From: Streptomyces sp. RKAG290
Lineage (GTDB): Bacteria; Actinomycetota; Actinomycetes; Streptomycetales; Streptomycetaceae
Assembly (NCBI RefSeq): GCF_023701695.1
Contig: NZ_JAJOZC010000001.1
Location: 4,277,894 to 4,341,893 of the forward strand
Length of the DNA: 64,000 bases
Direction of reading: 5' to 3'
Position 1 is the first letter of the stretch; the number at the start of each line of letters is the position of its first letter. Below the pieces are notes generated by a model. It was not told the DNA's origin and did no database searches. It saw only the letters and a list, made by a program, of their open reading frames with translations. Shown one piece after another: positions 1 through 64,000 of this stretch. A program made the translations under genes and the position numbers.

Positions 1-158
1 GCAAGGGGTTGGTGGGCGCCGGAGGCGCCGCTGACCAGGACGAACGCGCGGCGCGCACGCAGCGTGAGTGATCGAAATGCGGCGAATGTCCGGGCGTGTA
101 AGTCTGGTCGAGGCCCCACCGGGGCCACCCCCACGCACCCCACAGAGGAGTGAACAGC

Positions 159-353
159 ATGGGCATCGCCGACCAGTTCAAGGACAAGGCGCAGGATCTT
201 GCCGGCCAGGCGCAGAAGAAGATGAAGGACGGCAAGGGCGAGAACCGGGGCCGGTCGCAGAATGCGTCCGACCGGGCCTCGGACGCGTCTGAGCGGGGTC
301 GTGACAGGGCCCGGGGTGCGGCGGACGACCTTCGCGAGAAGTTCGACCGTTGA
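159..353 (+). CDS. Small CsbD-like hydrophilic stress-type protein
   Basis: A 64-residue, very hydrophilic and almost entirely helix-forming protein starting MGIADQFKDKAQDLAGQAQ and rich in Lys, Arg, Asp, Gly and Ala. This is the look of CsbD-type small proteins, which are general-stress proteins of unknown biochemistry. It has no signal peptide and no membrane segment. ATG 159 is chosen over an in-frame GTG at 150 because GAGGAG at 145-150 sits 8 bases ahead of it. It stands alone and is followed by a strong terminator. Family assignment rests on composition and the N-terminal repeat-like KxKAQ pattern, so it is moderate. Confidence 0.65.
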   Translation: MGIADQFKDKAQDLAGQAQKKMKDGKGENRGRSQNASDRASDASERGRDRARGAADDLREKFDR

Positions 354-386
354 CGTCTGCGCTTTCGCTAGTTGCGCGTTGAGGGA

Positions 387-414
387 CGCGCCCGGTTTCC
401 GGGCGCGCCCCTTT
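387..414 (+). terminator. Rho-independent terminator after the CsbD-like gene
   Basis: A 9-bp perfect stem (387-395 with 399-407) closes a TTT loop and is followed by CCCCTTTT. It lies 33 bases after the stop of the small CsbD-like gene. Confidence 0.75.
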
Positions 415-461
415 TCTCTGTCTCCAGGGCGCCTTGGCGGCCCAGCCGCGTCGGGGCGGAT

Positions 462-1097
462 CTACCCCAGCGCCCTCTCCAGTGCGTCGAACGCCGCATC
501 TACCCGCGCCCCGTGGTCGTCCGCCAGTGCCGCCGCCGGCTCTCCCGCGAGGAGGCGGCGGGCGGTGGTGGCGTAGACCGAGCGGTAGGCCGCGACGGTC
601 AGGGCCGCCGCGAGCTCCGGGTCGGCGAATCCGGAGCCGGTCCCGGCGAAGGTCCGTGCCAGGGCGTGCTCCAGGTCCTCCACGCCCTCGCGGGCGCGGG
701 CGCGCAGGGCGGGCGAGGCCAGGACGATCCGCCAGAAGGCGGGGAAGTCGTCGTCCACCGCGGACAGCGGATGGCGCTGGTCGAGGAGCCCGAGCGCCAG
801 GCCGCGCAGGGCGGCCAGCGGGGACTGCCCCGGCCCCCGCTCCCGTACGGCCTGGGTGAACAGTTCGATCGCCTGGGGGATGCGGTCGAGGAAGAGATCC
901 TCCTTGCGCGGGAAGTAGTTGAAGACCGTCATGGCGGAGACGTCGGCGGCCCGGGCGACCTCCGCGACGGTCACCTCGTCGAAACCGCCCGTGAGGAACA
1001 GCCCCGTCGCCACGTCCGAGATCCGCTGCCGCGTCGCCCGCTTCTTCCGCTCCCGCAGCGGCAGTTCCGCTTCCTGGCCTTCCCGGTCCTTCGTCAT
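462..1097 (-). CDS. TetR-family transcriptional regulator
   Basis: A 211-residue one-component repressor. Residues about 20-66 form the TetR DNA-binding domain, ending in the typical SAMTVFNYFPRKEDLF recognition helix region. The C-terminal ligand domain is unlike anything I can name. ATG 1097 is divergent from the FAD monooxygenase, whose start is only 63 bases away, so this repressor very likely controls that gene and itself through the AT-rich repeats between them. The ligand is unknown; a phenolic or antibiotic-like substrate of the monooxygenase is a natural guess. Confidence 0.85.
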   Translation of the reverse strand: MTKDREGQEAELPLRERKKRATRQRISDVATGLFLTGGFDEVTVAEVARAADVSAMTVFNYFPRKEDLFLDRIPQAIELFTQAVRERGPGQSPLAALRGLALGLLDQRHPLSAVDDDFPAFWRIVLASPALRARAREGVEDLEHALARTFAGTGSGFADPELAAALTVAAYRSVYATTARRLLAGEPAAALADDHGARVDAAFDALERALG

Positions 1098-1101
1098 GGC
1101 G

Positions 1102-1143
1102 AAAACTCTAGCGAGAAAACTATAGCGAACATACTTTTATAGT
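1102..1143. promoter_or_regulatory. Candidate TetR operator between tetR and monooxygenase
   Basis: An AT-rich 63-bp divergent spacer in a GC-rich chromosome. It holds a direct repeat AAAACTMTAGCGA at 1102-1114 and 1116-1128 (period 14) and an inverted repeat ACTATA (1119-1124) with TATAGT (1138-1143). Both promoters must lie here. Inference: binding site of the adjacent TetR protein. Confidence 0.5.
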
Positions 1144-1160
1144 GACTAAAGTTATCTGGC

Positions 1161-2752
1161 ATGGATCTCATGACGCGCTACGACGTGGTGGTCTCCGGCG
1201 CCGGACCCGTCGGCCTGCTGCTCGGCTGCGAACTGCGGCTCGGCGGGGTGGACCGGGTACTGATCGTCGAGCGCATGGCCGAACCGGACGAGACGATCAA
1301 GGCGGGGGCCGTCAACACCCCCACCGTCATGGCCCTCGACCGGCGGGGGATGCTGCCCGCCCTGGTGCAGGTGCAGCGGCGGGCGATGGAGCTGTTCCGG
1401 GAGTTCCAGCGGGCGCGCGGCGGCGACGAAAACACCCCACCGCCCCCGAAGTTCGCCGGCCACTTCGCCGGGATCATGCTGGACGCCCGGCTGCTGGACG
1501 CGGCGGACCCGGCCTTCGCCGACGCCGGTCCGGCCGGTGACGTGGGGCTGGTGCCGCAGGCCGCGCTGGAGCGGCTGCTCGCCGACCGTGCCCGGGAGCT
1601 CGGCGTCGAGCTGCGCAGGGGGGTCGAGCTGACCGGCTTCGAGCAGGACGACGACGGGGTGACCGTGCACCTGGCACCCGCCGGCGGCCCGGCGCCCGAG
1701 TCCGTGCGCGCGGGCCGGCTGGTCGGCTGCGACGGCGGGCGCAGCACCGTGCGCAAGCTCGCCGGCTTCGACTTCCCCGGGACGCCGCCGGAGATCACCG
1801 GTTACCAGGCGATGGTCGGCCTGGCCGGCGCCGAAGGGCTCGGAGCCGGCTGGATCGCGACGGACGCCGGCCTGTACGCCTACGGCCCGGTGCCCGGCCG
1901 CATCCTCACCGTCGAGTTCGACGGACCGCCCGCCGACCGCACGACGCCCGTCACCGCCGAGGAGCTGCAGGGCAGTCTGCGCCGGGTGTCCGGCGTGGAC
2001 GTCACCGTGACCGAGGTGCGCACGGCGACGCGGTTCACCGACAACTGCCGTCAGGTCACGGACTACCGGGCCGGCCGGGTGCTCCTCGCGGGCGACGCGG
2101 CCCATGTGCACTCACCGTTCGGCGGGCAGGGGCTGAACCTCGGCATCGGGGACGCGATGAACCTGGGCTGGAAGCTCGCCGCCGTGGTGTGCGGCCGGGC
2201 GCCGGAGAGCCTCCTCGACTCGTACACGGCCGAACGGCATCCGATCGGCGCCTGGGTGCTGGAATGGAGCCGCGCCCAGGTCGCCCTCATGCGGCCGGAG
2301 TCGCACGCACGCTCGCTGCGGGCGGTGGTCACCGACCTGACCCGTACCGTCGACGGCACCACCCACCTGGTCAAGAAGATCTCCGGCGTCTGGCAGCACT
2401 ACGACCTGCCGGGCAGTCATCCGCTGGTCGGACGCAGCGCACCCGACCTGGAACTCGCCGACGGCAGCCGGCTCGCCGACCACCTGCACGGCGGCCGCGC
2501 ACTGCTCCTGGACCTGGCCGACGACCCGAAGCTGCGGGCCGAGGCCGAGGGCTACGGCGGCCGGGTGGACGTCCGGGCCGCCGCCTGCCCCGGCCGTCCG
2601 GAACTGGCCGGGCTGCTGGTGCGCCCCGACGGGTTCACGGCCTGGGCCGCCGACCGGCAGGGGCCGGACGCCGGGCGGGAGCAGGCGGGCCAGGAGCCGG
2701 GGAGCCGGTGGCGGACGCGTTGGAGCGGTGGTTCGGAGCGCCCGCAGCGTGA
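1161..2752 (+). CDS. FAD-dependent aromatic monooxygenase (frameshift near the 3' end)
   Basis: A class A flavoprotein hydroxylase of the PgaE/rifampicin-monooxygenase type, using NAD(P)H and O2 to hydroxylate an aromatic substrate. Seen: GAGPVG dinucleotide-binding motif at residues 13-18, a CDGGRS (DG) motif near 189 and the FAD ribityl motif GDAAH near 311, followed by SPFGGQGLN. The final thioredoxin-like domain is present but its last residues (EPVADALERWFGAPAA) are in another frame. One G missing from the GGGG run at 2699-2702 explains this; adding it gives about 530 residues, normal for the family. Without it the frame runs on to 4118, antisense to the protease. Divergent from tetR; substrate unknown. 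Confidence 0.85.
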
Positions 2753-2780
2753 GCCCCGGCGCCTTCCCGCAGGGCGGCCC

Positions 2781-5700
2781 TCAGCGCGGCGGCAGCGGCG
2801 GCCGGCGGCGGTCGGGGACGTCGGAGTAGGTCGGGGCCGTCGCCGGCGGGTTCGCGGCCAGCAGGTCAAGGGCCGCCCACACCGCGTCGTCGAGCACCGC
2901 GTGCCGGCCCTCCGCCCAGTCGAGCGGGGTGCGCAGGGCCTCCAGGTCCGGTTCGACCCCGTGGTTCTCCACCGACCAGCCCCAGGCGTCGAACCAGGCC
3001 GCGTTCATCGGCACCGTGATCACCGTGCCGTCGCCCAGCTGGTGCCGGCCGGTCATGCCGACCACCCCGCCCCAGGTGCGCTGCCCCACCACCGGGCCCA
3101 GTTTCAGCAGGCGGAACGCGGCGGTGATCATGTCGCCGTCGGAGGACGTCGCCTCGTCGGCAAGCGCGACCACCGGGCCCCGTGGGGCGTTGGAGGCGTA
3201 CGACACCGGCTGGGCGTTGCGGGTCAGGTCCCAGCCGAGGATGGTGCGGGTGAGCTTCTCGACGACCAGTTCGCTGATGTGGCCGCCCGCGTTGCCGCGC
3301 ACGTCCACGATCAGGGCCGGCCGGGAGACCTCCAGGCGCAGGTCCCGGTTGAACTGGGCCCAGCCGGAGCCGCCCATGTCGGGGATGTGCAGGTACCCGC
3401 AGCGGCCGCCGCTCACCTCCCGTACGACCTCACGGCGTTTGGCCACCCAGTCCTGGTAGCGCAGCGGGCGTTCGTCGACCAGGGGGACGACCGCCACGCG
3501 GCGGGCGCGGCCCTCGCCGCCGGCGGGCAGGAAGGTCAGCTCGACCGTCGTGCCGCCCGCCGCGGAGAGCAGCGGGTAGGGGCCGGTGACCGGGTCGACC
3601 GCGCGGCCGTCGACATGGGTGAGGACCGCGCCCTCCCTGATGCCCGTACCGGCCAGGGGCGAACGGGCCTTGGAGTCCGAGGAGTCGCCGGGCAGGATGC
3701 GCTGGATGGTCCAGTCGCCGTCCCGGCACACCAGGTTCGCGCCCAGCAGGCCGATCGCCCGCTGGTAGTGCGGCGGGCCCTCGTTGCGGCGTGCGGGCGC
3801 CACGTACGCGTGGGAGGTGCCCAGCTCGCCCAGCACCTCACGCAGCAGATCGGCGAACTCGTCGGGGGTAGAGACGCGTTCGACCAGCGGGCGGTACTGG
3901 TCCAGGATGGCCGGCCAGTCGATGCCGCACATGTCCGGCTCCCAGAAGTAGGAGCGGATGATGCGGCCCGCCTCGTCGTACGCCCCCCGCCACTCCGCGG
4001 GCGGGTCGACGTCGTGCAGGATGCGGCGCAGGTCGAGGAAGACCGTGGAGTCGTTGTCGCCGGGTTCGGACGAGGGGACGGCGCTGAGCTCGCCGTCGTC
4101 CATGACGACGAGCCGTGAGCCGTCGCCGCTGACGGCGAACCAGTCGATGTGGCTGACGAGTTGGGTCTTCTTCGCCTTGGCGATGCTGAAGTGCTCCAGG
4201 GTGGGGCGGCCCGACATGTCCGCCGGGTTGGCGAACGTCTCGCCGAGCGCGCCGGAGATCGGCCAGCGCAGCCAGACCAGCCCGCCGCCGGCGACCGGGT
4301 ACAGCGCCGAGTACTTGGAGGCGGACACCGGGAAGGGCGTGACGCGGTTCTGCAGGCCCTCGAACTCGACGGTGACCGTGGAGCCTTCGGCCGCCCCGGC
4401 CTCGGCGGAGTCCACCGGATCGAGGCCGCCCGCGGCCGGCCGGCCGTCGGGGGAGAGGGCGAAGGGCGACGGGGTCGCCGAGGAGAGCGGGACCAGGTAC
4501 GGGCGGCAGCCGAGCGGGAAGGAGAGGTCGCCGGTGTGCACGTCGTAGACCGGGTCGAAGCCGCGCCAGGAGAGGAAGGCGAGATAGCGGCCGTCCCCCG
4601 TGAAGACGGGATTCTCGTCCTCGAAGCGGCCGTTGGTGACGTCGACGACCACCGGTTCCCCCGGACCCGTGATCCGGGCGAGCTTGATCTTGCGCAGCGA
4701 ACGCCCGATGCCCGGATGCGACCAGGTCAGCCAGGCACCGTCCGGCGAGAAGGCCAGATCGCGGACCGGGCCGTTGACGGACCGGATCAGTTCGGTGGGT
4801 TCGCCGGTGGCGGTCTCCTCGTCGGTGTCCAGGAGCAGCAGCCGGCCGTCGTGCGAGGCGATGGCGAGCCGTTCGCCGTCCGGGTCGGCGATCAGCTCCT
4901 GGACCCGGCCGACCAGGCCGGGGGCGAGCCGGCGCGGCGGACGGTCGCCGCTGGCGCGCGGCAGCGAGGCGATCTCGATCGAGTCCTCGCCCTCCGCGTC
5001 GGTGACGTAGGCGACCTGGCCACCGCTGCCGAGCATCTCCGGCAGCCGGACCCGGACGCCGGGGGTGTCGCTGATGGTGCGGGCGGGGCCGTCGCGGTGG
5101 GTGAGCCAGTACAGGCTGCCGCGTACCGAGACCGCGCTGGCACGGCCGGTCTCGTCGACGGAGAGCGCGTCGACATGGCTGGCGGCCGGCACCTGGTAGC
5201 TGCGCCGCCCGGCCCGCGGCCCGCCGAGCCGGACCGCCAGCTTCCGGGGGCCCGCGGTGGGCGACTCCAGGTCGTCGACCAGCCAGAGTTCCCCGGCGCA
5301 CTGGTAGACGACCCGCCGGCCGTCGCTGGAGGCGTGCCGGGCGTAGAACGCGTCGTGGTCGGTGTGGCGGCGCAGATCGCCGCCGTCGGGCCGGCAGGAG
5401 TAGAGGTTGCCGACGCCCTCGTGGTCGGAGAGGAAGGCGATCCGGCCGCCGACGAACATGGGCGAGTCGAGGTGCCCGCCGATGTCCGGCAGCAGTCGCT
5501 CCCCGTGCAGCCACAGCCGTCCGGTCGCGCCGCCCCGGTACCGCTTCCAGGCGGCCGGCTCGTGCGGGGGTGTGCCGGTGAGCAGCAGGGTGCGCCGTTC
5601 GCCGTCGATGTCGGCGACCGCGATGTCGGAGACCGGGCCCCAGGGAAGCTTGCCGCCGGGGCTGCCGTCGGTGGGCAGGCTGTAGGCCCAGGAGAAGTAC

Positions 5701-6065
5701 GAGAACGGCTGGTTGTGCGAGGAGACGGCGAGGATCTGGGCGGCGTCGCCCGGGTCGGGGGTCCAGCCGCGGACCCGGGCATCCGTCGAGCCCCAGTAGG
5801 TCAGCCGGCGGGCCGGGCCGCCGGCCACGGGTGCGAGGTGGATCTCGGGGTCGAGGCTGCGCCAGGTCGTGTAAGCGATCCGGGTCCCGTCGGGGGAGAA
5901 GCGCGGGTGGCTGACTCTGGTGCGGTCGACGGTCACCCGCCAGGCGCGTCCGGGCTGATCGCCCTCGGGGACGAGGGGGGCGACCCAGAGATCGTCCTCT
6001 GCGGCGAAGCAGAGCAGATCCTCGTGGAGGTGCGGGAACCGGAGATACGAGACGTCGTCACTCAC
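2781..6065 (-). CDS. Tricorn-type protease (S41 family, beta-propeller and PDZ)
   Basis: A 1094-residue homologue of archaeal tricorn, a large cytosolic peptidase that trims proteasome-type peptides. Seen: WD/TolB-like repeats over the first about 650 residues (FSPDGTRIAYT, FSPDGAWLTW), a C1 helical part, a PDZ domain and the C-terminal serine-protease core. Catalytic residues fall where tricorn has them: GTSHAY near 747, SSDGDM near 972 and the Glu of VENHGVEPD near 1031. GTG 6065 is chosen because the sequence from VSDDVSYLRFPHL matches the family N terminus; the longer upstream frame is not protein-like. Convergent with the monooxygenase (28-base gap) and divergent from tetR at 6235. Confidence 0.9.
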   Translation of the reverse strand: MSDDVSYLRFPHLHEDLLCFAAEDDLWVAPLVPEGDQPGRAWRVTVDRTRVSHPRFSPDGTRIAYTTWRSLDPEIHLAPVAGGPARRLTYWGSTDARVRGWTPDPGDAAQILAVSSHNQPFSYFSWAYSLPTDGSPGGKLPWGPVSDIAVADIDGERRTLLLTGTPPHEPAAWKRYRGGATGRLWLHGERLLPDIGGHLDSPMFVGGRIAFLSDHEGVGNLYSCRPDGGDLRRHTDHDAFYARHASSDGRRVVYQCAGELWLVDDLESPTAGPRKLAVRLGGPRAGRRSYQVPAASHVDALSVDETGRASAVSVRGSLYWLTHRDGPARTISDTPGVRVRLPEMLGSGGQVAYVTDAEGEDSIEIASLPRASGDRPPRRLAPGLVGRVQELIADPDGERLAIASHDGRLLLLDTDEETATGEPTELIRSVNGPVRDLAFSPDGAWLTWSHPGIGRSLRKIKLARITGPGEPVVVDVTNGRFEDENPVFTGDGRYLAFLSWRGFDPVYDVHTGDLSFPLGCRPYLVPLSSATPSPFALSPDGRPAAGGLDPVDSAEAGAAEGSTVTVEFEGLQNRVTPFPVSASKYSALYPVAGGGLVWLRWPISGALGETFANPADMSGRPTLEHFSIAKAKKTQLVSHIDWFAVSGDGSRLVVMDDGELSAVPSSEPGDNDSTVFLDLRRILHDVDPPAEWRGAYDEAGRIIRSYFWEPDMCGIDWPAILDQYRPLVERVSTPDEFADLLREVLGELGTSHAYVAPARRNEGPPHYQRAIGLLGANLVCRDGDWTIQRILPGDSSDSKARSPLAGTGIREGAVLTHVDGRAVDPVTGPYPLLSAAGGTTVELTFLPAGGEGRARRVAVVPLVDERPLRYQDWVAKRREVVREVSGGRCGYLHIPDMGGSGWAQFNRDLRLEVSRPALIVDVRGNAGGHISELVVEKLTRTILGWDLTRNAQPVSYASNAPRGPVVALADEATSSDGDMITAAFRLLKLGPVVGQRTWGGVVGMTGRHQLGDGTVITVPMNAAWFDAWGWSVENHGVEPDLEALRTPLDWAEGRHAVLDDAVWAALDLLAANPPATAPTYSDVPDRRRPPLPPR

Positions 6066-6119
6066 CCCCCAATGCTTTCCGGGCGAGGGGGCGGCGGCAA
6101 CTTGTGGTGCGGAACACAA

Positions 6120-6181
6120 GCGAAACGATTTCGTTTCGCTCGACCGGCGAGGTACCGTCGAGGTGTACGAAACAGTTTCGT
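6120..6181. promoter_or_regulatory. Twin GAAAC palindromes, candidate TetR operators
   Basis: Two related inverted repeats lie between the divergent protease and tetR genes: GCGAAACGA-TT-TCGTTTCGC at 6120-6139 (9-bp arms) and ACGAAAC-A-GTTTCGT at 6167-6181 (7-bp arms). Both share the GAAAC/GTTTC core. The first lies 55 bases before the protease start and the second 54 bases before the tetR start, so one repressor could control both directions. Confidence 0.65.
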
Positions 6182-6234
6182 TCGATTGACTGACGTACGA
6201 ATGAGACGGACTCAGCGGAACAGGAGGTCGAGAC

Positions 6235-6807
6235 ATGGCACGGACAAGGCTCACGCCCGAGCGTGAGAGCGAGCTGTACGCCGCCGTGCTCGACCTGCTT
6301 CGCGAGGTCGGCTACGACGCCCTGACCATGGACGCCATCGCCGCGCGCACCCGTTCCAGCAAGGCCACCCTCTACCGCCAGTGGGGGAGCAAGCCCGAGC
6401 TCGTCGTCACGGCCCTGCGGCACAACAAGCCGGTGTCCCTCGGCGAGGTCGACACCGGCTCGCTGCGCGGCGACTTCCATGCCGTGCTGGACCGCACCGA
6501 CGACTGTCAGATGGAGAAGGACTCCGCGCTGATGCGGGGTCTGAGCCATGCCGTCCACGAGAACCCCGACCTCCTCCAGGCCCTGCGCGAACTGCTGATC
6601 GAGCCGGAAATGACCGGCCTCGAGATGCTGCTGCGCCGAGCCGTGGACCGGGGTGAGCTGCGTCCGGACAACCCGGCGCTGAAGTACGTACCGCACATGC
6701 TGATCGGCGCGTTCGCCGCTCGGCAGCTGGTCGAGGACCGCGCTGTCGACCATGCGTTCCTCACCGACTACGTCGACTCCGTGATCCTCCCCGCTCTCGG
6801 AGTCTGA
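6235..6807 (+). CDS. TetR-family regulator of the MMPL exporter
   Basis: A 190-residue TetR repressor with helix-turn-helix TMDAIAARTRSSKATLYRQW at about residues 32-51 and a C-terminal domain of the TetR_C_16/C_11 kind (DNPALKYVPHMLIGAF). ATG 6235 follows CAGGAGG at 6222-6228. The MMPL transporter starts 115 bases downstream on the same strand, so the two probably form an export operon or regulator-pump pair. Autoregulation through the GAAAC palindromes upstream is inferred from their position. Confidence 0.88.
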   Translation: MARTRLTPERESELYAAVLDLLREVGYDALTMDAIAARTRSSKATLYRQWGSKPELVVTALRHNKPVSLGEVDTGSLRGDFHAVLDRTDDCQMEKDSALMRGLSHAVHENPDLLQALRELLIEPEMTGLEMLLRRAVDRGELRPDNPALKYVPHMLIGAFAARQLVEDRAVDHAFLTDYVDSVILPALGV

Positions 6808-6922
6808 CCCCCGTCCCTCGCACGGCCCTCTCCCCACGCCCCACCTGACACGCCGCTCTCGTCGTCGGGCTGGTTCCTCACGCCCTGTTTCCACTCAACG
6901 ACCTGACCGGGAGTACGCCTCC

Positions 6923-9151
6923 GTGGCCACATTCCTCTACAAGCTCGGACGGCTCGCCTTCCGGCGCCGCCGCTATGTCGCCCTCGTCTGGGTGGCACTG
7001 CTGGCGCTCGCCGGATTCGGTGCGGCCTCCGCGTCCACCGCCACCTCCAGCTCCTTCTCGATCCCGGGTACGGAGGCCCAGAAGGCCTTCGACCTGCTGG
7101 AACAGCGATTCCCCGCAGCCAGCGCCGACGGCGCCACCGCACGCATCGTCTTCAAGGCCCCCCAGGGCGAGAAGATGACGGACCCGGCGAACAAGGCCGA
7201 CGTCAAGAAGATCACCGGTGAGCTGAAGTCCGGCTCGGACCAGATCGCCTCGGTCGTCGACCCGTACGCGGGCAAGGCCGTCTCCAAGAACGGCACGACC
7301 GCCTACGTCTCGGTCACCTACAAGGTCAGCTCCATGGAGCTGACCGACGCCACCCGGGACGCCCTTCAGGACGCGGGCGAGACGGCACAGAAGACCGGGA
7401 TGACCGTGGAGATCGGCGGTGACGCGCTCCAGGTGATGCCGGAGACCGGCGCTACCGAGGTCATCGGCATCGCGCTGGCCGCGGTGGTGCTCGTCATCAC
7501 CTTCGGCTCGCTCATCGCGGCGGGGCTGCCGCTGCTCACCGCCCTGATCGGGGTCGGCATCGGCGTCTCGTCGATCACGGCGCTGGCCAACGTGCTCGAC
7601 CTCGGCTCCACCACCTCCACCCTCGCGATGATGATCGGCCTCGCGGTCGGCATCGACTACGCGCTCTTCATCGTCTCCCGCTACCGCGCCGAACTGGCCG
7701 AGGGCCGGGAACGCGAGGAAGCGGCGGGCCGTGCGGTCGGCACGGCGGGTTCCGCGGTCGTCTTCGCCGGGCTCACCGTGGTCATCGCCCTGGTCGGCCT
7801 GGCCGTCGTCAACATCCCGATGCTGTCGAAGATGGGCTTCGCCGCCGCCGGCACGGTCGCCATCGCCGTCCTCATCGCGCTCACCCTCGTCCCCGCCATG
7901 ATGGGCTTCGCGGGCAAGCGGGTCATGGGGCGCAAGGCGCGCAAGGCCGCCGAGGCCGAGAACAAGCCCGACGCCAAGCCGAACATGGGCACCCGCTGGG
8001 CGCGGTTCGTGCTGCGCAAGCCGGTGTGGGTGCTGCTCGTCGGCGTCATCGGTCTCGGCACGATCGCCATCCCGGCCGCCTCGCTGGAGATGGGTCTGCC
8101 GGACGACGGCGCCCAGCCCACCAGCACCACCCAGCGCCGCGCCTACGACCTGCTCTCCGAGGGCTTCGGCCCCGGCTTCAACGGCCCGCTGCTGGTCGTC
8201 GTCGACACGGCGAACAGCTCCGACGGCAAGACCGCAGCCAAGCAGGTCGGTGACGAGATCTCCGGCATGAAGGGTGTCGTCGCCGTCACCCCGGCCACCT
8301 TCAACAAGGCCGGCGACGCGGCGATGATCACCGTCGTCCCGAAGGACCGCCCGAGCTCCGTCGAGACGGAGAACGTGGTCCACGCGATCCGTGACGCGGG
8401 CAAGGACATCAAGTCCGACACCGGCGCCGAGGTCCTGGTCACCGGTGCCACCGCGATGAACATCGACTTCTCGCAGAAGATGAACGACGCGCTGCTGCCG
8501 TATCTGGCGCTCGTCGTCGGCCTCGCCTTCCTGCTGCTGATGGTGGTCTTCCGGTCGGTCCTGGTGCCGCTGAAGGCGGCGCTCGGCTTCCTGCTCTCGG
8601 TCGTCGCGGCCCTGGGCGCGGTCGTCGCGGTCTTCCAGTGGGGCTGGCTCGGCTCGCTCTTCGGGGTGGAGCAGACCGGTCCGATCATGTCGATGATGCC
8701 GATCTTCATGGTGGGTGTCGTCTTCGGTCTCGCGATGGACTACGAGGTCTTCCTCGTGACCCGGATGCGGGAGGCGCACGTCCACGGCGAGAAGCCCGGC
8801 CAGGCCATCGTCACCGGCTTCAAGCACGGCGCCAGGGTCGTCACGGCCGCGGCCGTGATCATGATGGCGGTCTTCTCCGGCTTCATCGGCTCCAGCGAGC
8901 AGATGATCAAGATGATCGGCTTCTCGCTCGCCATCGCCGTCTTCTTCGACGCGTTCGTCGTCCGCATGGCCATCGTGCCCGCGGTCCTCGCGCTGCTCGG
9001 GAAGCGGGCCTGGTGGCTGCCGCGCTGGCTGGACCGGGCGCTGCCCAACGTGGACGTCGAGGGCGAGGGGCTGCGCAAGGAGCTCAGCGACACGGCCTCG
9101 GCCGACTCCGGCCCGGACGCCGGCGGCGAGCGTGAGCTGACCCGCGTCTGA
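6923..9151 (+). CDS. MMPL-family RND exporter
   Basis: A 742-residue inner-membrane transporter of the MmpL/ActII-3 class, which exports lipids or small hydrophobic molecules. It has the duplicated layout: TM1, an extracytoplasmic loop, five TM helices, then the same again. The family motif appears twice as GLAVGIDYALFIVSRYR and GLAMDYEVFLVTRMREA, with the Asp-Tyr pair used for proton relay. The soluble tail after about residue 700 is acidic. GTG 6923 follows GGGAG at 6910-6914. It is likely regulated by the upstream TetR; the substrate is not deducible. Confidence 0.9.
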   Translation: MATFLYKLGRLAFRRRRYVALVWVALLALAGFGAASASTATSSSFSIPGTEAQKAFDLLEQRFPAASADGATARIVFKAPQGEKMTDPANKADVKKITGELKSGSDQIASVVDPYAGKAVSKNGTTAYVSVTYKVSSMELTDATRDALQDAGETAQKTGMTVEIGGDALQVMPETGATEVIGIALAAVVLVITFGSLIAAGLPLLTALIGVGIGVSSITALANVLDLGSTTSTLAMMIGLAVGIDYALFIVSRYRAELAEGREREEAAGRAVGTAGSAVVFAGLTVVIALVGLAVVNIPMLSKMGFAAAGTVAIAVLIALTLVPAMMGFAGKRVMGRKARKAAEAENKPDAKPNMGTRWARFVLRKPVWVLLVGVIGLGTIAIPAASLEMGLPDDGAQPTSTTQRRAYDLLSEGFGPGFNGPLLVVVDTANSSDGKTAAKQVGDEISGMKGVVAVTPATFNKAGDAAMITVVPKDRPSSVETENVVHAIRDAGKDIKSDTGAEVLVTGATAMNIDFSQKMNDALLPYLALVVGLAFLLLMVVFRSVLVPLKAALGFLLSVVAALGAVVAVFQWGWLGSLFGVEQTGPIMSMMPIFMVGVVFGLAMDYEVFLVTRMREAHVHGEKPGQAIVTGFKHGARVVTAAAVIMMAVFSGFIGSSEQMIKMIGFSLAIAVFFDAFVVRMAIVPAVLALLGKRAWWLPRWLDRALPNVDVEGEGLRKELSDTASADSGPDAGGERELTRV

Positions 9152-9248
9152 GCCGTCCCTGAGAGCCGCTGACCTCCGGGGCCACGTCTGAGCGGAGCGC
9201 GGCCCCGGAAGCGCCGGTTACCTGTGGGGACGGGGGGGCCGGAGCGAC

Positions 9249-9282
9249 GAGAGCCCCGTGCACATGGTGCACGGGGGCTCTC
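9249..9282. terminator. Bidirectional terminator hairpin
   Basis: A long stem between the converging MMPL and SsgA-like genes: GAGAGCCCCGTGCAC pairs across an ATG loop with GTGCACGGGGGCTCTC. The right arm has one extra G (5 G against 4 C), so it is either bulged or another run-length error. Confidence 0.75.
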
Positions 9283-9295
9283 GCCATGACACCCG

Positions 9296-9646
9296 TCAGG
9301 CGCGCGCGGTCTCGGTCCTGGCTTCGGTGTGCGTACGGCGCAGGAAGCGGATCAGGGGCGCGCTGTCGAACTGCACCACCTCGACCCCGCTCGCCGAGTG
9401 GAGTTCGACGACCAGCTGGGCCCGGCCGCACGGCCAGATCCGGAGACTGTCGCGCTCGACGGGGGCGCGCAGTCCGCGCTCCAGCAGCTCGCGTCCGACG
9501 GCCCACTCCGCGCCGCCGGGGAAGGCGATGTGGATCGTACTGGGGCCGTCCGCGGTGTCGTACCGCAGCTCGACGGGGACGGTGGGCAGGTCGCGGGCGT
9601 CGGTGACGAGCCGGGCTCGGGCATGTTCTTTGATCACGGGGGACAT
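9296..9646 (-). CDS. SsgA-like protein (SALP)
   Basis: A 116-residue member of the SsgA/SsgB-like family, found in sporulating actinomycetes, where members guide FtsZ, septum placement and peptidoglycan remodelling. Seen: the family core VPVELRYDTADGPSTIHIAF, the WAVGRELLERGL segment, RIWPCGRAQLVVEL and a closing FLRRT motif. No transmembrane segment. ATG 9646 is preceded by GGAGGAG. It is monocistronic, convergent with the MMPL gene. Which paralogue (SsgA to SsgG) it is cannot be settled from sequence reading alone; it lacks the conserved flanking genes of ssgB that I would expect. Confidence 0.85.
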   Translation of the reverse strand: MSPVIKEHARARLVTDARDLPTVPVELRYDTADGPSTIHIAFPGGAEWAVGRELLERGLRAPVERDSLRIWPCGRAQLVVELHSASGVEVVQFDSAPLIRFLRRTHTEARTETARA

Positions 9647-9745
9647 GGGCCGGCTCCTCCTGTTTATACGTCTTCGTCCTCCAATGTCCCATATTTTACG
9701 TAAAGAGCACTGTGAGAACTCTGGGCAGTTGTGACAGACCCGCTC

Positions 9746-9762
9746 TTGCGAACGCTTCGCAA
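9746..9762. promoter_or_regulatory. Nur-type (nickel Fur-family) box
   Basis: A perfect interrupted palindrome, TTGCGA-ACGCT-TCGCAA, 72 bases before the ECF transporter start. It has the 6-5-6 layout of the Streptomyces Nur consensus (tTGCaa-N5-ttGCAA), differing only in the innermost base pair. A TATCAT -10-like hexamer lies at 9771-9776, so the box overlaps the -35 region, which suits nickel-dependent repression. Confidence 0.7.
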
Positions 9763-9833
9763 CAAGGCTCTATCATTGAGAGGTTCATGACCCCGCGCAG
9801 CAATGCAGTAACGCAGGAAGCGGAGCCTCCCCC

Positions 9834-10895
9834 ATGCATGTACCCGACGGATTCATCAATGCACCCGTCTCCGCCGTCGCCGGAGTCGTGGCCGCCGGTG
9901 CCGTGGCCGTCAGTCTGAAGGGGGCCCGCCGCGAGCTGGACGAGCGCACCGCGCCGCTGGCCGGACTGGTCGCCGCCTTCATCTTCGCCGTGCAGATGCT
10001 GAACTTCCCGGTCGCCGCCGGTACCAGCGGCCACCTCCTGGGCGGAGCGCTGGCCGCGATCCTGGTCGGGCCGTACACCGGCATCCTGTGCATATCCGTC
10101 GTGCTGATGATGCAGGGCATCCTCTTCGCCGACGGCGGGCTGACCGCGCTCGGGGTGAACATCCTCGACATGGGCATCGTGACCACCGTCGTCGCCTACG
10201 CCCTCTTCCGCGGCCTGGTCCGCGTGCTGCCCCGCACCCGCCGCTCCATGACCGCCGCCTCCTTCGTCGCCGCGCTCGTCTCCGTACCGGCCGCGGCCTG
10301 CGCCTTCACGCTGATGTACTGGATCGGCGGCACCACCGACATCCCGATCGGCAAGGTCTTCACCGCGATGGTCGGGGTCCACGTCCTGATCGGCATCGGC
10401 GAGGCCGCGATCACCGCGCTGACCGTCGGCGCCGTCATCGCCGTACGCCCCGACCTGGTCCACGGCGCCCGCGGTCTCACCGCCCCGCTCAAGCTCCGGG
10501 TCGACGGCGAGCTGGTGGACGCGCCCACCCGGGAGCCCGTCGCCCCGGTCGCGGCCACCCGCTCCAACCGGGGCCTGTGGGCCACCGGCCTGATCACCGC
10601 TCTCGTGCTGGCGGGCTTCGTCTCCTTCTACGCCTCCGCCAACCCCGACGGCCTGGAGAAGGTCGCCACGGACCAGGGCATCGACAAGAAGGCCGAGGAG
10701 CACGCGGCCAAGGACTCCCCGCTCGCCGACTACGGCGTCAAGGACATCTCCGACGCCCGGATCTCCGGCGGACTGGCCGGCGTGATCGGCGTCGGCGCCA
10801 CCCTGGTCGTCGGCAGCGGCGCGTTCTACGTGGTCCGCCGCCGGCGGACGACGGACGAGCCCGCTGTCCTCACCCGCACCGACGAGAAGGTCTGA
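9834..10895 (+). CDS. cbiM: Ni/Co ECF transporter, fused CbiM-CbiN (NikMN) substrate component
   Basis: A 353-residue membrane protein. The N terminus MHVPDGFINAP is the metal-binding start of the CbiM/NikM S component, where the N-terminal amine and His2 ligate Ni or Co, so the start is fixed at ATG 9834. About six to seven TM helices follow. After a linker a second domain, ASANPDGLEKVA with two TM helices, is the CbiN-like PDGLE domain, so M and N are fused. The next gene starts in a TGATG overlap. The Nur-type box upstream points to nickel rather than cobalt, but both remain possible. Confidence 0.88.
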   Translation: MHVPDGFINAPVSAVAGVVAAGAVAVSLKGARRELDERTAPLAGLVAAFIFAVQMLNFPVAAGTSGHLLGGALAAILVGPYTGILCISVVLMMQGILFADGGLTALGVNILDMGIVTTVVAYALFRGLVRVLPRTRRSMTAASFVAALVSVPAAACAFTLMYWIGGTTDIPIGKVFTAMVGVHVLIGIGEAAITALTVGAVIAVRPDLVHGARGLTAPLKLRVDGELVDAPTREPVAPVAATRSNRGLWATGLITALVLAGFVSFYASANPDGLEKVATDQGIDKKAEEHAAKDSPLADYGVKDISDARISGGLAGVIGVGATLVVGSGAFYVVRRRRTTDEPAVLTRTDEKV

Positions 10896-11656
10896 TGGGC
10901 GCGGGACACGCACACAAGCTCTACCGGCACGGCCACTCGCCGGTCCACGACCTGCCGCCGCACTGCAAGCTCGCCGCCGTCTTCTGCTTCGTCGTGGTCG
11001 TCGTCACCACCCCGCGCGAGGCCGTCTGGGCCTTCGGGCTGTACGCGCTGCTGATCGCGGGCGTCACCGTGCTGGCTCGCATCCCGGCCGGCTTCCTGCT
11101 CAAGCGGCTGCTGATCGAGGTGCCGTTCGTCGCGTTCGCACTGCTCATGCCGTTCGTGGTGCCCGGCGAGCAGACGCACGTGCTGGGCCTCTCCGTCAGC
11201 GTCCCCGGTCTCTGGGGCGCCTGGAACGTCCTGGCCAAGGGCACCCTCGGCGTCGCCGCCTCGGTACTCCTCGCCTCCACCACCGAGCTGCGCTCCCTGC
11301 TGCTCGGCCTGCAACGCCTCAGGCTGCCGCCGCTGCTCGTCCAGATCGCCTCCTTCATGATCCGGTACGGCGATGTGATCACCGACGAGATGCGCCGGAT
11401 GTCCATCGCCCGCCGCTCGCGCGGCTTCGAGGCGCGCGGGGTCCGGCAGTGGGGGGTGCTGGCCAAATCGGCCGGCGCGCTCTTCATCAGGTCCTACGAG
11501 CGCGGCGAACGCGTCCACCTCGCGATGGTCAGCCGCGGCTACACCGGCTCCATGCCGGTCATCGACGAGGTGACGGCCTCCCGCACCCAGTGGGCGTACG
11601 CCTCGGCCCTCCCCGTGCTCGCCCTCGTCGTCTGTCTGCTGGGATGGACCGTATGA
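10895..11656 (+). CDS. cbiQ: ECF transporter transmembrane (T) component CbiQ
   Basis: A 253-residue T component that couples the ATPase to the Ni/Co-binding subunit. Seen: an N-terminal cytoplasmic HGHSPVHDLPPHCKLAA, four to five TM helices and the two coupling-helix Ala-Arg-Gly motifs SIARRSRGFEARG and LAMVSRGYTG. The start codon shares its A with the stop of the preceding gene (TGATG), and the end overlaps the ATPase start by ATGA, so the three genes are translationally coupled. Confidence 0.9.
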   Translation: MGAGHAHKLYRHGHSPVHDLPPHCKLAAVFCFVVVVVTTPREAVWAFGLYALLIAGVTVLARIPAGFLLKRLLIEVPFVAFALLMPFVVPGEQTHVLGLSVSVPGLWGAWNVLAKGTLGVAASVLLASTTELRSLLLGLQRLRLPPLLVQIASFMIRYGDVITDEMRRMSIARRSRGFEARGVRQWGVLAKSAGALFIRSYERGERVHLAMVSRGYTGSMPVIDEVTASRTQWAYASALPVLALVVCLLGWTV

Positions 11657-12437
11657 GTCAGCCCTCCGCCGCCCCGTGCCGCCCACGCCGCCGTCCCTGG
11701 AGGTCAGCGGTCTCGCCTACGCCTATCCCGACGGCCATCAGGCCCTCTTCGGCGTCGACCTGACCGTCGCGCACGGCGAGCGCGTCGCCCTGCTCGGCCC
11801 GAACGGCGCCGGCAAGACCACCCTCGTCCTCCACCTCAACGGCATCCTCGACGCGGGCGCCGGCACCGTCCGGGTCGCCGGGCTCCCGGTCGCCAAGCGC
11901 AACCTCGCCGAGATCCGCCGCCGCGTCGGCATCGTCTTCCAGGACCCCGACGACCAGCTCTTCATGCCCACCGTCCGCGAGGACGTCGCCTTCGGACCCG
12001 CGTCCGGCGGACTGCGCGGTGCCGAGCTGGAGGAGCGGGTCACCGACGCGCTCAAGCAGGTCGGCATGGAGGAGTACGTCAACCGGCCGCCGCACCACCT
12101 CTCCTTCGGCCAGCGCCGCCGCGTCGCCGTCGCCACGGTCCTCGCCATGCGGCCGGAGATCCTCGTGCTGGACGAACCCTCCTCCAATCTGGACCCGGCC
12201 TCCCGCCGCGAACTCGCCGACATCCTGAGGTCGCTGGACGTCACCGTGCTGATGGTCACGCACGACCTGCCGTACGCCCTGGAGCTCTGCGGCCGCGCGG
12301 TCATCCTCAGCGACGGCGTCATCGTCGCCGACGACCGCACCCAGGACCTCCTCTGCGACGAGGAACTGATGGGCGCCCACCGGCTGGAGCTCCCCTTCGG
12401 ATTCGACCCGCGTTCCGTGACGGTGAACATGAGGTGA
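11653..12437 (+). CDS. cbiO: ECF transporter ATPase CbiO (frameshift in codon 8 region)
   Basis: ABC ATPase of the Ni/Co transporter. Seen: Walker A GPNGAGKTT, Q-loop VFQDPDDQLF, signature LSFGQRRRVAVA, Walker B ILVLDEPSSNLD and the switch His in VMVTHDLPYALE. The intact reading begins at GTG 11676. However, ATG 11653 lies in a classic ATGA overlap with cbiQ and reads MSQPSAAP before losing frame at the CCCC run 11672-11675. One extra C joins it exactly to VPPTPPSLEVSG, giving 261 residues. I therefore take 11653 as the start and the missing C as an error; starting at 11676 would also give a working ATPase. Confidence 0.85.
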
Positions 12438-12503
12438 CCCGCCCCACCTGCGACCTGCGGTGCAATGCACCATGGGGGGATGAGCGGGAGCGCAGGAGCA
12501 GGC

Positions 12504-13663
12504 GTGGACGTACGGGGCACCGTGGCGCCCGGATTCGAACCGGTCCGGGATGCTTTCATCCGTAACTTCGAGCAGCGCGGTGACCGCGGGGCGGCGGTCG
12601 CCGTCTACCGGCACGGGCGCAAGGTCGTCGACCTGTGGGCCGGGACCAGGGACGTCGACGGCGTCGAGCCGTGGGCCGTCGACACCGTGCAGGTCGTCCG
12701 CTCGGCGGGCAAGGGCGTCGCGGCCGCCGTCCCGCTGCTCCTGCACCAGCGCGGCCAGATCGACCTGCACGCCCCGGTCGGCACCTACTGGCCGGAGTTC
12801 AAGGCGAACGGCAAGGAGCGCGTCCTCGTACGCGATCTCCTCGCCCACCGGGCCGGCGTCCCGGCCCTGGACCGGCCGCTGACCCCCAGGAGGCGGCCGA
12901 CGGCGTGAGCGGGCCGCGGGCGGTCGCCGCCCAGCGCCCCCAGTGGCAGCCCGGCACCGAGCACGGCTACCACGCGCAGACCTACAGCTGGCTCGTCGGC
13001 GAACTGGTGCGACGCGTCAGCGGACGTACCGTCGGCCGCTGGGTCGCCGAGGAGATCGCCCGCCCGCTCGGCCTGGACTTCTGGTTCGGGATCCCGGCGG
13101 ACGAGGCACACCGGGTGGGCCGGATCGGCCAGGTCGAGCCGCCCGCCGGGGACGGCACCGGCGCGCTGCGGATGCGCCCCAAGCGCTCGGTCGTCGATGC
13201 CTACCGCGACCCCGAGTCGCTGACCCGCAAGGCGTTCGGGGCCATCGACCCGTTCCCCGACGAGAACGACCCCGGTTACCGGGCCGCCGAACTCCCCGCG
13301 TCCAACGGCATCGCCACCGCCCGGGGCCTGGCCCGCATCTACGCCGCGATGATCGGCCCGGTCGACGGCCACCGGCTGTTCGCCCCGGCCACGCTGACGC
13401 TGGCCCGCACCGAGGAGTCCGCGGGCCCCGACCGGGTGCTGGTCGTCTCCACCCGGTTCGGCCTCGGCTACATGCTGCACGGACCGGCCTCCCCGCTGCT
13501 GTCCCCGGGCTCCTTCGGCCACCCGGGCCGGGGCGGTTCGCTCGGCTTCGCCGACCCCGAATCCGGCATCGCGCTCGGCTATGTGACGAACGGTCTGCAG
13601 AAGGGAGTCACCGCCGACCCCCGCGCCCAGGCCCTGGTCCGCGCAGTACGGTCGGTGCTATGA
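12504..13663 (+). CDS. Serine beta-lactamase-fold hydrolase/esterase (frameshift)
   Basis: A protein of the class C beta-lactamase/DD-peptidase superfamily (EstB/LpqK-like), probably an esterase or amidase. The SxxK nucleophile motif is SAGK in VVRSAGKGVAA, about 70 residues in; the YxN-equivalent is YSW in HAQTYSWLVGE; and the C-terminal HPGRGG replaces KTG. The frame breaks at the CCCCC run 12883-12887: with one more C, RPLTPQEAADG continues without a gap and the protein is 386 residues. GTG 12504 is chosen because AGGAG at 12494-12498 precedes it. The end overlaps the SDR start by ATGA, suggesting a two-gene operon. Confidence 0.85.
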
Positions 13664-14454
13664 CTCCTGCTGCGCGCTCGCGATTCGACGGTTACGGCGT
13701 ACTCATCACCGGTGCGGGCCAGGGCATCGGCGCCGCCACCGCCCGCAGACTGGCCGCCGAGGGAGCCCGGGTCCTGGTCACCGACCTGGACCGCGACCGG
13801 GCCGGGCGGGTTGCGGCGGAGATCAGGCAGAGCGGCGGCTCGGCCGACTCGCTGGCCTGCGACGTGTCCGAACGGGCCGCGGTCGAGGCGGCGGTGGCCC
13901 ACGCCGTCTCGGTGTTCGGCGCCCTCGACGTGCTGGTGAACAACGCCTACTCGTGCACCCCCGACTCCGCGCTCTTCGAGGACGAGCCGGACGAGGCCTG
14001 GCAGCGCGACCTGGACGTCACGCTCAGCGGCGCCTACCGGTGCTCGCGCGCCGCGCTGCCGCACCTCGCCGCGTCCGGCCGGGGCGCCATCGTCAGCATC
14101 GGGTCGGTCAACGGCGAACAGGACTTCGGCAACCACGCCTACAGCGCCGCCAAGGCGGGCCTGGCCAGCCTCACCCGTACGCTCGCGGGCCACGCAGGAC
14201 CGCGCGGGGTGCGGGTCAACCTGGTCGCGCCCGGCACGATCCGCACCGACGCCTGGGCAGGACGGGACGCCGAACTCTCCCGGCTCAGCGGCCTCTACCC
14301 GCTCGGCCGGGTCGGTGAGCCCGAGGACATCGCGGCCGCCGTCGCCTTCCTCGCCTCCCGCGACGCGGCCTGGGTCACCGGTACGACGCTGTCCGTGGAC
14401 GGCGGGCTGACCGCGGTGAACACGGCCTTCCGGCGGGCACTCGCGAAGGAGTAG
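13660..14454 (+). CDS. Short-chain dehydrogenase/reductase
   Basis: A 264-residue classical SDR using NAD(P)H. Seen: the Rossmann TGAGQGIG motif at about residues 16-23, NNA in DVLVNNAYS, the catalytic Ser in IVSIGSVNG, YSAAK as YxxxK, and the C-terminal GTTLSVDGG cap. An Asp after beta-2 (VTDLDRDR) suggests NAD(H) preference. Start ATG 13660 overlaps the stop of the beta-lactamase-fold hydrolase by ATGA, so the two are coupled and may act on one compound as hydrolase plus oxidoreductase. The substrate is unknown. Confidence 0.9.
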   Translation: MTPAARSRFDGYGVLITGAGQGIGAATARRLAAEGARVLVTDLDRDRAGRVAAEIRQSGGSADSLACDVSERAAVEAAVAHAVSVFGALDVLVNNAYSCTPDSALFEDEPDEAWQRDLDVTLSGAYRCSRAALPHLAASGRGAIVSIGSVNGEQDFGNHAYSAAKAGLASLTRTLAGHAGPRGVRVNLVAPGTIRTDAWAGRDAELSRLSGLYPLGRVGEPEDIAAAVAFLASRDAAWVTGTTLSVDGGLTAVNTAFRRALAKE

Positions 14455-14532
14455 GGCGCCCGTCATCCACCGCGGTCGGCGTACGCGCACGCCGCTCCCG
14501 CGCACGGCGCTGAGCCGCACCGCACAGCACGG

Positions 14533-14567
14533 CACCGGCCTCCCGGGGCAGTCCCGGGAGGCCGGTG
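14533..14567. terminator. Bidirectional terminator between SDR and doxX
   Basis: A perfect 14-bp stem (14534-14547 with 14553-14566, extendable by one pair) around a GCAGT loop, placed between the converging SDR and DoxX genes. There is no strong T tract, as is common in Streptomyces. Confidence 0.75.
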
Positions 14568-14586
14568 TGTGAGGTTCCCGTCCCCC

Positions 14587-15036
14587 TCAGGCGGGTACCT
14601 CCAGTTGCTGCTTCTGCTCGTTGCCGGCGCCCTCCCGGGCGGCTCCGCGGGAGGTGAACAGCCGGTCCGCGGCCAACGCGCCGGGACCCGTGAAGACGAT
14701 CAGAAGCAGCGTCCAGCAGAAGAAGACCGCTGCCTCGCCGCCGTTCTCCATCGGCAGCAGACCTCGCTGCTGGTGCACGTCGAAGTACGCGAACGCCATG
14801 GAGCCGGAGCCCACGAACGCGGCCGTTCTCGTACCGAGGCCGAACAGCACCAGGGTGCCGCCGGCCAGCTGGATGACAGCGGCGTACCAGCCCGGCCAGG
14901 TACCCGCCGGGACCGGTGCGCCGCCCAGGACGCCGAAGACCGAGGCGAGCCCGTGGCAGGTGAAGAGCAACCCGATGACGATGCGGAACAGGCTGAGCGC
15001 GTAGGGCTGTGCCCGCCCCAGGTGAGTGATCATCAT
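14587..15036 (-). CDS. DoxX-family membrane protein
   Basis: A 149-residue integral membrane protein with four predicted TM helices and the DoxX signatures LFRIVIGLLFTCHGLASVFG and GGTLVLFGLGTR. Family members sit with thiol-redox or quinone functions in other actinobacteria, but the precise role is unsettled. It starts 16 bases after the stop of the secreted glycoside hydrolase on the same strand, with AGGAGG ahead of the ATG, so it is probably the last gene of that transcript. The C-terminal tail is charged and cytoplasmic. Confidence 0.88.
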   Translation of the reverse strand: MMITHLGRAQPYALSLFRIVIGLLFTCHGLASVFGVLGGAPVPAGTWPGWYAAVIQLAGGTLVLFGLGTRTAAFVGSGSMAFAYFDVHQQRGLLPMENGGEAAVFFCWTLLLIVFTGPGALAADRLFTSRGAAREGAGNEQKQQLEVPA

Positions 15037-15052
15037 GAGGGCCGTCCTCCTG

Positions 15053-16809
15053 TCAGCTGTAGACGCCGAACTCGTAGAGCGAGTAGCCGTAGCCGGAGCC
15101 GCGGGCCGTGCCGTTGATCCGCACGTAGCGGCCCGTGCCGTTGACGTCGATGTCGTCGATGTCGCCGTTGCCGTCGGTCACCGACTTCACCGTCGTCCAG
15201 CTCTGCCCGTCCTCGGACGTCTGGATGTCGTACGCCTTGCCGAACGCCGGGTCCCAGGCGAGCTGCACGTGCTTGAAGCTCGTCGAGGCGCCGAGGTCGA
15301 CCTGGACCCACTGCGGGTCGCTCCAGTCACTGGCCCAGCGGGTGTCGAACTTGCCGTCCACCGCGTTGGCCGCACCGCATGGGCAGCCGCCGGTCGGGTC
15401 GGTCTGGGAGGTGGAGGCCGTGGCGGTCTTGCCCTGGGACACGTTCGTCCCGTCCACCTTCGGCGGGATCACCTTCAGCGACTTGGTCTCGATGCCCTCG
15501 TTGCCGTGGCCGTCCGTGGCCTTCACGTAGACCTTGTAGACGCCCGTCTTGCTGGGCGCCTTCGCGGTCAGGGTGCCGTCGCCGTTGTCCTTGGTCTCGG
15601 CGGGTACCAGTGCCTTGTTCTGGTCGATGTAGTTGCTGCTGAAGAGCACCTGGTAGGTGATCGCGTCACCGTCCGGGTCGGTGGTGCGGGTGCTGATCTT
15701 CACGTCGCTGCCGGTGGCGACACCGGTGGTGGCACCGTCCACCGCCATGTCGGTGATCACCGGCGGGGTGTTGTCGCCGGAGGTGTCGGCCCCGTACGCC
15801 TTCTTCACCGCGTAGTACGAGAGCCGCTTCTGGCCGCCGGGCAGCAGGTTGAACCACACGCCGCCGAAGTCGTCCTCGACGCCGTAGTGGAACATCGTGG
15901 CGCCGAGCGCCACCCCGGTGTGCCCGGTGATGCAGCCCCACGCCTTGGTGTAGCCCTCGCCCTTGGCGACATCGGTCGGCTCGGTCGGGACGCCGTTGGC
16001 GTCGTCGTCGACCTCCCACTCACCGGCCGGACCCGTCTCGGTGACGATGTAGGGCTTGTCGTAACCGCCCTGCTCCCAGTCGGACTTGATGTTGCACACC
16101 GCGTTGTAGGCGTTGACGGCGTACAGGTCGAGGTCCGGGGCGTTCTTCTTGTAGTACGGCCAGGCGCCGGTCCAGGCGTCGGTCGAGGTGACCGGGTGGT
16201 TGGGGTCGACCGCGTGGATCTTCTTCGCGATGTCGTTGACGAAGGTGGTGTACGCGTTGCGCTGGGCCTCCAGCTCGTCTCCGCCGTAACAGTTCTGCAG
16301 GCCGAGCGTCGACTCGTTGCCGACGTTCCACATCAGCACGCCGGGGTTGTCCTTGTAGGTGTCGACCCACTTGGGGAACTCGGCGAGCATGTTGTTCTTG
16401 TACTCGGTGTCCGTCAGGTAGTTGACGCAGCCACCGGCGCCCGGACCGCCGCCCGGCTGGAGCCAGAAGCCGGCGATCACCTTGACGCCGTGGGCCGCCG
16501 CCGTGTCGAAGAGCGGCTTGCTGGTGGCGTCGGTGCCCCAGGTGCGGATGGTGTTGACGCCCATGGACGCCACGTCCGGCATGTACTTCTCCGCGTCGGC
16601 GACGGAGGGGCCCCAGGTCAGACCCTTGACCGTATACGGCGAACCGTCCACGCTCAGCTGCCAGTTGCCCTGCGAGCCGGTGACCTTGACGATGCTGCCG
16701 GCCGCCTGGGCGGCGGGCGCCTGCAGAGCCACCAGGGCTCCGGTCAGCAGCGCCGCCGCCGCGAATGGGGCCACGATGCGCCTGGCCGTGCGGGTGGGGG
16801 GTGGTGCAT
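15053..16809 (-). CDS. Secreted glycoside hydrolase with C-terminal F5/8-type CBM (frameshift in signal peptide)
   Basis: A clan-A TIM-barrel hydrolase or transglycosylase: acid/base Glu in MWNVGNEST, nucleophile Glu in IVTETGPAGEW, and GVNTIRTWGTD near the N terminus (GH2/GH5/GH72-like; family not resolved). An Ig-like segment follows (TPPVITDMAVDG), then a C-terminal discoidin/F5-8C domain of about 140 residues (WVQVDLGASTSFKHVQLAWD) for glycan binding. The signal peptide core is in frame from GTG 16774. ATG 16809, with AAGGAG six bases ahead, reads MHHPP and then leaves frame at the G6 run 16796-16801; one more base gives a twin-Arg-like n-region (RTARRIV) and 585 residues. Preceded by a LacI-type palindrome. 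Confidence 0.82.
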
Positions 16810-16867
16810 GTCCATCTCCTTGCGGGTGGGGGGAGGCGGGTGCGGGGGGAGCGTCGTACGTGATCTT

Positions 16868-16881
16868 GGAGAGCGCTCTCC
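16868..16881. promoter_or_regulatory. LacI-type operator upstream of the glycoside hydrolase
   Basis: A perfect 14-bp palindrome GGAGAGCGCTCTCC, 59 bases upstream of the hydrolase start. The central GAGCGCTC core is that of CebR-type Streptomyces LacI-family operators. The same site recurs at 18081. Confidence 0.65.
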
Positions 16882-16930
16882 GGAATGGGCCGAAAAATGG
16901 CCCCGGCTCCGGGGGTGGTGGCCCTGCGGG

Positions 16931-18040
16931 CTACGGGAGTTCGTAGTTGCCGTCGAGCACGGCGCCCGCGTCGGGGTGGTTCTCGTCGTAGCCGTGCGGG
17001 TCGCACTGCAGACCGCCCTTGACGCAGTGGGTGACCATCGCGTCGAGGGTGGCGGCGTCCCACCCGTTCATGAAGTCGTAGTGGAAGGAGAAGCCGGCGC
17101 CGCTCGCCAGTTTCACCTGCGACATGTCACCGTTGACCGGCCAGGCCATCTTGAACTCGATCATCGGCAGCGCGACGGGGTGGTCGGCCGGGCAGGAGTT
17201 GTAGTTGGCGCCCCCCGCCACCGGGTAGGCCATGTGGCTCTTGTGGTCGGGCGTGTCCAGGTGGATGCCGTCCCAGCAACTCGGCGCCTGGAGGCGCAGG
17301 TTGAGGTAGGTGTCCCGGCTGGTCGGGCAGGTGGCCGGGAAGTCGTAGTTCTTGAACGACTCGCCGCACTCCCAGCCCTCGACGGTGCCCTTGAGGTTCT
17401 TGAACTCGTCCTTGGTCTGCATCGGGCTGCCGACGACGTACCGCAGTCCCCTCGGGAACGGCCGCACGCTGCGGTAGTCGGTGACGCCCGACTTGTAGTA
17501 GATGGTCTGGACGCCCTCGGGGAGGATCTTCGTGTCCCCGTTGAACAGGCTCGGCATCCAGTAGCCGGACTTGTCGCCGGGAGCCAGGCAGGTGGTGCCA
17601 CCCGCCTCCAGCGAGGCGGTGGTGGTGTTGGCGTTCGTCGTGGTGTTGCCCATGAACGTGTGGTCATGGGACTTGCCGGGCTGCCCCGGGTAGACGATCG
17701 GGTCGTCCGGAGCGGTGTGCGTCGGGGCGCACTTGGCCTGGAACTCGTGGAAGTACGCCGGCGGCGGTACCTCCGTCGAGGGGGTGACCCCGGTGACCGG
17801 CGGGTCGGCCATGATGTAGCCGTCGCCGTCCGGGTCGTCGCCCGAGGCCTTGGTGGAAGCGGCCATCCCGGGCATGCCCGGCATGGAGTAGGCGGCGTGC
17901 TCGGCGTGGGTGCCCGCCGCTGCGGCCGGCGTTTCGGTGGACGCGTTCGCTGTCGCCGTGATTCCGGCGATCCCGGCCGTGGTCAGGGTCAGCGAGGTGA
18001 ACAAGAGCAGTCCGGTGAGTGTTCTTGACCTCCGTGGCAT
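16931..18040 (-). CDS. Secreted DUF1996 protein
   Basis: A 369-residue exported protein. The signal peptide runs MPRRSRTLTGLLLFTSLTLT to about residue 33 (ANAS). A Met/His-containing, Gly/Ala-rich linker follows (YSMPGMPGM), with an Asp-rich DPDGDGYI. The DUF1996 domain covers about 90-369, with its hallmark FHEFQAKC, PGKSHDHTF, CLAPGDKSGYWMPSL, CWDG and NSCPADHPVALP and several paired Cys. DUF1996 occurs in fungi and actinobacteria, often fused to carbohydrate-binding modules; its activity is unknown. ATG 18040 follows AGGAGG. It lies upstream of the glycoside hydrolase on the same strand and shares its operator sequence, so I infer a role in handling the same polysaccharide. Confidence 0.88.
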   Translation of the reverse strand: MPRRSRTLTGLLLFTSLTLTTAGIAGITATANASTETPAAAAGTHAEHAAYSMPGMPGMAASTKASGDDPDGDGYIMADPPVTGVTPSTEVPPPAYFHEFQAKCAPTHTAPDDPIVYPGQPGKSHDHTFMGNTTTNANTTTASLEAGGTTCLAPGDKSGYWMPSLFNGDTKILPEGVQTIYYKSGVTDYRSVRPFPRGLRYVVGSPMQTKDEFKNLKGTVEGWECGESFKNYDFPATCPTSRDTYLNLRLQAPSCWDGIHLDTPDHKSHMAYPVAGGANYNSCPADHPVALPMIEFKMAWPVNGDMSQVKLASGAGFSFHYDFMNGWDAATLDAMVTHCVKGGLQCDPHGYDENHPDAGAVLDGNYELP

Positions 18041-18381
18041 GGAGACCTCCTGCTGCGTGGGTGGGGGAACGTGGGGTGGTGGGAGAGCGCTCTCCCGTCC
18101 CGGAGTGTTCCGCTCCTGACAAGAGCGTGTCAATAGTTGGTGAACAGCTGTCGTCGGCGTGAAATCTGCGGAACGGGACGCGCCGGCCTCCGACAAGGCG
18201 CACTGGCCTGCGAGGAGTTGACCGCACGCCCACTGCCGGGCGCCCCGCTGGTGAGGCATGGAAAAGGAAGAAAGGGCCGGACGAGCCGGCCCGCCCCGCC
18301 CGTGCCGCTCAGGTGTGACGTGCTGGAATGCGGGTGGAGCCCGACCGCCGATGCGTCGAGGCTGCTGGACGGGAGTGACTT
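18041..18381. promoter_or_regulatory. Divergent intergenic region of DUF1996 and S41 genes, promoter and operator
   Basis: A 341-base stretch without a gene. On the minus strand TTGACA (18128-18133), an 18-base spacer and AACACT (18104-18109) form a good promoter for the DUF1996 gene. The 16-bp palindrome GGGAGAGCGCTCTCCC (18081-18096) begins 8 bases after the -10, over the expected transcription start: a typical repressor position. Nothing recognisable was found in 18140-18370 beyond GC-rich non-coding sequence. Confidence 0.65.
18081..18096. promoter_or_regulatory. LacI-type operator upstream of DUF1996 gene
   Basis: A perfect 16-bp palindrome GGGAGAGCGCTCTCCC containing the same 14-bp site as 16868-16881. 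No LacI-family regulator is encoded in this window, so the regulator must be elsewhere. Confidence 0.68.
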
Positions 18382-19400
18382 GTGAGGGTTTCGGGCCGAT
18401 GGCGGATATTCCTGATCACCCAAGTGCTCCTGACTTCCGGGGTACTTGCGGGGACGGGATGTACCGCCGATGGTGCGGGGGAGCCCGCGGGCGGGATGAC
18501 GCCGAAGGCGGGCGCCTACCTGAACTCGGCCCTCGACATCATGGAGGCGAACTCCCTGGTTGCCGCGGACGTGAACTGGCCGAAGGTCCGGCGGGGCGCC
18601 GTCGGCCGTGCGCGCGGGGCCCGGACGCCGGCCGAGACCTACCCGGCGATCCGGGACGCGCTACGGGAGCTGGACGACCACCACAGCACCTTCCGGGACC
18701 CTGAGGAGGCGTCCGCGGAGCTGAATGCGCCGCCTGAGGACCTGATACTTCCCGAAGGCCGCCTCCTCCCGGGCGCCGTCGGATATCTGCTGCTACCTCC
18801 GGTCCCGTCCGACGGTGTCGCCGCCCCCTACGTCCGCTCGGCGCGCTCCACCGTCCGTTCGCTCGACGGCCGGGGCGCCTGCGGCTGGGTCATCGACCTG
18901 CGGGGCAACCACGGGGGAGACATGTGGGGGCCGCTCGCCGCCGTGGGGGCCGTCCTCGGCGACGGCACGGTCGGCGCGGCCGTGTACGCGGACGGCAAGA
19001 AGGACCCCTGGGTGATGGAGCGCGGCACTCCCCGTCAGTACGCGGCGAAGTGGGGCCCCGCCGAGCCCCTCGCGCGGCCGGCGCCTCCGTGGCCGTCCTG
19101 ACCGGCCCCGTTACCGCGAGCGCGGCCGAAGCGGTCACCATCGCGTTTCGGGGGCGCCCCCGCACCCGTACGTTCGGGAAGCCGACCGCCGGCGTCCCCA
19201 CCGCGAACTCGTCGTACCCGCTCTCCGACGGGGCACTGGTCGTCCTGACCGTCGCCCGCGAGGCCGACCGGGACGGGCACCTCTACGACGGGCCCATCGC
19301 CCCCGATGTGGACGTTCCGTACACCCCGGGGACCGACCGGGTGCGCGACGCCGCTGCGGACTGGCTCGGCACGCAGGCGGCCTGCCGCCGGTCGCGCTGA
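18382..19400 (+). CDS. S41-family (C-terminal-processing-like) peptidase, exported (frameshift)
   Basis: A protein of about 339 residues with a hydrophobic N terminus (IFLITQVLLTSGVLAGTGC) that looks like a signal or lipoprotein leader, although the lipobox GTGC is not canonical. The S41 core is recognisable from GWVIDLRGNHGGDMWG. The predicted nucleophile is the Ser of GPVTASAAEAVTIAF, and YPLSDGALVVLT follows. The two halves are in different frames: one missing base near 19078-19084 (for example GG at 19080-19081) explains the premature stop at 19101. GTG 18382 has GGGAG seven bases ahead. It stands alone; its target is unknown. Confidence 0.75.
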
Positions 19401-19427
19401 CCGTCGGGTCGTCGGGCAGCGGGTTGC

Positions 19428-20279
19428 TCAACTCGCGTGCAGCATCAGCCCGATGCCCACCACCATCAGCCCGGCCGCCGCGATCCGGGGCGCGCCGAAC
19501 CGCTCCTTGAAGAACACCGTGCCGATGGCCGCGCCGACGATGATCGAGGACTCGCGCAGCGCCGCGACCGGGGCCAGTGCCGCACGGGTCTGGGCCCACA
19601 GGACGAGTCCGTACGCGGCCACGGACAGTGCCGCGCCGAGCAGTCCGCGCGTGGCGTACGGCCGCAGTTGGGTCACCAGTGCCGAGCGGCGGCGGTACAG
19701 GGCGTAGAGGGGAATGGCGACGCCCTCCAGGACCATCAGCCAGGCGATGTACCCGAGCGAGCTGCCGGAGGCGCGTACCCCGACGCCGTCGACCGTCGTG
19801 TAGCCGGCGATGGCGAGACCGGTCGCGAGCGCGGCCACGATCGCCGGCCAGTGCGGGCGCTTGCCGGAGCCGCGGATGCCCCACAGGGCCAGCCCGACCA
19901 GTCCCGCCGAGGCGACCGCGACACCTGCCGTGGCCCAGCCGTCCGGGCGCTCGCCCACGAAGACGGCGGCGAGGACGGTGACCACGAGCGGGGCGGTGCC
20001 GCGGGCGATCGGGTACATCTGGCCGAAGTCGCCCAGGGTGAACGAGCGCATCAGCAGCAGCATGTACGCCACGTGCAGGACGGCGGACGCGAACAGGTAC
20101 GGCCAGGCCTCCGCCGCCGGGAACGGGACGAAGCCGGCGGCGGCCGCCCCGATCAGCAGCCCGCCCCCGGAGATCAGGGTGAAGGACAGCAGCTGGTCCT
20201 TGATCGCGTGCGCGATGGCGTTCCATCCGGCGTGGGTGAACGCGGCGACCAGGACGGCGAAGGCGACCAGCGGCGTCAT
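19428..20279 (-). CDS. EamA/DMT-family exporter
   Basis: A 283-residue membrane protein with ten predicted TM helices in two EamA repeats; the second ends VGAAIGTVFFKERFGAPRIAAAGLMVVGIGLML. EamA proteins export amino acids and other metabolites. ATG 20279 overlaps the TGA of the upstream YbaK-type gene (ATGA), so the two are translationally coupled. The pairing hints at export or proofreading linked to an amino acid, but that is inference. Confidence 0.9.
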   Translation of the reverse strand: MTPLVAFAVLVAAFTHAGWNAIAHAIKDQLLSFTLISGGGLLIGAAAAGFVPFPAAEAWPYLFASAVLHVAYMLLLMRSFTLGDFGQMYPIARGTAPLVVTVLAAVFVGERPDGWATAGVAVASAGLVGLALWGIRGSGKRPHWPAIVAALATGLAIAGYTTVDGVGVRASGSSLGYIAWLMVLEGVAIPLYALYRRRSALVTQLRPYATRGLLGAALSVAAYGLVLWAQTRAALAPVAALRESSIIVGAAIGTVFFKERFGAPRIAAAGLMVVGIGLMLHAS

Positions 20280-20790
20280 GCGGGCTGCTCGCGCACGTCC
20301 ACCACCGTGGCGCCGGCGTGCTCGATCAGTGACTGCGGGCCGAGCGGGAAGACCGTGTACGGGGTGCCCGCCGCCGCCCACACCACCTCGTGGGCCAGCA
20401 GCCCGCGGTCGGCCAGCACCCGGGTCCTGGTGCGGTGCCCGAAGGGGGGCACGCCACCGATCGCGTAGCCGGTGGCCTCCCGGACCACGTCCGCCCCGGC
20501 CGCCGGACCTTCGCGGCGCCCAACTCCTGCCGCACGAGCTCCATATCGACGCGCGAGGAGCCGTCCATCAGGACCAGTACCGGTACCCCGTCGGCCTCGA
20601 AGATCAGCGACTTGACGATCTCGCTGAGCTCGCAGCCGAGGGCGGCCGCGGCCTCGGCGGCGGTCCGGGTGGCTTCCGGGAAGCGTCGGATCTCGACGTC
20701 GAGGCCGAGCTCGCGCAGTGCCTCGGCGAACCGGGGGTGGGCGGCGGCGGTGTCGGTGCCTGTCGGGGCGTTGGTGTCGGGAGTGCTCAT
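20276..20790 (-). CDS. YbaK/ProX-type aminoacyl-tRNA deacylase (frameshift)
   Basis: A 171-residue YbaK/EbsC-family protein, trans-editing factors that hydrolyse mischarged tRNAs such as Cys-tRNA-Pro or Ala-tRNA-Pro. Seen: LGCELSEIVKSLIFEADG with the conserved Lys, VLVLMDGSSRVD, and then, in another frame, REATGYAIGGVPPFGH, the family's Gly-rich catalytic loop. One missing base in the CCCC run 20494-20497 (plus strand) separates them; restoring it joins KVRRPGADVVREATGYAIGG. ATG 20790 is the first good start (MSTPDTNAPTG). It is the first gene of an operon with the EamA exporter. Confidence 0.85.
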
Positions 20791-21099
20791 GGTCTGCACG
20801 CTATCGGCCGAGGTCGGTGGCGTGCGAGCGGGTTCCGGGACCCGCTCGGTGTACGGCGGGGGCCCCTGTCGTGGTTGCGGGGTGGGGGTGGGGCGTGCGA
20901 GTGGTTGAGGTGCGGGATGCCGCCCGGACGGAGCGCGGTCCGATTCGCCTCCTGCGTGGGGGCTTCGAACCGGAGGGGCGCGGCGCTGTGCCGGCGCGCA
21001 GCTCGCACAGGTCCGCCGGTCTCGCGGCCGGACAGCGGATTCCGGGCGTCCGTGCGAAAGCTCTTGCGCAATGGTCAAGAATCGTTGACCATTACTCGC
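20791..21099. promoter_or_regulatory. Intergenic region of ybaK-type and ArsR-like genes
   Basis: A 309-base divergent spacer. A 9-bp hairpin (20825-20833 with 20840-20848, loop TCCGGG) lies in the presumed leader of the YbaK-type gene. The right end carries the 21071-21092 inverted repeat. The GC-rich middle holds nothing I recognise. Confidence 0.5.
21071..21092. promoter_or_regulatory. Inverted repeat, candidate operator of the ArsR-like regulator
   Basis: A perfect 8-bp inverted repeat ATGGTCAA-GAATCG-TTGACCAT ending seven bases before the regulator's start. It is AT-rich against its surroundings and covers the expected core promoter. Confidence 0.65.
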
Positions 21100-21639
21100 A
21101 TGCCTAGCGACGATCTTCCCGAGACGTTTCACGTCACCACTGACGAGCAGTTGCGCGCGGTCTCCAATCTCACGCGTCACCGGATCATGGCCGTGCTCCG
21201 CTTCGAGCCCGCGACGATCACGCAGATCGCCGGGCGGGTGGGCCTTGCGAAGGGGAGTTCCAGCTATCACGTACGGCTGCTGGAGCGGGCCGGCCTGGTG
21301 AAGGTGGTGCGGACGCGGAAGGTGCGGGGTGTCACCGAGCGGTACTACGCGATGGCCGCGGGGGCGATCGCGCTGCCGGATCCCGGCGAAGGGGGGCCGG
21401 ACGTGCTGATGCGCCATGCGGTGGCGGACCTGGAGGCGTCGCCGGGGGATGGCGAGCGGCACGTACGGATGGCGCATCTGCGGCTCACCGAGGAGCAGTT
21501 CGCGCAACTGGGGGCGCGGCTGCAGGCGCTGGCGGACGAGTACCGGGAGCTGTCCGATCCGTCGCTGCCGGACGCGTCGCTCGTCTTCGCACTGTTCCAC
21601 CCGGCAGCGCGTGAGCAGGCCGACGGGGGTGCCAAGTGA
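21100..21639 (+). CDS. ArsR/HTH_20-type winged-helix regulator
   Basis: A 179-residue regulator with an N-terminal winged helix: LTRHRIMAVLRFEPATITQI, then VGLAKGSSSYHVRLLERAGLVKVV as recognition helix, then a wing with VRGVTERYYAM. The C terminus is helical and may bind a ligand. No metal-binding Cys motif is present, so it is not a classical arsenic or zinc sensor. ATG 21100 has no Shine-Dalgarno sequence and follows the operator directly, suggesting a leaderless transcript. The MFS pump gene overlaps its stop (GTGA), so the regulator and pump are co-transcribed and probably self-repressed. Confidence 0.85.
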   Translation: MPSDDLPETFHVTTDEQLRAVSNLTRHRIMAVLRFEPATITQIAGRVGLAKGSSSYHVRLLERAGLVKVVRTRKVRGVTERYYAMAAGAIALPDPGEGGPDVLMRHAVADLEASPGDGERHVRMAHLRLTEEQFAQLGARLQALADEYRELSDPSLPDASLVFALFHPAAREQADGGAK

Positions 21640-22931
21640 GAGCATCAACAGGGAAGTTGCCGACCGGGTTCGGGCGGCTGTGGACCGCGCAGACGGTCTC
21701 CTCGCTCGGTGACGGGGTGACGCATGCGGCACTGCCGCTGCTCGCGCTGACGCTGACGCGGGACCCGATGGCGCTCGCCGTCGTCACGGCCGCCGGGACG
21801 CTGCCGTGGCTGCTCTTCGGGGTGCTCGGCGGCGCGCTGGTGGACCGCTGGGACCGCCGGCGCACGATGTGGGTCGCGGACACGGCACGTGCGGCGCTGC
21901 TCGCGATACCCGCGGCGGCGGCCGCCCTCGACGTGCTGAGCATTCCGCTGCTCGCTGCCGTCGCCTTCCTGCTCGGCCTCGGCGGGCTCTTCTTCGACAC
22001 GGCCGCCACGGCCTATCTGCCGGATCTGCTCCGCCGCGACTCCGTGCTTCTGGAGCGCGCCAACTCCCGCCTGCGCGGCGCCCAGACCGCCATGTCCGGC
22101 TTCGTGGGGCCGCCTGCGGGCAGTGCGCTGCTCGCGCTCGGGCGGGCGGTTCCGCTGCTCACCGACGCGGTGTCGTTCGCGCTCTCCGCACTGCTCGTGC
22201 GTACGTTGCCCGCCATGCCCAGGCCCGTGCCGGAGGTCCGCGAGTCGCTGCTTCGGCAGGCACGGGCCGGTGCCGCGTACGTCTTCCGGGACCGGGTGCT
22301 GCTCGGCCTGGCGCTCCGCCCGGCGGTCGGGAACGTCGCCTTCCTCGCCGTGGAGACCGTCCTCGCCCTCTTCGCGCACGAACGCCTGGGCATCGACACC
22401 TACGGCTTCGGCCTGCTCCTCACAGCGGAGGCGACCGGCGGCCTGCTGGGTGCGGGCATCGCCTCCTACCTCGGCCGCCGACTCGGCACCGGCACCGCAC
22501 TGACCTGCACGGCCGCCGTGGAAGGGCTTGCCATGCTGGGCCTGGCCGCTGCCCCGAACCCGTACGTGGCCGGGCTGGCGCTCGCCGTCTGCGGGGCCGG
22601 CATGGGCGCCACGATGGTGCTCGCGCCCTCCCTCCGGCAGGCGATCGTCCCCGCCCACCTCATGGGCCGGGTCGCCTCCACCTCCCGCATGCTGGCCATG
22701 TGCGCCGCCCCCGTCGGGGCCTTCCTCGGCGGCTGGCTCGCCACCACCTACGACATCCGCACCCCGCTCTACGCGGCCGCCGTCCTCCTCCTGGCGATGA
22801 CGGCCGTCACGGCGTCCATGACCAGCAACCGCCGGGTCGAGGAGGCGCTGCGTGCCGCCGCCCCGGCCGGCGGCCCGGATCACCCGGTGGCCAAGGACCC
22901 CGTCCACGAGGGTGCACCTGACCTGGTGTGA
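21636..22931 (+). CDS. MFS exporter (MFS_3/enterobactin-exporter-like)
   Basis: A 431-residue transporter with 12 predicted TM helices. The family loop LVDRWDRRRTMWVADTARAA follows TM2, and LGRRLGTGTALTC marks the second half. It starts at GTG 21636 inside the stop of the ArsR-like gene, so expression is coupled to that regulator. MFS_3 members export drugs, siderophores or other metabolites; the substrate here is not known. The C-terminal tail is cytoplasmic and unstructured. Confidence 0.9.
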   Translation: MRASTGKLPTGFGRLWTAQTVSSLGDGVTHAALPLLALTLTRDPMALAVVTAAGTLPWLLFGVLGGALVDRWDRRRTMWVADTARAALLAIPAAAAALDVLSIPLLAAVAFLLGLGGLFFDTAATAYLPDLLRRDSVLLERANSRLRGAQTAMSGFVGPPAGSALLALGRAVPLLTDAVSFALSALLVRTLPAMPRPVPEVRESLLRQARAGAAYVFRDRVLLGLALRPAVGNVAFLAVETVLALFAHERLGIDTYGFGLLLTAEATGGLLGAGIASYLGRRLGTGTALTCTAAVEGLAMLGLAAAPNPYVAGLALAVCGAGMGATMVLAPSLRQAIVPAHLMGRVASTSRMLAMCAAPVGAFLGGWLATTYDIRTPLYAAAVLLLAMTAVTASMTSNRRVEEALRAAAPAGGPDHPVAKDPVHEGAPDLV

Positions 22932-22953
22932 CGCCCCGCCGCGCAGGCGTCAC
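22928..22953. terminator. Candidate terminator at the MFS stop
   Basis: An 8-bp stem (GTGACGCC 22928-22935 with GGCGTCAC 22946-22953) with a 10-base loop, overlapping the MFS stop codon and lying between it and the converging PBP gene. No T tract. Confidence 0.45.
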
Positions 22954-23031
22954 CACGGGGCGGGTGACAGGTCCCCGCGGGGCGCGACCAGGTGGCCGGG
23001 GCTGTCGGTTGCGGCGAGTTGGCGCCGGCCG

Positions 23032-24681
23032 TCACGGCCCCGCGAGCAGGACCGCCGCGACGACCGGCCCGGCCGCGTCGCCGCCGTGGCCGCCGGACTG
23101 GACGAGGGCCGCCGCTGCCAGGTCGTTGCTGTAGCCGGTGAACCAGCTGTCGGACGTGGCGTGGCCGTCGATCTCCGACGAGCCGGTCTTGGCGCCCTTG
23201 TCGCCGCCCACACTCGCCATGGCCTGGGTCGCGGTGCCCTCCGGAGCCGTGGCGGTGTAGTGCAGCATCTCCTTCAGCTGCGCCGACACCCCGCCCGGAA
23301 GCGGGTTCGCGGTGGCGAAGGTCCGGTTGTCCAGGCTCTTCGGGACGATGTAGGGCTGCAGGAACTGTCCGTGGGCGGCGGTGGCGGTGACCGACGCCAT
23401 GTTCAGCGGGTTCATCTGGATCTTGCCCTGGCCGATGAACGACGCGGCCGTCTCCGAGCCTTCCGAGGCGGGCACCTTGCCGTCGACCGTGGCGATACCG
23501 GTCCGCCAGACCTGGCCGATCCCGAAGTACTGCCCGGCCTCGTCGTGCAGCGCCGTGTCCCGCTTGTCGCCCAGCGGCAGCACCGGCTTGATGAAAGCGG
23601 TGTTGCAGGACCTGGCGAAGGCGGTCTTCAAGGTGGGGGCAGGCATCGAGAACTCGTCCAGGTTGTGGAAGGTCACGCCCTCCCAGGGCACCGTGGACGG
23701 GCACTTGACCGGCGAGTTCGCGGAGCCGAGGCCGTTCTGGATGATCATCGCGGCGGTGATTATCTTCATCGTCGAGCCGGGGGCCACCGCGGCGCTCCGG
23801 GCCGGTTCGAAGCCGTTCGCCGGGTTGTTGGCGATGGCCCGGATCGCACCGCTCGACGGTTCCACCGCCGCCACGGACGACTTGTCGAACTTCTTCACCG
23901 CCGCCTCGGCCGCCGCCTGGATCTTCGCGTCCAGCGTGGTCGTCACCCGGCCGGGCTTCCCCTTCACGAGGGTCAGCAGCGTCTTGTCCACCCCGTCCGC
24001 GTTGGCGCTGTTGATCCAGGTCTCGATGCCCGTGGTGCCGCCGGCCTTCTCGCCGTACTTCTTGCGCAGCTCGTCCAGGATGCCGCCCAGCGACGGGTAC
24101 TTCTCCTTGCTGAGCACCTGGCCGTTGCGGTCGACCGCCTCGATCGACGCGGTCGAGGACTCGCCGGTCTCCAGGGTCTCGCCCTCCCGGAGTTCCGGAT
24201 GGATGACGCTGGGCTTCCAGTCGACGAGCGCGTGGCCGGTGGTCAGGCCGCGCACCACGGTCAGGTCCGAGTCGTAGGACCAGGTTTTGGTCTTCCCCTT
24301 GTACGAGACGGTCGCCCGGACCGTGTAGGGGACCTTCGAGCCGGTTGCCGCGCCGGGGGTGATCACGGCCTTGGTGACGTGTGCCGACTCGCTGTACTGC
24401 GTCAGGACGGATGCGGCGTCCGCCGCGTTGTTGGTGAGCTTGGACGCGACCTCCGCGTCGCCCTTCGCCCACGCCGCGAGGAAGTTCTTCGACGTCTGGG
24501 CTATCTCGTCCTTGGTGACCGGGCCGGTCCGCACCTCCTGCGAGGTGGTCTTCGCATCCGAGCCGCCGCCGACTCCGCTGTCCCCGAGCCCGTCCAGGAC
24601 GTTGTACGCCCCGTAGCCCACCCCGCCGACCACGACGGCGAACACCCCGCCGATCACGGCGACCTTCGCTCCACTGCGCAT
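23032..24681 (-). CDS. Penicillin-binding protein (transpeptidase, MecA-like N-terminal domain)
   Basis: A 549-residue bitopic enzyme that cross-links peptidoglycan outside the membrane. The membrane anchor VAVIGGVFAVVVGGVGYGAY is at residues about 7-26. An NTF2-like (MecA_N) domain covers about 55-165, then a dimerisation segment, then the transpeptidase domain with active-site motifs STMK (in APGSTMKII), SCN (in ARSCNTAFIKP) and KTG (in GAKTGSSE). ATG 24681 starts with a short basic segment. In S. coelicolor, similar PBPs lie beside pmt, and this gene follows pmt here on the same strand. Confidence 0.92.
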   Translation of the reverse strand: MRSGAKVAVIGGVFAVVVGGVGYGAYNVLDGLGDSGVGGGSDAKTTSQEVRTGPVTKDEIAQTSKNFLAAWAKGDAEVASKLTNNAADAASVLTQYSESAHVTKAVITPGAATGSKVPYTVRATVSYKGKTKTWSYDSDLTVVRGLTTGHALVDWKPSVIHPELREGETLETGESSTASIEAVDRNGQVLSKEKYPSLGGILDELRKKYGEKAGGTTGIETWINSANADGVDKTLLTLVKGKPGRVTTTLDAKIQAAAEAAVKKFDKSSVAAVEPSSGAIRAIANNPANGFEPARSAAVAPGSTMKIITAAMIIQNGLGSANSPVKCPSTVPWEGVTFHNLDEFSMPAPTLKTAFARSCNTAFIKPVLPLGDKRDTALHDEAGQYFGIGQVWRTGIATVDGKVPASEGSETAASFIGQGKIQMNPLNMASVTATAAHGQFLQPYIVPKSLDNRTFATANPLPGGVSAQLKEMLHYTATAPEGTATQAMASVGGDKGAKTGSSEIDGHATSDSWFTGYSNDLAAAALVQSGGHGGDAAGPVVAAVLLAGP

Positions 24682-24706
24682 GCGTGCAGTCCCCCTCCCC
24701 AGGAGG

Positions 24707-24728
24707 CCCCTTGAACATGTTCAAGGGG
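24707..24728. other. 22-bp perfect palindrome between pmt and the PBP gene
   Basis: CCCCTTGAAC followed by its exact complement arm ATGTTCAAGGGG, 26 bases before the PBP start and 86 bases after the pmt stop. It could form a terminator hairpin for pmt, but a perfect palindrome without loop and close to a start also fits an operator. The T tract lies on the plus-strand side only. Confidence 0.5.
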
Positions 24729-24813
24729 GCTTTTCCGGGCACTTTACGGGACTGCTGTGACAGCGGAGTCCGTTGTTATCGGAACGCGATCCGCCATGGC
24801 GTGAACAGGCCAG

Positions 24814-26591
24814 CTAAATCCAGGTATCCAGCCACATCCGGTCGCGCCAGGAGTTCTCCGGAATGGAGGTTCCGGTGTACAGCGGCCAGAAATAGATGAA
24901 ATTCCAGACAATCAGCAGGACAAGTACGCCCGCCGCGACCGCTCCCAGGGTCCGGCGCCGTTCTCCCGAGGGGTCACTGGTCGTCAGGCCCATTTCGTGT
25001 TTTGTCCCGGTACCCGCCGCCGGACCCAGCATCGCGCCGATCATCATCGCCACCGCGAGGCACAGGAACGGCACGAACACGACCGCGTAGAAAAGGAAGA
25101 TGGTGCGCTCCTGGTAGAGGAACCACGGCACCCACCCCGCGGCGACACCGCAGGCGATCGCGCCCGCCCGCCAGTCGCGTCGGAAGAGCCAGCGCCACAG
25201 CACGTAGAGCAGCGCGAAGCACGAGGCCCACCAGAGCAGCGGGGTGCCGATTGCCAGCACCTCGCGTGCGCACTTGCCGGTCTCCGACGCGGCGCAGCCG
25301 TTCTGCTCCTCGTAGAAGTACGAGACCGGCCTGCCCAGCACGATCCAGCTCCACGGGTTGGACTGGTAGGTGTGGCCGGACGTCAGGTTCACGTGGAACT
25401 CGTAGACCTGGTTCTCGTAGTGCCACAGGCTGCGCAGCCAGTCGGGCAGCCAGGTCCAGCTGCCGCCCTTGCCGTCGGTGGCCGCCCAGTCCCGGTAGTA
25501 GCCGTGCCGGCTGGGGGAGTTGTGAATGATCCAGCCGGTCCACGAGGCGATGTACGTGAGGATCGCGACCGGCACCGTGGAGAAGAACGCCGGGACCACG
25601 TCCCGCTTCAGCACCGCCGCGTACGGCCGTACCGCACCCGCCGTACGCCGTGCCCCCACGTCCCACAACACCGTCATCAGGCCGAACGCGACCAGGATGT
25701 ACAGCCCGTTCCACTTGGTGGCGAAGGCGAGCCCCAGCGAGAGCCCGGCCGCCAGACGCCATGGGCGCCAGCCGAGCCGCAGGTTCTCCGCGACCCCGGC
25801 GTCCGGCCGCAGCACCCCCTCCGCGTCGACCGGCAGCGCGGCCGCGAGCCGGCGCCGGGCCCAGTCGCGGTCGATCAGCAGACAGCCGAACGCGGCCAGC
25901 ACGAAGAACATCAGCACCAGGTCGAGCAGCGCGGTGCGGCTCATCACGAAGTGCAGCCCGTCCACCGCGAGCAGGGCGCCCGCCAGGCAGCCCAGGAACG
26001 TGGAGCGGAAGAGCCTGCGGCCGATCCGGCACAGCATCAGCACCGACAGCGTGCCGAGCACCGCGACCATGAACCGCCAGCCGAACGGGGTGAAGCCGAA
26101 GAGCTGCTCCCCGATCCCGATGATCCACTTGCCGACCGGCGGATGCACCACGTAGCCGGGGTCCACCGGGATCTTCACCCGGGACGGATCGCTGAGGATC
26201 AGCTTGTCGATGTCCTTGGGCCAGGCCCCTCGTACCCCTGGTTGATCAGCGCCCAGGAATCCTTGGCGTAGTACGTCTCATCGAATATCACCGCGTGCGG
26301 GCTGCCCAGGTTCCAGAACCGCAGCACCCCCGCGACCAGCGCCACCAGCAGCGGACCGCCCCAGGCCGACCAGCGCAGCAGCCGGTCCGCGAGCAGCGGG
26401 GGCACGCCGAGCACCGCCCACAGCTGGCTCCCGGGGCGGGTGTACGGCGGAACCAGCCGTTCCCGCAGCCCGATCCCGGGCCGCGGTGAATGACCGAAGC
26501 GGCGCAGCCGCTGCTGCCAGGAAGTCGGCTCCGGGCCGTGCTGATCCCCGGCGTCTTGGCCTTGCCGGGCTTCGGGCGCTGTACTCGTCAC
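24814..26591 (-). CDS. pmt: Protein O-mannosyltransferase, GT39 family (frameshift)
   Basis: A polytopic enzyme (about 592 residues, 11 or so TM helices) that moves mannose from polyprenyl-phosphate-mannose onto secreted proteins. The essential Asp-Glu pair is in HAVIFDETYYAKDSW in the first extracytoplasmic loop, and DPGYVVHPPVGKW follows. The two parts are in different frames: one base missing in the run at 26226-26229 (CCCC on the plus strand); restoring it gives NQGYEGAWPKDIDKL, the expected family sequence. GTG 26591 is taken as the start, divergent from rsmI. The S. coelicolor orthologue (SCO3154) is needed for phage phiC31 infection. Confidence 0.88.
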
Positions 26592-26653
26592 CGCGCCATC
26601 GTAGGGAACGCATCTGTGCGAGCGGTGTCGCCCGTGCTGGGAGTATGGACGTT

Positions 26654-27540
26654 GTGACTGGAACGACTGGAACGCTGGTACTCGCAGGGACCCCATCGGT
26701 GACGTGGCGGACGCCCCGCCACGCCTCGCCGCCGAACTGGAGACGGCCGACGTCGTCGCCGCCGAGGACACCCGCCGGCTGCGCCGGCTGACCCAGGCGC
26801 TGGGCATCCACACGACGGGGCGTGTCGTCTCCTACTTCGAGGGCAACGAGTCCGCCCGTACGCCCGAACTCGTCGAGGCGCTGACCGGCGGCGCCCGCGT
26901 GCTGCTGGTCACGGACGCCGGGATGCCGTCCGTCTCCGACCCCGGCTACCGGCTCGTCGCCGCCGCGGTGGAGCACGGCATCAAGGTCACCGCGGTGCCC
27001 GGCCCGTCGGCCGTGCTCACCGCGCTCGCCCTGTCCGGGCTGCCGGTGGACCGGTTCTGCTTCGAGGGCTTCCTGCCGCGCAAGGCGGGCGAACGCCTCG
27101 GCAAGCTCCGCGAGGTCGGCGACGAGCGCCGCACCATGGTCTTCTTCGAGGCCCCGCACCGGCTCGACGACACCCTGGCCGCGATGGCCGAGGTGTTCGG
27201 CGCCGACCGGCGCGCCGCCGTGTGCCGGGAACTGACCAAGACGTACGAGGAAGTGAAGCGCGGTCCGCTGGGCGAACTCGCGGCCTGGGCGGCCGAGGGC
27301 GTACGCGGTGAGATCACCGTCGTCGTCGAGGGCGCGGCCGACTCCGGGGCCGAGGGACTGGACGCCGAGGAGTTGGTGCGCAGGGTGCAGGTGCGAGAGG
27401 AGGCGGGGGAGCGGCGGAAGGAGGCGATCGCCGCCGTGGCCGCGGACGCGGGGCTGCCCAAACGCGAGGTGTTCGACGCCGTCGTGGCAGCAAAGAATGC
27501 GGCTCGGACCGGCCCTGCGGACGGCAAAGGACTATCGTGA
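26654..27540 (+). CDS. rsmI: 16S rRNA 2'-O-ribose C1402 methyltransferase RsmI (frameshift)
   Basis: A tetrapyrrole-methylase-fold enzyme that methylates the ribose of C1402 in 16S rRNA with SAM. Seen: TLVLAGTPIGDVADAPPRL (after correction), EDTRRLRRLTQ, LVTDAGMPSVSDPG, VPGPSAVLTALALSGLP, FEGFLPRK, FFEAPHRL and CRELTKTYEE, all family blocks. The N terminus and the rest are out of frame by one base at the CCCC run 26691-26694; with five C the protein is 295 residues. GTG 26654 is preferred to ATG 26645 because GGGAG at 26639-26643 is then 10 bases ahead. An HTH-like C-terminal helix pair is present. Divergent from pmt. Confidence 0.9.
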
Positions 27541-27673
27541 AAGGCAAAGCGAAAGCCGCGTACCGGCCCCTTTTGCCACGAGAAGGCCAAGACCGCTCAA
27601 ACACTCGACAGGGCCCGGTGCGCTCCCGCCGGTAAAGGCGTCCACTGGACAGCAGGACGCATTCTCCGGAGTG

Positions 27674-27690
27674 CTTGTCCGGCGGACAAG
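27674..27690 (+). promoter_or_regulatory. Inverted repeat directly ahead of the zinc-ribbon gene
   Basis: A perfect 7-bp inverted repeat CTTGTCC-GGC-GGACAAG ending immediately before the AGGAG ribosome site of the next gene. It may be an operator or a leader hairpin that limits ribosome access. Confidence 0.4.
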
Positions 27691-27700
27691 AGGAGCAGGC

Positions 27701-28081
27701 ATGAGCGAGATCGCAGCAAGCACCGTGCACGAGGCGTATGCCTTCGCCTGCATGAGGTGCGGATTCGGCTGGGAACAGGCCTACGAGATAGAGCACCACG
27801 TCGACGCTTCCCACAACGCATTCGTGGTCTACAAGGCGGACGGCGAACGTGTGCCCTCGCCCCTTTCCACGCCCACCTGCACGAACTGCGGCGGGCATGT
27901 CGTCCGGATCATGCGGGCCGGCCGGGTCTCGACGGTCCAGCAGCTCCTGCGCAACCGCGACTCCGACGCCGCAGCCGACGCCCGTGAGCGGGAGAGCGAG
28001 GCCGTGGCGGCCACCGCCGCTCCCACCGGCGGGCACCACTGGCACCTCTCCGACCTGCTCCACCCCTTCCACCGCAAGTGA
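27701..28081 (+). CDS. Conserved small zinc-ribbon-like protein
   Basis: A 126-residue soluble protein of unknown function. Two Cys pairs, CMRCGFGW near residue 17 and CTNCGGHVV near 62, can form one zinc site. Between them is a conserved AYEIEHHVDASHNAFVVY block. The C terminus is His-rich (GGHHWHLSDLLHPFHRK). ATG 27701 is well supported by AGGAG six bases ahead. It lies between rsmI and tatD. The 3' end is locally triplicated (see repeat). I cannot name a function; an RNA- or DNA-binding accessory role is only a guess. Confidence 0.8.
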   Translation: MSEIAASTVHEAYAFACMRCGFGWEQAYEIEHHVDASHNAFVVYKADGERVPSPLSTPTCTNCGGHVVRIMRAGRVSTVQQLLRNRDSDAAADARERESEAVAATAAPTGGHHWHLSDLLHPFHRK

Positions 28082-28134
28082 GGCCCAAGTTCCACCGCAA
28101 GTGAGGCCCAGGCCCTTCCACCGCGAGTGAGGCT
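28067..28134 (+). repeat. Three tandem copies of the zinc-ribbon gene's 3' end
   Basis: TTCCACCGCAAGTGAGGCCC, which includes the last codons and the TGA, occurs at 28067-28087, again identically at 28090-28110, and a third time with changes at 28116-28134. The unit is about 23-26 bases, so it looks like slipped-strand or unequal-crossover duplication just behind the stop. Confidence 0.8.
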
Positions 28135-28163
28135 CCGGCCGCGGTCCTCGTACGATCGTGGCC

Positions 28164-29030
28164 ATGAGCCGTACCGAAGCCCCGCCGCTGCCCGAACCCC
28201 TCCGGGTGCCGGTCGCCGATTCGCACACCCACCTGGACATGCAGGACGGCACCGTGGAGGAGGGCCTTGCCAGGGCCGCCGCGGTGAACGTGACCACCGT
28301 GATCCAGGTGGGATGCGACGTGAAGGGGTCGCGCTGGGCCGCCGAGACCGCGGCCGCGCACGCGAGCGTGCACGCGGCGGTCGCCCTGCACCCCAATGAA
28401 GCGCCGCGGATCGTGCACGGGGATCCGGACGGCTGGTCGCGGCAGGGTGCCCGCGAGGCGGGCGGCAGGGCCGCCCTCGACGAGGCCCTCGCCGAGATCG
28501 ACGCGCTGGCCGCGCTGGACCACGTGCGGGGCGTCGGCGAGACCGGGCTCGACCACTTCCGGACCGGCCCCGAGGGCATGGCGGCCCAGGAGGAGTCCTT
28601 CCGGGCCCACATCGAGATCGCCAAGCGGCACGGCAAGGCGCTCGTCATCCACGATCGCGAGGCGCACGCCGATGTGCTGCGCATCCTCGCGGAGGCGGGC
28701 GCTCCCGAGCGGACCGTCTTCCACTGCTACTCCGGCGACGCCGACATGGCCCGGATCTGCGCGGACGCCGGGTACTTCATGTCCTTCGCGGGCAACATGA
28801 CGTTCAAGAACGCCCAGCCGCTGCGCGACGCGCTGGCCGTGGCGCCCACGGAACTGGTCCTGGTCGAGACGGACGCACCGTTCCTGACCCCCGCCCCGTA
28901 CCGCGGACGGCCTAACGCGCCGTATCTGATTCCGGTCACGCTGCGCGCCATGGCGGCGGTGAAGGGCATCGACGAGGACACCCTGGCGTCGGCGATCGCC
29001 GAGAACACGGCTCGCGCGTTCGACTACTGA
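28164..29030 (+). CDS. tatD: TatD-family metal-dependent DNase/hydrolase
   Basis: A 288-residue TIM-barrel hydrolase with two metal ions. Metal ligands are visible: HTH in DSHTHLDM, Glu in GVGETGLDH, His in KALVIHDREAH, His in TVFHCYSGD and Asp in VETDAPFLTP. TatD proteins act as 3'-5' exonucleases or D-aminoacyl-tRNA-related hydrolases. ATG 28164 (MSRTEAP) is preferred to GTG 28158. It sits in the common actinobacterial order metG/rsmI-tatD-rpfB-like-rsmA-ispE. The signature CYSGD is intact and the length is normal. Confidence 0.93.
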   Translation: MSRTEAPPLPEPLRVPVADSHTHLDMQDGTVEEGLARAAAVNVTTVIQVGCDVKGSRWAAETAAAHASVHAAVALHPNEAPRIVHGDPDGWSRQGAREAGGRAALDEALAEIDALAALDHVRGVGETGLDHFRTGPEGMAAQEESFRAHIEIAKRHGKALVIHDREAHADVLRILAEAGAPERTVFHCYSGDADMARICADAGYFMSFAGNMTFKNAQPLRDALAVAPTELVLVETDAPFLTPAPYRGRPNAPYLIPVTLRAMAAVKGIDEDTLASAIAENTARAFDY

Positions 29031-29141
29031 CCCGGCCGTTCGCGACGCTGGGTAGTCGCGCCGCTTTGGAGAGTCACAGGAGCTCCGCTATCGTCCCGGG
29101 CGCCAAGAGTGAGCCGGCCGGTACGGATCTTCTGGAGCGTC

Positions 29142-30382
29142 GTGAGCAATTCGCAGGGCAGCCACCGTGCTGCACGTGGCCGGGGGCGCACGGCGGCCGT
29201 GACTCCGCGCGGCCCCGTCACCGCCGTCGTCCCGGGCCCGTCGCCCGTACCGCTGCACGAGGAGCTGACGCTCGGCGCGTGGCCGCTGCACGCGCCGACC
29301 GCCGTCGACCTGGTGGCGGGCGGCCCCGCCCCGGTCACCGGCCCCCGCACGGGCCCCTGGCAGGCCCCCACGGTGCCGGCGTTCACCGTCCCGCCCGTCG
29401 CCGCGACGCCCACCCCACCATGCCGGCGTTCACCGTGCCCACCCCCACCGTGCCGGCCTTCACCGTGCCCGCTCCCGGCGGCCGGGCGGGTGCGCGGCGG
29501 GCCGCCCGGCGGCGCAGGGTGCCTGTCCGCTCCGAGAACCTGCGCCGCCTGGTCCCGCAGGCCCTCGTCGTCGCGTTCCTGGCGGGCGGCACCACCGCGT
29601 TCGTCGCCGACGACAAGGCGGTGACCCTGGACATCGACGGGGAGCCCCGCACCCTGCACACCTTCGCGGACGACGTCGGCGAACTCCTCGCCGACCAGGG
29701 CATCGCCGTCGGCGGACCCGGGACGGTGTTCCCGGCGCCCGGCAGCGAGCTCGGCGACGGCGACGAGATCACCGTCCGCAGCCGGCGCCCGGTGACGCTC
29801 ACCCTCGACGGGGTGCGGCGCCGCGTCTGGACCTCCGAGCACACGGTCGGCGACGCCCTGCGCCGGATCGGGGTGCGCGCCGAGGGGGCCTACCTCTCCG
29901 TCTCCCGGGCCGCGCCGATCGGCCGCACCGGACTGGCGCTGGACGTACGCACGGAGCGCACCGTGACCGTGATGGCCGACGGCCGCGAACACACCGTCCG
30001 CACCAACGCCGCCACCGTCCGCGAGGCCGTCGCACGGGCCGGCGTCGCCCTGCGCGGCGAGGACACCACATCCGTGGCCCCCGACAGCTTCCCGCGCGAC
30101 GGCCAGACCGTCTCGGTGCTGAGGATCACCACCACCCGGGAGGTGCGCGAGGAGCCACTGGCGTACGCCGTCGAACGGACCGGGGACAGTTCGCTGGCCG
30201 TCGGCACGGAGGTCGTCGAACGGGAGGGGCGGGACGGCTCGCGCCGCGTCCTGTACACCCTGCGGACCGTCAACGGCGTCCGGCAGAAGCCCAGGGAGGT
30301 GGACGCGGAGCTGGTGCGGGAGCCCGTCAGCCGGGTCGTGCGGGCCGGCACCGGGCCCGGTCCGGCGCCCAAGCCGGGCTGA
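29142..30382 (+). CDS. Surface protein with three DUF348 domains and a G5 domain, no lytic domain (frameshift)
   Basis: An RpfB-type layout without the transglycosylase. After correction (about 413 residues) there is a Pro/Thr-rich N-terminal region with repeated TVPAFTVP, a basic stretch, then a signal-anchor VPQALVVAFLAGGTTAFV. Three DUF348 repeats start near 160, 217 and 274 (VTLDIDGEPRTLHTFADDV and the like), then a G5 domain to about 400. The gene ends there, only 80 bases before rsmA, so the Rpf catalytic domain is absent. The N-terminal part is out of frame by one base at the CCCC run 29413-29416. GTG 29142 has GGAG four bases ahead. Inferred cell-wall binding. Confidence 0.8.
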
Positions 30383-30462
30383 GCGCTGTCCCGCGGTCCC
30401 CGCGGACCGTGCGGGCAGCGGGGGCGAGCTACGGCGCCGCCCGGCGGCCGTAGGCTTGACGG

Positions 30463-31365
30463 GTGAGCACCACAGAGCCCGACGCCCTCCTGGGCCCCGC
30501 AGACATCCGCGAGCTGGCCGCGACGCTGGGCGTACGCCCCACGAAGCAGCGCGGCCAGAACTTCGTCATCGACGCCAACACGGTCCGGCGGATCGTGCGG
30601 ACCGCGGAAGTCCGCCCGGACGACGTGGTGGTCGAGATCGGCCCCGGCCTGGGTTCGCTGACCCTGGCGCTGCTGGAGGCGGCCGACCGGGTCGTCGCCG
30701 TCGAGATCGACGACGTGCTGGCGGGCGCCCTGCCGGCCACCGTCGCCGCCCGGATGCCGGAGCGCGCGGACCGGTTCACCCTCGTCCACTCGGACGCGAT
30801 GCTGGTACGGGAACTGCCCGGCCCGCCGCCCACCGCACTGGTCGCGAACCTCCCGTACAACGTCGCCGTGCCCGTACTGCTCACCATGCTCGACCGCTTC
30901 CCGAGCATCGAGCGGACCCTGGTCATGGTCCAGGCCGAGGTCGCCGACCGGCTGGCCGCCGCCCCGGGCAACAAGGTCTACGGAGTGCCGTCGGTCAAGG
31001 CCAACTGGTACACGGACGTCAAGCGCGCCGGCTCCATCGGGCGCAAGGTCTTCTGGCCCGCCCCGAACGTCGACTCGGGACTGGTGTCCCTGGTGCGCCG
31101 GGCCGAGCCGGTCGCCACCACCGCGAGCAAGGCCGAGGTCTTCGCGGTCGTCGACGCCGCCTTCGCCCAGCGCCGCAAGACGCTGCGGGCGGCCCTGTCC
31201 GGCTGGGCGGGCTCCGCGCCCGCCGCCGAGGCCGCCCTGGTCGCGGCCGGCGTCTCGCCGCAGGCCCGCGGCGAGGCACTGACGGTCGAGGAGTTCGCCG
31301 CCATCGCCGAGAACAAGCCCGCGGCGCCCGCCGCAGCGGACCAGGCCGCCGGGAGCGCCGAGTGA
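30463..31365 (+). CDS. rsmA: 16S rRNA dimethyladenosine transferase RsmA/KsgA
   Basis: A 300-residue SAM-dependent enzyme that dimethylates A1518 and A1519 of 16S rRNA. Seen: [13 protein letters not shown] motif [13 protein letters not shown], acidic motif VEIDDVLAG, motif [16 protein letters not shown], and the C-terminal substrate domain with VPSVKANWY and [15 protein letters not shown] 30463. The stop overlaps the ispE start by GTGA, an arrangement conserved in actinobacteria. Confidence 0.95.
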
Positions 31366-32255
31366 GTGTCACCGTCCGGGTACCGGCCAAGGTCAACGTC
31401 CAGCTCGCCGTCGGCGCCCCGCGCCCCGACGGCTTCCACGACCTGGCCAACGTCTTCCTCGCCGTGGGCCTGTACGACGAGATCACCGTCACCCCGGCCG
31501 ACGGGCTGCGCGTCACCTGCGCGGGGCCCGACGCAGCCCAGGTCCCCCTGGACGTCACCAACCTCGCCGCCCGCGCCGCGATCGCCCTCGCCGAGCGGCA
31601 CGGCATCGCACCCCGTGTGCACATCCACATCGACAAGGACATCCCGGTCGCGGGCGGGATGGCGGGCGGCAGCGCCGACGGGGCAGGCGCCCTGCTGGCC
31701 TGCGACGCGCTCTGGTCCACCGGCGCCACCCGCGAGGAACTGCTCGCCATCTGTGCCGAGCTGGGCAGCGACGTCCCGTTCAGCCTGGTCGGCGGCGCGG
31801 CCCTCGGAGTGGGCCGCGGCGAGCAGCTGACGCCCGTCGAGGTCGGCGGTACCTTCCACTGGGTCTTCGCGGTCGCGGACGGCGGCCTCTCCACCCCGGC
31901 CGTCTACCGCGAGTTCGACCGGCTCACCGCGGACACGCAGGTGCCCGCGCCCGTCGCGTCCGACGCGCTCCTGGCGGCGCTGCGCGCCGGTGACACCACG
32001 GCACTCGCGGGCGCCCTGAGCAACGGCCTGCAGCCCGCGGCGCTGTCACTGCGCCCCTCGCTGGCCGACACCCTCGCGGCGGGCACCACCGCGGGCGCGG
32101 CCGCCGCGCTGGTCTCGGGCTCCGGCCCGACCACCGCGTTCCTGACCGAGGACGAGGCGTCGGCCCGCAAGGTCGCCGACGCGCTCATCGCCTCGGGAAC
32201 GTGCCGCAACGCCCGGATCGCGACATCCCCCGCGCCGGGCGCCACGCTCCGCTGA
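31362..32255 (+). CDS. ispE: 4-diphosphocytidyl-2-C-methyl-D-erythritol kinase
   Basis: A 297-residue GHMP kinase that phosphorylates the 2-hydroxyl of CDP-ME in the MEP isoprenoid pathway. Seen: the N-terminal [22 protein letters not shown], the ATP loop [19 protein letters not shown] and the C-terminal [16 protein letters not shown] 31362 overlaps the rsmA stop. The position usually Asn in KINL is Asn here as well. The product feeds isoprenoids, including undecaprenyl phosphate used by the cell-wall and Pmt enzymes. Confidence 0.95.
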
Positions 32256-32283
32256 CCGTGGCGCCGCGGACGTGCGGCCAGGC

Positions 32284-32925
32284 TCAGCCGAGCCGCACGC
32301 TCCGCTTCGCCAGCTCGTAGGCGGGGAGCATGCTCCGGTGCTCCTGGGTGTCCAGCCCGCCCAGGTGCACCACGACCGGGCCTTCGGGGGTGGCTACGGC
32401 GAAGGCGTGTGCCTCGCGCGACTCGTCCATGACCTTGCTGTGGACGGTGTAGCCCGCCTCGACCACGGACAGCTTCCCGACCGTGCTCTGCCTGTACGTG
32501 ATCTTCGAGGCGTTCTCGTCGGCCTTCACGAAGCCCTCCAGCGCCTGGCGCGGGGAGCCGCCCTTGCCGTCGCCCTGCCAGACCCGCAGGAATCCGATGT
32601 GCCCGGCCGGCTTCGCGTCGATCTCACAGGCCATCGAGACCGGACCCTGCGTGGCGAGAGCGGCGAACTCCGGGTCGGTCTCGGGGGCGACGGCCTTCGC
32701 CTTCCAGCCCTTCGCCACATCGAAGGTGACCCGCAGCTCGCACCCGGAACCGGCGCCCCCGACCGTGCCGCCCCTGGCCGCCGTCTTCCCGGCGGCCCGC
32801 TTCGTCGCCCCGCCGTCCGGGCCGGGGCCCGCCTTCGCACCGTCGCCCGACTCCGACGAGCAGCCCGTCAGCGCCCCCGCGACCAGCAGTACGGGCACCA
32901 GCCCGCGAACCGTACGACCCACCAT
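32284..32925 (-). CDS. Lipoprotein of unknown function
   Basis: A 213-residue lipoprotein. The signal peptide MVGRTVRGLVPVLLVAGALTGC has a good lipobox (LTGC) and is followed by a Ser/Gly/Ala/Lys linker. The mature domain (about 70-213) starts GCELRVTFDVAKGWKAKAV and contains a second Cys (MACEI), possibly disulfide-bonded to the first. ATG 32925 is chosen over longer starts because it gives the clean signal peptide. It is convergent with ispE and divergent from the ABC-F gene. The lipoprotein family is common in Streptomyces, without known function. Confidence 0.85.
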   Translation of the reverse strand: MVGRTVRGLVPVLLVAGALTGCSSESGDGAKAGPGPDGGATKRAAGKTAARGGTVGGAGSGCELRVTFDVAKGWKAKAVAPETDPEFAALATQGPVSMACEIDAKPAGHIGFLRVWQGDGKGGSPRQALEGFVKADENASKITYRQSTVGKLSVVEAGYTVHSKVMDESREAHAFAVATPEGPVVVHLGGLDTQEHRSMLPAYELAKRSVRLG

Positions 32926-33118
32926 GAAGTCCCCACCCCGGCGCAATTCAGGGCCCGCCCCCCGGGCCTTGATCATTTCGGGCAAGGTACCGCACGTACG
33001 GGGCCCCGCGGGAGCCGGTTACGGGCCCGCCCCGCACGGGTGAGCGAGCGCTCGTGCGGAGCTCCGCACCGTGGCGACTACGCTGAAGGTCAGAGTTTTC
33101 CTTCGAGCTGGAGCGTTC

Positions 33119-34936
33119 GTGGCCGTCAACCTCGTCAATGTCGAGCAGGTCAGCAAGGTGTACGGCACCCGTGCGCTGCTCGACGGTGTGTCCCTCGGTG
33201 TGTCCGAGGGGGACCGGATCGGTGTCGTCGGTCGTAACGGAGACGGCAAGACGACCCTCATCCGGATGCTCGCCAAGCTGGAGGACGCGGACACCGGCCG
33301 CGTCACCCACAACGGCGGGCTGCGGCTGGGCGTCCTGACCCAGCACGATTCGCTGGATCCCAAGGCCACGGTCCGCCACGAGGTCATCGGTGACCTCGCC
33401 GACCACGAGTGGGCGGGCAGCGCCAAGATCCGCGATGTGCTGACCGGACTCTTCGGCGGTCTCGACCTGGCGGGCTTCGAACACGGCCTGGACACCGTCA
33501 TCGCCCCGCTCTCCGGCGGGGAACGCCGCCGGATCGCGCTCGCGAAGCTGCTCATCGCCGAACAGGACCTGATCGTCCTCGACGAGCCGACCAACCACCT
33601 TGACGTCGAGGGCATCTCCTGGCTGGCCGGCCATCTGCGGGCCCGCCGCTCGGCGCTGGTCTGCGTCACCCACGACCGGTGGTTCCTCGACCAGGTCTGC
33701 ACGCGCATGTGGGACGTCCAGCGCGGTGCGGTCCACGAGTACGAGGGCGGCTACAGCGACTACGTCTTCGCCCGTGCCGAACGGGAGCGGATCGCCGCCA
33801 CCGAGGAGGGCAAGCGCCAGAACCTGATGCGCAAGGAGCTGGCCTGGCTGCGGCGCGGCGCCCCCGCCCGTACGTCCAAGCCGCGCTACCGCATCGAGGC
33901 GGCCAACGAACTGATCGCCGATGTGCCGCCGCCGCGCGACACCAGCGCGCTGATGAAGTTCGCCAACGCCCGGCTCGGCAAGACGGTCTTCGACCTGGAG
34001 GACGTGACCGTCCAGGCAGGGCCCAAGACGCTGCTCACGCACCTCACCTGGCAGCTCGGTCCCGGTGACCGGGTCGGCCTGGTCGGGGTCAACGGCGCGG
34101 GCAAGACCTCGCTGCTGCGGGCGCTGGGCGAGGCCGCCCGCACCCAGGGCGAGGAGCAGCCCGCCGAGGGGAAGATCATCGTCGGCAAGACGGTGAAGCT
34201 CGCCTACCTCTCCCAGGAGGTCGCCGAGCTCAACCCGAACCTGCGGGTGCTGGAAGCGGTCCAGCAGGTGCGTGACCGGGTCGACCTCGGCAAGGGCCGG
34301 GAGATGACCGCGGGGCAGCTCTGCGAGCAGTTCGGCTTCACGAAGGAGAAGCAGTGGACCCCGGTCGGCGATCTGTCGGGCGGTGAGCGGCGCAGGCTGC
34401 AGATCCTGCGGCTGCTGATGGACGAGCCCAACGTCCTCTTCCTCGACGAGCCCACCAACGACCTCGACATCGAGACCCTGACCCAGCTGGAGGACCTGCT
34501 CGACGGCTGGCCCGGGTCGATGATCGTGATCTCCCACGACCGGTTCTTCATCGAGCGGACCACGGACCGCGTGATGGCGCTGCTCGGTGACCGCTCGCTG
34601 CGGATGCTGCCGCGCGGCATCGACGAGTACCTGGAACGCAGGCTGCGGCTCGCCGGGACGGTCACGCCCGCCTCGGTCCCCGCGTCGGCCCCGCAGGCCG
34701 CCGCGTCGGCACCGGCCGTCTCGCCGCAGGCCGCACGTGCGGCGAAGAAGGAGCTGCAGAAGGTCGAGCGGCAGCTCGACAAGATGTCGACCCGCGAGAC
34801 GACGCTGCACGCCCAGATCGCCGACAACGCCACGGACTTCGAGAAGGTGGCGAAGCTGGACGCCGAACTGCGTGAACTGGTGGCGGAGCGCGATGTGCTG
34901 GAGATGCGCTGGCTGGAACTGGCCGAGGACTCCTGA
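33119..34936 (+). CDS. ABC-F family ATPase (Uup/EttA-type translation factor)
   Basis: A 605-residue soluble protein with two ABC cassettes and no membrane domain. Walker A: GRNGDGKTT near 39 and GVNGAGKTS near 324. Signatures: LSGGERRRIALA and LSGGERRRLQIL. Walker B: LIVLDEPTNHLD and VLFLDEPTNDLD. The interdomain linker RMRKELAWLRRGAPARTSKPR is the P-site tRNA-interaction motif. A C-terminal coiled coil (about 530-605) follows an Ala/Pro hinge, as in Uup. ABC-F proteins act on the ribosome E site, some giving antibiotic resistance. GTG 33119 has GGAG six bases ahead. Divergent from the lipoprotein gene. Confidence 0.93.
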   Translation: MAVNLVNVEQVSKVYGTRALLDGVSLGVSEGDRIGVVGRNGDGKTTLIRMLAKLEDADTGRVTHNGGLRLGVLTQHDSLDPKATVRHEVIGDLADHEWAGSAKIRDVLTGLFGGLDLAGFEHGLDTVIAPLSGGERRRIALAKLLIAEQDLIVLDEPTNHLDVEGISWLAGHLRARRSALVCVTHDRWFLDQVCTRMWDVQRGAVHEYEGGYSDYVFARAERERIAATEEGKRQNLMRKELAWLRRGAPARTSKPRYRIEAANELIADVPPPRDTSALMKFANARLGKTVFDLEDVTVQAGPKTLLTHLTWQLGPGDRVGLVGVNGAGKTSLLRALGEAARTQGEEQPAEGKIIVGKTVKLAYLSQEVAELNPNLRVLEAVQQVRDRVDLGKGREMTAGQLCEQFGFTKEKQWTPVGDLSGGERRRLQILRLLMDEPNVLFLDEPTNDLDIETLTQLEDLLDGWPGSMIVISHDRFFIERTTDRVMALLGDRSLRMLPRGIDEYLERRLRLAGTVTPASVPASAPQAAASAPAVSPQAARAAKKELQKVERQLDKMSTRETTLHAQIADNATDFEKVAKLDAELRELVAERDVLEMRWLELAEDS

Positions 34937-34972
34937 CCGCTGAGGGGCGGCACCGCACAACTGGGGTGACTG

Positions 34973-34997
34973 GCCCCGCCGGTGTGGCCGGTGGGGC
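34973..34997 (+). terminator. Terminator after the ABC-F gene
   Basis: A 10-bp stem with one G-U pair (34973-34982 with 34988-34997), 37 bases after the ABC-F stop; a TTGTGG stretch follows. Confidence 0.6.
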
Positions 34998-35009
34998 TTG
35001 TGGGGCGGA

Positions 35010-35020
35010 TGGTAGAAAGA
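35010..35020 (+). promoter_or_regulatory. Shared upstream motif TGGTASAAAGA, copy 1
   Basis: TGGTAGAAAGA, 69 bases upstream of the first PQQ-propeller gene. An almost identical TGGTACAAAGA precedes the second gene at 36955. It may be an extended -10 element of the same sigma factor. Confidence 0.4.
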
Positions 35021-35088
35021 GATCTTGCCCGGCGCGGTAGCCGGACCGTGCCGCACCGCAGGTGACAAAGGAACAGGGGGACGGGCCG

Positions 35089-36867
35089 ATGAGCCAGCCG
35101 CCCGGACAGCAGCCGCCGCAGGGTGAGTTCGGAGCCCCTTACGGCCCGCCGCCCGACACGCCCCCCACCCCGGGCCAGGGCACGGCGCAGCCGTCCGGCC
35201 CGTACGGCGCCGGTCCCCAGCAGCCCGGCCCCTACGGACAGCCCACGCAGCCCGGCCCGTACGGCGTGCCCGGTCGGTCCGGCCCGTACGGACCGCAGGC
35301 GCCCCAGGGTTACGGCTACCCGCCGCAGCCCGGCCCGTACGGGCAGGCGCCCCAGGGGTACGGCTACCCGCCACCGCAGCCGCCGCAGTCCGGCGGGCCC
35401 CGGGGCGGCGGACGGTTCCGCGGCAGGACCGGCGTGCTCGTCGGTGCCGTGCTCGCGGTGGCGCTCCTGGCCGGTGGCGGTATCTGGTACGTCTCCGGCG
35501 GGGACGACAACGGCGGCAGGCCCACGAACTCCGGTCACGGCTCGGGACACCCGAAGGTCTCGCCCTCGCCGACCGAGGGCGGCGGCAAGGACGACGACAA
35601 GGGCGACGACACGATCAGCCCCCGCGCGGAGGCCGACGCCATCAACGCCGCGCTCGAGCCCGGCGAGGCGAAGGCCCTCTGGATCCAGAAGGGCGGCGTC
35701 GATCTGCCGGAGCTCGGCGACGACGTGTACGGGCCGTGGATCGTCGGCGACACCATCGTCAAGGCCATGTTCCACACCGTCTCGGGTTACTCCGTCACCG
35801 ACGGTGAGCTCAGGTGGAGCCTGCGGCTGCCCACCAACGCGTGTGCGGCGCCCTCCCGGCCCACCGCCGACGGCAAGATCGTCCTGGGCATCAAGCACAC
35901 CACCGCGGGCGACGCGGAATGCAGAGACCTGCAGATGATCGACCTCAGGACGGGCAAGGCCGGCTGGCGCAAGTCGTACGTCCGCCAGGGCGCCTGGGAC
36001 GGGCTGTCCGACCTCGCGATGTCGATCAACGGCGACACCGTGACCGTGGGCCGCACCAGCAGGACCGACGCCTTCCGGGTCAGCGACGGCAAGGTGCTGT
36101 TCGGGGAACTGCCCGGCAACTGCCAGCCGTTCGGGTTCGCCAGCGGCGACGTGGCGATCGCCGCCGCGAGCTGCCAGACCGCCGCGGACGACCACAAGGA
36201 ACAGCAGGTACAGAAGATCGACCCCGCCACCGGAAAGCGGCTGTGGACGTACAAGGTGAAGAAGGGCTGGCAGGTCGCGCAGATCTACTCCGCCGACCCC
36301 GTGGTGATCTCGCTCAAGCAGCCGGACAAGTGGGGCATCCTCGTGCTCAACGCCGACGGCACCTACCGCACCCAGCTCTCCGGCGGACCGGGCAACTACG
36401 CGCCCAAGTGCGACAAGGACATGATCGTCCAGGGGGCCGACCTCGACAACTGCGTCGGGGTGGCCGCCGATGCGAACACGTTCTACATGGCGACCGGGCC
36501 CGTCGACATCAAGGCCGGTACCGGCAACAGGGTCGCCGCGTTCGACCTGACCACCGGCAAGCACAAGTGGACGGTCGCCTCCCCGGCCGACCAGCCCTTC
36601 GTGCCGATGCGGACCGAGGGCGGCAAGCTGCTGATGTACGTCGAGGCGGCCAAGAACAAGGGCGGCGGCATCGCCACCCTCCCGCCCACCGGCGGCACCC
36701 CGCAGATGCTGCTGCGCCACCCGGCGTCGGGCGCCGCCACCGAACGCGGCTTCTACGACCCGCGCATCGCCTACGTGGGCGGACGCTCCTTCCTCATGCA
36801 GACGAGGATGAGCGGCAGCAACGACGAGGAGATCGAGGCGCGATCCATGGTGGCATTCGGCAACTGA
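35089..36867 (+). CDS. PQQ-propeller membrane protein with Pro/Gly-rich tail, paralogue 1
   Basis: A 592-residue bitopic protein. Residues 1-110 are disordered and built of Pro/Gln/Gly/Tyr repeats (QPGPYGQP, APQGYGYPP). One TM helix (TGVLVGAVLAVALLAGGG) is at about 113-132. The rest is extracellular: a charged linker, then a PQQ/WD-like propeller with blade motifs YSVTDGELRW, DLRTGKAGW, DPATGKRLW and DLTTGKHKW and paired Cys (NACAAP, AECRDL). There are no catalytic residues; such domains usually scaffold or bind ligands. ATG 35089 starts the first of three tandem paralogues. Function unknown. Confidence 0.88.
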   Translation: MSQPPGQQPPQGEFGAPYGPPPDTPPTPGQGTAQPSGPYGAGPQQPGPYGQPTQPGPYGVPGRSGPYGPQAPQGYGYPPQPGPYGQAPQGYGYPPPQPPQSGGPRGGGRFRGRTGVLVGAVLAVALLAGGGIWYVSGGDDNGGRPTNSGHGSGHPKVSPSPTEGGGKDDDKGDDTISPRAEADAINAALEPGEAKALWIQKGGVDLPELGDDVYGPWIVGDTIVKAMFHTVSGYSVTDGELRWSLRLPTNACAAPSRPTADGKIVLGIKHTTAGDAECRDLQMIDLRTGKAGWRKSYVRQGAWDGLSDLAMSINGDTVTVGRTSRTDAFRVSDGKVLFGELPGNCQPFGFASGDVAIAAASCQTAADDHKEQQVQKIDPATGKRLWTYKVKKGWQVAQIYSADPVVISLKQPDKWGILVLNADGTYRTQLSGGPGNYAPKCDKDMIVQGADLDNCVGVAADANTFYMATGPVDIKAGTGNRVAAFDLTTGKHKWTVASPADQPFVPMRTEGGKLLMYVEAAKNKGGGIATLPPTGGTPQMLLRHPASGAATERGFYDPRIAYVGGRSFLMQTRMSGSNDEEIEARSMVAFGN

Positions 36868-36954
36868 CGGCGGCTTAGGCGTAACGGCGGCATCACGGGC
36901 CGGTTCTCCCTTGGGAACAGGGGTGGACCGAACCGCAGCCCGCCCTGTGGCGGG

Positions 36955-36965
36955 TGGTACAAAGA
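36955..36965 (+). promoter_or_regulatory. Shared upstream motif TGGTASAAAGA, copy 2
   Basis: TGGTACAAAGA, 152 bases before the second PQQ-propeller gene, matching 10 of 11 bases of the copy at 35010. Confidence 0.4.
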
Positions 36966-37117
36966 AGCCCCGCTCGACTGTCGTGACACTGCGGAATCCA
37001 TGCCCGATTCGCTCCATTTCGCCGGGGATCAGGGGGTCTTGTTCGACCCTCGGAGCCCCGGCGGAATCGCGGGGGAGTCCGGAACGGGCACAGGACCGCA
37101 CGAAGGGGGACGCGCTG

Positions 37118-38989
37118 ATGACCCAGCCGCCCAGCCAGCAACCGCCGCAGGGAGGCTTCGGCGCTCCACAGGAGCCGCCGCAGGGGGTTCCTCAGCCGCC
37201 CAAGGGCCCGCCGCAGACCCCGCCGCCCGCGCAGCCGCCCCAGCCGCCGGCCGCCCCGCCGGGCCCGCCGTCCGCGCAGCCGGGCTACGGCTACCCGCAG
37301 CAGCCCGGTCCCTACGGGCAGCCGCAGCAGCAGGGTCCGTACGGCCAGCAGCAGCCGGGCCCCTACGCCCAGCAGCCCGGCCCCTACGGCCAGCCGCAGC
37401 AGCCCGGTCCCTACGGCCAGCCGCAGCAGCCCGGTCCCTACGGCCAGCCGCAGCAGCCCGGTTACGGATACCCGCAGCAGCAGTACCCCGGCGCACCGGT
37501 CCCGCCAGGACCGACGGGCCCCGGCGGCGGCAACCCCTTCAAGGGCAAGCCCCTGATGATCATCGCGGCCGCGGTCGCCGCGCTGCTGGTCATCGGCGGC
37601 GGTGTCTACCTGGCCACGAGCGGCGGCGACGACGGCAAGAAGCCCGTCGCGAAGGAGAGCAGCGGCGGCCCGCAGCCGTCCGTCTCGCCCTCCGTCGACG
37701 AGGGTGACGGCAACGGCACCGGCCGCGAAGGCGGCGACGACCTGAACGGCGGCCGCAAGCCCGGCGAGGCGAAGGTCCTCTGGCTCCAGAAGAACGACGT
37801 CGACCTGCCGCGCAACGGCGCCGACGTGTACGGCCCCTGGGTCGTGGGCGACACCCTCGTCAAGGGGATGTACCGCACCTTCGCCGGCTACGGGGTGGCC
37901 GACGGCAAGCAGAAGTGGAAGCTGAAGCTGGACACGGACATCTGCTCCGCGCCCTCGGAGGTCACCAGCGACGGCAAGATCGTCATCGGGGTGAAGAACG
38001 GCACCACCGACAAGGCCGACTGCTCGGAACTCCAGCTGCTCGACCTCAACACCGGTAAGACCGGCTGGAAGAAGGAGATCAAGAGCAGCGGTCTCTTCGA
38101 CCTGATGTCGGACATCTCCCTCGCCATCAGCGGCGACACCGTGACGGTCGGCCGCACCGGTGCCTCCAACGCCTTCCGGGTGAGCGACGGCAAGGAGCTG
38201 TTCGGCAAGCGGGACGGGATCTGCCAGCCGTTCGCCTTCGCGGGCGGACCCAAGCTGATCGCCGCCACCAGCTGCCGCGTCCAGGACGTCGAGAACCCGC
38301 AGCACGAGATCGAGGAGATCGACCCGGTCACCGGGAAGCCCAAGTGGACGTACAAGCCCGCCCGTGGCTGGGAGGTCGACAACGTCTACTCGGTGAGCCC
38401 GCTCATCGTGTCGCTGACCAAGGGCAGCAGCTCCGAGGACAAGCAGTGGAGCATCCTGGCGCTCAAGGAGAACGGCACGCTGCGCTCCCAGATCGTCAGT
38501 GACAAGGGCGACAAGTTCCCCGCCGGCTGCGGTAGCGCCTTCGCCATCTTCGGCAAGTCCGTCGACGGCTGCGACGGTGTCACGGCCGACGCCAACACGC
38601 TCTACATGCGGACGCAGGACGACACCAGCGGCACCTCCCGCACCAACAAGGTCGTCGCGTTCAACCTGAACACCGGCAAGACGAAGTGGAAGGCGAACTC
38701 GCCGGCCGAGCACACGATGAAGCCGCTGCGGATGGAGGGCGGCAACGTGCTGCTCTACGTGGACGCGGGCTACGACAACGGCGGCGGGATCGCCACCCTC
38801 GCGCCGACCGGCGGCACTCCGCAGATGGTGCTGCAGCACCAGGACTCGACCTCGGAGATCGAGAGCTCGTTCTACGACGAGAAGATCCTCTACGCGGGCG
38901 GCCGTTCATTCATCGTGAGCGGGCGGGTCAGCGCGACCAACGACAAGGAAGAGCTGGAGACGAAGACCATGATGGCCTTCGGCAAGTGA
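37118..38989 (+). CDS. PQQ-propeller membrane protein with Pro/Gln-rich tail, paralogue 2
   Basis: A 623-residue paralogue of the preceding gene, clearly the closest pair: the block after the linker, GEAKVLWLQKNDVDLP against GEAKALWIQKGGVDLP, is nearly the same and the propeller aligns end to end, closing with MMAFGK. The N-terminal 140 residues contain runs of QPGPYGQPQ. The TM helix (LMIIAAAVAALLVIGGGVYL) is at about 145-164. Blade motifs include DLNTGKTGW, DPVTGKPKW and NLNTGKTKW, with Cys in DICSAP, ADCSEL, GICQPF and TSCRV. ATG 37118 has AAGGGGG ahead. Probably arose by tandem duplication. Confidence 0.88.
   Translation: MTQPPSQQPPQGGFGAPQEPPQGVPQPPKGPPQTPPPAQPPQPPAAPPGPPSAQPGYGYPQQPGPYGQPQQQGPYGQQQPGPYAQQPGPYGQPQQPGPYGQPQQPGPYGQPQQPGYGYPQQQYPGAPVPPGPTGPGGGNPFKGKPLMIIAAAVAALLVIGGGVYLATSGGDDGKKPVAKESSGGPQPSVSPSVDEGDGNGTGREGGDDLNGGRKPGEAKVLWLQKNDVDLPRNGADVYGPWVVGDTLVKGMYRTFAGYGVADGKQKWKLKLDTDICSAPSEVTSDGKIVIGVKNGTTDKADCSELQLLDLNTGKTGWKKEIKSSGLFDLMSDISLAISGDTVTVGRTGASNAFRVSDGKELFGKRDGICQPFAFAGGPKLIAATSCRVQDVENPQHEIEEIDPVTGKPKWTYKPARGWEVDNVYSVSPLIVSLTKGSSSEDKQWSILALKENGTLRSQIVSDKGDKFPAGCGSAFAIFGKSVDGCDGVTADANTLYMRTQDDTSGTSRTNKVVAFNLNTGKTKWKANSPAEHTMKPLRMEGGNVLLYVDAGYDNGGGIATLAPTGGTPQMVLQHQDSTSEIESSFYDEKILYAGGRSFIVSGRVSATNDKEELETKTMMAFGK
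37303..37465 (+). repeat. In-frame QPGPYGQPQ repeats
   Basis: The N-terminal tail of paralogue 2 contains about six tandem copies of a 9-residue unit, QPGPYGQPQ with variants. The last three copies are almost identical in DNA (27-base period), indicating recent slippage or expansion. Confidence 0.75.
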
Positions 38990-39013
38990 CGGCTCGCACC
39001 TGAAGGCACCCGG

Positions 39014-39049
39014 CCGGCCGCGGACGACACCAGACCCGCCCGCGGCCGG
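39014..39049 (+). terminator. Intergenic hairpin between paralogues 2 and 3
   Basis: CCGGCCGCGG (39014-39023) pairs perfectly with CCGCGGCCGG (39040-39049). It lies 24 bases after the stop of paralogue 2 and could terminate or attenuate. Confidence 0.5.
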
Positions 39050-39094
39050 CGCCGGCCCCCGACTTACTCACTTTCTCCCGAGGTACGCAACGCC

Positions 39095-41002
39095 ATGACG
39101 CAGCCGCCCCAGCCGCCGCCCAACGATCCGCCCCAGGGCGGGTTCGGCGCACCGCAGGACCCGCCGCCCGGTGGGTTCGGCGCCCCCACGCCGCCGCCCG
39201 CCGATCCCTTCGGCAAGCCGCCGGCCACCCCGCCGACCCCGCCGACCCCGCCCCAGCAGCAGCCCGGCTACGGCTACCCGCAGACGCCGCCGCAGGGCCA
39301 GCCGCCGCAGCCCGGCTACGGCTTCCCGCAAGGTCAGCCGCCGCAGGGTCAGCCGCAGCAGCCGGGCTACGGGTTCCCGCAGGGCCAGCCGCAGCAGGGT
39401 TACGGGTTCCCGCAGGGTCAGCCGCCCCAGCAGCAGGGCTACGGCTATCCGCAGCAGGGCCAGCCGCCCCAGCAGGGCTACGGCTACCCCACCGCTCCGA
39501 TGCAGCAGCCCTACCAGCCGCCGCAGCAGGGCGGGAACGGCCCGAAGAAGTTCTCCACCCAGGCGCAGATCATCGTTGCCGCGGTGGTCGCCGTGGCGCT
39601 GATCGTCGGCGGCGGTCTCTGGTTCGCCTCCAGCGGTGGCGACGACAAGAAGGACGAGGCGTCCAGCTCCGCCGGCACCACCGGTGAGGGCAAGGGGAGC
39701 GGCGGCAACGGCCCCGGCGGCGGCGGCAAGGAGAAGGCCCCGGCGAACACCAAGGCCGAGGTCGCCTTCCAGCTGCCGCAGCCCAAGGTCACCGACGTCA
39801 CGAGCGTCGACGGCTCCTGGCTGACCGACAAGGCGTACGTGAAGACGGGCGTCAACGAGATCGTCGGCTACGACCAGGCCAAGGGCACCAAGCTCTGGTC
39901 GATCCCGCTGCCCGGTCAGCTGTGTGCCGCCTCCCGGCACATGAGCAAGGACTTCAAGACGGCCGTCGCCTTCGAAGAGGGCAAGCGGACCGCGACGAAG
40001 AAGTACCAGGCGTGCAACCACGTGGGCGCCCTCGACCTGAACACCGGCAAGCTGATGTGGAACAAGTCGGTGACCGCCGCCTCCGGTGGCGACGCCCCCG
40101 TCAGGTTCGCGGAGGTTACCCTCAGCGGCACCACGGTCGCCGCGGCGGGCACCGAGGGCGGCGCCGCCTTCGACCTGAACACCGGCGCCGAGCGCTGGAA
40201 GCCGAAGGTCAGCACCGACGGCTGCTACGACACGGGCTACGGCGGCGGTGAGGCACTCGCCGTCGTCCGCAAGTGCGGCACGTACGACGACCCGCAGCTC
40301 ACCATCCAGGCGCTGAACCCGACCACGGGCGCCCCGATCTCCTCGTACAAGATGCCGCCCGGTGTCGACTACGCGAGCATCGTCTCCACCAAGCCCCTGG
40401 TCGTCGCGGCCGACGTCGGCGACACCGCCGGTGACGGCAGCGGGATCTCCGACTTCTTCTCGATCGACGCGGCCAGCGGCAAGCTGCTCGTCAGGATTCC
40501 GGCCGACGCGGAGAAGTACGCGGCGAGCTGCCGGTCCACCGAGGTCGAGAGCTGCCAGCAGCTCGCGGTCGGCAACAACCGCATCTACCTGCCCACCGAG
40601 GAACACGAGGGCAACAGCGACGACTACGGCAACACCAACGAGATCGTCTCCTTCGACCTGACCACCGGCAAGCCGACCAGTGACCGGGCCGACGCGGGCG
40701 AGCGCTACACGATGTTCCCGCTGCGCATGGACGGCGGCAACATCATCGCGTACAAGGAGCCCCCGTACGACAAGGGCGGCCAGATCGTCTCCATCGACGG
40801 CAGCACCTTCAAGCAGACCGTGCTGCTGGAGAACCCGAGCGACGAGTCCGTCCGGGACGCGGAGACCAGCTTCTCCGCGGAGTACGCCGAATTCCGTTAC
40901 AGCAGCGGGCGGTTGTACATCTCCGAGACGATGCTCAGCAAGCCGAGTTCCAGCTCGCTGGACGACAAGGAATACCTCGTCGTCGCATTCGGCGCCAACT
41001 GA
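39095..41002 (+). CDS. PQQ-propeller membrane protein with Pro/Gln-rich tail, paralogue 3
   Basis: A 635-residue, more divergent third paralogue. Its Pro/Gln/Gly-rich cytoplasmic tail uses the unit [11 protein letters not shown] rather than GPYGQP. The TM helix ([19 protein letters not shown]) is at about 158-176, followed by a Gly/Lys-rich linker. The propeller has [29 protein letters not shown] and DLTTGKPTS blades and Cys pairs (GQLCAA, YQACNHV, DGCYDT, RKCGTY). The start is ATG 39095, only 105 bases after paralogue 2 with no promoter seen, so it may be read from the same transcript. It ends before a strong terminator. Confidence 0.87.
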
Positions 41003-41023
41003 TCAGACATCAGTAATGCCCCT

Positions 41024-41066
41024 GGCCCTGCCGGTCGATCATTCGACCGGCAGGGCCGGTCGTTTT
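41024..41066 (+). terminator. Strong Rho-independent terminator
   Basis: A 15-bp perfect stem (41024-41038 with 41043-41057), a TCAT tetraloop and TTTT after a short spacer. It ends the three-gene PQQ-propeller block. Confidence 0.85.
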
Positions 41067-41212
41067 CTGTCCGTCAAGCAGCCCTGAAACGCGCATGATT
41101 CGGCATTCCGGTGGTCTTCTGTCAGCTAAGGTGCCCGCTGCGTCGAACAAGCGTGTAACTTGCCGGGTCTAGAGGGCCGGGGGGCCTGGCGGCGGTGCTA
41201 CGGGGGTGCTCG

Positions 41213-41908
41213 ATGGGCGTGCGGCTCATGGTGGTCGATGACCACCGACTGCTCGCCGAGGCGCTCGCCTCGGCGCTGAAACTGCGTGGTCACCGGGTGC
41301 TCGCCGCAGCCGCGCCCACCACAGGAGCGGCCGAGCTGGTGGTCAGCCGGGCCCCGGAGGTCTGCCTGTTCGGCACGGCGGCGCCCGCCGAACCCGGCGC
41401 CTTCGACCCGATCGTGCGGATCAGGCGCGAGCGCCCGCAGATCGCGGTGGTGGTGCTCGGCCCGGTGCCGAGTCCGCTGGGGATCGCGGCAGCCTTCGCG
41501 GCCGGCGCCGCGGGCTATGTCCGTCACGACGAACGCATCGAGGGCGTCGAGCGGGCGATCACCAAGGCGCGGGCCGGTGAGGCGGCGGTCGCGCCGCAGC
41601 TGCTCCAGTGCGCCTTCGCCGAGCTGCTCAACCCGGCCGTCCAGCCGGACGACGAGGGGCAGCGGCTGCTGCAGATGCTCACGCCGCGCGAGGTCGAGGT
41701 CCTGGTCCGGGTCGCCGAGGGCGAAGGTACCCGGCTGATCGCCGCCGGCATGCGGATCGCGCCGAGCACCGCGCGCACCCACGTGCAGCGCGTGCTGATG
41801 AAGCTCGGCGTCGGGTCCCGGCTGGAGGCGGCGGCGCTCGCCGCCCGCACCGGCCTGCTGGACCGGGCGGCCGTGGGGACGCGGCAGGGGCCGGACACCG
41901 TCGGGTGA
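41213..41908 (+). CDS. Orphan LuxR-type response regulator with degenerate receiver
   Basis: A 231-residue NarL/LuxR-type regulator. The receiver fold is kept (LMVVDDHRLLAEAL at the start, AAFAAGAAGYV near the end), but the phospho-acceptor Asp is Gly54 (EVCLFGTAAP), the switch Thr is Gly (VVVLGPVP) and the conserved Lys is His (YVRHDE), so phosphorylation is not expected. The LuxR HTH is intact (LTPREVEVLVRVAEG, IAPSTARTHVQRVLMKLGV). ATG 41213 has GGGGG ahead. No kinase gene is adjacent. Such atypical regulators in Streptomyces (BldM and WhiI-like) act in development, sometimes by ligand binding. Confidence 0.88.
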   Translation: MGVRLMVVDDHRLLAEALASALKLRGHRVLAAAAPTTGAAELVVSRAPEVCLFGTAAPAEPGAFDPIVRIRRERPQIAVVVLGPVPSPLGIAAAFAAGAAGYVRHDERIEGVERAITKARAGEAAVAPQLLQCAFAELLNPAVQPDDEGQRLLQMLTPREVEVLVRVAEGEGTRLIAAGMRIAPSTARTHVQRVLMKLGVGSRLEAAALAARTGLLDRAAVGTRQGPDTVG

Positions 41909-41947
41909 CGGCTGTCCGGCCCCTGCCGGTGGTGGTGCGGTGACGCG

Positions 41948-42244
41948 TCAGCTGTCCGGCGTGTCCGTGGTGTCGGGGACGCCGGCCGGCGGCTGGGCCG
42001 GGCGCAGCTTCAGCCAGACCAGGAAGAACAGCCCCAGGGCCAGCATGGCCAGCCCGGTCCACAGGTTTATGTGGACGCCCTGGGCCTTCTTCAGGTCCGC
42101 TTCCGACGGGCTTATCCCGGCGATGGTGACGATGACTCCGTAGACCACGAAGAGACCGCCGATGATCCGCCGGATGTCGAAGAGGCGGGCCGCCGTCGCG
42201 GACTTCTGCTCCAGATCGGAGACTTCCTTGTGCAGGTCAGGCAT
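41948..42244 (-). CDS. Small two-TM membrane protein linked to the symporter
   Basis: A 98-residue protein with a charged N-terminal segment (MPDLHKEVSDLEQK), two TM helices (GLFVVYGVIVTIAGI and TGLAMLALGLFFLVWL) and a short Pro-rich tail. It follows the Na+/solute symporter by 15 bases on the same strand. Small partners of this kind accompany several sodium/solute symporter genes; their role is unknown. Confidence 0.75.
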   Translation of the reverse strand: MPDLHKEVSDLEQKSATAARLFDIRRIIGGLFVVYGVIVTIAGISPSEADLKKAQGVHINLWTGLAMLALGLFFLVWLKLRPAQPPAGVPDTTDTPDS

Positions 42245-42259
42245 GGTGAGTTACTCCGA

Positions 42260-43930
42260 TCAGAACGAGTAGGGGATGTAGCAGGCGGCGGCGAGCACGA
42301 TCGCGCCCCAACCCAGCAGGGCCGGCTTGCGGTACCAGGCGCTGTCGCCCTCCTCGGGCACCTCGGCGTCGCCCGGCGACTCGGTTCCGTAGACCAGACC
42401 GGCCAGTTCGGCCTCGGGCTTGGGAGCCGTGAAGAGCGTGACGGCGACCATCACGACCGCACCGGCGACGAATCCGACGATCGCGGAGACGAAGTTGGCG
42501 CCCTGGTCGCTCGGGATGTCGATGATGCCCTGCTTGTAGATGACGAAGTAGTTGACCATCGCGGCCGTGGTACCGGCGACCAGGCCCCAGACGCCGGACT
42601 TCATCGAGGCGCGCTTCCAGAACATGCCGATGATGAAGACGACGAACATCGGGACGTTGAAGAAGGAGAACAGCGTCTGGAGGTAGCTCATGATGTTGGA
42701 GAAGCTGGCGGCGATGAACGCCGTGCCGATGGAGGCCACCACACCGATCACCGTGATCCCCCGGCCGAAGCCCAGGTAGTACGCGTCCGGCTGGTCCTTC
42801 TTCACGTACCGCGCCCAGATGTCCGTGGTGAACACGGTGTTGAACGAGGAGACGTTGGCCGCCATACCTGCCATGAACGCGGCCAGCAGACCGGTCACCG
42901 CGATGCCCAGGACACCGTTGGGCAACAGCTCCTGCATCAGCAGCGGGATGGCGTCGTTGTAGGTGAGGTCCGAGCCGGGGGTGCCGATCTTCGGCACGAG
43001 GACGGCGGCGACCAGACCCGGGATCATCACCAGGAAGACGATGAAGATCTTCGGGAACGCGGCGATCAGCGGGGTGCGCTTGGCCGCCGAGAGGTTCTTC
43101 GCGGACAGGGCGCGCTGCACCTCGGCGAAGTTGGTCGTCCAGTACCCGAACGAGAGCACGAAGCCCAGGCCGAGGATGATCGTCAGCCAGTTGGCACCGA
43201 GCGGGTTGGCGTCACCGATGCCCGTGCCGCCCCAGGCGGACATGAAGTCCTGGCCGTGGCTCTTCTCCAGTGAGCCGGACAGTCCGTCCCAGCCGCCGAC
43301 GCGCTTGAGGCCCAGCAGTGTCAGTGGGATCAGCGCGGCGAGGATGACGAAGAACTGCAGCACCTCGTTGTAGATCGCGGAGGAGAGCCCGCCGATGGTG
43401 ATGTAGACGAGGACGAAGAGACCCGCGACCACGATCGCGACCCACTGCGGCCAGCCGAGGAGCGCCTCCACGACGATCGACAGGGCGTACAGGTTGACGC
43501 CCGCGATCAGGATCGCCGCGAAGGCGAAGAGTATGGAGCTCAGCAGGTGCGCGGACTTGTCGAAGCGCTGGAGCAGGAACTCCGGTACGGAGCGCACCTT
43601 CGACCGGTAGTAGAAGGGCATCATCACGAGGCCCAGGAAGACCATGGCCGGGATGGCGCCGATCCAGTACCAGTGCACGACCGCGACGCCGTACTGCGCG
43701 CCGGTCGCCGCCATGCCGAGGATCTCGGTGGCGCCGAGGTTCGCCGCGACGAAGGCCAGACCGGTCACCCATGCGGGCAGTGACCGTCCGGAGAGGAAGA
43801 AGTCGAGACTCGTCTTCACGCTTGCCCGAGCGGCGAAGCCGATGCCGAGAACGACGACGAAGTAGATCGCCAGAATCGTGTAGTCGAGCCCGTTCGTGGG
43901 GAGCCGGAGCCCTGCAGCCAGATATTGCAT
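42260..43930 (-). CDS. Sodium:solute symporter (SSS family), probably sugar uptake
   Basis: A 556-residue transporter with 13-14 TM helices and the SSS/LeuT-fold signatures: DFFLSGRSLPAWVTGLAF, GMAATGAQYG, the GGLSSAIYNEVLQFF segment and ATGLLAAFMAGMAANVSSFN, the Na2-site helix, in which VSSFN carries the coordinating Ser residues. It resembles vSGLT-type sugar symporters. ATG 43930 is divergent from galT (248-base spacer), which suggests galactose as substrate; that is inference from context. Downstream is the two-TM partner gene. Confidence 0.9.
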   Translation of the reverse strand: MQYLAAGLRLPTNGLDYTILAIYFVVVLGIGFAARASVKTSLDFFLSGRSLPAWVTGLAFVAANLGATEILGMAATGAQYGVAVVHWYWIGAIPAMVFLGLVMMPFYYRSKVRSVPEFLLQRFDKSAHLLSSILFAFAAILIAGVNLYALSIVVEALLGWPQWVAIVVAGLFVLVYITIGGLSSAIYNEVLQFFVILAALIPLTLLGLKRVGGWDGLSGSLEKSHGQDFMSAWGGTGIGDANPLGANWLTIILGLGFVLSFGYWTTNFAEVQRALSAKNLSAAKRTPLIAAFPKIFIVFLVMIPGLVAAVLVPKIGTPGSDLTYNDAIPLLMQELLPNGVLGIAVTGLLAAFMAGMAANVSSFNTVFTTDIWARYVKKDQPDAYYLGFGRGITVIGVVASIGTAFIAASFSNIMSYLQTLFSFFNVPMFVVFIIGMFWKRASMKSGVWGLVAGTTAAMVNYFVIYKQGIIDIPSDQGANFVSAIVGFVAGAVVMVAVTLFTAPKPEAELAGLVYGTESPGDAEVPEEGDSAWYRKPALLGWGAIVLAAACYIPYSF

Positions 43931-43984
43931 GTGGGGGTACTCGCTTCGTTGCGCGAACTGAACCCGAAGGAAACTACGCTCTTG

Positions 43985-44001
43985 TGTTCAGAAAATGAAC
44001 A
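43985..44001. promoter_or_regulatory. Inverted repeat between symporter and galT
   Basis: TGTTCA-GAAAA-TGAACA, a perfect 6-bp inverted repeat in AT-rich sequence, 55 bases before the symporter start and 178 before galT. It is a candidate regulator site for sugar uptake. Confidence 0.5.
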
Positions 44002-44133
44002 GTTCCGATGAGGTTCTTTGTTGGATTGTGATCGTATTGCCGGAATCCCGGGCCCTAACCCTGGCGAGATCCCGCTCACATGTGCGCTCGCGCACTACCT
44101 CATGTCGTAGGCGTCCACTCATTGACGCCCCTG

Positions 44134-44164
44134 TTGACTTGTGGTTCATTGTGTTGGGTTATGT
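44134..44164 (+). promoter_or_regulatory. Likely gal operon promoter
   Basis: TTGACT (44134-44139) and TTATGT (44159-44164) with a 19-base spacer, just before the GGAGGAG of galT. The spacer holds repeated TTGTG elements. The long spacer makes this tentative. Confidence 0.45.
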
Positions 44165-44178
44165 TTGGGAGGAGTCTG

Positions 44179-45222
44179 GTGAAGAAGACGGTTACGACGC
44201 TCGCCGACGGCCGGGAGCTGCTCTACTACGACAGCCGCGACGACGTGGTCCGCGATGCCGTCGACCGGCGGCCGCTCGACCCGGTGGCGACGTCGTCCGA
44301 GATCCGCCGGGACCCCCTGCTCGGGGACAGCATCGCCATCGCCTCGCACCGCCAGGGCCGCACCTACCACCCGCCGGCCGACGAGTGTCCGCTCTGCCCC
44401 TCGCGGGAGGGACGGCTCAGCGAGATCCCGGACGACAGCTACGACGTCGCCGTCTTCGAGAACCGCTTCCCCTCGCTCGCCGGCGACGCCGGCCGCTGCG
44501 AGGTCGTCTGCTTCACCTCCGACCACGACGCGTCGTTCGCCAACCTCACCGAGGAGCAGGCCGGCCTGGTCCTGGAGGCCTGGACCGACCGCACCGCCGA
44601 GCTCGCCGAGCTTCCGCAGGTCAAGCAGGTGTTCTGCTTCGAGAACCGGGGCGCCGAGATAGGCGTCACCCTCGGCCACCCGCACGGCCAGATCTACGGC
44701 TACCCCTTCGTGACCCCGCGCACCGAGCTGATGTTCCGCTCGATGGCGGCCCACCGCGCGGAGACCGGCGGCAACCTCTTCGACGACGTGGTGGCCCGTG
44801 AGGAGGCGGACGGCTCGCGGGTCGTCCTCGCCGGGGAGCACTGGATCGCCTTCGTGCCGTACGCGGCGCACTGGCCGTACGAGGTCCATCTGCACCCGCG
44901 CCGCCGCGTCCCCGACCTGCGGGAACTCGACGACGCCGCGCGCATGGAATTCCCACAGGTCTATCTGGAACTCTTGAGGCGATTCGACCGGATCTTCGGC
45001 CCCGGCGAGCCGCAGACCCCGTACATCTCCGCCTGGCACCAGGCACCGTTCGGGGTTCCCGGACGGGAGGACTTCGGGCTCCACCTCGAGCTCTTCACCA
45101 TCCGACGCACCCCCGGCAAGCTGAAGTTCCTCGCGGGTTCCGAATCCGGCATGAACGTGTTCATCAACGACGTGCCGCCGGAGACCGCGGCCCAGCGACT
45201 GCGAGAGGTAGCGAGCGAGTGA
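44179..45222 (+). CDS. galT: Galactose-1-phosphate uridylyltransferase
   Basis: A 347-residue HIT-superfamily enzyme of the Leloir pathway that swaps UMP between UDP-glucose and galactose-1-phosphate. Seen: zinc site CPLCPS, uridine site [10 protein letters not shown], the active-site HPH in [17 protein letters not shown] whose second His is uridylylated, and the C-terminal His motif ([15 protein letters not shown]). GTG 44179 follows GGAGGAG; the upstream frame has no support. Its stop overlaps galE by GTGA. Confidence 0.95.
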
Positions 45223-46199
45223 GCAAGTCCCCCAAGAAGTACCTGGTGACCGGCGGCGCGGGATACGTGGGCAGTGTGGTCGCCCAGCACCTGCTGGAGG
45301 CGGGGCACACCGTCACCGTCCTCGACGACCTCTCCACCGGCTTCCGCGAGGGCGTCCCGGCCGGGGCCGAGTTCATCGAGGGCCGCATCCAGGACGCGGC
45401 GAAGTGGCTGGACCCCTCCTACGACGGGGTGCTGCACTTCGCCGCGTACTCCCAGGTCGGCGAGTCCGTCACCGACCCGGAGAAGTACTGGGTCAACAAC
45501 GTCGGCGGCTCCACCGCGCTGCTCGCCGCCATGCGCGACGCCGGGGTGCGCACCCTGGTCTTCTCCTCCACCGCCGCCACCTACGGCGAGCCGGTCTCCA
45601 GCCCCATCACGGAGGCCGACCCCACCGCCCCGACCAGCCCGTACGGCGCCACCAAGCTCGCCGTCGACCACATGATCACCGGCGAGGCGGCCGCCCACGG
45701 ACTGGCCGCCGTCTCGCTGCGCTACTTCAACGTGGCGGGGGCGTACGGCAGCTGCGGCGAACGGCACAGCCCCGAGTCGCACCTGATCCCGCTGGTCCTC
45801 CAGGTCGCCCTGGGACAGCGCGAGTCGATCTCCGTCTACGGCGAGGACTACCCCACCCCCGACGGCACCTGCGTCCGCGACTACATCCACGTCGCCGACC
45901 TCGCCGAGGCCCACCTGCTGGCTCTCGGCGCGGCCACCGCGGGCGAGCACCTGATCTGCAACCTCGGCAACGGCAACGGCTTCTCGGTCCGCGAGGTCAT
46001 CGAGACGGTCCGCAAGGTCACCGGCCACCCGGTCCCCGAGACCGCGGCCCCGCGCCGCGGCGGCGACCCGGCCGTCCTCGTCGCCTCCGCCACCACCGCC
46101 AGGGAGCGCCTGGGCTGGCAGCCGTCCCGCGCCGACCTGGCCGGAATCGTCTCCGATGCCTGGACGTTCGCCCGCCGAGAGGAGCCCACCGCACCATGA
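45219..46199 (+). CDS. galE: UDP-glucose 4-epimerase
   Basis: A 326-residue extended-SDR epimerase that interconverts UDP-glucose and UDP-galactose with bound NAD+. Seen: TGGAGYVG Rossmann motif at residues 11-18, VLDDLSTG, catalytic FSSTAATYG with Ser/Thr, SPYGATK as YxxxK, and RYFNVAGA plus [12 protein letters not shown]. It is translated from a GTGA overlap with galT and its end overlaps galK by ATGA, so the three Leloir enzymes are made together. Confidence 0.95.
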
Positions 46200-47362
46200 C
46201 CGACCACGCTGAGCTGACCGCCGCCTTCACCGAGCTGTACGGGACCGCGCCCGAGGGGATCTGGGCGGCACCCGGCCGGGTCAACCTGATCGGCGAGTAC
46301 ACCGACTTCAACGGCGGCTTCGTGATGCCGCTCGCGCTGCCGCAGACCGCGCGGGCCGCCGTCGCCCGCCGCACCGACGGCCAGCTGCGGCTGCACTCCA
46401 CCGACGTGCCGGGCGGTGTCGTCCAGCTCGCCGTCGAGGAGCTCGCCCCGCACTCGGGCCACGGCTGGGCCGCCTACCCGGCCGGGGTCGTCTGGGCGCT
46501 GCGCGAGGCCGGCCACCAGGTCACCGGCGCCGACATCCAGCTGACCTCCACCGTCCCCACCGGCGCCGGGCTCTCCTCGTCCGCCGCCCTCGAAGTGGTC
46601 ACCGCACTCGCGCTGAACGACCTGTTCGGGCTCGGCCTCACCGCGGCCGAGCTGGCGGTCCTGGCCCAGCGCGCGGAGAACGCGTTCGTCGGCGTCCCCT
46701 GCGGCGTCATGGACCAGATGGCCTCGGCCTGCTGCACCGAGGGCCACGCCCTGCACCTGGACACCAGCGACCTCACCACCCGCCAGGTCCCCTTCGACCT
46801 GGCCGCCCACGGCCTGCAGCTCCTCGTCGTCGACACCCGGGTCAAGCACGCGCTGGGCGACGGCGCGTACGCGGAGCGGCGCGCGGGCTGCGAGGAGGGC
46901 GCCCGGGTACTCGGCCTGCGTATCCTGCGTGAGCTCCCCTACGAGGGGCTGGCCGCCGCGCTCGACACGCTGGCCGAGGCCGGCGCGGACGAGTCCGTCG
47001 TGCGCTATGTACGCCATGTGGTCAGCGACAACCAGCGGGTCGAGCAGGTCATCGCACTGCTCGACGCCGGTGAGGTGCGCGCGGCCGGACCGGTACTCAC
47101 GGCGGGGCACACCTCGCTCCGGGACGATCTGCGGGTCTCCTGCGTGGAGCTGGACCTGGTGGTCGCCACGGCGAACGCCGCGGGTGCGCTCGGTGCGCGG
47201 ATGACGGGCGGCGGTTTCGGCGGCTCGGCGATCGTGCTGGTGGAGGAGGCGCAGGCGGACACGGTCACCAAGTCCGTGCTGGAGGCGTTCACCTCGGCCG
47301 GCTACGCGGCCCCGGGCGTCTTCCCCGCGGTCCCGTCGGCAGGGGCGCGCAGGCTCGCCTGA
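46196..47362 (+). CDS. galK: Galactokinase
   Basis: A 388-residue GHMP kinase making galactose-1-phosphate. Seen: galactose signature [24 protein letters not shown] loop [17 protein letters not shown], and [15 protein letters not shown] near the C terminus. The catalytic Asp is in [12 protein letters not shown] 46196 overlaps the galE stop. Its 3' end overlaps the tail of the converging acetyltransferase gene by 61 bases. Confidence 0.95.
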
Positions 47363-47823
47363 CCGGCCGGCCGGGACGTCCTGCCGAGCTGCTTGGTGAG
47401 GGTGAACTCGGTGACGCCCGGCGGGTAGTCCGCCACCTGCCCGACCACTTCGTAACCCCGCTTCCGGTAGAAGTCCGGGGCCTGGAACTCCCAGGTCTCC
47501 AGCCGGGAGCGGGTGCAGTCCCGGTCCGCGAGGGCTACCCGTTCCGCCTCGGCGAGCAGTCGCGAGCCGAGGCCGGAGCCGCGGTGGCGGGCGTCGACCC
47601 AGAGCAGATCCACATGGAGCCAGTGCGCCCAGGTGCGGCCGGTCAGGCCGCCGGCGATCCCGCCCGCCCCGTCCAGCGCCCAGACCTCCAGCGGGACCTC
47701 GTGTGCGGCCGGCGTATCGCGCAGCGCGCGGATCTCCGGGGAACCCGCGGTGTTGTCGTCACGCAGCCGACGGCCCAGCAGAATACGACGTTCTTTGTCT
47801 ACTTCTGTCTCAAGACGGAACAT
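47302..47823 (-). CDS. GNAT-family N-acetyltransferase
   Basis: A 173-residue GNAT protein that moves acetyl from acetyl-CoA to an unknown amine. Seen: the WLHVDLLWVDARHRGSGLGS acetyl-CoA loop (R/Q-x-x-G-x-G/A), RLLAEAERVALADRDC, and ETWEFQAPDFYRKRGYEVVG as motif B. The core ends at about residue 145 (FTLTKQLG), and an extra 28-residue tail runs antisense into galK. ATG 47823 (MFRLETEV) is the first reasonable start. Convergent with galK. Confidence 0.85.
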   Translation of the reverse strand: MFRLETEVDKERRILLGRRLRDDNTAGSPEIRALRDTPAAHEVPLEVWALDGAGGIAGGLTGRTWAHWLHVDLLWVDARHRGSGLGSRLLAEAERVALADRDCTRSRLETWEFQAPDFYRKRGYEVVGQVADYPPGVTEFTLTKQLGRTSRPAGQASLRAPADGTAGKTPGAA

Positions 47824-47902
47824 GAACAACACCCTAGGACCGGCCGGACGGTCAGTTCTGCGAATCACCTTCCGCTCCGGGCCACCGCCCGTACGCTGAT
47901 GC

Positions 47903-47928
47903 TCAGCACCGGTGGGGGCCGGTGCTGA
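47903..47928. other. Perfect 10-bp hairpin upstream of the second response regulator
   Basis: TCAGCACCGG pairs with CCGGTGCTGA around a TGGGGG loop within the 282-base divergent spacer (47824-48105). No T tract follows. It may be an operator or a leader structure; nothing else is recognisable in the spacer. Confidence 0.4.
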
Positions 47929-48105
47929 TTCAGGGGTACGAGACAGCCGGGTGCGACGCCCGGGCGGGGTGGCAGTCGGTGCACGGCGGCGGCCGTGGCA
48001 CTGCGGTCCAACTCCCCGTTCCGGGCGTCGTACCCGTGCCGGTCCGTCCCTGCCGGGGGGTCGCACGCTACGGGGCGCCCCAGAACACGCAGCGTGGGGG
48101 TACCT

Positions 48106-48912
48106 GTGGTCCGTATCCGGGTTCTCGTGGTCGACGACCACCGCATTTTCGCCGAGTCGCTCGCCGCGGCGCTCGCGGCCGAGCCGGACGTGGACGTGGC
48201 GGCGGCGGGCAGCGGCCCGGCAGCCCTGCGCTGTCTGGAGCGCGCGGCCGCCGAGGGACGCGGCTACGACGTGATGCTGGTCGACGCCGAACTGGGCATC
48301 CTGGCCCCGACGGGGGGCCGCAGGGCCTTGGGTCCGGTGCCCGCTCCGCGCACCGGGGAGGGCGGTCAGGTCGTCGACGGGATCTCGCTGGTCGCCGGGG
48401 TCCGTGCCGCCCGGCCGTCGGTCCGTACGGTGGTGCTCGCCGAGAAGGACGACCCGCGCCGGGCCGCGCTCGCGCTCCAGGCGGGGGCCGGCGGCTGGGT
48501 CGCCAAGGACTGCTCGCTGCAGCGGCTGCTGGCGGTCATCCGGGGCGTGCTGCGCGACGAGACACATCTGCCCGCAGCCCTGCTCACCGGCGTGCTGCGG
48601 GAGCTGATGGCGGAACGCAAGCACCGCAGCGAGAGCGAGGAGCTCGTCGAGTCACTGACGCCGCGCGAGCGCGAGGTGCTGCGCTGCATGGTGGCGGGGC
48701 TGGGGCGCAAGGCGGTGGCGGAGCGGCTCTTCCTCTCCCCGCACACGGTGCGTACGCACATGCAGAACGTACTGGGCAAGCTGGGCGTGCACTCGACGCT
48801 GGCGGCTGTCGCGCTGGCGAGGCGGGCCGGGGTCGGCCCCGCTGATCCGGCGGCGCCCCGCGACCCTTCGCTAACCGGGGATGTTGTCGAACGGGGCAGT
48901 CAACTGGCGTAG
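48106..48912 (+). CDS. Orphan LuxR-type response regulator with insertion in the receiver
   Basis: A 268-residue NarL/LuxR-type regulator. VLVVDDHRIFAESL starts the receiver, the phospho-acceptor Asp is present (YDVMLVDAELG) and so is the Lys (WVAKDCS), but the switch Thr is Ala (VVLAEKD). An insertion of about 35 Gly/Pro-rich residues (GILAPTGGRRALGPVPAP and on) follows the Asp. The HTH is LTPREREVLRCMVAGLGRKA with LSPHTVRTHMQNVLGKLGV. GTG 48106 follows GGGGG five bases earlier; longer starts lack support. No kinase is adjacent. Its last 42 bases overlap the converging marR. Confidence 0.88.
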   Translation: MVRIRVLVVDDHRIFAESLAAALAAEPDVDVAAAGSGPAALRCLERAAAEGRGYDVMLVDAELGILAPTGGRRALGPVPAPRTGEGGQVVDGISLVAGVRAARPSVRTVVLAEKDDPRRAALALQAGAGGWVAKDCSLQRLLAVIRGVLRDETHLPAALLTGVLRELMAERKHRSESEELVESLTPREREVLRCMVAGLGRKAVAERLFLSPHTVRTHMQNVLGKLGVHSTLAAVALARRAGVGPADPAAPRDPSLTGDVVERGSQLA

Positions 48913-49368
48913 CAGTCCGGCCAGTTCGCCGCGCTGATGGCGGGAGAGCTCGCCGAGGATGGCGCGCTCCTGGGCCAGCAGGCCGGCCAGTGACTGGTCG
49001 GCCTTGTCGCGCCCCTCGGCGGTGAGCCGGACCAGTACGCCACGGCGGTCGCTCGGGTCGGGGAGCCGCTCGACGAGGTTCTTCTTGGTCAGCCGGTCGA
49101 TGCGGTTCGTCATGGTGCCCGAGGTGACCAGGGTCTGGGTGAGCAGCTGGCCGGGGGAGAGCTGGTACGGATCGCCCGCGCGCCGCAGCGACGTGAGCAC
49201 GTCGAATTCCCACGGCTCCAGATTGTGCTCGGAGAAGGCGATCCTGCGGGCCCGGTCGAGATGGCGGGCCAGGCGGGAGACGCGGCTGAGGACCTCGAGT
49301 GGTTCCACGTCGAGGTCGGGGCGCTCTCGGCGCCATGCAGCGACCAGTCGGTCGACCTCGTCCTCCAT
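48871..49368 (-). CDS. MarR-family regulator
   Basis: A 165-residue winged-helix repressor. Seen: NLEPWEFDVLTSLRRAGDPY, the recognition helix LVTSGTMTNRIDRLTKKNLV and the wing RLPDPSDRRGVLVRLT. No conserved redox Cys of the OhrR type is present. ATG 49368 (MEDEVDRL) has no clear Shine-Dalgarno sequence and may be leaderless. It is divergent from the methyltransferase, with palindromic sites between them, so it very likely represses itself and the methyltransferase-VOC pair. Its end overlaps the second response regulator gene tail to tail. Confidence 0.88.
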   Translation of the reverse strand: MEDEVDRLVAAWRRERPDLDVEPLEVLSRVSRLARHLDRARRIAFSEHNLEPWEFDVLTSLRRAGDPYQLSPGQLLTQTLVTSGTMTNRIDRLTKKNLVERLPDPSDRRGVLVRLTAEGRDKADQSLAGLLAQERAILGELSRHQRGELAGLLRQLTAPFDNIPG

Positions 49369-49403
49369 GTGGATCAGTGTAGAGGGTCTGTCGACATGAA
49401 GTC

Positions 49404-49432
49404 TCTTGAATTCGAGTGTCTTGACATCAAGA
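49404..49432. promoter_or_regulatory. MarR-type operators
   Basis: TCTTGA-CA-TCAAGA (49419-49432) is a perfect palindrome, and TCTTGA-AT-TCGAGT (49404-49417) is an imperfect copy 15 bases earlier. They lie in the 89-base divergent spacer between marR and the methyltransferase, overlapping both expected promoters. Confidence 0.7.
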
Positions 49433-49457
49433 TACTTTCTGGCTGATCCTGGACGGC

Positions 49458-50255
49458 ATGACCGCACCCACCTGGGATCCGCAGCAGTACCTGCGTCACG
49501 CGGACCATCGCACCCGTCCCTTCCACGATCTGCTGGCCCGCATCCCCGAGCTCCCGGGTGCCCCCGCCCCCCGGATCGCCGACCTCGGCTGCGGAGCGGG
49601 CAACGTCACAGCCCTGCTCGCCGAGCGCTGGCCCGGGGCCCGCATCACCGGCTACGACAACTCCCCGCAGATGCTGGAGCGGGCCCGCTCCCACGCCACC
49701 GCCCTGCTGGACTTCGCCGAGGCCGACGCCGCGACCTGGACGCCCGCCGGGAGTCACGACCTGATCGTCTCCAACGCCCTGCTCCAGTGGGTCCCCCGCC
49801 ACGCCGACCGCTTCCCCGACTGGCTGGACGCCCTCAGCCCCGGCGGCATCTTCGCCCTCCAGGTCCCCGGCAACTTCGACCAGCCAAGCCACGCCCTGAT
49901 GCGCGAACTCGCCGAGTCCCCGCGCTGGCGCTCCCGGCTGGGCGGCCGCCTGCGCCACGCCGGCGCGGTACTGAGCCCCGCCGCCTACCTGGACCGCCTC
50001 ACCGCTCCCGGCCGCACGGCCGACGTCTGGGAGACCACCTACCTCCACCTCCTGTCCGGCGAGGACGCCGTCCTGGATTGGGTGAAGGGCACCGGGCTGC
50101 GCCCCGTCCTCACCGCCCTCGCCGACGACGAGGAGGCGCGTGACGCCTTCCTTGCCGAGTACCGCGATCTGCTGCGCGCCGTTTACCCCGCGGGCCCGCA
50201 CGGTACGGTCTTCCCGTTCCGCCGCATCTTCGCCGTGACCCGCAGGGAGAAGTGA
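49458..50255 (+). CDS. tam: Trans-aconitate 2-methyltransferase-like SAM methyltransferase
   Basis: A 265-residue class I methyltransferase. Seen: the Tam N terminus WDPQQYLRHADHRTRPFHDLL, SAM motif I IADLGCGAGNVTALL, GYDNSPQMLERAR, ADAATWTP and LIVSNALLQWVPRH. Tam methylates trans-aconitate, an inhibitor of aconitase; the Streptomyces proteins keep these motifs closely. ATG 49458 lies behind the MarR sites. The VOC gene follows in a TGATG overlap. Confidence 0.9.
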   Translation: MTAPTWDPQQYLRHADHRTRPFHDLLARIPELPGAPAPRIADLGCGAGNVTALLAERWPGARITGYDNSPQMLERARSHATALLDFAEADAATWTPAGSHDLIVSNALLQWVPRHADRFPDWLDALSPGGIFALQVPGNFDQPSHALMRELAESPRWRSRLGGRLRHAGAVLSPAAYLDRLTAPGRTADVWETTYLHLLSGEDAVLDWVKGTGLRPVLTALADDEEARDAFLAEYRDLLRAVYPAGPHGTVFPFRRIFAVTRREK

Positions 50256-50620
50256 TGATCGCCGCAGTCGACCATGTCCAGCTGGCCGCCCCCGAGGGCT
50301 CGGAGGAGGCGCTGCGCGCCTACTACGTGGACACCCTCGGCATGACGGAACTCCGCAAGCCCCCGGTCCTGGCCGCCCGCGGCGGATGTTGGTTCCAGGC
50401 GGGCCCGGTCCAGCTGCACCTGGGCATCGAGGCGGACTTCCGCCCGGCCCGCAAGGCCCATCCGGGCCTGCGCGTGGCGGGCATCGAGGCCTACGCGGCC
50501 CGGCTGGCCGAGCACGGCGCGGAGGTGAAGTGGGACGAGGAACTTCCGGGCCACCGCCGCTTCTTCAGCCACGACCCGGTGGGCAACCGGCTGGAGTTCC
50601 TGGAACCGGACGCCGGCTGA
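50255..50620 (+). CDS. VOC/glyoxalase-family protein
   Basis: A 121-residue single-unit VOC protein: DHVQLAAPEGSEEALRAYYV at the start and FFSHDPVGNRLEFLEPD at the end, with possible metal ligands His9 and the Glu of LEFLE. The family includes glyoxalases, dioxygenases and resistance proteins, and the substrate here is unknown. ATG 50255 shares its A with the stop of the methyltransferase and has GGGAG ahead, so it belongs to the MarR-controlled operon. Confidence 0.87.
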   Translation: MIAAVDHVQLAAPEGSEEALRAYYVDTLGMTELRKPPVLAARGGCWFQAGPVQLHLGIEADFRPARKAHPGLRVAGIEAYAARLAEHGAEVKWDEELPGHRRFFSHDPVGNRLEFLEPDAG

Positions 50621-50639
50621 GCGGCCGCGCCGCACGCGG

Positions 50640-50676
50640 GAGCGCCCTGCCCCGGAGATCCGGGGACAGGGCGCTC
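50640..50676. terminator. Bidirectional terminator
   Basis: A 10-bp outer stem (50640-50649 with 50667-50676) continued by CCCCGG/CCGGGG with one bulged A and an AGAT loop, between the converging VOC and FG-GAP genes. Confidence 0.75.
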
Positions 50677-50693
50677 GTGGTCCGGCGGGACGC

Positions 50694-52448
50694 TCAGTAC
50701 ATGTTGTTGTAGATGTCCCAGCCGTAGCCGATCTTCACGCGCTTGGCGATCGTGCCGGTGCCGGTGGACGTGTAGCGGTACACGTCACCCTTGCCGTCGA
50801 CGCCGAGCAGGTCGGCCTTGCCGTCACCGTCGATGTCACCCGGTGCGGAGAACTTCTTGTAGGTGTTGAAGCCGGTGCCGATCTTCACCCGTGCCTTGAA
50901 GGGCGTGGTGGCGCTGCCCGTGCCCTTGTACAGGTAGAGCGTGCCGCCGGAGGTGCGGGCCACCACGTCGGACAGGCCGTCGCCGTTGAGGTCACCCGCG
51001 CCGACGAGCTTGTTGTACGTGTTGAAGCCGTAGCCGACCTTGAGCTTGGTCGCGAAGCCGGTGCCGAGCCCGTTGCCCTTGTACAGGTACAGGTTGCCCT
51101 TGGTGTCGCGCGCCAGCAGGTCGCCCTTGCCGTCGCCGCTCAGGTCGCCGGGACCGGTGAGGCTGTTGTAGACCTGCCAGCCGCTGCCGATGTAGTTCGC
51201 CCCGACGTAGAGCTGGCCCTTGTACAGCTGGACGAGGTCGGCCCAGCCGTCGTTGTCCAGCGAGGAGGCGAGCGACAGCGTCACCTGGTTCCAGCTGCTG
51301 TCCGAGCTGCTGGACTGGCGGGGGAAGAGCTGCCCGTTGTTCCTGGCCTGGTACCAGTAGATGCGCCCACCGGTGGTCCGGGCCTCGACCTCGTGCTTGC
51401 CGAAGTCCGGGTTGCCGCCCGCGCCGACGAACAGGGCCGCCGCGTTCCATCCGGTGCCGCCGGTCGTCCGCGGCTCGAAGGTGCCGTAGCCGGTGGACAG
51501 GTAGGTGTAGACGTCGCCGCCCGGCTTGCGGGCGACGATGTCGCTGAGCCCGTCGCCGTCGACGTCGTCGACACCGACGAGCTGGTTGTAGATGTCGAAG
51601 CCGTAGCCGGTCTTGACGCGTGCCTTGAAGGGCTTCGCGAGGTCGCCCGTGCCGGCGTAGAGGTAGAGGTCACCGGCGGGCGTCCGGGCGAAGACATCGC
51701 CGATGCCGTCGCCGTTCACGTCGTTGGCGCCCACGATCTGGTCGTACGAGCCCCAGCCGTAGCCCACCTTCACACCGGCCGCGAAGGGCGCCGTGTCGAC
51801 CTTGCCGGTGGACCGGTAGGCGTAGAGGTCGCCCGAGGGGGTGCGCGCCAGCAGGTCGCCGCGGCCGTCCCCGTCCAGGTCGCCGGGGGCGACGACCTTG
51901 TTGTACTTCTGCCAGCCGGTGCCGGACCAGGTCGCGTAACCGGTGCTGTCCGCGCCCCAGCTCTGGTAGAGCGAGAGCTTGCCCGTCGCCGACAGCGTGA
52001 GGAAGTCGGGCATCCCGCCGCCGTCGAGGTCGCCCGGCGCGATGATGTCCTTGGGCATCTCGTACTGGTCGTTGCTGTTGATCGTGTACTGGTGAGCGCC
52101 CGACGAGTCGGCCATCACCCACAGGTTGCCGTCCAGGCCCCGGTACATCGTGTCGCTGTAACCGTCGCCGTTCACGTCGAGGCGCGGCCTGGCGGGAACG
52201 ACCGCCGCCTTCGCGCCCGCGACGGCCGCCGCGCGCGACTTCTTCGCGGCACGCTTCGGCAGGACGAGGGTCGGCTGGGCGCCGGCCGCGGGAGAGACCC
52301 GCGGTGCGGTGCCGTGCGGCGCGGGCGCCGCGCCATCGGCCGAGGCCGGAGCGGCCAGCAGCATGCCGGCCGAGAGAACGAGTGCGGTGCAGGCCGCGAG
52401 CCGGCGTGCGCGCGTGGCGCGTGCGGGCATGGCGCGGCCGGGTTCCAC
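50694..52448 (-). CDS. Secreted FG-GAP/VCBS repeat protein
   Basis: An exported protein of about 584 residues. A signal peptide (RRLAACTALVLSAGMLLAAP, cleaved near ASA) is followed by an Ala/Lys-rich linker and then a beta-propeller made of some nine calcium-binding D-x-[DNS]-G-D-G loops (DVNGDGYSD, DLDGDGRGD, DVNGDGIGD, DVDGDGLSD, DIDGDGKAD) with repeated KVGYGW.TYNKLVG blades. No catalytic domain is seen; such proteins bind sugars or surfaces. The start is uncertain: TTG 52457, GTG 52448 and ATG 52430 are all in frame; 52448 is chosen as a compromise with the G6 run upstream. Confidence 0.85.
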   Translation of the reverse strand: MEPGRAMPARATRARRLAACTALVLSAGMLLAAPASADGAAPAPHGTAPRVSPAAGAQPTLVLPKRAAKKSRAAAVAGAKAAVVPARPRLDVNGDGYSDTMYRGLDGNLWVMADSSGAHQYTINSNDQYEMPKDIIAPGDLDGGGMPDFLTLSATGKLSLYQSWGADSTGYATWSGTGWQKYNKVVAPGDLDGDGRGDLLARTPSGDLYAYRSTGKVDTAPFAAGVKVGYGWGSYDQIVGANDVNGDGIGDVFARTPAGDLYLYAGTGDLAKPFKARVKTGYGFDIYNQLVGVDDVDGDGLSDIVARKPGGDVYTYLSTGYGTFEPRTTGGTGWNAAALFVGAGGNPDFGKHEVEARTTGGRIYWYQARNNGQLFPRQSSSSDSSWNQVTLSLASSLDNDGWADLVQLYKGQLYVGANYIGSGWQVYNSLTGPGDLSGDGKGDLLARDTKGNLYLYKGNGLGTGFATKLKVGYGFNTYNKLVGAGDLNGDGLSDVVARTSGGTLYLYKGTGSATTPFKARVKIGTGFNTYKKFSAPGDIDGDGKADLLGVDGKGDVYRYTSTGTGTIAKRVKIGYGWDIYNNMY

Positions 52449-52538
52449 AGAAGACAAAGCCCCCCAGGGGTAAGTGGTGGAACCGGGAGAAACGCATTCA
52501 CAGGTGCATCACATGCAGGGTGAAAGGTTCCCGGGATG

Positions 52539-52561
52539 GTCACAGACTCTACAACTGTGAC
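52539..52561. promoter_or_regulatory. Inverted repeat upstream of the FG-GAP gene
   Basis: GTCACAG (52539-52545) and CTGTGAC (52555-52561), a 7-bp inverted repeat with a 9-base AT-rich spacer, about 90 bases ahead of the gene. Candidate operator or promoter element. Confidence 0.4.
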
Positions 52562-52640
52562 TCACGGGACTGAAGTGGTTTAGCGCTGGATCATGTTTCG
52601 GCTTGGACACGCCCGGACCCGGCCCCCGCCGCCCCACCAC

Positions 52641-53327
52641 TCAGTTCTTGCGGTGCCCTATCAGCCGCGGCTTCGACTCCAGGTTCTCCAGGCCGTGCCA
52701 CGCGAGATTCACCAGATGCGCCGCGACCTCGGCCTTCTGCGGCTTGCGGGCGTTCACCCACCACTGGCCCGTCAGCGCCACCATGCCGACCAGCGCCTGC
52801 GCGTACAGCGGGGCCAGCTTCGCATCGAAGCCCCGGGCCTTGAACTCCAGTCCCAGGATGTCCTCGACCTGCGTGGCGATGTCGCTGATGAGCGAGGCGA
52901 ACGTGCCCGTCGACTGGGCGACCGGCGAGTCCCGGACCAGGATGCGGAAACCGTCCGTGGACGTCTCGATGTAGTCCAGCAGCGCGAACGCCGCCTGCTC
53001 CAGCAGCTCCCGCGGGTGACCCGCGGTCAGGGCGCTGGTCACCATGTCCAGGAGCTGACGCATCTCCCGGTCCACCACCACGGCGTACAGCCCCTCCTTG
53101 CCGCCGAAGTGCTCGTAGACAACCGGCTTGGAGACCCCGGCGCGCGCCGCGATCTCCTCCACCGATGTGCCCTCGAAACCCTTGTCGGCAAAGAGGGTGC
53201 GACCGATGTCCAGCAGTTGCTCGCGGCGTTCCTTACCGGTCATCCGCACACGCCGGACTCGCCGGGTGGAGGGTGCACGGCTGTTCTCGCTGCTTGCGCT
53301 TCCGTCGGTCGCCACGTCGTCAATCAT
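52641..53327 (-). CDS. TetR-family regulator of the desaturase operon
   Basis: A 228-residue TetR repressor. After a 28-residue Ser/Arg-rich leader comes the DNA-binding domain with MTGKERREQLLDIGRTLFAD and recognition helix ARAGVSKPVVYEHFGGKEGL. The C-terminal domain (TetR_C_33-like) contains ALVGMVALTGQWWVNARKPQ. The start ATG 53327 overlaps the stop of the desaturase gene (ATGA), so the repressor is the second gene of the operon and probably senses fatty acyl compounds and shuts off the desaturase. The product is inferred to bind the twin sites at 54391-54417. Confidence 0.88.
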   Translation of the reverse strand: MIDDVATDGSASSENSRAPSTRRVRRVRMTGKERREQLLDIGRTLFADKGFEGTSVEEIAARAGVSKPVVYEHFGGKEGLYAVVVDREMRQLLDMVTSALTAGHPRELLEQAAFALLDYIETSTDGFRILVRDSPVAQSTGTFASLISDIATQVEDILGLEFKARGFDAKLAPLYAQALVGMVALTGQWWVNARKPQKAEVAAHLVNLAWHGLENLESKPRLIGHRKN

Positions 53328-54298
53328 GCCGCGTCGGCCTCCGCCGAGTGGCGCCGGGACTCGATACGGGCGGCGTCGGGCCAGCGCACGTCGGTCGCCC
53401 AGCCCAGCTGCTCGAACCAGCGGATCAGCCGGGCACTCGAGTCGATCTGCCCCTTCATCACACCGTGCCGCGCACTCGTCGGGTCGGCGTGGTGCAGGTT
53501 GTGCCAGGACTCACCGCACGACAGGACCGCCAGCCACCACACGTTGCCCGACTTGTCGCGGGACTTGAAGGGGCGCTTGCCGGCCGCGTGGCAGATGGAG
53601 TTGATCGACCAGGTCACGTGGTGCAGCAGGGCCACCCGGACCAGGGAGCCCCAGAAGAACGCCGTCGCCGCACCCCACCACGACATCGTGACCAGACCGC
53701 CGACCAGCGGCGGGATCGCCAGCGAGAGGATCGTGAAGGCGAGGAAGTGACGGGAGATCCCGCGGATCGCCGGATCCCTGATCAGATCCGGGGCGTACTT
53801 CTGCTGCGGCGTCCGCTCCTCGTCGAACATCCAGGCGATGTGCGCCCACCACAGGCCCTTCATCAGGGCCGGCAGCGTCTCGCCGAAACGCCACGGCGAA
53901 TGCGGGTCGCCCTCGGCGTCCGAGAAGCGGTGGTGCCTGCGGTGGTCGGCCACCCAGCGCACCACGGGACCTTCCACGGCGAGCGAACCGGCCACGGCCA
54001 GGGCGATGCGGAGGGGGCGCTTCGCCTTGAACGAACCATGGGTGAAGTAGCGGTGGAAGCCGATCGTGATGCCGTGGCAGCCGATGTAGTACATCGCCAC
54101 CAGCAGACCGAGATCGAGCCAGCTCACACCGCGGCCCCAGGCCAGCGGCACCGCCGCGACCAGGGCCACGAACGGCACGACGATGAACAGCAGGAGCGCG
54201 ATCTGCTCGATCGACCGCTTGTTGTCCCCGCCGAGCGTGGCGGAGGGGGGACCGTCGGCCGCCGGAGCGGCCTCGATCACGTCGGGGCTGGTCTTCAT
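53324..54298 (-). CDS. Acyl-CoA (delta-9 type) fatty-acid desaturase
   Basis: A 324-residue membrane di-iron enzyme that introduces a cis double bond into acyl chains. The three His boxes are present: HRYFTH, HRRHH and HNLHH (in ESWHNLHHADP). TM pairs are IEQIALLLFIVVPFVALVAA and WLDLGLLVAMYYIGCHGI, and a second pair is near FLAFTILSLAIPPLVGGLV. ATG 54298 is chosen because the upstream frame runs antisense through ppc. It is co-transcribed with the downstream tetR by an ATGA overlap. Role: membrane fluidity. Confidence 0.92.
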   Translation of the reverse strand: MKTSPDVIEAAPAADGPPSATLGGDNKRSIEQIALLLFIVVPFVALVAAVPLAWGRGVSWLDLGLLVAMYYIGCHGITIGFHRYFTHGSFKAKRPLRIALAVAGSLAVEGPVVRWVADHRRHHRFSDAEGDPHSPWRFGETLPALMKGLWWAHIAWMFDEERTPQQKYAPDLIRDPAIRGISRHFLAFTILSLAIPPLVGGLVTMSWWGAATAFFWGSLVRVALLHHVTWSINSICHAAGKRPFKSRDKSGNVWWLAVLSCGESWHNLHHADPTSARHGVMKGQIDSSARLIRWFEQLGWATDVRWPDAARIESRRHSAEADAA

Positions 54299-54344
54299 GG
54301 GGAGTCCCCTGGGGAGTGAGAGCACGACGGACAGACAGGTCCTG

Positions 54345-54376
54345 CCGCCCGGATCGCACCGAGCCGATCCGGGCGG
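54345..54376 (-). other. Leader hairpin of the desaturase operon
   Basis: CCGCCCGGATCG (54345-54356) pairs perfectly with CGATCCGGGCGG (54365-54376) around an 8-base loop. It lies 47 bases upstream of the desaturase start, inside its likely leader RNA. Confidence 0.5.
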
Positions 54377-54390
54377 GAGCACCTGGGGGC

Positions 54391-54417
54391 TACGCGTGCG
54401 TAACCTACGGCGTCGTA
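54391..54417. promoter_or_regulatory. Twin TetR operators TACG-N4-CGTA
   Basis: TACGCGTGCGTA (54391-54402) and TACGGCGTCGTA (54406-54417) are two 12-bp sites with the same TACG/CGTA arms, 15 bases centre to centre. Location ahead of a desaturase-tetR operon makes the TetR protein the natural binder. Confidence 0.7.
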
Positions 54418-54691
54418 AGTATGGCAGCGCGGAGGCCCGCCACAAGGGGGAGAAGCCGACCGGGCACAGAGTGGCGGCATACGGGGTAGGGGACATGGCG
54501 CGTACCCCGGACGTACCCACCGTGAACACGGAACACCTTCCGGGGCGCGAACAGCACCGACGGCACGGACACCTATCCTGGAGAGGTCGGACAGCGCGGT
54601 CCGCACTCTGCTTTCCCGGGGGTGGCGTGGCACCCGCTGCCAGCCGTGGGCCCCGGATCCCGTGCTCAACCACTGCAAGGAGCCGCACACT

Positions 54692-57421
<2,730 letters not shown>

Positions 57422-57447
57422 TCAACGCCGTCGCGGGTGCGGTCCCG

Positions 57448-57918
57448 TCACAGGGCGACGAACGTCGCCACCAGCAGGACCGCACCCGCGATCCCGGTGC
57501 CCCAGGCGATCCGGGTCAGCCGCAGACCGCCGCCGATCACCAGCGCGGCAAGGACCAGCGCACCGCCCAGCGGCAGCCACGCATGCAGGAAACCCGGCGT
57601 CCCCGTCCGTACGACCTCGAAGGTGTCCGGCTTCACGACGACGGGGAAACGATCCCCCTTCTTCGCCGCCACGGACTTCTCGACCGACACCCGGGAGCGC
57701 GCGGCCCCGTCGTCGGACGGCGCGTAGGGGCCCGTGCAGACCTCGCTGCCGCACGCGGTGACCGTCATGGTGCCGTGCTCGCGGCCCTTGGCCAGCACTA
57801 TGTGCTGGGCCGAGTCCCACGAGGACAGAAACCCCGCGACGAGCAGCAGCAGGACGACACAGCCGAGCCCGGCGCTGCGGCCGTACTGCAGGGCACGGTG
57901 GGAGGAGCTGCGTTTCAT
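57448..57918 (-). CDS. Two-TM membrane protein of unknown function
   Basis: A 156-residue protein. TM1 (GLGCVVLLLLVAGFLS) is at about 16-31. An extracellular loop of about 75 residues has two Cys (TACGSEVCTGPY) likely disulfide-bonded, and SRVSVEKSVAAKKGDRF. Two more hydrophobic stretches (GFLHAWLPLGGALVLAALVIGGG and WGTGIAGAVLLVATFVAL) close it, so three TM helices are possible. ATG 57918 is chosen for its basic N terminus (MKRSSSHR). Convergent with ppc. Confidence 0.8.
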   Translation of the reverse strand: MKRSSSHRALQYGRSAGLGCVVLLLLVAGFLSSWDSAQHIVLAKGREHGTMTVTACGSEVCTGPYAPSDDGAARSRVSVEKSVAAKKGDRFPVVVKPDTFEVVRTGTPGFLHAWLPLGGALVLAALVIGGGLRLTRIAWGTGIAGAVLLVATFVAL

Positions 57919-58017
57919 GGGGGCCGATCCTTGGCCAGGGCCCCGCATCCGGTCAAGCCGCGGCCGAAAACAGCCCGGTTACCGGTGGGTATGTCTGGAT
58001 TTCCGGCCCGTCGGAGC

Positions 58018-58611
58018 TCAGGAGTTGTACGCGCTCTGCGCGCGCTCCAGACCCTCCGCCAACAGGCACTCCACCGAGTCCGCAGCCCGGTCCACCAGGA
58101 ACGCGAGCTCCTTGCGCTCCGTGGACGAGAAGTCCTTCAGCACGAAGTCGGCGACCTGCATCCGGCCCGGCGGACGTCCGATCCCGAACCGGATCCGGTG
58201 GTACCCCGGCCCCATCGACTTCGTCATCGACTTCAGCCCGTTGTGGCCGTTGTCGCCGCCGCCCAGCTTCACCCGCAGCGTGCCGTAGTCGATGTCCAGC
58301 TCGTCGTGGACCGCCACGACGTGATCGAGCGGCACCTTGTAGAAATCGCGCAGCGCCGTGACGGGACCGCCGGACAGATTCATGTACGACATCGGCTTCG
58401 CCACCACCACCCGGCGGCTCAGCGGTCCGGGCGGGCCGATCCGGCCCTCCAGCACCTGCGCCTGCGCCTTCGGCGCCCGCTTGAACTTCCCGCCGATCCG
58501 CTCCGCGAGCAACTCGGCGACCATGAAGCCGACGTTGTGCCGGTTCGCCGCGTACTCGGGACCGGGATTGCCCAGGCCCACGATCAGCCAGGGGTCGGTG
58601 GCGTCGGACAT
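58018..58611 (-). CDS. pth: Peptidyl-tRNA hydrolase
   Basis: A 197-residue Pth enzyme that frees tRNA from stalled peptidyl-tRNA. Seen: [22 protein letters not shown] with catalytic His, [10 protein letters not shown] with the substrate-binding Asn, [15 protein letters not shown] with catalytic Asp, and [14 protein letters not shown] 58611. It lies downstream of rplY, the classic rplY-pth pairing, with a terminator between the two that probably limits read-through. Confidence 0.96.
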
Positions 58612-58652
58612 CGCGCTGGGTCTCCTCGCGTACGTACCAGTGGCAGACAGGG

Positions 58653-58693
58653 AAAACGGGGCGGCGGACCTCCCGAAGGAGACCGCCACCCCG
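58653..58693 (-). terminator. Terminator after rplY
   Basis: Read on the minus strand, a GC-rich stem of about 15 bp with one or two mismatches (58678-58693 with 58657-58673) is followed by GTTTTCC. It lies 25 bases after the rplY stop and 42 before pth. Confidence 0.7.
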
Positions 58694-58717
58694 TCAGTCA
58701 AGCAGGTGGGGCGAGGC

Positions 58718-59305
58718 TCAGGCCTCGGCAGCCTCGGCCTCGGCGGCCTCGGCGGTCGGCTCCTCGGCCTGCGCGGAGACGATCTGGAGCACGACGGCGT
58801 CCTCGTCACCGGCCAGCACGGAGCCCTTGGGCAGCGGGATGTCCTTGGCGAGGATCGAGTCGCCGGCGTCCAGGCCCGCGATGGAGACCGTGACGGACTC
58901 GGGGATGTGGGTGGCCTCGGCCTCGACGAGCAGGGTGTTCTGCACGTACTCCAGCAGGTTGGCGCCCGGGGCCAGCTCGCCCTCGACGTGCACCGCGATC
59001 TCGACGTTGACCTTCTCGCCGCGCTTGACGGTCAGCAGGTCGACGTGCTCGATGTTGCCCTTGAGGGCGTTGCGCTGCACGGCCTTGGGGATGACCAGAA
59101 CGTCCTTGCCGTCGACCTCGAGGCCGATCAGGACGTTGGCGGTACGGAGCGCGAGCTGCAGCTCGTGGCCCGGCAGCGTGATGTGCACGGACTCGGCGCC
59201 GTGGCCGTAGATGACGGCGGGCACGAGGCTGGCGCGACGGGTACGGCGGGCAGCGCCCTTGCCGAACTCGGTACGGACCTCGGCGTTGAGCTTGATCTCG
59301 GCCAT
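58718..59305 (-). CDS. rplY: 50S ribosomal protein bL25 (CTC/TL5 form)
   Basis: A 195-residue ribosomal protein that binds 5S rRNA. The N-terminal L25 domain (about 1-90) has [23 protein letters not shown] and the C-terminal TL5 domain (about 95-180) has [20 protein letters not shown] and [15 protein letters not shown], followed by an acidic Ala/Glu tail ([16 protein letters not shown]). ATG 59305. It lies behind prs on the same strand with a long leader hairpin between them. Confidence 0.95.
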
Positions 59306-59403
59306 GACTGCACTCCTCGTAAGGTGACAAAACTCCGGTGGGTCACCCGGCCCACGACAGGCCTGCTACGAAGAGCGCGTCGATAACGGACCGCCGTACC
59401 TAT

Positions 59404-59462
59404 GGGTACGGCCTCCCTCGCCGAGCAACTCGCTGAGTCTACCCGGCGGGGAGGCCGTACCC
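59404..59462 (-). other. Long stem-loop between prs and rplY
   Basis: A perfect 14-bp stem (59404-59417 with 59449-59462) encloses 31 bases, part of which can pair again (TCGCCG with CGGCGGG). There is no T tract on the minus strand, so it could be a weak terminator of prs, an attenuator, or a leader structure of rplY. Confidence 0.55.
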
Positions 59463-59502
59463 AAAGTGGATCTTCTGTGACGCTTTTTCCTACTGCTCGC
59501 GC

Positions 59503-60477
59503 CTACTGCTCCTCGAAGAGGCTCGTAACCGAACCGTCCTCGAAGACCTCGCGCACCGCGCGCGCGATCGTCGGCGCGATCGAGAGCACCGTGATCTTGT
59601 CGAGCTCCAGCTCACCCGGGGTCGGCAGGGTGTCCGTGAAGACGAACTCGCTGACCTTCGAGTTCTTCAGGCGGTCCGCGGCCGGGCCCGAGAGCACGCC
59701 GTGCGTCGCCGTCACTATGACGTCCTCGGCACCGTGCGCGAACAGCGCGTCGGCAGCGGCACAGATCGTGCCACCCGTGTCGATCATGTCGTCGACCAGC
59801 ACACAGACCCGGCCCTCGACGTTGCCCACGACCTCGTGGACGCTGACCTGGTTCGGCACGTCCTTGTCGCGGCGCTTGTGCACGATCGCCAGCGGAGCGT
59901 CCAGCCGGTCGCACCAGCGGTCGGCGACGCGGACCCGGCCGGCGTCCGGCGAGACGATCGTCAGCTTCGAGCGGTCGACCTTCGCACCGACGTAGTCGGC
60001 CAGGATCGGCAGCGCGAAGAGGTGGTCGACCGGGCCGTCGAAGAAGCCCTGGATCTGGTCGGTGTGCAGGTCCACCGTGAGGATGCGGTCCGCACCGGCG
60101 GTCGCCATCAGGTCCGCGATCAGACGGGCCGAGATCGGCTCGCGGCCGCGGTGCTTCTTGTCCTGGCGGGCGTAGCCGTAGAACGGCACGATGACCGTGA
60201 TCGAGCGGGCCGACGCGCGCTTCAGCGCGTCCAGCATGATCAGCTGCTCCATGATCCACTTGTTGATCGGAGCCGTGTGGCTCTGGATCAGGAAGCAGTC
60301 GGCGCCGCGGGCGGATTCCTGGAAACGGACGTAGATCTCACCGTTGGCGAAATCGAAGGCCTTCGTCGGCACGAGGCCGACACCCAGTTGGTGTGCAACC
60401 TCCTCGGCCAGCTCGGGGTGGGCGCGGCCGGAGAAGAACATCAGTTTCTTCTCGCCGGTCGTCTTGATCCCGGTCAC
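59503..60477 (-). CDS. prs: Ribose-phosphate pyrophosphokinase
   Basis: A 324-residue enzyme that makes PRPP from ribose-5-phosphate and ATP for nucleotide, His and Trp synthesis. Seen: LMFFSGRAHPELAEEV, the flexible-loop and ATP region PFYGYARQDKKHRGREPI, VDLHTDQIQGFF with the metal-binding DLH, and the PRPP loop VCVLVDDMIDTGGTI. GTG 60477. It follows glmU by 120 bases on the same strand, the gene order conserved across actinobacteria and many firmicutes. Confidence 0.96.
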   Translation of the reverse strand: MTGIKTTGEKKLMFFSGRAHPELAEEVAHQLGVGLVPTKAFDFANGEIYVRFQESARGADCFLIQSHTAPINKWIMEQLIMLDALKRASARSITVIVPFYGYARQDKKHRGREPISARLIADLMATAGADRILTVDLHTDQIQGFFDGPVDHLFALPILADYVGAKVDRSKLTIVSPDAGRVRVADRWCDRLDAPLAIVHKRRDKDVPNQVSVHEVVGNVEGRVCVLVDDMIDTGGTICAAADALFAHGAEDVIVTATHGVLSGPAADRLKNSKVSEFVFTDTLPTPGELELDKITVLSIAPTIARAVREVFEDGSVTSLFEEQ

Positions 60478-60597
60478 AGCACAGTCTCCTCAGACGTGTT
60501 CCTGGCGCTGCACGCAGATGTCCCGATGTGCAACGAGCCAGCCGAAATGGGGTGAGCATCTATCACGGTACGCCGTGCGCGACGCACCTGATTCCGG

Positions 60598-62045
60598 TCA
60601 GCTTTGGCTGCCGGTGTCCTCCGCCGAGGCCTGAGCCGCCTGTGCGGCCGCGCTGCCCGGACGCTTGCGGGCCACCCAACCCTCGATATTCCTTTGCTGG
60701 CCGCGGGCCACGGCCAGCGAACCGGACGGCACGTCCTTGGTGATGACCGAGCCGGCCGCGGTGTAGACGCCGTCCCCGACCGTGACGGGTGCCACAAACA
60801 TATTGTCCGACCCGGTCCGGCAGTGCGAGCCGATCGTCGTGTGGTGCTTGGCGACCCCGTCGTAGTTCACGAAGACGCTCGCGGCACCGATGTTGGTGTG
60901 ATCGCCGATCGTCGCGTCACCGACGTACGACAGGTGGGGGACCTTCGTGCCCTCGCCGATCGTGGCGTTCTTCATCTCCACGTACGTACCGGCCTTGGCC
61001 TTCGCACCCAGCTTCGTGCCGGGCCGCAGATACGCGTACGGGCCGACCGTCGCCCCCGGGCCGACCTCGGCCCGGTCCGCGACGGTGTTGTCCACCCGCG
61101 CGCCCGCGTGCACGACGGTGTCCGTCAGCCGGGAGTTCGGGCCGACCTCGGCGTCCTCCGCGAGGTGCGTCGTCCCCAGCAGCTGGGTCCCGGGGTGCAC
61201 GATCGCGTCCCGCTGGTACGTCACGGTGACGTCGATCAGCGTCGACGCCGGGTCCACCACGGTCACGCCCGCGGTCATCGCCCGCTCCAGCAGCCGCTGG
61301 TTCAGCAGCCGGCGGGCCTCGGCGAGCTGCACCCGGTTGTTGATCCCGAGGATCTCCCGGTGGTCGCCGGCGACCGAGGCGCCGACCCGGTGCCCGGCCT
61401 CGCGCAGGATGGACAGCACATCGGTGAGGTACTCCTCGCCCTGGCTGTTGTCGGTGCGGACCTTGCCCAGCGCGTCCGTGAGCAGTCGCCCGTCGAAGGC
61501 GAACACCCCGGAGTTGATCTCACGGATCGCGCGCTGCGCCTCGGTGGCGTCCTTGTGCTCGACGATTTCGGTGACCGCTCCGGTCGCCGGGTCGCGGACG
61601 ATCCGGCCGTAGCCGGTGGAGTCGGGGACCTCGGCGCTCAGCACGGTGACGGCGTTGGCGTCGGCGGTGTGTGTGGCGGCGAGCGCGGTGAGCGTCTCGC
61701 CGGACAGCAGCGGGGTGTCGCCGCAGACCACGATCACGGTGCCCTCGACGGCCCGCCCAGCTCGTCGAGCCCGACGCGCACCGCGTTGCCGGTGCCCTTC
61801 TGCTCGGCCTGGAAGGCGGTGCGGACCTGTGCGTCCGCGGCGGTGAGATGTGCGGTGACCTGCTCACTCGCGTGGCCGACGACCACGACGAGGTGCTGGG
61901 GCTCCAGCTCGCGGGAGGCCGCGACGACATGTCCGACGAGCGAGCGCCCGGAGATCTCGTGCAGGACCTTGGGGGTCTTCGACTTCATGCGGGTGCCCTC
62001 ACCCGCTGCGAGGACGACGACGGCTGCCGGGCGTTCGGAGCTCAC
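60598..62045 (-). CDS. glmU: Bifunctional UDP-GlcNAc pyrophosphorylase/GlcN-1-P acetyltransferase (frameshift)
   Basis: GlmU makes UDP-GlcNAc for peptidoglycan. The N-terminal uridyltransferase has [19 protein letters not shown] and the ICGDTPLL-type motif ([11 protein letters not shown]); the C-terminal left-handed beta-helix acetyltransferase has [23 protein letters not shown] and [10 protein letters not shown]. The two parts of the uridyltransferase are in different frames: ELGG in one, VIVVCGDTP in the other. One missing base by the CCC at 61752-61754 (plus strand) explains it, and the corrected length is 482 residues, typical for Streptomyces. GTG 62045 ([11 protein letters not shown]...). 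The gene is essential, so a natural frameshift is very unlikely. Confidence 0.92.
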
Positions 62046-62115
62046 GGATATGCCCTTCGGCTTCGGGTGGTGGACATCCGCAGGATACCGGGGGGCATGG
62101 GGCCGGACATGAGGG

Positions 62116-62144
62116 CGGGCCCCGACCGGAGAGGTCGGGGCCCG
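62116..62144 (-). terminator. Terminator of the tRNA-Gln transcript
   Basis: A perfect 12-bp stem (62116-62127 with 62133-62144) with loop GGAGA, starting nine bases beyond the tRNA 3' end on the minus strand and ahead of glmU. Confidence 0.8.
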
Positions 62145-62153
62145 TTGCGTGGG

Positions 62154-62224
62154 CTCCCGGGGAAGGAATCGAACCCTCATTCAATGGACCAAAACCATTT
62201 GTCCTGCCATTAGACGACCCGGGA
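62154..62224 (-). tRNA. tRNA-Gln (anticodon UUG)
   Basis: A 71-base cloverleaf on the minus strand. Acceptor stem TCCCGGG/CCCGGGA (62218-62224 with 62155-62161), D-stem GTCT/AGGAC, anticodon stem AATGG/CCATT with loop TTTTGGT giving anticodon TTG, 4-base variable loop, T-stem GAGGG/CCTTC with TTCGATT. The discriminator base is G. The CCA end is not encoded. It lies 11 bases after the stop of the next gene upstream. Confidence 0.95.
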
Positions 62225-62235
62225 TGGTCTTGCAC

Positions 62236-63105
62236 TTATGTCCGGTTTTGCGGTTCGGGCGAAAGTGCAGCACCTACTATGCCGTACCACCAGCCCTCGA
62301 TGCGACGGTAAAGATCAGCACTTTGTAGTACATGGATCGCAAGGCAGCCCCGGTAATTCTCGCCGACGTTCTTCCGGACAGTGACGGGCTGGTGCTTCTT
62401 CAGTGTCGTCTTGCCGAATCGTGAACTATCGGCACCCGTGTGTGCCATCCAGAAGCGTTCGGCTTCGGCCACGTCCGCAGTCTCGTGGATGTTCACGTGG
62501 AACTTGAGCTGCTCCTGGGTGAAGCCGAGGAGGCGCAGCCAGGTAAGGAAGACGCCGATCACGTCGGGATCGCTGTTGATGAAGGAGACGCGTTCCGATC
62601 GGCGGTAGGCCTTGGATTTGCTCCCTTCCGCCCAGTAGAGCGCCACACCCACCAGGAAGAGCTCGCGGTCACTCAGTGAGGCGGTCTCACGGCGGGCTGA
62701 TTCCCGGGTCTGTTGGCGCTCCGTCTCGCGTCGGTGAAGCGTGGCTTCCCAACCGCGCCGGGCGATGGCCGAGGCGTCCTCGCGGCTGCGCCTCGGCGGC
62801 TTCGGCAGATCCCGCACCCACAGCGAGATCGAACCCTTGGAGCACCCCAGCTCCACCTGGATCTGGTCGTACGTCATGCCCTGGAGCCGCAGTTCGCGCG
62901 CCTTCTTGCGCAGGTCGTCCTTGGCGTTGGGCCGCTTCGTCCACTCGGGGGCGGGCTCACCCTCCAGGAGGCGGTTGAGGAGGTCGTTGTTGTGGAGCTT
63001 CAGCCGGTCGCGGATCTGACGGCGGCTCAAACCCTCGCGTCGCAGCGCGACCGCCTGCTCCCGGAGGCCCTCGAAGTCGGCGTACTTGCTGGTGATTTCC
63101 GTCAT
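62236..63105 (-). CDS. HTH protein with LAGLIDADG-like C-terminal domain
   Basis: A 289-residue protein of unknown function. Two helix-turn-helix-like units occupy the first half: LRREGLSRRQIRDRLKLHNN and LRLQGMTYDQIQVELGCSKGSISLW. The second half begins ELFLVGVALYWAEGSKSK, which resembles a LAGLIDADG motif with Ala-Glu-Gly in the acidic position, then FINSDPDVIGVFLTWLRLLG, FHVNIHET, FWMAHTGAD and a closing YRRIEGW. Such WAEG proteins are seen in many actinobacteria without assigned role. Its stop is 11 bases from the tRNA-Gln 5' end, so both are probably on one transcript. Confidence 0.75.
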   Translation of the reverse strand: MTEITSKYADFEGLREQAVALRREGLSRRQIRDRLKLHNNDLLNRLLEGEPAPEWTKRPNAKDDLRKKARELRLQGMTYDQIQVELGCSKGSISLWVRDLPKPPRRSREDASAIARRGWEATLHRRETERQQTRESARRETASLSDRELFLVGVALYWAEGSKSKAYRRSERVSFINSDPDVIGVFLTWLRLLGFTQEQLKFHVNIHETADVAEAERFWMAHTGADSSRFGKTTLKKHQPVTVRKNVGENYRGCLAIHVLQSADLYRRIEGWWYGIVGAALSPEPQNRT

Positions 63106-63260
63106 GGGACAAGCGTTGTCCGGAATGCGGACGCACGGGTCGAATGTGCGGTCGATTCGCCATTTCGGGCGATCGTCGATCGTTTCTTCAGCATTCGTAC
63201 GCGCGACGTGCTGTTCAGGTCACCCGAAAATGAGGTGCGCCCGCCCGTACGCTGGACGTC
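63106..63260. promoter_or_regulatory. Divergent promoter region of the HTH gene and the sensor kinase
   Basis: A 155-base spacer, AT-richer than its flanks (GATCGTCGATCGTTTCTTCAG). GATCGTCGATC (63171-63181) is a partial palindrome. No clear operator is recognised. Confidence 0.4.
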
Positions 63261-64000
63261 ATGACCGCAACGGGGGCAGACCGGGAAGCGGCGGGTCCGA
63301 CCACCCGCAGCTACTGGTGGTGGGAACGGCGACGGAGTGTCGCACTGGATGTGGGACTGGCGCTGCTTTCGGCGCTGGAGTGTGCGTTGGAAGGGGTGGC
63401 GTTCGCGGGGGACACCGGGCTGCCGGTGCCGCTGGGAGTGGTGTTCGGGCTGTTCGCGGGGGCCGTGCTGCTGGTGCGCAGGCGGTGGCCGATCGCCGTG
63501 GTGCTGGTGTCGGTCGCGACGACGCCGGCCGAGATGGGCTTCCTGATGGGCCTGGTCGGCCTGTACACGCTGGCCGCGTCCGACGTGCCGCGGCGGATCA
63601 CCACGCTGCTGATGAGCATGTCGCTGGTGGGCACGTTCCTCGTCACGTACGTGCGGCTGCGGCAGGGCGTCTCGGCCAACGCCGACTTCGGTCCCGGCGA
63701 CTGGTACGTCCCGATGCTGTCGCTCTTCATGGCGGTGGGGCTCTCCGCGCCGCCGGTGCTGTTCGGCCTCTACATAGGGGCGCGTCGCCGCCTGATGGAG
63801 AGCCTGCGGGAACGGGCGGACTCGCTGGAGCGGGAGCTGTCGCTGCTCGCGGACCGGGCCGAGGAACGGGCCGAGTGGGCGCGCACCGAGGAGCGGACGC
63901 GGATCGCCCGCGAGATGCACGACGTGGTCGCCCACCGGGTGAGCCTGATGGTGGTCCACGCCGCGGCGCTGCAGGCGGTCGCGCCCAAGGACCCGGCCAA
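63261..64000 (+). CDS. Sensor histidine kinase, NarL/HisKA_3 type (cut at window end)
   Basis: The first 246 residues of a two-component sensor kinase. About five TM helices (VALDVGLALLSALECALEG, LGVVFGLFAGAVLLVRRR, IAVVLVSVATTPAEMG, LLMSMSLVGTFLVTYV, MLSLFMAVGLSAPPVLFGLYIG) are followed by a coiled-coil linker and the HisKA_3 phospho-acceptor motif REMHDVVAHRVSLMVVHAAAL with the His to be phosphorylated. The ATPase domain and any partner response regulator lie beyond the end. ATG 63261 gives a natural N terminus. Confidence 0.88.
   Translation, partial: MTATGADREAAGPTTRSYWWWERRRSVALDVGLALLSALECALEGVAFAGDTGLPVPLGVVFGLFAGAVLLVRRRWPIAVVLVSVATTPAEMGFLMGLVGLYTLAASDVPRRITTLLMSMSLVGTFLVTYVRLRQGVSANADFGPGDWYVPMLSLFMAVGLSAPPVLFGLYIGARRRLMESLRERADSLERELSLLADRAEERAEWARTEERTRIAREMHDVVAHRVSLMVVHAAALQAVAPKDPA

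Follow-up and report, generated by a model that had tools for sequence, protein, structure and literature searches.

Tandem bitopic propeller proteins of Streptomyces share a start-of-tail peptide as a candidate clue to their function

The three tandem genes A, B, and C of the window, i.e., of the whole 64,000-nucleotide stretch from Streptomyces sp. RKAG290 that was analyzed here, encode propeller proteins that are an already known kind of uncharacterized protein, and the new clue to them is the short peptide with which their tails begin. As judged from the sequences, this peptide is constant while the rest of the tail varies. B and C occur genus-wide and have no assigned role.

Organization of the Propeller Gene Locus

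Genes A–C together span positions 35089–41002, all on the forward strand (+). Gene A (35089..36867) encodes a bitopic propeller protein of 592 aa and is a younger duplicate of B; gene B (37118..38989) encodes one of 623 aa, counted from ATG; and gene C (39095..41002) encodes one of 635 aa and represents a separate old lineage. All three were recognized as open reading frames with PF13360 matches, complemented by the tree for A, an ectodomain model for B, and both a model and the tree for C. Profile matches identified the flanking genes, which are an ABC-F ATPase gene outside the propeller family (33122..34936, +) and a gene for a NarL/LuxR-type orphan response regulator (41213..41908, +). A terminator-like hairpin with a 17-pair stem is located 3′ of C (41022..41059, +). 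RNA family searches over positions 30000–45000 of the window gave no match at the gathering threshold. In three loci (L097, L101, and L103), an 8-kb stretch separates the ABC-F gene from the regulator gene.

The first-pass annotation had placed three tandem paralogues of 592 to 635 residues, bitopic and combining a low-complexity tail with an extracellular propeller, within 33119–41066. This description was borne out for A, B, and C, whose tails are of the disordered type, and the three open reading frames do lie inside that span; its limits were too wide, since the gene that begins at 33119 encodes the ABC-F ATPase and no propeller protein, and the end at 41066 includes the terminator. Across loci, the propeller genes did not turn out to be a single-copy family devoid of a conserved neighborhood, which the annotation had named as evidence against its view, and the ABC-F gene upstream and the orphan response regulator gene downstream are conserved neighbors.

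The Propeller Ectodomain

The proteins A, B, and C matched PF13360 (PQQ_2) with 48.8, 46.5, and 53.5 bits, respectively, at a Pfam gathering cut-off of 27.6, and all 46 ectodomains of our alignment A1 did so at E ≤ 0.001. The AF2 model of the B ectodomain (folded as 37736..38986, +, according to conservation and model) reached a pLDDT of 89.0 and a pTM of 0.88, and that of C a pLDDT of 87.5 and a pTM of 0.88. Both models consist of strand nearly throughout and are confident BamB-like propellers, for which our reading of the strand number and the structural matches suggests eight blades. BamB structures aligned to the models over 307–316 residues with Z values of about 20–21 and an rmsd of 4.0–4.9. 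Eukaryotic WD40 proteins were also among the top structural matches (Z 22), and many propellers tied within 1–2 Z with none clearly ahead. Because WD40 proteins match as well as BamB does, the fold alone is uninformative on function. A sequence search with the B ectodomain alone yielded no solved relatives at E ≤ 1; the A1 profile, run against solved structures, matched part of the domain to BamB, quinoproteins, and the PQQ-like chain 9m2c, with E values of 8e-7 at best.

In Gram-negative bacteria, BamB is a lipoprotein of the outer membrane. It is non-enzymatic, and its propeller fold (TIGR03300; PDB 9a3d, 8bvq, and others) corresponds to nearly all of the ectodomain. In contrast to BamB, A, B, and C are TM-anchored and carry six conserved Cys; their TIGR03300 scores (21.2, 32.4, and 20.8 bits) are far below the equivalog cut-off of 285, and their translations contain a tail of 114–158 residues and an internal hydrophobic segment in place of a BamB-type lipoprotein anchor. 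The Rv3212 family of mycobacteria and corynebacteria (NF050114) is likewise reached through weak PQQ-type similarity, whereby A scored 15.9 and B 20.2 bits at a cut-off of 150 and C was unlisted. No NF050114 member was found in the RKAG290 genome, and the Corynebacterium glutamicum control was positive. In the accessible parts of two reports, Rv3212 is listed in pull-downs with Rv0954 and FtsB (PMC8093794, PMC6872210). A close description is that of WP_048584697.1, a PQQ-repeat protein of Streptomyces viridochromogenes, which the available text of PMC8430993 presents for its likeness to gluten peptides. By that description, it resembles A, B, and C in having one TM segment, a propeller, and a disordered N-terminus of about 150 residues that carries PYGQPQAPYGQPQ repeats; there it figures solely as a gluten look-alike and is accompanied by no work on function.

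Six Invariant Cysteines and the PQQ-Enzyme Question

Six Cys columns are invariant in all 46 ectodomains of A1, corresponding in B to residues 70, 96, 163, 180, 265, and 279 of the 37736..38986 stretch, and at least six Cys follow the tail in 111 of 111 proteins. The "paired Cys" of the first-pass annotation had thus been an understatement. A ring-like disulfide between vicinal cysteines at the cofactor site marks PQQ-dependent dehydrogenases, which is what the label "PQQ-binding-like" might suggest A, B, and C to be. PF01011 comes near its cut-off for A (26.4 vs. 26.7 bits) and is matched at E ≤ 0.001 by 35 of the 46 A1 members. However, A is also under this cut-off, B reaches 17.6 of 26.7 bits, C is unlisted, and the score of B for TIGR03075 is 13.9 of 480 bits. 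A vicinal CC is missing in the last-440-residue stretches of 111/111 proteins, which together with the at least six Cys past the tail makes a cofactor enzyme unlikely. Since the dehydrogenase models are far under their cut-offs and the CC pair is missing throughout, we rejected this reading as very improbable. The search for PqqC (TIGR02111) gave 0 matches in the RKAG290 genome and likewise 0 in the control genomes.

A Constant Peptide at the Start of a Variable Tail

The tails of A, B, and C comprise 114, 145, and 158 residues with P/Q/G/Y contents of 78, 85, and 80%, respectively, and are followed by one hydrophobic segment. Their repeats differ, as the first-pass annotation had stated, being of the GPYGQP type in A and of another kind in C. 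The recent 27-base expansion that it had noticed corresponds to a tandem array in the B tail (37285..37462, +; repeat search; 6.9 copies, 81% matches), in which two adjacent units are identical over 27/27 bases, which fits a young expansion. Unrelated proteins encoded in the RKAG290 genome bear tails of the P/Q/G/Y type as well, and the long repeats are not the conserved feature.

The start-of-tail peptide reads GEFGAP in A (35122..35139, +) and GGFGAP in B (37151..37168, +), and GGFGAP occurs twice in C (39137..39187, +), with all positions counted by hand from the translations. GFGAP is present within the first 35 residues of 91/110 tails, compared to 0.068 expected from shuffled tails (L052_C1, with an out-of-frame start, was left out of the tail counts). 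Mean pairwise identity amounts to 0.71–0.77 for tail residues 1–24, 0.45–0.61 for the remaining tail, and 0.56–0.66 for the last 440 residues, whereby the Pro/Gly-rich composition raises the tail values. The strict form xGFGAP is missing in 11/111 tails, and L060_B1 has nothing that resembles the peptide. In the genome, DNA coding for QG[GE]FGAP occurs at three sites, which are A, B, and C. Ten further GGFGAP-coding sites were found in nine loci examined, none of them where a propeller protein begins, and among these loci the start peptide is confined to the propeller family. Each of the three lineages retains it, as does L134, one of the plasmid-borne relatives. Dispersed relatives carry another start peptide, PW..P...PVP.NPYA.

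Copy Number and Evolution of the Propeller Genes

Among the 38 loci in which both flanking genes were visible, one copy was found in 3, two copies in 13, three in 18 (including the window), and four in 4. In 13 genomes the propeller genes are missing cleanly while the ABC-F and regulator genes are still in place, so that neither of these neighbors depends on them, and the copy number at this site ranges from 0 to 4. In an even sample of 81 Streptomyces genomes, 5 lack the propeller genes, and decayed relics of A were found twice (L056 and L082). In the tree, the C clade has a support of 100, and L057_B1 and L081_B1, labeled "B" by best tblastn match as all A/B/C labels were assigned, group inside the A clade. 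B and C are an old pair, and A arose later by duplication of B. The "conserved triplication" of the first-pass annotation is contradicted by these copy numbers and the tree and was rejected, and a dedicated three-part system to which it would point is unsupported. The propeller system is accessory: it duplicates, decays, and is missing in some species.

The ectodomains have median dN/dS values of 0.62 for A, 0.36 for B, and 0.35 for C, where the value for A may mix non-orthologous copies in pairs from L084–L089 (dS up to 0.5). The flanking ABC-F and regulator genes show 0.09, and a neighboring lipoprotein gene 0.71.

A Conserved Element Upstream of Gene B

Three sequence elements precede B on the forward strand (+): a direct-repeat-like GTAACG-N4-CATCAC element with an 11-base period (36881..36896), a conserved core, TCCCTTGGGAACAG (36907..36920), and a GTGGTACAAAG element (36954..36964). 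The core was found upstream of 38 of 41 B-labeled genes, of none of the 35 C genes that are preceded by another propeller gene, and of none of the 24 A genes. The upstream set had lost eight unrecognized starts (L052 C, L058 A, L059 B, L060 B, L075 A, L076 A, L092 A, and the window A), of which the window A region was restored for the element counts. The core is kept in B-carrying loci spanning the genus sample and has a single site in the genome without mismatch; a regulon defined by it was rejected, because there is this one exact site and allowing ≤3 mismatches gives four sites vs. two in the control. As a single sequence, the element folds as RNA better than its shuffles (z −2.8). The reading as an RNA hairpin was nevertheless rejected, since conservation is highest across what would be the loop, and the arms, inspected by eye in 39 sequences, are inconsistently complementary. 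For these same reasons, we take the element to be a putative DNA site. Probably, B and C are co-transcribed from a promoter marked by it.

The MtrA site is given as [GT]T[GA]ACC-N5-GT[GT]ACN in the accessible part of PMC5650626, and the GTAACG-N5-ATCACG sequence upstream of B shares its spacing and, by eye, 5/6 and 3/5 of its positions. In S. coelicolor, SCO3146 and SCO3145 should correspond to B and C, an assignment made by gene order and count alone, since they lie between ksgA (SCO3149; PMC7157823) and the gene for the orphan NarL regulator SCO3144 (PMC9739842). In the open-access literature searched, these presumed counterparts appear only in one line of a target table for CutR, which belongs to the CutRS secretion-stress system, where SCO3146 is a 3.72-fold bound ChIP-seq target listed as "Secreted protein" (PMC10433416); for the mutant, a protein ratio of no more than 1.5 was published. 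According to the abstract of a 2025 paper, the CutR targets shared by S. coelicolor and S. venezuelae are only htrA3 and htrB. The CutR site TAWATAAA occurs neither in the window nor in the collected upstream regions, in a scan for this consensus, which allowed variants such as CATATAAA would escape, and the site in this form was rejected for the propeller genes.

Possible Function of the Propeller Proteins

We tentatively favor, with a confidence just short of even, that A, B, and C act as transmembrane adaptors, which dock through a peptide on the inside and bind through a propeller on the outside. Each of them is a signal-anchored, single-pass protein with a conserved start peptide and an outer PQQ_2-type six-Cys propeller. 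The tail is predicted to be cytoplasmic, since Arg/Lys precede the TM segment and Asp follows it, and the six conserved Cys may form three disulfides. The start peptide would dock on one fixed putative cytoplasmic partner, the length-variable P/Q/G/Y stretch could serve as a flexible spacer, and the propeller would bind envelope proteins or peptides in a BamB-like manner, without PQQ or catalysis. In favor of such adaptors are the PQQ_2 scores, the models, the invariant Cys, the start peptide, the unique element upstream of B, and the CutR line for SCO3146. The likeliest process served would be extracytoplasmic protein handling or wall assembly, a suggestion that we consider unlikely to be right in itself. 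A bolder proposal, which we hold to be rather doubtful, is that the start peptide (M[TS]QPP.. to [DE]PP) constitutes a new short linear motif for docking, which a dedicated cytoplasmic protein of Streptomyces would recognize, with the propellers as exchangeable transmembrane arms, several docking codes, and a control circuit of its own (the B element and the degenerate neighboring regulator). Several codes are conceivable because the dispersed relatives have a different start peptide. If the start peptide were such a code, it would provide a direct handle on how bitopic propellers link cytoplasm and envelope in Streptomyces, and the functional part of P/Q/G/Y tails could be separated from repetitive filler.

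AfsK-type kinases combine a cytoplasmic part, a TM segment, and an outer PQQ-like propeller. This shared layout would suit envelope sensors, whose propeller would recognize a ligand of small size (a sugar, a wall fragment, or an antibiotic) and whose tail would pass the signal on, perhaps to a kinase; the NCBIfam AfsK model is also weakly matched by 2 of the 46 A1 members, and the ectodomain rates of B and C (0.36 and 0.35 vs. 0.09 in the flanks) look as if ligands differ. We regard a sensor as unlikely, since AfsK-type kinases differ in having a kinase domain, a Ser/Thr kinase family was not found in A, B, or C at E ≤ 0.1, and a signaling domain is present in none of them. Moreover, a tail varying in length and repeats would be a poor signal path, and conservation judged from alignment columns only, with the B rows lacking L059_B1, L081_B1, and L057_B1, reveals no standout polar cluster as expected for a ligand site.

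That the proteins are surface-exposed and under diversifying pressure, for instance from phage attachment or strain conflict, with function being secondary, appears improbable. All median dN/dS values (0.62, 0.36, and 0.35) are below 1, the neighboring lipoprotein is even faster (0.71), so that such a rate may be usual for exported proteins, and A, B, and C have no PADLOC or PHROGs matches at E ≤ 0.01; what speaks for it are the fast ectodomains, the birth and death of A with its two relics, the clean absences, and the plasmid relatives. Quite unlikely, too, is a drifting genus-specific family without a special system, in which the tail is a common Streptomyces tail and the start peptide merely its best-kept part. 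The same-composition tails on other proteins of the genome would agree with drift, as would the absence from 5/81 Streptomyces genomes and the 0–4 copies. What argues against drift is that in the loci examined only this family has the start peptide, which all three lineages and the plasmid relative retain, and that the element upstream of B persists across the B-carrying loci spanning the genus sample.

Gene Layout and Predicted Architecture of the Propeller Proteins

The genome that holds the window is of the Streptomyces type (8.08 Mb, 26 contigs). The three propeller paralogues are encoded on the plus strand by ORFs at 35089-36867 (gene A, 592 aa), 37118-38989 (gene B, 623 aa), and 39095-41002 (gene C, 635 aa). 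They are flanked on the left by an ABC-F ATPase gene (33122-34936), to which the start coordinate 33119 of the first-pass annotation belongs instead of to a propeller gene, and on the right by the gene of an orphan NarL/LuxR-type regulator (41213-41908). A hairpin scan of the plus strand revealed a strong terminator-like hairpin 3' of C (41022-41059) and none after the ABC-F gene, A, or B. Between ispE and the ABC-F gene, the minus strand encodes a lipoprotein of PF18966 (32284-32985), which is present in part of the compared loci only.

The tails of A, B, and C comprise 114, 145, and 158 residues with a Pro/Gln/Gly/Tyr share of 78, 85, and 80%, respectively, and each is followed by a single hydrophobic segment. 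In the translations, Arg/Lys flanks this segment on its N-terminal side and Asp on its C-terminal side, which suggests that the tail is cytoplasmic. The outer part of all three proteins matches PQQ_2 above the cut-off. AlphaFold2 models were obtained for the ectodomains of B (pLDDT 89.0, pTM 0.88) and C (pLDDT 87.5, pTM 0.88). The best PDB match of the B model in Foldseek was a BamB (E 1e-11, TM 0.49 and 0.60), and VIA-align 2 aligned BamB to the models of B (Z 20.6, rmsd 4.0, 312 residues) and C (Z 21.3, rmsd 4.4, 314 residues), while eukaryotic WD40 proteins reached Z values of 22.0 and 22.7. Thus, the modeled ectodomains are propellers that among bacterial propellers are closest to BamB; function is not readable from this fold alone. 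Six Cys columns are invariant across 46 aligned ectodomains. Counted from the transmembrane segment onward, the number of Cys is exactly six in 107 of 111 proteins and seven in the other four, and a CC pair occurs in none of the 111. A loop specific for C, D.GD..GDGS.[IVL] (about 40405-40460), is found in 31 of 39 C proteins and is reminiscent of a metal-binding loop.

Distribution and Copy Number

In an even sample of the genus, the B ectodomain as query (E <= 1e-5) matched 76 of 81 genomes; across the order it matched 175 of 197, with weak matches (E 1e-5 to 1e-9) beyond the genus. At the level of the class, a profile of the 46 ectodomains (E <= 1e-15) matched 23 of 246 genomes, three of them non-Streptomyces; in two of these three (L141, L142), the last 420 residues of the protein contain four Cys, and a GFGAP start is lacking. 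A second B-like gene directly upstream of B occurs in at least nine of the 81 genus genomes among the matches listed, the genome of the window included. The S. viridochromogenes protein WP_048584697.1, which the accessible text of one paper describes for its gluten-like repeats (PMC8430993), probably belongs to the same family.

The window was compared with 43 loci, 20 hand-picked from the genus and order searches and 23 from a related-loci search, which favors near relatives of B. Six of these loci are truncated by contig ends and stand outside the copy count. The 38 loci with both flanking genes in view contain C alone (3), two copies (13), three copies (18, including the window), or four (4). 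In addition, 19 genomes were picked for no or only weak propeller match; 18 have the ABC-F gene, and in 13 of these loci the regulator gene follows within 1 kb with no propeller gene found. In three single-contig genomes (L097, L101, L103), the expected place of the propeller genes between the ABC-F and regulator genes is taken by about 7-8 kb of other DNA; of the remaining two loci, L098 is cut off and L112 is from another genus. With one to four copies per locus and 13 loci without any, the dedicated three-part system proposed from a conserved triplication was not borne out.

A tree built from 111 ectodomains by a quick method, with SH-aLRT support only, places C in one clade (support 100) and A, together with two mislabeled rows, in another (support 99), which is nested inside B. 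Locus L059 may have undergone a separate second duplication of B. Only fragments of a decayed gene A are left in L056 (9500-9999) and L082 (6606-7180); in L082 the start MTQPPARPPQEGFKAPYDPPPG hits a stop and the C-terminal end of A follows in a different frame. Gene A is intact in L078, a near-identical relative of L056.

The Start of the Tail Is Conserved

In five of six other loci of the same genome that match the tail of C, GYGYPQ/PYGQ-rich tails sit on non-propeller proteins. As judged from the sequences, such tails are common, and the start of the tail differs in being conserved. Of 110 tails, 91 contain GFGAP within their first 35 residues, compared to an expectation of 0.068 after shuffling of each tail, and xGFGAP is present in 26/28, 40/44, and 34/39 tails labeled A, B, and C by best tblastn match. 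The exceptions include the near forms GFGPP, GGFGSP, and GSFGAP, as well as one B-labeled tail without any GFGAP-like peptide (L060_B1) and one C gene whose tail begins out of frame (L052_C1), which would represent a frameshift or an assembly error. At the DNA level, the pattern QG[GE]FGAP has three genomic sites, which lie in A, B, and C, and none in the reversed control. Between species, identity is 0.71-0.77 for residues 1-24 compared to 0.45-0.61 for the rest of the tail and 0.56-0.66 for the last 440 residues. The start peptide is kept in a plasmid-borne relative (L134), and five dispersed chromosomal relatives (L136-L140) share a different start, PW..P...PVP.NPYA. Another plasmid copy (L135) is located close to NlpC/P60 and replication-relaxation genes. 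In L028, an ORF for a kinase and a stretch with a GYGYPQ tail and a transmembrane segment occupy different frames of one strand, as if from one frameshifted kinase gene.

A Conserved Control Block Precedes Gene B

Gene B is preceded by a conserved block (36881-36964) with a direct repeat, GTAACG-N4-CATCAC, a core, TCC[CG]TTGGG[AC]ACAG, and a third element, GTG[GA]TA[CG]AAAG, which are present upstream of 34, 38, and 40 of 41 B-labeled genes, respectively. Two of the three genes without the core are A-type by the tree, and the third is the second copy in L059, where the core stands upstream of the first copy. The core was found upstream of none of 24 A genes, 35 C genes with a gene before them, and three C-only genes, nor in the 18 ABC-F loci from genomes picked for no or weak match, and the genome contains a single exact copy of it. 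The third element also precedes 13 of 24 A and two of three C-only genes.

The direct repeat has a period of 11 bases, as is typical of the OmpR family, and imperfectly resembles the MtrA consensus given in the accessible part of PMC5650626. In Actinoplanes, a PQQ-binding-like propeller gene, which may or may not be kin to A, B, and C, is among the strongest MtrA peaks in the text available (PMC10714768). Regulation by CutR was considered as well. The sole experimental line in our literature search possibly touching these genes is the CutR entry for SCO3146, which may be the counterpart of B by its order between SCO3144 (PMC9739842) and SCO3149, i.e., ksgA (PMC7157823). In the accessible text of that study, SCO3146 (“Secreted protein”) is among 16 promoters bound by CutR of both S. 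coelicolor and S. venezuelae, with 3.72- and 2.09-fold binding in the presence of glucose and a protein ratio of 1.5 in the mutant (PMC10433416). However, the available part of a later CutR paper names htrA3 and htrB as the only shared targets (PMC12802291), and the CutR site TAWATAAA is absent from the window and from the upstream regions collected, both of which argue against a CutR link.

A Possible Role as Transmembrane Adaptors

Conservation thus centers on the start peptide, the control block, and the Cys framework of the propeller, whereas tail repeats and copy number vary freely. On these grounds it is quite conceivable, if somewhat short of an even chance, that A, B, and C are transmembrane adaptors, in which the start of the tail would provide a fixed inner docking site, the variable repeat stretch a loose spacer, and the propeller an outer binding domain. 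That they serve any particular process, such as secretion quality control or wall assembly, is unlikely to be a correct assignment. The genes form an accessory system. Their products are of a known kind, with new details that lend themselves to testing.

Selection and the Neighboring Genes

According to a simple NG86 count on as many as 14 close pairs, the median of dN/dS was 0.62 for A, 0.36 for B, and 0.35 for C, compared to 0.09 for the ABC-F and regulator genes, 0.08 for a symporter, and 0.71 for the PF18966 lipoprotein. By these estimates the ectodomains are under loose purifying selection, no looser than that on the exported lipoprotein next door. In the orphan regulator, SCO3144 by its order, the acidic DD pair is retained. 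At what we take to be the canonical receiver positions, Gly replaces the expected phospho-acceptor Asp in all 39 of 39 rows, and the usual Thr and Lys are replaced as well. The regulator accordingly has a degenerate receiver that is conserved genus-wide.
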